From NCBI GenBank assembly GCA_004298675.1, contig SCRI01000074.1, forward strand, positions 1 through 21,357: 21,357 nt of DNA, given 5' to 3'. Origin of the DNA: a bacterium (lineage in GTDB: Bacteria; Vulcanimicrobiota; Vulcanimicrobiia; Vulcanimicrobiales; SCRA01). How positions within the stretch are numbered: position 1 is the stretch's first letter; every line of letters starts with the position of its first letter. A program made the translations under genes and the position numbers. Below the pieces are notes generated by a model that saw only the letters and a program-made list of their open reading frames with translations, was not told the origin of the DNA and searched no databases. Shown here piece after piece: positions 1 through 21,357 of the stretch.

Positions 1-185
1 GCGAAGGTCAGCAGCAACTGAGCGGCTGGCGAGGATCGTGGAAAGAACGCGGTCGCGATCGACGGTACGAGGTACCCGTATACCGCGAAGTCGTACCACT
101 CCAGGACATTACCTAGCGTACCGGCGAACACCGCCCGGGTATTTATCGCGCTAGGGCCTCTGGCAACGGTGCCTTGAACGCTCAT
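1..185 (-). CDS. MHS-family MFS transporter, N-terminal fragment
   Basis: This is the first 61 codons of a gene running off the left edge of the window. The translation contains GNVLEWYDFAVYGYLVP near residue 25, the signature of the first membrane helix of metabolite:H+ symporters (MHS family of the major facilitator superfamily, the ShiA/ProP/KgtP group), which import organic acids, betaines and similar small solutes across the inner membrane. The ATG at 185 is preceded by GGAG at good spacing. It starts 11 bp after the deacetylase gene stops and is the last visible gene of the M20/RpiR/deacetylase operon, so it is probably the importer for that pathway. The substrate cannot be inferred from this fragment. 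Confidence 0.87.
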   Translation of the reverse strand, partial: MSVQGTVARGPSAINTRAVFAGTLGNVLEWYDFAVYGYLVPSIATAFFPRSSPAAQLLLTF

Positions 186-196
186 GATGTTCTCCT

Positions 197-1072
197 TTAC
201 GCCTGTGCGGAGTCGTACGGAGTGGGGGGAGGTGAGTGACGGACAGGGATGCGGCCTTCTGCGCAGAGTCGCGCGGCGTGTGAAGTGACCTCATCCATCG
301 TCGTCCACCACACTCCGGGGAATCCCTGAATAAAGCGGATGAGTCGCTCAACCGTCGCCATCATGAACGGGCGCCCACTGACGAACGGGTGTAACGTCAG
401 GACGTAGCAGCCGCCCTCTTCGTAGTAGCCCTCAAACTCGCCGCTCCAGATCCGAAATACCGACTCTGGATCCTCGATGGACTTGTCACGATTCACACGT
501 GAGTGCATCCAGTATTCGGCGTCGTCAAGGCACCAGTGAATCGGAATCTCGATCAGCGGTCCGGCGGGAGTCTCTAATGCATAGGGGGCCTCATCGTCCA
601 TGAGGCTGGAGTCCGAGAGCACCCCTTCTCGTACGAGCAGCTCTGGGGTTCGCCGTTTGAGCTCCCAGGACGGTGCACGGTAGAGGCGTGGTTCATAGCC
701 CGTTAATTGGTTAAGTATCGCCTTGGACTTGCGCAGCGTGTCCAGCTCCGCGCCCTCGTCAAGAGTTTCGAGAGCCTCATGGAGATAACCATGCAGACCC
801 AAGGGATGGCCCGCGCTCGCGATTGCATGCACGAGTTCTGGGTGAATCTCGGCGGTATAACCCGGCACGTAGAACGTACCCGGAAGGTCGTATTTCTGCA
901 AGAGCTTCAGTACGCGCCATATTCCGATTTGAGGCCCGTACAAACGCTGATGGAGCTCACTAAGAAGCGTTCGCGCACGATCAGGAGCGCGGACATACAT
1001 CGCGGATTCCCCGTCTACATCCCAGGTAAGGCAGACAGCCATGCGACGGTTATCAGGCCAAGGAACGCTCAT
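197..1072 (-). CDS. Polysaccharide deacetylase (NodB-fold) family hydrolase, PuuE/PgdA-like
   Basis: The 291-residue protein has the NodB-homology motifs in order: TWDVDG (Asp18/Asp20, catalytic base and metal ligand), HGYLHE (His94 and His98, metal ligands), RAPSW (residues 132-136) and LTLHPF near the C terminus (His228). It has no signal peptide, and the HGYxHE form is that of cytosolic members such as PuuE-type allantoinases and HpPgdA-like proteins, which often hydrolyse cyclic amides or imides rather than polysaccharide. The ATG at 1072 follows GGAGG nine bases upstream. It lies 29 bp after the RpiR gene and 11 bp before the MHS transporter gene, in an operon with an M20 amidohydrolase. 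I infer C-N hydrolysis of a small imported compound; the exact substrate is unknown. Confidence 0.85.
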   Translation of the reverse strand: MSVPWPDNRRMAVCLTWDVDGESAMYVRAPDRARTLLSELHQRLYGPQIGIWRVLKLLQKYDLPGTFYVPGYTAEIHPELVHAIASAGHPLGLHGYLHEALETLDEGAELDTLRKSKAILNQLTGYEPRLYRAPSWELKRRTPELLVREGVLSDSSLMDDEAPYALETPAGPLIEIPIHWCLDDAEYWMHSRVNRDKSIEDPESVFRIWSGEFEGYYEEGGCYVLTLHPFVSGRPFMMATVERLIRFIQGFPGVWWTTMDEVTSHAARLCAEGRIPVRHSPPPTPYDSAQA

Positions 1073-1101
1073 ACCTACTTACCTCCAAGAGGTGTGTGGA
1101 C

Positions 1102-2001
1102 TTAGGACTTGCGCAGTACGTCGAGCTGACTCCAGATCTCATCGTAGGCGTTAATGTTGCCGAGCACTCGGCCGGGGTCGCGCTCGATTAGCGTGCGTGC
1201 CAGGATGTGGATGAGTGCGATAAGTGCGACGTTCGAACTATAGTAGTATGTCGAGCGTGAAGGGAGGCGGATCGTGAGTTGCGCGTCAGGTAAGCCCGGC
1301 CCGGATTGATCCGTAATCAATATAACGTTGCTGGTCCGCTCCAACGAGCGCTTCAGAAAAAACCGCGTCGCCTTCGCATAACGTGGAAAACTCATCCCGA
1401 CGACGCAGTCATTCGACTCAAGATCGCGGTAATTGAGCCATGCGCCGCTGCTGGATGCATCGATGTGGTGGACATGGCCGAGCAACAGCCGCAGTTGAAG
1501 GGCGAGATGTTCCGCGAGCGGGACTGTCATCAAACTCGCGACGACGTGGATACTTGCCGCTGACGTCAGCTGGCTTACGAGCCGGTCTAAGACTGGCGCG
1601 ATCGCTGGTTCCACGAGGTCGAGTGTCCGCTTGATCTCGTCTATGACGCCACGGACAGGGCTTGAGCAGATGCTGGTCGGCTGTTCAGGCTGCTCGCCAA
1701 CCAACTCGAGAAGATGTGGCTCCTTGGGAAGGTGACCACGGACGGCTCGTTGCAGGTCTGCGTACCCTTGCCACCCGGATTGTTTGATTGCGCGTACGAC
1801 GGTGGCGGGGCTTACGCCCACTTGCTTCGCGATATCCTCCACACGACTCCACGCCACCTGTGTAGTATTATGGGCGAGCCAGTCGGCGACACGCGAGAGC
1901 GAGGGAGGCATCTCATCAATGTGATCCTGGAACGCTTTACGCACCGCTGCGACGCTCTTGACAGAGGCGCGCAAAGAGCCTGAGCGCAAGTGTTTGCTCA
2001 T
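1102..2001 (-). CDS. MurR/RpiR-family transcriptional regulator
   Basis: The 299-residue protein has the RpiR N-terminal helix-turn-helix at about residues 33-90 (LSRVADWLAHN, then VEDIAKQVGVSPATVVR and the GYADLQ segment typical of the family). A C-terminal SIS (sugar isomerase) fold follows at about residues 125-265 and normally senses a phosphosugar or other small metabolite. Its ATG overlaps the stop of the M20 peptidase gene by 4 bp (ATGA), so the two are translationally coupled. Because it is the second gene of the operon whose promoter carries a palindrome at 3185-3198, autoregulation of the operon is likely. RpiR proteins can be repressors or activators; the operator position here favours repression. 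The effector is unknown. Confidence 0.92.
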   Translation of the reverse strand: MSKHLRSGSLRASVKSVAAVRKAFQDHIDEMPPSLSRVADWLAHNTTQVAWSRVEDIAKQVGVSPATVVRAIKQSGWQGYADLQRAVRGHLPKEPHLLELVGEQPEQPTSICSSPVRGVIDEIKRTLDLVEPAIAPVLDRLVSQLTSAASIHVVASLMTVPLAEHLALQLRLLLGHVHHIDASSSGAWLNYRDLESNDCVVGMSFPRYAKATRFFLKRSLERTSNVILITDQSGPGLPDAQLTIRLPSRSTYYYSSNVALIALIHILARTLIERDPGRVLGNINAYDEIWSQLDVLRKS

Positions 2002-3140
2002 TGGTGCTCCAGCAGAGCCGCGAGTAGCGCGGCCCGGCGCGGCATCTCATCGACGATAACGTGCTCGTCGGGCGCATGCGCACCGCCTCCAACAGCACCC
2101 AGACCATCCAACACGGGGATTCCTACAGCGGCGCAGAAGTTGCCATCGCTCGCACCGCCAGCGGCAGCCTCGCGTAAATCGAGATCGATCTCTGAGGCCA
2201 GTGAGCGTGCCTGTTCGTAGAGCCGCGCTACTCCCGTGGTGCGTTCTAACGGGGGGCGCGTCAGGCCCCCAGCCACATGCAGCCGCAGGCCTGCGCGGCT
2301 GGGGCGCAAGGCTCGAATGCCTGCGCTGACACGATCTGCCTCTGCAGCCGTACGTATGCGGATATCTACCTCGGCGTGGGCGGACGCGGCTACGACGTTG
2401 CTCCGCGTGCCTCCGGCGATAACGCCAACGTTGACGGTTGTCCCCTGACTGGGATCCGCAAGCTCTACAAGCTCAGGGACGATGCGAGCAAGTTCATGAA
2501 CTGCGCTAATTCCGGCGTCTGGATCGAGCCCGGCGTGTGCTGCGCGCCCCTGGACGTCAATGGAAAATGTTCCTTGCCCCTTGCGCGAGGTCTTCAGCGC
2601 GCCTGCTAGGCTCGGCTCAAGGACAAAGACTGCGTCGGCCTTGCGTGCTTCATCCTCGATTAAGGCGCGCGATGTCTCGCTACCAATCTCCTCATCCGAG
2701 TTGCAAACGAGGGTCACAGAGCGGTATTGCCTGCTTCCGGAAAGGAGTGCCCGCAGCGCCCAGAGCCCTTGCACTAGGCCGGCCTTCATATCGAAAACTC
2801 CGGGTCCCCGTACGACGCCATCCCGTACTGAAAATGGAATTTCCTTCAGGGTGCCTGCGGGCCAAACGGTATCGAAGTGCGCGAGCACAAGAATCGGCCG
2901 TCCCGTAGCGGGCGCTGAGTGCGCCCAGTGCATGCGAACGTGATTTCCCGCGACAGTTTGCGGGATAATATCAACCGACGTCGCTTCGAGGCCGCCAGCG
3001 TACCGCGCTAGATAATCAGCGAAGGCATCGAGGAGCTTCTTTTCGGTCGACGGGGTCTCAAGCGTGGTGAACGCTTCGAGATCGCGGAGCATCTCCTGCT
3101 CGTGCTTCTTGAGGTAGTCGAGATACCCGCGTATATCCAA
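1998..3140 (-). CDS. M20-family metallopeptidase (carboxypeptidase G2-like)
   Basis: The 380-residue enzyme shows the full M20 dizinc set: HFD (His88, Asp90), GVFDMKAG (Asp117, bridging), the DEEIGS pair (Glu150/Glu151, catalytic base and ligand), LEP (Glu175) and a C-terminal GGAHAPDE with His355. Spacing matches glutamate carboxypeptidase/CPG2-type enzymes, which cleave an amide bond next to a carboxylate. The dimerisation domain lies between about residues 190 and 300. The start is a TTG at 3140 with AGGAGG nine bases upstream. No signal peptide is visible, so it is probably cytoplasmic. It is the first gene of the operon, 39 bp below the predicted transcription start. Beside a NodB-fold amidase and a transporter it probably hydrolyses an imported or ring-opened amide. 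Confidence 0.9.
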   Translation of the reverse strand: MDIRGYLDYLKKHEQEMLRDLEAFTTLETPSTEKKLLDAFADYLARYAGGLEATSVDIIPQTVAGNHVRMHWAHSAPATGRPILVLAHFDTVWPAGTLKEIPFSVRDGVVRGPGVFDMKAGLVQGLWALRALLSGSRQYRSVTLVCNSDEEIGSETSRALIEDEARKADAVFVLEPSLAGALKTSRKGQGTFSIDVQGRAAHAGLDPDAGISAVHELARIVPELVELADPSQGTTVNVGVIAGGTRSNVVAASAHAEVDIRIRTAAEADRVSAGIRALRPSRAGLRLHVAGGLTRPPLERTTGVARLYEQARSLASEIDLDLREAAAGGASDGNFCAAVGIPVLDGLGAVGGGAHAPDEHVIVDEMPRRAALLAALLEHQ

Positions 3141-3184
3141 CCCGCTGCGCCCTCCTGCGAGCTCGTCCGCTGCATGCTGAACAA

Positions 3185-3218
3185 TATCTTACAAGATAGA
3201 ATAAAAAAATTCAAGATA
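3185..3218 (-). promoter_or_regulatory. Promoter and candidate RpiR operator for the M20/RpiR operon
   Basis: On the minus strand a -35-like TTGAAT (3209-3214) is separated by 17 bp from a -10-like TAAGAT (3186-3191), giving a predicted start of transcription near 3179 and a leader of about 39 bases. A 14-bp inverted repeat, TATCTT-GT-AAGATA, covers 3185-3198 and so sits on the -10 box. A second copy of the half-site TATCTTG lies exactly 20 bp away, about two helical turns, overlapping the -35 box. The region is much more AT-rich than its surroundings. I infer that the RpiR protein of this operon binds here; this is from position and symmetry only. Confidence 0.6.
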
Positions 3219-3261
3219 GGAGCAGCAGAGGCCCCCACCCAGAACCCGCGAACCTCCGTAC

Positions 3262-4017
3262 ATGGAGATCTTCGCCTGCATCGTGGGCCGCTCACAGCGG
3301 CAGCGCCACTACATGTTTCACTTGGCGCACGGGGACGATGTCACGCTGGTCTACCCGTTCTGGGTGGCCGTAGGCGCCTCCAGGAAGCCCATTCTCATCG
3401 ATACCGGCTTCGCGGCGGACGTGGCCCACGCGCATGGCGTGACGTCCTATGCCGACCCCGGCGATCTCCTCAAGCTCCTCGGCTTCGCGCCGGCAGACGT
3501 CGAAACCATCGTCATCTCCCACCTGCACTACGACCACTTCGGCGTCCCCGAACGCTTTCCAAACGCGGCATTCGCGGTGCAGCACGAAGACGTCGACTAC
3601 TACACCAAGCGCGGCCTGAACCATCCGGCGCGGGCGCTTGCCGATGCCAAGAGCCTCGACGCGCTGGCAGACCTGCGCTCCGCCGGGCGCCTGCGCGTGC
3701 TGCACGGCGATACCACCATCGCGCCGGAGCTGCGCGTCGTCCACGTGGGCGGCCACACGCCCGGCATGCAGATCGTCGTCTGTGAATCGGGCGCGGGCCG
3801 CGTCGTGCTCGCCTGCGATGCCTCGCACTTCTACGAAAATCTCGAGACGCACACGCCCACGGCGTTGATCCACAACTACGAGGACTACGAACGCGGCTTC
3901 GACACGATCTCGCAGTTAGCCGCTACAGGGACCTGGCTTCCGGGACACGATCCACACATGCTCGATCGTCTCGAGCGCGTCGAGCAGAACGTCTACCGCG
4001 TCCCGAAACGCAGCTGA
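3262..4017 (+). CDS. Metallo-beta-lactamase-fold lactonase, N-acyl homoserine lactonase-like
   Basis: The 251-residue protein has the complete MBL dizinc set: HLHYDH (His87, His89, Asp91, His92), GGHTPG (His165), ACDAS (Asp186) and PGHDP (His229). The layout, with DTGF at 47-50 and the D-A-S-H...E-N segment after Asp186, resembles N-acyl homoserine lactonases of the AiiA/AttM type, which open lactone rings. No signal peptide is present. No convincing Shine-Dalgarno lies before the ATG at 3262, but the N terminus aligns with family expectations from that codon. It is divergent from the M20 operon and ends 2 bp from the tail of the PcaC-like gene. It may quench quorum signals or, given its neighbours, open a lactone intermediate in catabolism. 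Confidence 0.82.
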   Translation: MEIFACIVGRSQRQRHYMFHLAHGDDVTLVYPFWVAVGASRKPILIDTGFAADVAHAHGVTSYADPGDLLKLLGFAPADVETIVISHLHYDHFGVPERFPNAAFAVQHEDVDYYTKRGLNHPARALADAKSLDALADLRSAGRLRVLHGDTTIAPELRVVHVGGHTPGMQIVVCESGAGRVVLACDASHFYENLETHTPTALIHNYEDYERGFDTISQLAATGTWLPGHDPHMLDRLERVEQNVYRVPKRS

Positions 4018-4019
4018 GC

Positions 4020-4409
4020 CTAGCCGTTCTTTCGCTGTTCCTCGCGGTAACGGTCGATGGCAGCCTTCGCTACCTTGAAGCCCTCGGATGCAATGGGCAC
4101 ACCGGCGTAGACGCCCGCCTGCAGCAGGATCTCCGCGATCTCGTCCTCGGTGACGCCGTTGTTCAGGGCACCACGGACGTGCACTTCAAACTCGTGCCAG
4201 CGCGCCATGGCGCTAAGCATGGCCAGATTGAGCATGCTGCGCGTCTTATGGCTCAGGCCGGTTCGAACCCAGACGTTGCCCCAACAATGTTCGTTGGTAA
4301 AATCGATGAAGTGCTGGGAGAAAGCGTCGGCTGCCGCCTTCCCCTTGTCTACGTACGATGCGCCCAGCACCTCTCTACGAATCCGTTGCCCCTCCGCGAT
4401 GCGGTCCAT
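4020..4409 (-). CDS. pcaC: Carboxymuconolactone decarboxylase (PcaC-like)
   Basis: From the ATG at 4409 the product is 129 residues, the usual size of gamma-carboxymuconolactone decarboxylase, the beta-ketoadipate-pathway enzyme of protocatechuate breakdown. The CMD-domain block is very well kept: VRTGLSHKTRSMLNLAML, RWHEFEVHVRGALNNGVT and DEIAEILLQAGVYAGVP, including the Glu/His positions typical of PcaC rather than AhpD (no CxxC is present). A longer reading frame exists upstream, but AAAGGAG five bases before the 4409 ATG settles the start. It lies 23 bp after the ABC ATPase gene as the last gene of the minus-strand operon. No other beta-ketoadipate genes are clear here, so the true substrate may be a related lactone or beta-keto acid. 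Confidence 0.87.
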   Translation of the reverse strand: MDRIAEGQRIRREVLGASYVDKGKAAADAFSQHFIDFTNEHCWGNVWVRTGLSHKTRSMLNLAMLSAMARWHEFEVHVRGALNNGVTEDEIAEILLQAGVYAGVPIASEGFKVAKAAIDRYREEQRKNG

Positions 4410-4432
4410 GTCATCTCCTTTGTCGTCAGCTC

Positions 4433-5137
4433 TTAGATACCGAGGTACGATGCGCGGATGCGTTCGTCGTTGACCAGCTCCTGGCACGATCCGCGTAGCG
4501 AAATCCGTCCGTTTTCGATCACGTAGGCGCGCGTCGCGAATTCCAACGCCAGCGACACGTTCTGCTCCACCAGCAGAATCGTCACGCCGGTCTCCGCCAC
4601 GCGCTGCAAGGCCACGTACATTTCGTCGACGATGCGCGGCGCCAGGCCCTGCGAAGGTTCATCCAACAGCAGCAGCGTTGGCTGGGCCATCAAGGCCCGG
4701 CCGATCGCCAGCATCTGCTGCTCGCCGCCGGAAAGGGTGTCGCCCGCCTGTTGCGGCCGCTCCCCCAGCCGCGGAAACAGCGAGAAGACTAGCTCCAAGC
4801 GCTCGCGCCGCTGCGCCGGCGCCTTGTGCGTGTGCGCCCCAACCAGGAGGTTGTCGATGACGCTCATGCCGGTGAAGATCTGCCGCCCCTCCGGCACGTG
4901 TGCGATGCCGTGGGCGGGAATCGCGTGGGGATTCGTGCGCAGGAGATCGACGCCGCGATAGGTTAGCTCCGCGGCGCGCCTGCCGATCAAGCCGGAGATG
5001 GCGCGCAGCGTGGTCGTCTTCCCCGCCCGGTTCGAGCCGACCAATGCCACGCGCTCGCCTTCGGCAACGTCCAGCGAGATGCCATGCAGCGCCTCCACCG
5101 CGCCATACCACGCGGAGAGCTCACGAATTGAGAGCAC
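4433..5137 (-). CDS. livF: Branched-chain amino acid-type ABC importer ATPase (LivF-like)
   Basis: The 234-residue ATPase carries Walker A GSNRAGKT (34-41), signature LSGGEQQ (135-141), Walker B LLLLDEP (155-161) and the LivF-type VEQN switch segment near 190, where Gln replaces the usual His as is normal for this subfamily. Its length and the C-terminal ERIRASYLGI ending are those of LivF. It energises import through the two LivH/LivM-like permeases. The start overlaps the end of the LivG-like gene by 17 bp, showing tight coupling. The Arg in the Walker A loop, where Gly is common, is mildly unusual but fits GxxxxGKT. The liv symbol marks the family; the substrate need not be an amino acid, because this transporter class also imports aromatic acids, amides and urea. 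Confidence 0.94.
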   Translation of the reverse strand: MLSIRELSAWYGAVEALHGISLDVAEGERVALVGSNRAGKTTTLRAISGLIGRRAAELTYRGVDLLRTNPHAIPAHGIAHVPEGRQIFTGMSVIDNLLVGAHTHKAPAQRRERLELVFSLFPRLGERPQQAGDTLSGGEQQMLAIGRALMAQPTLLLLDEPSQGLAPRIVDEMYVALQRVAETGVTILLVEQNVSLALEFATRAYVIENGRISLRGSCQELVNDERIRASYLGI

Positions 5138-5849
5138 GCGCGAATTTCTCCCCTAGATACGATTCGATGACACGCGGGTCACGGCTGACGCCCTCGGGTG
5201 TGCCCTGCGCGATAATGCTTCCGGTATCCAGTGCCAGCACCCGGTCGCACAGGCGCATGAGTGCCGCCATGTTGTGCTCGATCACGATGAGCGTGATGCC
5301 TTCGTCGCGCAGCGATTGCAGCAGTTCGAGCATGGCGCTGACCTCCGCGGCGTTGAGGCCGGCCATCAGCTCGTCAACCAACAGCAGTCGTGGCCGAGTG
5401 CAGAGCGCGCGTGCCAGCTCCAGGCGCATCCGATCGACTAGCGCCAAGTCGCTCGCCTGACGCTCCTCGCTGCCGCTTAGGCCGACGCGCTTCAGTGCGG
5501 CCAGGCCCTCGGCGCGCGCCTGCGCCACCGAACGCGCATGGAGCAACGCGCCGACCAGCGCGTTCTCCACCACGGACATACCGGCGAAGACGCGCACGAT
5601 CTGCGAGGTCTTGGTGAGGCCGCTCTCGCAGATGCGGTGCGGCTGCAGATGCTCGATGCGCCGTCCCTCGAAGGTAATCTCCCCGCTGTTGGCGCGGATG
5701 ATGCCGCACAGGATGTTGAAGAGCGTGCTCTTCCCCGCGCCGTTGGGCCCAATCAAACCCACGATCTCGCCGGCCGCCACGCTGAAGTTCACGTCGCGCA
5801 GCACGGTGAGTCCGCCGAAGTGTTTGGCTATCCCGCGCACGGTGATCAC
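5121..5849 (-). CDS. livG: Branched-chain amino acid-type ABC importer ATPase (LivG-like)
   Basis: The 242-residue ATPase has Walker A GPNGAGKS (34-41), Walker B LLLVDE (155-160) followed by LMAGLN, and an EHNM switch with His192. The ABC signature is degenerate: where LSGGQ or LSYGQ is expected it reads LALVDRMRLELARAL (135-149). To my knowledge a D-R-x-R-L-E form occurs in a recognised branch of LivG-like proteins, so this is a subfamily feature and not decay. It ends with ESYLGEKFA, typical of the LivG C-terminal extension. Its ATG overlaps the stop of the LivM-like permease gene by 4 bp. It pairs with the LivF-like ATPase as the nucleotide-binding dimer on the cytoplasmic face. Confidence 0.94.
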   Translation of the reverse strand: MITVRGIAKHFGGLTVLRDVNFSVAAGEIVGLIGPNGAGKSTLFNILCGIIRANSGEITFEGRRIEHLQPHRICESGLTKTSQIVRVFAGMSVVENALVGALLHARSVAQARAEGLAALKRVGLSGSEERQASDLALVDRMRLELARALCTRPRLLLVDELMAGLNAAEVSAMLELLQSLRDEGITLIVIEHNMAALMRLCDRVLALDTGSIIAQGTPEGVSRDPRVIESYLGEKFARALNS

Positions 5850-6853
5850 GGTGCTATCGCCTCACTGGGCGCAGCCCGCTTGCGCCGCTGCAGACTTTTC
5901 ACGAAGCCCGCGATTCCTAACGGCTGAATGACGACGATCGCCACCAGTAGCAGCCCGTAGACGATCTTCGCGAGGCCGGCGCCGGCCCCGCTCCCGGAGC
6001 CCGTCATAGCCTGGCCCAGCGGAACCAGCAGCGCCGCCCCCGCCAGCGGCCCCCACCACACTTGCGCGCCGCCGATGATCGCATACAGCGCCAACTGCAC
6101 CGAGAGCGTGATCGAGAGCACGGAGTCGGGATCGACGAAGCCGGTGATCTGCGCGTACAGCGTCCCCGCCAGCGCGGTGAGCACCGCACCCAGCATGAAC
6201 GCGATCATCTTCGTGCGGAAGACGTTGATGCCGGCGAGCTTCGCGGCCACCTCGTCGTCGCGAATAGCGCGCAAACGGTATCCCAGTGGTGACGACTGCA
6301 CCGCGCGCGCTAGCGCTAGCGCCAAAATCACCAGCAGCGCCGCGATCTCGTAGTAGTCCTTTGCCTCCGGGAACTGCAGCAGCCAGAGCGAGTTGCGCAC
6401 AAAAGGTACCGAGATGCCTTGCGGCCCGCCGGTGATCGGCTGCGCGTACTCCACCAGGATGCGTACCATCTCCGCCAGCGCCAGTGTCACCAGCGCGAAG
6501 TACGCACCCCACAGGCGAAAGACCAGCAGGCCGATCACTGCCGCCGCCAGCGCCGCGGCCATCGCACCCAGCGGACCGCCGATCCATGGGCTCACGTGGA
6601 AGTGCACGAAGAGCATCGTCGACACGTAGGCGCCGATGCCGAACATCGTCGCCTGCCCCAGCGTGATCTGGTTGGCATACCCGCCGATCAGCGTCCAGCC
6701 GGCGGCCGCCACGACGTAGACGCAGGTCATCGTGGCCACGCGCATCGTGTAGTCGGAGAGGTGCAGCAGCGGCACGCACAACAGCGCCAGCGCACCTATC
6801 GCCAGCAGCGTGCGCCGTCCCCAGGGAGCCTCAGTGCGCATGGCTGCGCCCAA
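5846..6853 (-). CDS. livM: Branched-chain amino acid-type ABC importer permease (LivM-like)
   Basis: The 335-residue protein is strongly hydrophobic with roughly nine or ten membrane segments. It shows the LivM marks GGYANQITLGQATMFGIGAY (about 55-74) and the cytoplasmic coupling loop LGYRLRAIRDDEVAAKLAGIN (around residue 190), which contacts the ATPases. It forms the inner-membrane channel with the LivH-like permease. The start overlaps the LivH-like gene by 23 bp; a second in-frame ATG twelve bases in (6841) is an equally possible start. A short charged tail, SLQRRKRAAPSEAIAP, ends the protein just before the LivG-like gene. The substrate cannot be read from the sequence. Confidence 0.93.
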   Translation of the reverse strand: MGAAMRTEAPWGRRTLLAIGALALLCVPLLHLSDYTMRVATMTCVYVVAAAGWTLIGGYANQITLGQATMFGIGAYVSTMLFVHFHVSPWIGGPLGAMAAALAAAVIGLLVFRLWGAYFALVTLALAEMVRILVEYAQPITGGPQGISVPFVRNSLWLLQFPEAKDYYEIAALLVILALALARAVQSSPLGYRLRAIRDDEVAAKLAGINVFRTKMIAFMLGAVLTALAGTLYAQITGFVDPDSVLSITLSVQLALYAIIGGAQVWWGPLAGAALLVPLGQAMTGSGSGAGAGLAKIVYGLLLVAIVVIQPLGIAGFVKSLQRRKRAAPSEAIAP

Positions 6854-7697
6854 AGAGGCCGTACGGTTTGATCATCAGCACCGCGACGAACAGCGCGAAG
6901 ACCACGAGATTCTGCAGCGCCGACGGCAGGAAGAGCGCCGAGAGCGACTGCGTGATGCCGACGATCAGACTTCCGATGACCGCGCCGTTGACGTTGCCGA
7001 GCCCGCCCAAGACGGCGATCGTGAACATGATGACGACGTACTGCAGGCCGATCGTCGGGTAGACGTAGGCGTACGGCAGGATCACCGCGCCGGCCAAGCC
7101 CGCCAGACCCGCGCCGATGGCGAACGCAACCATCCGCACCCGGCTCACGTTGATGCCGCTCAGCGTGGCGGCGACGGTGTTCACCGCCACCGCGCGCATG
7201 GCGCGGCCGAAGTCCGTGCGGACCAGAAAGAAGTAGAGTACGAGGTTGATCGCGGCTCCCCAGGCGAAGGCCAGTAAGTACGGGACCGAGATCGGAATCG
7301 GTCCAAGGAAGATCGAGGCCGTTTGATACGGTACGTGCACGGAGTGGAAGTCGGCCCCGAAGAATGCCAGCGCCGCGTTCTGCAATGCGATGGAGATGCC
7401 CACCGTTAGGAAGATCTGGCTGATCTCCGGCCCTCGCAGCACCCGGCGGACGAGCCAGCGCTCCAGCACGGCACCGATGCCGAAGAGGATGCCGAAGGCC
7501 AGCACCGCCGAGAGCATCGGGTCCAGGTGCAGGGCGACGTAGCTGAAGTAGGCGACGTACATGCCCACCATCAGGAACTCGCCCTGCGCGAAGTTGACGA
7601 TCTCCAGCACGCCGAAGATCAACGTCAAGCCGACCGTGATCAGCGCGTAGACCCCGCCGACCAGGATGCCGTTGACGAGCGCTTGGAGAACCGCCAT
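6831..7697 (-). CDS. livH: Branched-chain amino acid-type ABC importer permease (LivH-like)
   Basis: The 288-residue protein has about eight membrane segments and the LivH hallmarks GGVYALITVGLTLIFGVL and VNFAQGEFLMVGMYVAY in its first 50 residues, plus the coupling-loop motif GRAMRAVAVNTVAATLSGIN near residue 165. It forms the second half of the membrane channel. Its ATG at 7697 directly follows the TAG of the binding-protein gene with no spacer, so translation is almost certainly coupled. It is followed by the LivM-like, LivG-like and LivF-like genes in the usual order for this transporter class. Confidence 0.94.
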   Translation of the reverse strand: MAVLQALVNGILVGGVYALITVGLTLIFGVLEIVNFAQGEFLMVGMYVAYFSYVALHLDPMLSAVLAFGILFGIGAVLERWLVRRVLRGPEISQIFLTVGISIALQNAALAFFGADFHSVHVPYQTASIFLGPIPISVPYLLAFAWGAAINLVLYFFLVRTDFGRAMRAVAVNTVAATLSGINVSRVRMVAFAIGAGLAGLAGAVILPYAYVYPTIGLQYVVIMFTIAVLGGLGNVNGAVIGSLIVGITQSLSALFLPSALQNLVVFALFVAVLMIKPYGLFGRSHAH

Positions 7698-8915
7698 CTA
7701 CTTGACCGTTTTACCGTTCCACAGCGCGGACTGAACGCCGTGCGTGCTGGTTGGCCAGATGGTTACGAGGTTGTGGTTGCGCCACTGCACCATCACCGGG
7801 TAGGCATCGGTGTTCAGGCCGTTGGCGTCGAACTTGACGCCTGCTCCCGGCATGCCGGAGAACACGCCGCCCTTGACGTCGAGTGAGGCGAGCGCGTTGC
7901 GCAGCTCCTCGGAGTTGGAGGCACGCGATTTCTGCAGCGCCGCCGCGATGGCGAAGAGGCTGACCGCGTTCTCGTAGGCCTCGTGCGGCGCGAACGTGTG
8001 ATAGGCGGCCATGTAGGCCTTCTCGAAGGCGCCGTACTGATCGTAGGCCGAGGTGTCGATGCTCATGATGTTCTCGGTCAAGGATCCCAGCGTCTGCACG
8101 AACTCCGGAATCACGAACCCGGCCGCGCCGCCCACGATCTGCACCTTGGAGTGGCTCTGCGCGAGCGCGCGGATGATCAAGACCGCGTCGGTGAAGTATG
8201 AGATCGGAAAGAGGACCTGGGCGCCGCTGGCGTTGATCTTCTGCACCAGTGGGGTGGCATCGGTCAATCCATGCGGGTAGGCTTCGAAGAGCGCCACGTG
8301 AACGTGCAGGGCGTCGGCGGCACTCTGTAAGCCTTTCGCCTGTGAGGTGCCGTACGCCGTGTTTTCATAGACGATCGCGATACTCTTGAGCGGGTCGCCT
8401 GCGGCCTTGGCGATGTCAACCGCATAGGTCAGCTGCTTGGAGCCGATGACCGAGGCCTTGGGCACCACTTGGAAGGTGTTCTTGTAGCCGCGGCTGGTGA
8501 GGTCGTCCGTGAAGGACATCGTGAGGAACGGGATGCCCCGCCGCTCGCACACGGACGAACTGGTAAGGCTAAGAGAGCTGGCGTAAGCGCCAACTACGGC
8601 GATGGGGTGAACGTCGTCGATCAAGCGCGCGGTCGCGTTCGCGGCATCGGCTGGATCGCTCGTGCTATCGCGCACGACGAGGTTGATCTTGGCGCCGCCG
8701 AGCGCCGCGATGCCACCGTGGTCGTCGATCTCCTTGGCCGCGAGTTGTAGCCCCTGCACGGAGGTCTTGCCGAATGCCGCGAGGCTCCCCGTGAGCGGAA
8801 AGACCGCGCCTACGGTAATGGTCGACTCGGCCCGCGCCGCCGGTGGAACGGCGAGACAGGCCAATGTCATCGCCAGTGCGAGAACACCCGCAGCCAGCTT
8901 GGTGAAGTGTCGCAT
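7698..8915 (-). CDS. ABC transporter substrate-binding protein (type I periplasmic binding fold)
   Basis: The 405-residue protein starts with a classical Sec signal peptide (Arg/Lys-containing N terminus, a hydrophobic stretch GVLALAMTLACLAV, and a probable AxA cleavage site at ARA-ES, residues 27-31). The mature part opens with TITVGAVFPLTGSLAAFGK, the standard start of Leu/Ile/Val-binding-type receptors, followed by the paired Rossmann-like lobes of the family (Peripla_BP_6). It binds the ligand outside the inner membrane and delivers it to the LivH/LivM-like pair encoded directly downstream. The ATG at 8915 follows an AAGGGG ribosome site. It lies 23 bp after the dehydrogenase gene in the same operon. 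The ligand is unknown. Confidence 0.93.
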   Translation of the reverse strand: MRHFTKLAAGVLALAMTLACLAVPPAARAESTITVGAVFPLTGSLAAFGKTSVQGLQLAAKEIDDHGGIAALGGAKINLVVRDSTSDPADAANATARLIDDVHPIAVVGAYASSLSLTSSSVCERRGIPFLTMSFTDDLTSRGYKNTFQVVPKASVIGSKQLTYAVDIAKAAGDPLKSIAIVYENTAYGTSQAKGLQSAADALHVHVALFEAYPHGLTDATPLVQKINASGAQVLFPISYFTDAVLIIRALAQSHSKVQIVGGAAGFVIPEFVQTLGSLTENIMSIDTSAYDQYGAFEKAYMAAYHTFAPHEAYENAVSLFAIAAALQKSRASNSEELRNALASLDVKGGVFSGMPGAGVKFDANGLNTDAYPVMVQWRNHNLVTIWPTSTHGVQSALWNGKTVK

Positions 8916-8938
8916 GGTTTCCCCTTGTCTTCAGAGAG

Positions 8939-9844
8939 TCACTGAGGTACAGCGGAAAGCTCGAAATGCGCCCACGTTTCGAGCAGCGTCATGACACGGG
9001 TAAGGTCCGCGGAGGCACCCAGCGCCTCGCGCGCAAACAGATAGTGCTCCTCCGTTGCCGCCAGCATCGGCGCGGGCGTGTCCTGCTCTCGCGCAAGCGC
9101 TGCGGCGATGCTCAAGTCTTTGGCCATCAACCCGATCGAAAAGCCGTAGTCGAAGGTGCGCGGCAGGACTGCGCTCGGAACCTTCACCTCCACGGCATGC
9201 GAGCGTCCGGTGCTCGTCTTCCAGATGTCCACCATCACTTGAGGATCCAGTCCGGCGCGCGCGCCAACCAGCAGCGCTTCGGACGAGGCCCACATCGAGA
9301 CGGCAGACAGGAAGTTGTTCAGGGCCTTCAAGGTGTCGCCGGCGCCGATCGCGCCGACGTGACGGATGTTCTTGCACATGTGCGCCAGGAGCGGACGGTA
9401 GCGCTCGAGCAGCGCGATGTCTCCGCCTACCATGGTCGTCAGCTCGCCGGTCTTGGCGCGTGGCACGCCGCCGCTTACCGGCGCGTCGAGCATCGCCACG
9501 TTCTGCTGCGCGAGCTCCGCCGCCAGACGCTGCGTAGCCGATGGCGCCGAGCTCGACATGTCGATGACGATACGCCGCTTGCCGGTGTGGCCGCGCAGCG
9601 CGCCGTGCTCCCCGAGGATTGCTTCGCGCACGTGCTGATCGGTCGGCAAGCTCGTGATCACCACGTCGCCGGGCAGTGCGTCGGGATGGGTACTCGTGGC
9701 GACGCCTTGCTGGACGAAAGGTTCGAGCGCCGCTTCGTTGACGTCGGCTACGGCAAGCTCCACGCCGGCGTTTAAGAGACGGTGCGCCATCGGTTTGCCC
9801 ATGTGGCCGACGCCGATGAAGAGGACGCGATGTTGATCGTTCAC
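8939..9844 (-). CDS. 3-hydroxyisobutyrate dehydrogenase-family NAD(P) oxidoreductase
   Basis: The 301-residue enzyme has the beta-hydroxyacid dehydrogenase layout: GVGHMG (11-16) in the N-terminal Rossmann dinucleotide fold, the substrate-contact motif DAPVSGG (120-126), GELTTMVGG, and GAGDTLKALNN, where Lys173 is the conserved catalytic lysine. These enzymes oxidise 3-hydroxy acids (3-hydroxyisobutyrate, tartronate semialdehyde and related compounds) with NAD(P)+. The start is a GTG at 9844, with a GGAG ribosome site overlapping the stop of the upstream hydrolase gene. Its presence beside a CoA ligase, acyl-CoA dehydrogenase and crotonase recalls the lower valine/isobutyrate pathway. The substrate is not determined by these motifs. 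Confidence 0.9.
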   Translation of the reverse strand: MNDQHRVLFIGVGHMGKPMAHRLLNAGVELAVADVNEAALEPFVQQGVATSTHPDALPGDVVITSLPTDQHVREAILGEHGALRGHTGKRRIVIDMSSSAPSATQRLAAELAQQNVAMLDAPVSGGVPRAKTGELTTMVGGDIALLERYRPLLAHMCKNIRHVGAIGAGDTLKALNNFLSAVSMWASSEALLVGARAGLDPQVMVDIWKTSTGRSHAVEVKVPSAVLPRTFDYGFSIGLMAKDLSIAAALAREQDTPAPMLAATEEHYLFAREALGASADLTRVMTLLETWAHFELSAVPQ

Positions 9845-9851
9845 AGCTTAG

Positions 9852-10724
9852 TCACTCCGCTCCAGCTAGTGCCGCGGCATGTTGCCGCATACCGTGGAGC
9901 ACGGGTAAGAGGTGTTCTCGAAAACGCTGGTAGTGTTCGATCATCGGGAAGTGGCCGATCTCCGGCATGATGACGACCCGCGCTCCCGGGATCATGGCGC
10001 CGGCCTGTTGGGTGGCCTCCGGCAAGCACGAGTAGTCGTACTCGCCGGTGAGCAGCGCCACCGGGCAGACGTTGGTATCCACCTGAGCTAACTCGGCCTG
10101 CGCGTTCCACGGCTCACCGTAGAAAGCCAAATCTCCCGCGTAGACGCCTGGGGCGCCCTGGGCGTAGTACCACGCGTTCTCCCGCCGAAAGATCTCGGGC
10201 GACTGCGGCGCGCACAGGCCCAGCGTGTAGCCGGCAGCCAGCTCGCAACGATCGAGTCCGGGATTCTCGAGGTATTCGTTGACGCGGCCGGTGACGTACG
10301 CCGCGCTCTCGATACCGATCGCTCCCGCGAAACGCGCGGCGTGATGCGCCGCTAGCCGCAGCACGATCTGCCCGCCCATCGAGCAGCCCATCACGACCGG
10401 GCGGCCCAAGTTGAGACTCTCGCTGACTGCGAGCACGATACGCTCGTACGGTGCGGCCTGCAGGCGGTAGGGACTCTCCCACCACCTGCCTAGCGGTGCC
10501 GACCGCCCATGAAAGGGCAGATCGAACGCCACCACGCGCCACGCGCGCGTGATCTCCGGATCGTTGAGCAGGTACCGGTATTGCCGGCTGTCGGCGCCGG
10601 CGGTGTGGAGACAGAGCAGCACGGGGCCGCTGCCGGCCTCTTCAAAGTAGATGCGCGCGCGCTCTCCCGCCAGGTCGATCGACGCGTAGCGCCCGACGAT
10701 GTGCTCCACGTCAGTCACGGCCAT
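9852..10724 (-). CDS. Alpha/beta-fold hydrolase
   Basis: From the ATG at 10724 the product is 290 residues. It carries the alpha/beta hydrolase triad: nucleophile elbow GCSMGG with Ser115, acid Asp230 in GEYDYSC, and His258 in EIGHFPMIEH. The LLCLHTAG segment at 37-43 supplies the oxyanion hole. A longer frame extends 84 residues upstream, but that part is arginine-rich, has no family resemblance and overlaps the SCP2-like gene, so I reject it. The true start overlaps the upstream stop by 14 bp. It may hydrolyse an ester, a lactone (as PcaD does) or a CoA thioester in the pathway; the sequence does not decide between these. Confidence 0.9.
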   Translation of the reverse strand: MAVTDVEHIVGRYASIDLAGERARIYFEEAGSGPVLLCLHTAGADSRQYRYLLNDPEITRAWRVVAFDLPFHGRSAPLGRWWESPYRLQAAPYERIVLAVSESLNLGRPVVMGCSMGGQIVLRLAAHHAARFAGAIGIESAAYVTGRVNEYLENPGLDRCELAAGYTLGLCAPQSPEIFRRENAWYYAQGAPGVYAGDLAFYGEPWNAQAELAQVDTNVCPVALLTGEYDYSCLPEATQQAGAMIPGARVVIMPEIGHFPMIEHYQRFREHLLPVLHGMRQHAAALAGAE

Positions 10725-11106
10725 CGGATTGCTCCCGGCAGGTTCGGAGAAGCTCCAGCATGCGTGCCACGGCGCGAGCGTGGCGGACGGCCAGCAGCGT
10801 GTTGCCCTCCCAGCGAAACTCGGGCACGCGCATACGGAGCGCCCAGATGTCCGTGAACAGCGGCGGCGGTAGCGTGCGCGTGAAGCGCTCCCAGACGTCT
10901 TCCGGCGCGCGCAGCGCGAAGTCCCAAGGCGTGTCGAAGCGCGGCGCACCGAGCGCTCCCGCCACGCGCCCGTCACGAACGTGCACGAGCCATTGCTTGG
11001 CCCCGCATTCCAGCAGGATGTCGGCGGAGAAGAAGCGCGCCACGTTCGCGAACTCGGGATCGTTGTTCACGACGGCGGGCAGGCGGCTCACGAACGTCTC
11101 CATCAT
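10711..11106 (-). CDS. Small SCP2-like/unknown protein in the catabolic operon
   Basis: The 131-residue protein has no signal peptide or membrane segment. Its pattern of short strands and helices (RFFSADILLECGAKQWLVHVRDGRV, then WDFALRAPEDVWERF and a hydrophobic C-terminal helix) is reminiscent of SCP2 sterol-carrier-like domains, which bind acyl or hydrophobic ligands, but no diagnostic motif is present and the match is tentative. Its start overlaps the GntR gene stop by 4 bp (ATGA) and its end overlaps the alpha/beta hydrolase start by 14 bp, so all three are made together. A role as an accessory partner of the hydrolase is possible. The gene is well supported as coding; its function is not. 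Confidence 0.7.
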   Translation of the reverse strand: MMETFVSRLPAVVNNDPEFANVARFFSADILLECGAKQWLVHVRDGRVAGALGAPRFDTPWDFALRAPEDVWERFTRTLPPPLFTDIWALRMRVPEFRWEGNTLLAVRHARAVARMLELLRTCREQSDGRD

Positions 11107-11819
11107 GCCCCCACCTTACGTTTCCGCTCCGCCGCCGCCGCTGAGCGATCGCGCTCGGCCAGGATGTGCTTGGCAACCGCGGCTGCGCTGCGGACATGAT
11201 CGAGGCAGGCTTTCCAGGCCGCGTTGCCGTCGCGGGCGTCGATGGCCGCCATGATGCGCTCGAGTTCCTTGAGCGTCTTCTGTGAGCGGCCGGGAGAGGA
11301 GAGCGACGTCGCGCGCAGGAGGGTGATGCGTCCTTGGATCGCCTTCAGTTGGCCCATGAGGATCTCGTTGCCGGACCCGTCCATCAAAATCGCATAGAAG
11401 TGCGTCTTGGCACTCAGCCGGCTCTGAGCATCGGATCGTTTGAAATCGATCTTGATCTGCTCGAAAGCGGCGTCGAGCTCGCGGCGTTGAGCCGTGTTGG
11501 CTCGTTCGGCGAACAGCCGTCCCGCCAGCGCCTCCAAGACCGCACGCACCTCGTAGATGCTCTCGGCCTCTTCAAGGCTGACCGTTGCGACGATGGGCCC
11601 GCGATGCGGCACCGACGTGATCAGCCCTTCGCTCTCGAGCTGGCGGAGCGCTTCGCGCACGGAGGTGCGGCTCACGCCCAAGAGTTCGCAGAGTTCGCGC
11701 TCGATCAAACGCTGGCCGGGGAGGAATCGGCACGAGGTGATCGCGTCGCGGAGACGCTCGAAGACCTGCTGGCGAAGCGGCGCGGCGACTTTTTCAACGC
11801 GGAGCGAGAGATCTTTCAA
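11103..11819 (-). CDS. GntR-family (FCD subfamily) transcriptional regulator
   Basis: Read from a TTG at 11819 the protein is 238 residues, the usual size for FCD-type GntR regulators. It has an N-terminal winged helix (about 11-80, with LCELLGVSRTSVREALRQLESEGLI) and a C-terminal FCD effector domain (about 85-215), which typically binds organic acids through a metal site. An ATG at 11909 would give 268 residues, but that codon lies upstream of the promoter found at 11858-11887, and the TTG has a strong AAAGGAG ribosome site four bases before it. It is the first gene of the minus-strand operon and divergent from the acyl-CoA operon, so it probably represses both or at least its own. A pathway acid or its CoA ester is the likely inducer. 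Confidence 0.92.
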   Translation of the reverse strand: MKDLSLRVEKVAAPLRQQVFERLRDAITSCRFLPGQRLIERELCELLGVSRTSVREALRQLESEGLITSVPHRGPIVATVSLEEAESIYEVRAVLEALAGRLFAERANTAQRRELDAAFEQIKIDFKRSDAQSRLSAKTHFYAILMDGSGNEILMGQLKAIQGRITLLRATSLSSPGRSQKTLKELERIMAAIDARDGNAAWKACLDHVRSAAAVAKHILAERDRSAAAAERKRKVGA

Positions 11820-11857
11820 GAGACTCCTTTGGCGGGGCTCGCCATTGGTGTGCCGAG

Positions 11858-11887
11858 ATTGTAGATTGTCAGACAAACTGCTTGCAA
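11858..11887 (-). promoter_or_regulatory. Promoter with embedded GntR operator
   Basis: On the minus strand TTGCAA (11882-11887) and TACAAT (11858-11863, five of six bases of the -10 consensus) are 18 bp apart. Inside that spacer, at 11866-11876, is the perfect 11-bp inverted repeat TTGTCTGACAA (TTGTCAGACAA on the plus strand), matching the T-N-G-T-N3-A-C-N-A pattern of FCD-type GntR operators. A bound repressor would block RNA polymerase directly. The predicted transcription start is near 11851, about 32 bases before the TTG start of the GntR gene. The -35 lies in the 8-bp palindrome CTTGCAAG, so a divergent promoter may overlap, but I see no good plus-strand -10. Confidence 0.7.
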
Positions 11888-11991
11888 GACATGCAGACAA
11901 GTTTTTCATTACGCGGGAACTTGCGATGGGCTCCAGGACTAGCTCTGGGGGCGGCTGAAAGCGGGCGTGCGGGTGCTACGGAGGCAAGTAC

Positions 11992-13266
11992 ATGCACGAT
12001 AGCTTAGTCACTCGACGCACGTTTCTCCGAAGCACGACCGCGAGCGCGGCGGCAGCGGCGATCGGCTTTCCCGCCATCGTTCGCTCACGCGGATCCGCGG
12101 CCGAAACGCTGAAGATCGGTCTGCTGGAGGAGCTCACCGGCGTTCCCAGCGGCCTTGCCACGAGAAATGCCCGCGGCGCGATGATGGCGCTGGAAGCCTG
12201 GAACCAGCGCGGCGGTGTGTTGGGCAGGCAAGTCGAGGCCGTGGAAGAGGACTGCCAGACCAATCCCGGCGTCACCGTCACGAAGGTGCGCAAGCTCGTC
12301 AATCAAGATCGCGTCGTCGCTCTGATGGGAACGGTCAACAGTGCGGACACGCTTGCGGCGAGCGCGACGGCCAACTCGTTTGGCAAGGTGTTCATCGATC
12401 CGGGTGCGCACTCGGACCAGATCGTCGGCAAGAGCTGTCACTGGAACACGTTCATGACCTGCCACAACACGTGGCAGATGACGCACGCCACCGGCTTCTC
12501 CATTGCCAAGAAGCTCAGTAAGGAACGGTGGTACTTCGTCACGCCAGACTTCGCGTACGGGCACGATGTCGTGCACGGATACGAAGATGTGATCAAGCGC
12601 ATCGGCGGATCGATCGCCGGCAACGCACTGATCCCGCTGGGCACCAGTGAGTACAGCGCCTACATCACCAAGATTCAGAGCGCGTCGCCAAGCGTTCTCA
12701 TCGTCCTGCTCTTCGGCTCGGATCTGGTGAACTTCCTGAAGCAGGCGCGTGCCTTTGGCTTACTGGCTAAAGTCCCGGTTGCCGGTCCGCTCCTGTTCTA
12801 CGAAGATGCGTGGGCGATGGCGCCTGAGGATCGCGTCGGCTACTGGGGCGTCGACTGGTATTACAAGAGCGATTCCGTCTTGGGCTCCAACAACACGGTA
12901 GCGCGCGACTTCATCGCGGCCTACACCAAGCGCTACAAGGAGCCGCCGTCGGACTACAGCGCCACCGGCTATGTGTCGATGGACCGGCTGCTCTGGGCCA
13001 TCGATAAGGCTAAGTCGACCGACTCCGTGAAGATCGCGCGGACGCTCGAAGGGGCCGAGTTCCAATCGTTGTGGGCCGGCACCACTCACTACAGCCGCGT
13101 CAATCATCGCCTGATCTGGCCGGCGTGGTTCGGTCAGCTGCACGCTCACGGCACGGCGGACGACCCTTACGACATTCTCACCATCATCGACCGCCAGCCG
13201 CCGCATGAGGAAACGGCCGCGGAGCTGGCGGCGCGAGGCCAGGCCTGTAACCTCGGCTTTCCCTAA
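11992..13266 (+). CDS. Tat-exported ABC substrate-binding protein
   Basis: The 424-residue protein begins with a twin-arginine signal (TRRTFLRS at residues 7-14, then an alanine-rich hydrophobic run to about residue 37), so it is exported folded. The mature part starts TLKIGLLEELTGVPSG and has the type I periplasmic-binding fold of the amide/urea/branched-chain family. It lacks a lipobox. GGAGG lies about eight bases before the ATG. It is the first gene of the divergent catabolic operon and has no permeases of its own, so it probably shares the LivHMGF-like importer encoded on the other strand. Its C terminus is complete. The ligand is unknown. Confidence 0.9.
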   Translation: MHDSLVTRRTFLRSTTASAAAAAIGFPAIVRSRGSAAETLKIGLLEELTGVPSGLATRNARGAMMALEAWNQRGGVLGRQVEAVEEDCQTNPGVTVTKVRKLVNQDRVVALMGTVNSADTLAASATANSFGKVFIDPGAHSDQIVGKSCHWNTFMTCHNTWQMTHATGFSIAKKLSKERWYFVTPDFAYGHDVVHGYEDVIKRIGGSIAGNALIPLGTSEYSAYITKIQSASPSVLIVLLFGSDLVNFLKQARAFGLLAKVPVAGPLLFYEDAWAMAPEDRVGYWGVDWYYKSDSVLGSNNTVARDFIAAYTKRYKEPPSDYSATGYVSMDRLLWAIDKAKSTDSVKIARTLEGAEFQSLWAGTTHYSRVNHRLIWPAWFGQLHAHGTADDPYDILTIIDRQPPHEETAAELAARGQACNLGFP

Positions 13267-13278
13267 GAGTCTTACACC

Positions 13279-14427
13279 GTGGACTTCGCCCTTACCCCGG
13301 AACAGCAGAAACTCCAGCAAGAGATACGGACTTGGGTAGACGCCGAGATTCGCCCGCAGGCGGAGCAGCTTGACGAATCCGGCGCCTATCCCGTGGAGAT
13401 CATGCGCAGCGCCGCAGCACGCGGCTTTACCACGATCACGCTCCCGCAAGCCTACGGGGGGATGGGGCTTGGCGCCATTGAGGAGTGCATTCTCATGGAG
13501 GAGGCCTCCGCAGCCTCCGCCATCGTCGGTATCTCCCTGATCACGATCTACCAAGCTCAAACGATGCTTCAGCGCTACGGCAGCGAGCGGGTGAAGTCGC
13601 ACTTTCTGCCGCAGTTTCGTGAGGGGCTCGTCTCGTCGTACGCGCTGACCGAGCCGAAGCATGGCTCCGATATCCGCACACTCGATACCAAGGCCATTCG
13701 TGCCGGTGAGAGCTGGGTGTTGAATGGCCGTAAGGCCTTCATCACCAGTGCGTCCGCCGCCGGCCTCTTCGTCGTCTTAGCGGAAACCGGGGTCGGTGTC
13801 TCTGTCTTCGTGACGGAGCGCGACCGCGCCGGGGTCTCGCTCGAAACACCCGAGCGCTCCGAAACCGTCGGCTTGCGCAACGGGCCGCATATGGATGTTC
13901 GCCTCTCCGAGTGCCGCCTTCCCGATGAGTATCTCATTGGAACAGAGGGGAAAGGCGTCCGCCAAGCTGTGGAGGTCCTCGATCATAGCCGTATCGCCGC
14001 CGCTGCGATATCGCTGGGCATCGCACAGGCCGCGTACAGCGCTGCTGAACGTTGGGTGATGCATCGCAAAGCGTTTGATCAGCTCATCTTCGATTTTCAG
14101 GGTATTCAATGGAAGTTCGCCGACATGCGGATTGCCGTTGAAGCAGCGCGCCTGCTCACGTACCGTGCCGCCTGGCTCTTGGATCAAGGCGAGCTCCCCA
14201 TCGAGGCCTCGTCCATGGCGAAGGTCTACGCATCGGAGGTGGCAACGAAGTGTGCGCTCGAGGGTATGCAGGTGTGCGGCCTCAACGGTATTAGCGTGAG
14301 CGCGCCGTTTGGGCGCTATCTGCGCGACGCCAAGGCCTATGAAGTGGCGGGCGGCTCGTCGGAGATTCTGCGGAATACGATCGCCAAGGAGATCCGCAAA
14401 GCGTATAGGGGCGGAAAGCGCGAATGA
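13279..14427 (+). CDS. Acyl-CoA dehydrogenase family protein with unusual active-site residue
   Basis: The 382-residue flavoprotein has the three-part acyl-CoA dehydrogenase fold, with the FAD/substrate motif YALTEPKHGSD (121-131) and the C-terminal segment YEVAGGSSEILRN (354-366). These enzymes introduce an alpha,beta double bond into an acyl-CoA using FAD. At the position of the usual catalytic Glu (as in IYEGT of medium-chain enzymes) there is Gly358, and at the alternative position used by isovaleryl-CoA dehydrogenase there is Ser237 (LDHSR). The catalytic base is therefore not obvious. The start is a GTG at 13279, 12 bp after the binding-protein gene, and the stop overlaps the CoA ligase start by 4 bp. 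Confidence 0.92.
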   Translation: MDFALTPEQQKLQQEIRTWVDAEIRPQAEQLDESGAYPVEIMRSAAARGFTTITLPQAYGGMGLGAIEECILMEEASAASAIVGISLITIYQAQTMLQRYGSERVKSHFLPQFREGLVSSYALTEPKHGSDIRTLDTKAIRAGESWVLNGRKAFITSASAAGLFVVLAETGVGVSVFVTERDRAGVSLETPERSETVGLRNGPHMDVRLSECRLPDEYLIGTEGKGVRQAVEVLDHSRIAAAAISLGIAQAAYSAAERWVMHRKAFDQLIFDFQGIQWKFADMRIAVEAARLLTYRAAWLLDQGELPIEASSMAKVYASEVATKCALEGMQVCGLNGISVSAPFGRYLRDAKAYEVAGGSSEILRNTIAKEIRKAYRGGKRE

Positions 14428-15950
14428 CGCTGACCCTGCCCGCGTTGTTGTACGATAGCGCGAGCCGCTACGCCGCCCAACCGTTTCTCCTCAGCGACGA
14501 TCTCACGCTCGGCTACGCGCAGACGCTGGAACTGGTCGAGCGCTGCCAGACGTACCTGCGCTCGCTAGGCGTCGAGCGCGGCGCGCGTGTCGCCGTCTTA
14601 CTCGGAAACCACCCAGCCTTCGTCGTGTTATGGTTTGCACTGGCGTCTCTTGGCGCTGTCATGGTACCCGTCAATACGGCACTGAAGGGCCGCACGTTAC
14701 GCTTTATTCTTGAGCAGTCGGGATCGACGTTCTTGTTCGCGGAGGCCGGCTATCGCCGGGAGCTAGCCGAAGCCTTGGCTTCGGCAGAGGCGCCACCGCA
14801 CATCGTCGAACTTGCTGAGCCCGGCGAGCTCCTGTCCGTCGTGAAGGAACACGCTCCCGATCGGACGCAGGGCGCTGACGTTGCCGAAGGCGACGCCATG
14901 CTCATCGTCTATACGTCCGGCACGACCAGTATGCCGAAGGGCGCCGTCATCAGCCATCGGGCCTACGTGCGCGCCGGGCTGGACATGCGTGACAGTCTCC
15001 AACTCACAGCGCGGGACCGCTTCTATCTGTTTCTGCCGCTCTTTCACGCGAATCCGCAGGTATACGGGATCATGTCATCGCTGTGCGCGGGAAGCAGCAT
15101 CGCGGTGGACCAGCGTTTCACGGCCAGCCGTTTCTGGGAGCGCACGCTTCGCTTCCAGGCTACGCTGTTCACGTACGTTGGAACGGTCTTGTCGCTCGTG
15201 GCCCGCAGTGGGAGGCCGGCATCGGTGGGCTCCGTGCGTGCGTGCGTAGGTGGCGGGGCTCCGCTCTCGGCGTGGAAGACGATCGAATCGTGGGGCGTCG
15301 CGGTCAAGGAGCTTTACGGCATGACGGAGTTGGCCGCATTTACCACCATCAATAGCTTCGACCGTTGGCGGATGGGAAGCGTTGGCCTGGCGCGCCCCTG
15401 CCAAGAGGTCTCTATTTTGGACTCGGCCGGGAAGCCGGTAGCGGACGGCGTGACGGGCGAGATTGCCGTGCGTGGCCGGGAGCCGCACGTGATCTTCGAA
15501 GGCTACTACGAACAGCCTGACGTGACGAAAGCGGCGTTCACAGGTGGGTGGTTTCGCACTGGGGACGCGGGAAAGCGTGATGCTGACGGCTTCATCTACT
15601 TCGTTGGACGGAGTAAGGAGATGATCCGGCGCAAGGGCGAGAACATTTCACCTGAGCATGTCGAGGAGTTGCTGCGCGAGTGTCCGCTCGTGCGAGAGAC
15701 GGCGGCGGTGGGCGTACCCTCGGATCTCGGCGAGGATGAGTTGAAGCTCGTGGCTGTACCGAACGCTGCTGGAATTGACAGGTCACAAGTACATGCGTGG
15801 TGCAGAGATCATCTCCCCGCGTTCATGGTCCCGCGCTATTACGAACTGATCGAAGCCTTACCGAAGACTGCCACTGCGAAGACGGAGCGCAAACGACTCG
15901 CCGTTGTGGATGCAAAGACTTGGGATGCCTATGAGGAGGGAAAATCGTAG
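14424..15950 (+). CDS. AMP-forming acyl-CoA ligase
   Basis: The 508-residue adenylating enzyme shows the ANL-superfamily motifs in order: YTSGTTSMPKG (163-173, phosphate loop), LYGMTEL (297-303), FRTGD (377-381), the hinge region GRSKEMIRRKGENISP (395-410) and the C-terminal catalytic lysine Lys486 in KTATAK. It converts a carboxylic acid, ATP and CoA to acyl-CoA, AMP and pyrophosphate in the cytoplasm. Length and motif style are close to medium-chain, carnitine- or cyclohexanecarboxylate-type ligases, but the acid is unknown. The ATG overlaps the acyl-CoA dehydrogenase stop (ATGA). It supplies the CoA thioester used by the neighbouring dehydrogenase and crotonase. Confidence 0.94.
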   Translation: MTLTLPALLYDSASRYAAQPFLLSDDLTLGYAQTLELVERCQTYLRSLGVERGARVAVLLGNHPAFVVLWFALASLGAVMVPVNTALKGRTLRFILEQSGSTFLFAEAGYRRELAEALASAEAPPHIVELAEPGELLSVVKEHAPDRTQGADVAEGDAMLIVYTSGTTSMPKGAVISHRAYVRAGLDMRDSLQLTARDRFYLFLPLFHANPQVYGIMSSLCAGSSIAVDQRFTASRFWERTLRFQATLFTYVGTVLSLVARSGRPASVGSVRACVGGGAPLSAWKTIESWGVAVKELYGMTELAAFTTINSFDRWRMGSVGLARPCQEVSILDSAGKPVADGVTGEIAVRGREPHVIFEGYYEQPDVTKAAFTGGWFRTGDAGKRDADGFIYFVGRSKEMIRRKGENISPEHVEELLRECPLVRETAAVGVPSDLGEDELKLVAVPNAAGIDRSQVHAWCRDHLPAFMVPRYYELIEALPKTATAKTERKRLAVVDAKTWDAYEEGKS

Positions 15951-15951
15951 C

Positions 15952-16734
15952 GTGGCTGATATCGAGTATTCGGTGGAGCGCGGGGTCGCCACCATCACGC
16001 TCAATCGACCCGAGCGCAAGAATGCCTTTACCGTCCCCATGATCGATCAATGGGCAGAGCTCGTGCGTCGCGCCCGGACGGACGAAGCTGTGCGTGTCGT
16101 GATCCTCACGGGAGCCGGTGAGGCGTTCTGCGCCGGTATCGACATGGACAGCCTGGACGAGATCGGTCACGATCCATTGGCGTGGAAGGCGCTGCTGAAC
16201 GACCATATCAACCACGTCGCGTTTGCGATGGAGGAGTTGGATAAGCCGGTTATCGCAGCCGTCAGCGGACCCGCCGTGGGGGCGGGAATGGATATGGCCC
16301 TCATGTGTGACATGCGTTTCGCCGCCCCGTCTGCCCGGTTCTCCGAAGGCTACATTCGTCTCGGCTTGGTTCCAGGCGATGGCGGCTGCTACTATCTGCC
16401 GCGTCTCGTGGGGCCGGCCGTCGCGTTGGAGCTCCTGCTGACGGGCAATTTCATCGACGCCGAACAAGCGGAGCGGTACGGCATCGTCAATCGCGTGATC
16501 CGGGACGGGGATCTGATGGAAGCGACGCGTGCCGTGGCAATGAAGATCGCGGAACGCTCCCCGCTGGCGGTGCGCCTCACCAAACGGGCACTTTACCAGT
16601 CGCTGCGCAGCGATCTGCGCACGAGCCTGGACCTCATCTCGTCGCACATGGCGTTGATCCATACGACGCGCGATGCGGCAGAAGCGGTGGACGCGTTCCG
16701 GACGAAGCGTTCGCCGCACTTTGAAGGGAGATAG
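15952..16734 (+). CDS. Crotonase-fold enzyme (enoyl-CoA hydratase/isomerase family)
   Basis: From a GTG at 15952 the product is 260 residues. The crotonase fold is clear: VEYS-type N terminus, NRPERKNAF (18-26), oxyanion-hole segments AFCAGID (59-64) and VSGPAVGAGMDMALMCD (104-120), and RLGLVPGDGG (136-145). The two Glu residues of a classical hydratase (Glu144 and Glu164 of the rat enzyme) align with Asp114 and Tyr134 here, so simple enoyl-CoA hydration is not assured; hydrolase, isomerase or another crotonase chemistry is possible. An in-frame ATG at 15931 is an alternative start; AGGAGG near 15934 favours the GTG. It begins 1 bp after the CoA ligase stop, in the same operon. Confidence 0.9.
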   Translation: MADIEYSVERGVATITLNRPERKNAFTVPMIDQWAELVRRARTDEAVRVVILTGAGEAFCAGIDMDSLDEIGHDPLAWKALLNDHINHVAFAMEELDKPVIAAVSGPAVGAGMDMALMCDMRFAAPSARFSEGYIRLGLVPGDGGCYYLPRLVGPAVALELLLTGNFIDAEQAERYGIVNRVIRDGDLMEATRAVAMKIAERSPLAVRLTKRALYQSLRSDLRTSLDLISSHMALIHTTRDAAEAVDAFRTKRSPHFEGR

Positions 16735-16738
16735 CAGT

Positions 16739-17662
16739 GTGGGAGCCGACCACTTAGCCGATGTCTTCCCGGCGGGCCCGCCGGCGACGAATCTCATTGC
16801 CGGCACGGTGGACTTTCACGTCCACACGGGCCCCGATGCCTTCGACCGCGCGCTGGACGACGACGAAACGGTTGCGGTCGCGTCGCGCGCCGGGATGGGC
16901 GCGATCGTGCTGAAGAATCACGTCTCGGAGACGGCCAGCCGGGCGGTGCTCGCCCGCAAGCGCTCGGGGAGTGTGGAAGTCTATGGCGGCTTGGTGCTCA
17001 ACCACGCCGTGGGAGGCCTGAACGCCGGCGCGGTGCGCTGGATGGCGCGCATAGCGGGACGTCGCGGACGCGTGGTCTGGCTCCCTACGATCGACGCGGG
17101 CAATCACCGCCGTGTGCTCGGCGGCGACGCCGAAAGCGGGATCGAAGTCGTGCACGAGGGGAAGCCCACGGAGGCGCTCGTGCGCGTCATCCAGGCCTGC
17201 GCCGAAGGGGACCTCGTGCTGCAGACGGGCCATACCTCGGCCGACGACGTGCTGATCGTTGCCGCTGCCGCGCGTGCCCACGACGTGCGGGTGTGCGTCA
17301 CGCACGCCATGTTCCCGGTCGTTGGGTTCGACGTGCCGCGGATGCGCACGGCGGCTGCGCTGGGCGTGAAGCTGGAACTCTGCGCCGTCGGGATGCTGAT
17401 GGGCCCGCAGGCGCAGCATGCCTGGATGCGCGCCTGGGGCCACGTCGGTGCGCAAGCATGCGCCCAGGCCATCAAAGAGGTTGGCTCGCAGCACTTCATC
17501 CTGAGCACCGACCTTGGTCAGTTCGGCAACCCAACGCCAGCCGATGGCTATCGCTGGTTCATTCAGGAGCTTCTAAAAGAGGGCGTGTCGTCTCAGGAGA
17601 TCGACCTCATGGCGCGCCACACGCCAATGAGCCTATTGCAGCCCCGCGTACCGAACGAGTAA
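16739..17662 (+). CDS. DUF6282 family amidohydrolase-like protein
   Basis: Starting at a GTG at 16739 the protein is 307 residues. The DFHVHTGPD block (25-33) and overall pattern are those of DUF6282, proteins of unknown function related to the amidohydrolase TIM barrel. A full set of possible metal ligands is present in amidohydrolase order: His27 and His29, Lys59 in LKNH (possible bridging lysine), His165 in TGH, His189 in VTHA and Asp258 in STDLG. The last gene of the plus-strand catabolic operon, it starts 4 bp after the crotonase stop, with AGGGAG upstream. A hydrolytic or decarboxylating step on a pathway intermediate is a reasonable inference; no specific reaction is known to me. Confidence 0.82.
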   Translation: MGADHLADVFPAGPPATNLIAGTVDFHVHTGPDAFDRALDDDETVAVASRAGMGAIVLKNHVSETASRAVLARKRSGSVEVYGGLVLNHAVGGLNAGAVRWMARIAGRRGRVVWLPTIDAGNHRRVLGGDAESGIEVVHEGKPTEALVRVIQACAEGDLVLQTGHTSADDVLIVAAAARAHDVRVCVTHAMFPVVGFDVPRMRTAAALGVKLELCAVGMLMGPQAQHAWMRAWGHVGAQACAQAIKEVGSQHFILSTDLGQFGNPTPADGYRWFIQELLKEGVSSQEIDLMARHTPMSLLQPRVPNE

Positions 17663-17677
17663 GCGAAGGAAGAAGCC

Positions 17678-17722
17678 GTGAAAGATACTACCGGTAGAAG
17701 CAGGCGCTTGCTCCACCTCTAA
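17678..17722 (+). other. Short open frame, possible relic gene start
   Basis: Fifteen bases after the DUF6282 stop a GTG codon follows a good AAGGAAG ribosome site and opens a 14-codon frame ending in TAA. Spacing and strand fit the next gene of the catabolic operon, but the frame ends at once and matches nothing I know. It also contains a perfect 10-bp palindrome CTACCGGTAG (17688-17697). It may be the stump of a gene replaced when the HXS cassette arrived, or it may be chance. Confidence 0.25.
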
Positions 17723-17745
17723 GCAGGCTTCTGGCGGCAAGGCCT

Positions 17746-17773
17746 TTGCAACGAACCCTGTTTGATCTATACT
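17746..17773 (+). promoter_or_regulatory. Sigma70-like promoter of the hxs cassette
   Basis: TTGCAA (17746-17751) and TATACT (17768-17773) are separated by 16 bp, giving a predicted start near 17780 and a leader of about 40 bases before the hxsA ATG. GGGGGA about eight bases before that ATG can act as the ribosome site. The promoter lies in the 157-bp gap after the catabolic operon, so the cassette appears to be transcribed independently. No clear terminator of the upstream operon was seen in the gap. Confidence 0.6.
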
Positions 17774-17819
17774 AAGCCTGGCTTATCAAGCGCCTTTTCT
17801 TGCCGGGGGAACTATAAAA

Positions 17820-18101
17820 ATGGGCAAAGAGCGCGTGTTCCTGAGCTCTCTAGCGTTGGCAGTTGCATCACTTCTCACTGCAACTGGTCTCCAGACGGGC
17901 ACGGCAGCAGCCGAACAACTACCCACTGCGAATACGGTCGCGAATAGTGCCGCCCTTTCGAGCGGCCTGGTCTTGTCGAACGCGGGGGCGGCGACGCCTT
18001 CAGCGCAGCAGCACGAGTCGCATTACTCGCACGAGTCGCACGAGTCGCATTACTCGCACGAATCACACGAGTCGCACTATAGTCACATGTCGGGCTCATA
18101 A
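17820..18101 (+). CDS. hxsA: His-Xaa-Ser repeat precursor protein HxsA
   Basis: The 93-residue protein starts with a Sec signal peptide (MGKER, hydrophobic LSSLALAVASLLTA, probable cleavage after TAAA near residue 31). A low-complexity Ala/Ser/Thr linker follows, then nine uninterrupted His-X-Ser triplets at 65-91, ending Gly-Ser. The triplets form three 9-residue units: HES-HYS-HES twice, then HES-HYS-HMS. This is the modification target of the HXS system described from comparative genomics, in which paired radical SAM enzymes HxsB and HxsC and the small protein HxsD are encoded beside it. The order here, hxsA-hxsD-hxsB-hxsC, is complete. The precursor is short and simple, with no cysteine. 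Modification presumably occurs in the cytoplasm before export; the chemical product is not inferable from sequence. Confidence 0.9.
   Translation: MGKERVFLSSLALAVASLLTATGLQTGTAAAEQLPTANTVANSAALSSGLVLSNAGAATPSAQQHESHYSHESHESHYSHESHESHYSHMSGS
18012..18092 (+). repeat. Three tandem 27-bp units encoding the HXS array
   Basis: Units lie at 18012-18038, 18039-18065 and 18066-18092, each encoding nine residues. Units 1 and 2 differ at only two third-codon positions near the end of unit 2 (GAG/TCG against GAA/TCA). Unit 3 has more silent changes and one coding change (Glu to Met in the last triplet). The near identity of units 1 and 2 points to recent in-frame duplication, while the silent changes show that the protein pattern is under selection. 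Confidence 0.95.
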
Positions 18102-18112
18102 GAGCGAGCCCC

Positions 18113-18436
18113 GTGCTAGACTCAAGGCCGCCCGCGCCGCAACTCGAGTTGCGTGTGCCAATTCAAGTCTATGGACTTGAGACCGTAAAGAAGGCCGCAT
18201 ACAAGTTCACCGACCGCGCGTCATTTAGTTTCGTCGTCGATCGCGACGAGATTGTCTGTCATGTCGTCCTTAAGCCCGGCCGGGCGGCGTCTGAAGCCGA
18301 CGAGTTCCGACGAGCCTTCGATAACGAGCTCCTCGATCAAGATCTTCGACGCATCGTAAGCGAAGAGACCGGTGACATTCGTAATGCCGTACTGGCATAT
18401 GCTTTCTCCCGGTCAGGCCTGCAGCGAAATGAATAA
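18113..18436 (+). CDS. hxsD: His-Xaa-Ser system protein HxsD
   Basis: The 107-residue protein, from a GTG at 18113, has the HxsD pattern: a central VYGLETVKKAAYKFTDRASF segment (about 21-40), a short beta stretch and a C-terminal block FDNELLDQDLRRIVSEETGDIRNAVLAYAF, matching the family trait of a conserved L-L-N/D-x-x-L-R-x-x-I/V region. It has no signal peptide or cysteine. In the HXS system it always accompanies the radical SAM pair and may act as a peptide-recognition or scaffold protein; that role is inferred, not shown. It begins 11 bp after hxsA and overlaps hxsB by 8 bp. The ribosome site is weak, so coupling to hxsA is likely. Confidence 0.88.
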   Translation: MLDSRPPAPQLELRVPIQVYGLETVKKAAYKFTDRASFSFVVDRDEIVCHVVLKPGRAASEADEFRRAFDNELLDQDLRRIVSEETGDIRNAVLAYAFSRSGLQRNE

Positions 18437-19889
18437 GTTCCAGGCCCTCGAGAACTTTTCAGAATCGCTCGATAGTGGCTACAGTCTCCTGCCGTTTAAC
18501 TTTACGCGGCTTGACGGTGACGACTACGTTCTCACCAACATGGTCGGCGAATACCTGATTCTAGCTCGAGATGACCTTCAGGATTTTGTAAAGCACCGGC
18601 TCGCACCATCTACTGAAGCATACGTGTGCCTCAAAGCCAAGCACTTCTTGCTCGACCTGGATTCTAATGCCGCGATCGATTTACTGGCGCTCAAGGCGCG
18701 GACTAAGTTCGAGCGGCTCGCGAACTTAACGGGGCTTCACGTCTTTGTTGCAAGCCTACGATGCGAACATGCGTGTCCGTATTGCCAAGTATCACGCCAG
18801 AGCGACGACGCCTCGCGGTTCGATATGTCACCCGCTACCGCCGACAAAGCGCTTGCTCTGACATTTAGCTCGCCGTCACCCACAATCAAGATCGAGTTTC
18901 AGGGTGGGGAGCCACTGCTCAATTTCCCACTGGTGCAGTATGTCGTGGAGCGGGCTAAAATGTTGAACGCTTTGCATGGGCGCGACCTACAATTCGTTAT
19001 TGCGACTAATCTCGCGCTCGTAACCGACGAGATCCTAGCCTTCTGCAAAACACACGAAATTCTTATCTCCACGTCTTTAGACGGCCCTGCGGACCTCCAT
19101 AATAAGAATCGCCCGCGCCCCGGTAACGATTCCCATCAGCGTGCTGTTGATGGCATCAATATGGCGCGCAGTAGGCTCGGACGGAACCGTGTGAGCGCCT
19201 TGATGACGACCACGAAGGCAAGCCTTGGACGAGTTCGAGAAATTATTGATGAATATGTGCGGCTCGAGTTTCCCGGAATATTCCTCCGCCCGCTTTCGCC
19301 CTACGGGTTTGCTGTCAAGACGAAGTATTATAGCGCATACAACGCTGACGAGTGGCTCGCGTTCTACTTTGAAGGGCTTGAGTATATTATACAGCTGAAT
19401 CAAAATGGAATTGCCTTTCGCGAGTTTTATGCGTCGTTGATACTAAGCAAGATGCTCACCCCATTTGGAACCGGCTTTGTCGATCTCCGTAGCCCTGCTG
19501 GAATCGGTATCGGTGCGATAGTTTACAATTATGATGGTGACGTATACGCTTCAGATGAGAGCCGCATGCTGGCGGAGATGGGAGACAAGACGTTTCGCCT
19601 GGGAAACGTTCACAACAATACGTGGGAGGAGATTATCACTGCTGATGTTCTACTCGATGCCCTGGAATCGAGCTATACCGGCAGCGCGCCGATGTGCTCG
19701 GAATGCGCCTTCGAGCCATTTTGTGGTGCGGATCCCGTCTTCCATTATCGAACCCAGGGAGACACGGTAGGGAACAAACCGAACTCCGCGTTTTGTAAAC
19801 GCAATATGGCGATCTTCCGCTATTTGGTCAGCCGCATGCGCGAGGATGCGGCGGTACACAGCCTGTTCCGCGGCTGGATCCGGATCTAG
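18429..19889 (+). CDS. hxsB: His-Xaa-Ser system radical SAM maturase HxsB
   Basis: From the ATG at 18429 the protein is 486 residues. The radical SAM cluster motif CxxxCxxC is at Cys112, Cys116 and Cys119 (RCEHACPYC), followed by GGEP (159-162), both binding the iron-sulfur cluster and SAM. A C-terminal SPASM-like region has Cys423, Cys426, Cys432 and Cys456, able to hold auxiliary clusters. The long N-terminal part before the motif, with LLPFNFTRLDGDDYVLTNMVGEYLIL, is typical of HxsB. A frame open 19 codons further upstream overlaps hxsD and lacks family resemblance, so I chose the start that overlaps the hxsD stop. It probably modifies the His-X-Ser array of HxsA together with HxsC. Confidence 0.93.
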   Translation: MNKFQALENFSESLDSGYSLLPFNFTRLDGDDYVLTNMVGEYLILARDDLQDFVKHRLAPSTEAYVCLKAKHFLLDLDSNAAIDLLALKARTKFERLANLTGLHVFVASLRCEHACPYCQVSRQSDDASRFDMSPATADKALALTFSSPSPTIKIEFQGGEPLLNFPLVQYVVERAKMLNALHGRDLQFVIATNLALVTDEILAFCKTHEILISTSLDGPADLHNKNRPRPGNDSHQRAVDGINMARSRLGRNRVSALMTTTKASLGRVREIIDEYVRLEFPGIFLRPLSPYGFAVKTKYYSAYNADEWLAFYFEGLEYIIQLNQNGIAFREFYASLILSKMLTPFGTGFVDLRSPAGIGIGAIVYNYDGDVYASDESRMLAEMGDKTFRLGNVHNNTWEEIITADVLLDALESSYTGSAPMCSECAFEPFCGADPVFHYRTQGDTVGNKPNSAFCKRNMAIFRYLVSRMREDAAVHSLFRGWIRI

Positions 19890-19891
19890 TA

Positions 19892-21055
19892 ATGATCACC
19901 TTACGCTCGAGCAATCTGCAGTATCAGAACCTTGAGAACCACGAGCCGTTCATCATCCGTATTTCCACCAATGCCATGCTGCCGGAGCCACTGCGCGCAG
20001 GCGTTGCCTATCTGATTAGCGACGAGCCCCTGCCTGACGGCTTCTGTGTGTACTTGAAAGTTCGAGACCCCGACCGCAAGGAGACACTGCCGCCACATGT
20101 GGCAGGCGTGACCTTGCCGGAGGAGTTTTCTTATCTAAGCGATGGTGACGTCATTCGACTGTCACCGCGCGGCAGAAGCATTCGCGTGCTGTACCGCAAG
20201 GGATCCGAATTCAATCACTTTCTCCTCACTGAGCGATGCAACAACTACTGCTTGATGTGTTCACAGCCACCGAAGATCGCAGATGACTCATATATCGCCG
20301 GCGAGATACTGAGTACAATTCCGCTAATCGACCCAGGGACGAAAGGGCTTGGGCTTACGGGCGGTGAGCCGACGTTGCTGGGCGAGGGCCTCATAAAGAT
20401 TTTAGAGGCGTGTGAAACGTGGCTGCCACGCACCGCGGTACACCTGCTGTCTAATGGCCGTCGCTTTTCGGAGTTACGATTTGCACAACAGTATGCGAAC
20501 GTTCGTCATCATGACTTGATGGTGGGCATACCCTTATATTCCGATCTATCACACCTTCATGACTTTGTGGTTCAGGCTGACGGTGCGTTTGACGAAACGC
20601 TTCGTGGGATCCTCAATCTAAAGCATTTAGGGCAGCGCGTTGAGATTCGAGTGGTAATACACAAGCAAACATACAAGCGTCTTCCACAGCTCGCAGAATT
20701 CATAACGCGTAACCTACTATTTGTCGATCATGTGGCACTCATGGGTCTTGAATTAATGGGCTTTGCTAGAGCGAATCTCGATGCTCTGTGGATCGATCCG
20801 TTCGACTACCAAGATGAGCTTGTGGCCGCTGTAGAGCAGCTCGTGGCGTATCGGATGCATGTATCAATTTACAACCATCAACTGTGCGTGTTGCGTCCGA
20901 ACCTCTGGCGCTATTCAAGGAAATCGATATCTGATTGGAAGAATGAATATATGCCGGAGTGTGAGGGCTGCGGCCAGCGCGATGCCTGCGGTGGCTTCTT
21001 TTCATCGGCACAACTCAAACATAGCGCGCACATTAGACCGCTGTCGCGGGCGTAG
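19892..21055 (+). CDS. hxsC: His-Xaa-Ser system radical SAM maturase HxsC
   Basis: The 387-residue protein begins 2 bp after hxsB. Its radical SAM motif is Cys116, Cys120 and Cys123 (RCNNYCLMC), followed by GLTGGEPTLLG (GGEP at 157-160) and LLSNGRR. A C-terminal cysteine group (Cys357, Cys360, Cys366, in CEGCGQRDACGGFF) can hold an additional cluster and ends with the HxsC-type GGFFSS...IRPL tail, so the gene is probably complete although the IS21-like remnant begins within about 10-20 bp. The N-terminal 100 residues precede the barrel as in other HxsC proteins. It is the partner of HxsB; which of the two does which reaction is unknown. Confidence 0.92.
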   Translation: MITLRSSNLQYQNLENHEPFIIRISTNAMLPEPLRAGVAYLISDEPLPDGFCVYLKVRDPDRKETLPPHVAGVTLPEEFSYLSDGDVIRLSPRGRSIRVLYRKGSEFNHFLLTERCNNYCLMCSQPPKIADDSYIAGEILSTIPLIDPGTKGLGLTGGEPTLLGEGLIKILEACETWLPRTAVHLLSNGRRFSELRFAQQYANVRHHDLMVGIPLYSDLSHLHDFVVQADGAFDETLRGILNLKHLGQRVEIRVVIHKQTYKRLPQLAEFITRNLLFVDHVALMGLELMGFARANLDALWIDPFDYQDELVAAVEQLVAYRMHVSIYNHQLCVLRPNLWRYSRKSISDWKNEYMPECEGCGQRDACGGFFSSAQLKHSAHIRPLSRA

Positions 21056-21243
21056 GGTCAGGTGTGAGCGAGAAGCGAAATGCCCCCGGCTTCGAGAATC
21101 GAAGTGCCCCCACCCTAGGCGGTTGATTTGGCGGTCTTGAGTTTCGCTCCCGCTTGCGCGCGCTGGGCGCGGGTGCGATAGCTCTCGCCGATGATCGGGA
21201 TGATGTGGGCGTGGTGGACCAGGCGGTCGAGAACGGCTGAAGT
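21056..21243 (-). mobile_element. Remnant of an IS21-like insertion sequence (istB end)
   Basis: This stretch holds the tail of istB (21115-21243) and, between it and hxsC, two direct copies of a 14-bp motif, AGCGAAATGCCCCC (21074-21087) and ATCGAAGTGCCCCC (21098-21111), 24 bp apart. Repeated terminal motifs of this kind, ending in a run of C, are typical of IS21-family ends. A CTTCGA-GAA-TCGAAG hairpin (21090-21104) lies in the same region. The outer end probably falls a few bases after the hxsC stop, near TG at 21063-21064. The rest of the element is missing because another element interrupts it. Confidence 0.7.
21115..21243 (-). pseudogene. istB: IstB-like ATPase, C-terminal fragment
   Basis: About 40 codons read AVLDRLVHHAHIIPIIGESY followed by RTRAQRA and a short basic tail, then TAG at 21115. 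This is the characteristic C terminus of IstB, the AAA+ helper ATPase of IS21-family transposition. The upstream 200-odd codons, with the Walker motifs, are replaced by unrelated sequence from about 21243 onward, so the fragment cannot work. Confidence 0.85.
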
Positions 21244-21357
21244 GACCCCCTCGGGGACTGGACACCTCTGAAGCGAAGTGAAGGTGTCCGATGAAGAAAC
21301 CCACTCCACCGGCCAGTCCGGCGAGCGAGCCCGAAGCGTTCGGGCGCTGGACCGCGC
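21243..21357 (+). mobile_element. Left end of a second insertion sequence, probably IS3-type
   Basis: The sequence breaks away from istB at about 21243 with TGACCCC. It then has an 8-bp inverted repeat GGACACCT (21260-21267) and AGGTGTCC (21282-21289), followed one base later by an ATG. A TGGACACC-type start with a short hairpin just before the first ORF is common in IS3-family elements. The element continues past the window, so family assignment is tentative. Confidence 0.5.
21291..21357 (+). CDS. Transposase OrfA-like protein, N-terminal fragment
   Basis: The 22 visible codons begin MKKPTPP and end FGRWTA, resembling the start of HTH transposase-accessory proteins in which a G-R-W-[ST]-A motif leads into the first helix. 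The gene follows the TGGACACC-type inverted repeat of the insertion sequence and runs off the right edge. Too little is present to name a family securely; IS3-type OrfA is the first choice. Confidence 0.45.
   Translation, partial: MKKPTPPASPASEPEAFGRWTA

Follow-up and report, generated by a model that had tools for sequence, protein, structure and literature searches.

The His-Xaa-Ser (HXS) peptide-modification system is a prediction by Haft and Basu, and the literature that we searched contains prediction only on its chemistry, in keeping with the earlier note on this DNA, which had called the product poorly characterised. The system is widespread. Relatives of its radical SAM maturase HxsB, which we gathered from genomes, the host phylum, plasmids, phages and IMG/VR contigs, came from more than 300 Klebsiella plasmids (316 records), from rhizobial (symbiosis) and sphingomonad plasmids, from a Leptospira phage that carries the set, and from IMG/VR contigs (16 matches with an alignment as query, 0 with a single protein). 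Two main layouts emerged. In the short form (HxsA2/HxsD/HxsB/HxsC; e.g., Paraburkholderia phenoliruptrix pSYMBR3459 and Nostoc sp. C057 p057_G) the genes are closely packed, and the first of them (A-D-B-C) encodes a short secreted precursor that has its array at the C-terminal end. In the long form (TIGR03979-type HxsA with PG_binding_1; Klebsiella, Aeromonas and Roseomonas plasmids) HxsB, HxsC, HxsD and the H-x-S array are shared, but HxsA lies at the 3' end (D-B-C-A), has ~180–260 aa and carries a peptidoglycan-binding domain, which points to an HXS product outside the cytoplasm and suggests the cell envelope.

The window (i.e., the whole stretch of 21,357 nucleotides analysed here) carries the short layout as four genes in one direction, hxsA-hxsD-hxsB-hxsC, at 17820–21055 (+ strand; Table 1), with a gap of 11 bp between hxsA and hxsD, an overlap of 8 bp between hxsD and hxsB, and a gap of 2 bp between hxsB and hxsC. 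The earlier note had described a 93-residue protein with nine H-X-S triplets, a 107-residue partner and two radical SAM proteins, and their coordinates, lengths and order were confirmed. It had also assigned them to HxsA, HxsD, HxsB and HxsC and had set, beforehand, a search with these families as its test; against the curated NCBIfam cut-offs, HxsB, HxsC and HxsD pass and HxsA falls below, and since its refuting condition was a lack of such hits for HxsB, HxsC and HxsD, the assignment stands. As judged from its sequence, the cassette belongs to the HXS system and is no new system, an identification that follows from the H-x-S array together with the three partner genes and does not need the precursor family score. 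The “compact version” singled out by the earlier note proved to be nothing special, as A-D-B-C is the usual short layout on many plasmids and chromosomes; what the window offers is a small, complete cassette from a little-studied phylum. We add evidence for its transfer, an argument on the H-x-S unit and its target, the acidity of the array, a predicted aux II-only architecture for HxsB, and a survey of 36 loci for recurrent extra partners.

Specifically, HxsB and HxsC occur together in all 36 loci, BLAST links HxsD to them in 29, and beyond A-D-B-C there is no recurrent neighbour; the other shared ORFs, considered as extra operon partners, sit within hxsB and hxsC in other frames. In line with the proposal that no dedicated transporter or protease is encoded, none recurs beside the system across these loci, which fits modification followed by Sec export; from the window alone an absence of further genes cannot be read, because insertion-sequence remnants and the contig end lie within 302 bp 3' of the cassette. 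An anti-phage defence function was considered and set aside, as the only PADLOC matches were to viperin models and of a generic radical SAM kind. There was no Rfam match in the window.

Among known cassettes, HxsB of the window is 34–44% identical to that of the long form and 59–60% identical to those of pSYMBR3459 and p057_G. The closest HxsB (69%) and HxsC (64%) belong to a cassette from the same order as the host (G039; L012/L069), where the leader start is similar. That cassette differs in encoding two precursors, one of them extended at its C-terminus by a domain of ~150 aa to which no Pfam family matches, and in having S, N, A or G at X.

Table 1. Features of the cassette and its flanks, in window coordinates.
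Feature	Position	Strand	Evidence
Candidate sigma-70-like promoter, TTTGCA-17-TATACT or TTGCAA with spacer 16	17745..17773	+	9/12 consensus; weak
HxsA-type precursor, 93 aa	17820..18101	+	Sub-threshold HxsA4/A3/A2 matches; array comparison
His-X-Ser array region, ~residues 65-91, X = EYEEYEEYM	18012..18095	+	Array comparison; synonymous codon variation
HxsD, 107 aa, GTG start	18113..18436	+	TIGR03976 64.7 bits, cut-off 50; AlphaFold2 pLDDT 85
HxsB, radical SAM maturase, 486 aa, ATG 18429	18429..19889	+	TIGR03978 625.2 bits, cut-off 370; conservation; anSME/CteB alignment
HxsC, second radical SAM maturase, 387 aa	19892..21055	+	TIGR03977 395.8 bits, cut-off 267.9; conservation
IS21-family istB remnant, C-terminal part; bounds cassette downstream	21118..21309	-	PF01695 8.7e-9
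119-bp repeat, mobile-element boundary at contig end	21238..21356	.	Three further identical copies in this genome

The precursor and its repeat unit

HxsA opens with MGKERVFLSSLALAVASLLTATGLQTGTAAAEQ..., an N-terminus that is signal-peptide-like with an AAA/E site (judged by eye), and continues through a linker to HESHYSHESHESHYSHESHESHYSHMS and a C-terminal GS, where the short HxsA2 form often ends in ...Y. The array holds nine uninterrupted H-X-S triplets, as against 5–6 in pSYMBR3459 and p057_G, with Glu and Tyr and finally Met at X. Nine unbroken triplets within 93 residues is no chance event, and the codons vary synonymously (His, 7 CAC and 2 CAT; Ser, 7 TCG, 1 TCA and 1 AGT; Glu, GAG or GAA).

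The precursor nonetheless scores below every HxsA model cut-off. Its best score, to the exception model HxsA4 (NF038313), is 29.1 bits against a 55-bit cut-off, and the partner here is HxsC rather than the HxsC4 of that pairing (37.6 of 500 bits); HxsA3 gives 19.5 bits (below cut-off), HxsA2 (NF038296) 17.9 bits (cut-off 48) and the long-form TIGR03979 11.9 bits (cut-off 121.65), and there is no Pfam domain, peptidoglycan-binding or other. Eight of ten related precursors also miss every HxsA cut-off—only those of Methylophilus and Paraburkholderia pass any—so that a sub-threshold score does not exclude the protein, and on these comparisons the HxsA family models look incomplete.

To define the repeat we compared 37 distinct arrays, in which the fixed H and S are a consequence of how the arrays were picked and the boundaries are not. 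The first H lacks a preceding S in 36 arrays (one has S before H), whereas xS comes after the last H in all 37. The repeat unit is therefore H-x-S, and S-H, the other unit considered, is ruled out by the residues at which arrays start and end. X itself is tolerant, being S 103 times, R 44, Y 24, A 21, G 13, E 9 and T 5, and more rarely N (4), Q (3), M and H and C (2 each) or V (1). Tyr and Glu, which the earlier note had listed with His and Ser as possible modified residues, are thus poor candidates, and the comparison narrows the likely target to the His and Ser of the unit.

The window array is the most acidic of the 37, with a net charge of −5 at X where the others range from −3 to +4; the next most acidic (L013, X = EEYSEYY) comes from its own phylum. 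It is also the only one of them in which X is never Ser, Arg, Ala or Gly, which sets it apart from the short HxsA2 form and means that, with no Ser at X, the repeat Ser can be distinguished from an X Ser by mass spectrometry.

Two radical SAM enzymes and HxsD

The CxxxCxxC, GGEP and C-terminal cysteines noted earlier were found in both radical SAM proteins, and the cysteines proved conserved. In HxsB, compared over 21 sequences that span six phyla, just two sets are invariant, the radical SAM cysteines (C112/C116/C119) and C423-x2-C426-x5-C432-x23-C456. HxsC keeps its radical SAM cysteines (C116/C120/C123) and C332, C357, C360 and C366 in 8/8 sequences; its structure model is of moderate quality (pLDDT 73, and below 50 in the C-terminal cluster region).

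What cluster would the four C-terminal cysteines of HxsB bind? Profile alignment matched HxsB to the anaerobic sulfatase-maturating enzyme, anSME (PDB 4k37; E 1.5e-22), and CteB was also matched in the PDB. The C-terminal set aligns with the CX2CX5C motif and later Cys of anSME, which we take, from published anSME structures, to be its aux II ligands. The aux I Cys of the anSME YPCD motif corresponds to S375 in HxsB (19/21; otherwise A or G) and the anSME Cys four residues past CX2CX5C to P436 (21/21); D376, likewise invariant (21/21), aligns with the Asp that follows an aux I Cys. HxsB thus shares with anSME and CteB, both radical SAM/SPASM enzymes, the core fold and the CX2CX5C ligands of the alignment, whereas the aux I cysteines that these two retain are missing from it in 21/21 sequences. 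A two-cluster enzyme would be expected to have seven or eight SPASM cysteines, and HxsB has four, of aux II type; it scores 15.8 bits against Pfam SPASM (cut-off 21.5).

From these alignments we predict an aux II-only SPASM architecture for HxsB. Characterised SPASM maturases mostly have two auxiliary clusters, and aux II is ligated by four Cys in anSME, CteB, MftC and SuiB (PMC10452713). In the literature searched we found no natural aux II-only form, the phrase being met for engineered variants only, and the missing aux I site offers a testable prediction on HxsB. Among SPASM maturases that crosslink peptides, HxsB resembles PapB (101 bits) and cyclophane-forming YhhB (79.6 of 445 bits), and it also resembles the anSME family TIGR03942 (78.5 bits).

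The HxsD model, which is of good confidence, consists of beta-alpha-beta-beta and then a 40-residue helix. Foldseek (best E 9e-3) and VIA-align (mixed matches, Z <8) returned weak matches that include several ferredoxin-like structures. With no confident structural match, to a PqqD/RRE-type (winged-helix) leader binder or to another fold, a role for HxsD in leader recognition is a guess.

Flanks and probable lateral origin

The cassette differs in composition from the DNA upstream, with a G+C of 53.7% against 63.5% for positions 1–17662 and a third-position G+C of 58–66% in its genes against 74–82% in three upstream genes. Within the host phylum (149 genomes), four have an HxsB above its profile cut-off, and the three congeners have none. 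In the HxsB tree, the window sequence pairs with that of G039 (85/92 support) amid mostly proteobacterial (alphaproteobacterial) and plasmid sequences, and the four sequences of its own phylum do not form one clade. On this contrast in composition, sparse distribution and tree, the cassette looks laterally acquired. Substantial matches to the upstream genes were lacking from a sample of 18 genomes of the phylum (congeners not among them), leaving no empty site for comparison.

The earlier note gave the cassette its own promoter. A candidate is present, but it matches the consensus at just 9 of 12 positions; there are six matches of this kind in 3.76 kb against 2.1 expected, no conserved promoter or upstream motif was found across 15 upstream regions of related loci, and the scan found no terminator between the candidate and the upstream gene on the same strand. 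Downstream, three further contigs of this genome carry identical copies of the 119-bp repeat, which ties the contig to that genome.

Candidate modifications of the array

We infer an acquired HXS system in which HxsB, HxsC and HxsD would form rings on the H-x-S triplets ahead of Sec export, a reading that we hold tentatively, at somewhat short of an even chance. HxsA would be made with a signal for export at its N-terminus; HxsB and HxsC, with HxsD assisting, would act in the cytoplasm on successive triplets to give one three-residue ring each, in which the His side chain is linked to the Ser two positions further along with a loss of 2 Da; and modified HxsA would then leave through the general Sec pathway. 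Known three-residue cyclophanes (triceptides) join an aromatic residue to the beta-carbon of the residue two positions on. A His-Ser ring is our first choice given that the fixed residues are one aromatic and one two positions on, and given the distant similarity to YhhB, though the analogy with such crosslinkers is imperfect because HxsB lacks the aux I ligands of the characterised two-cluster SPASM maturases. A fuller version, in which an aux II-only HxsB together with HxsC would build a chain of up to nine consecutive His-Ser rings, the exported peptide would be rigid and metal-binding or envelope-associated, and the acidic E/Y array would be a distinct functional version, seems to us fairly unlikely.

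The main named rival to the ring is that every triplet would have its Ser oxidised to formylglycine, or to a comparable carbonyl, before Sec export, in the way that anSME treats sulfatases, the resulting aldehyde array then binding or crosslinking some envelope component. The anSME matches of HxsB, the alignment of its invariant D376, a substrate that looks secreted and a Ser fixed in the repeat would all suit such chemistry; the anSME substrate motif is absent, however, as is aux I, and both the fixed His and the need for two radical SAM enzymes would be left unexplained, so we judge it distinctly unlikely. Two different radical SAM enzymes could catalyse two different reactions, and a His-rich array, with the peptidoglycan-binding domain of long-form HxsA, could suit a metal-binding or wall-associated rod that is modified in some other way (ringless alpha- or beta-carbon chemistry on His or Ser, epimerisation, or a His-His link). 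No specific evidence favours any one of these, and the strict H-x-S spacing suggests a joint role of both residues; taken together they are doubtful but far from negligible. Finally, the IS21 remnant and multi-copy repeat on the 3' side, the missing cassette in congeners and the unproven promoter could mark a decaying or silent passenger of mobile elements. That we regard as highly improbable: all four frames are intact, every invariant cluster cysteine is present, and the codons of the array change synonymously with the protein pattern kept.

HXS cassettes on plasmids and phage

Among the HxsB relatives sought in the plasmids collection (hits H23-H60), 316 Klebsiella plasmid records carry HXS cassettes, and 270 of the 340 matching plasmids, all hosts together, typed as conjugative. 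On the single Klebsiella plasmid examined, the precursor is a long HxsA and the cassette is flanked by IS3 and IS30 elements. The genome of a Leptospira phage (L066), a plasmid from the same genus (L061) and a contig in IMG/VR (L073) share near-identical cassettes, each followed by a gene for a "mobilome CxxCx(11)CxxC" protein, annotated as such in the first two.

Novosphingobium resinovorum pHR1a (L067) encodes an HxsD-B-C set, and a search of this locus for an H-x-S array found none. An IS66 accessory gene lies upstream of the set; insertion possibly removed the precursor.

Remainder of the window

Positions 1-17662 are, by reading, a catabolic island, whose genes have no relation to the HXS cassette.

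Genes within window positions 1-17662
Feature	Basis
Polysaccharide-deacetylase-like protein	Reading
Branched-chain amino-acid ABC transporter genes	Reading
Metallo-beta-lactamase-fold protein	Pfam
Acyl-CoA dehydrogenase	Pfam
DUF6282 protein	Pfam

Precursors in related genomes

In the same-order genome G039, an additional HxsA-like precursor (L069 8160-8909, minus strand) adjoins the ordinary HxsA; its H-x-S array precedes a C-terminal domain of ~150 aa, for which a Pfam search returned no match. The HxsA of G131, from the host's phylum (L014 3312-3629, minus strand), has a degenerate array, HFSHGNHYSGDHWSGGGHGSHGSHWSGW, in which Gly-rich inserts interrupt the H-x-S spacing.
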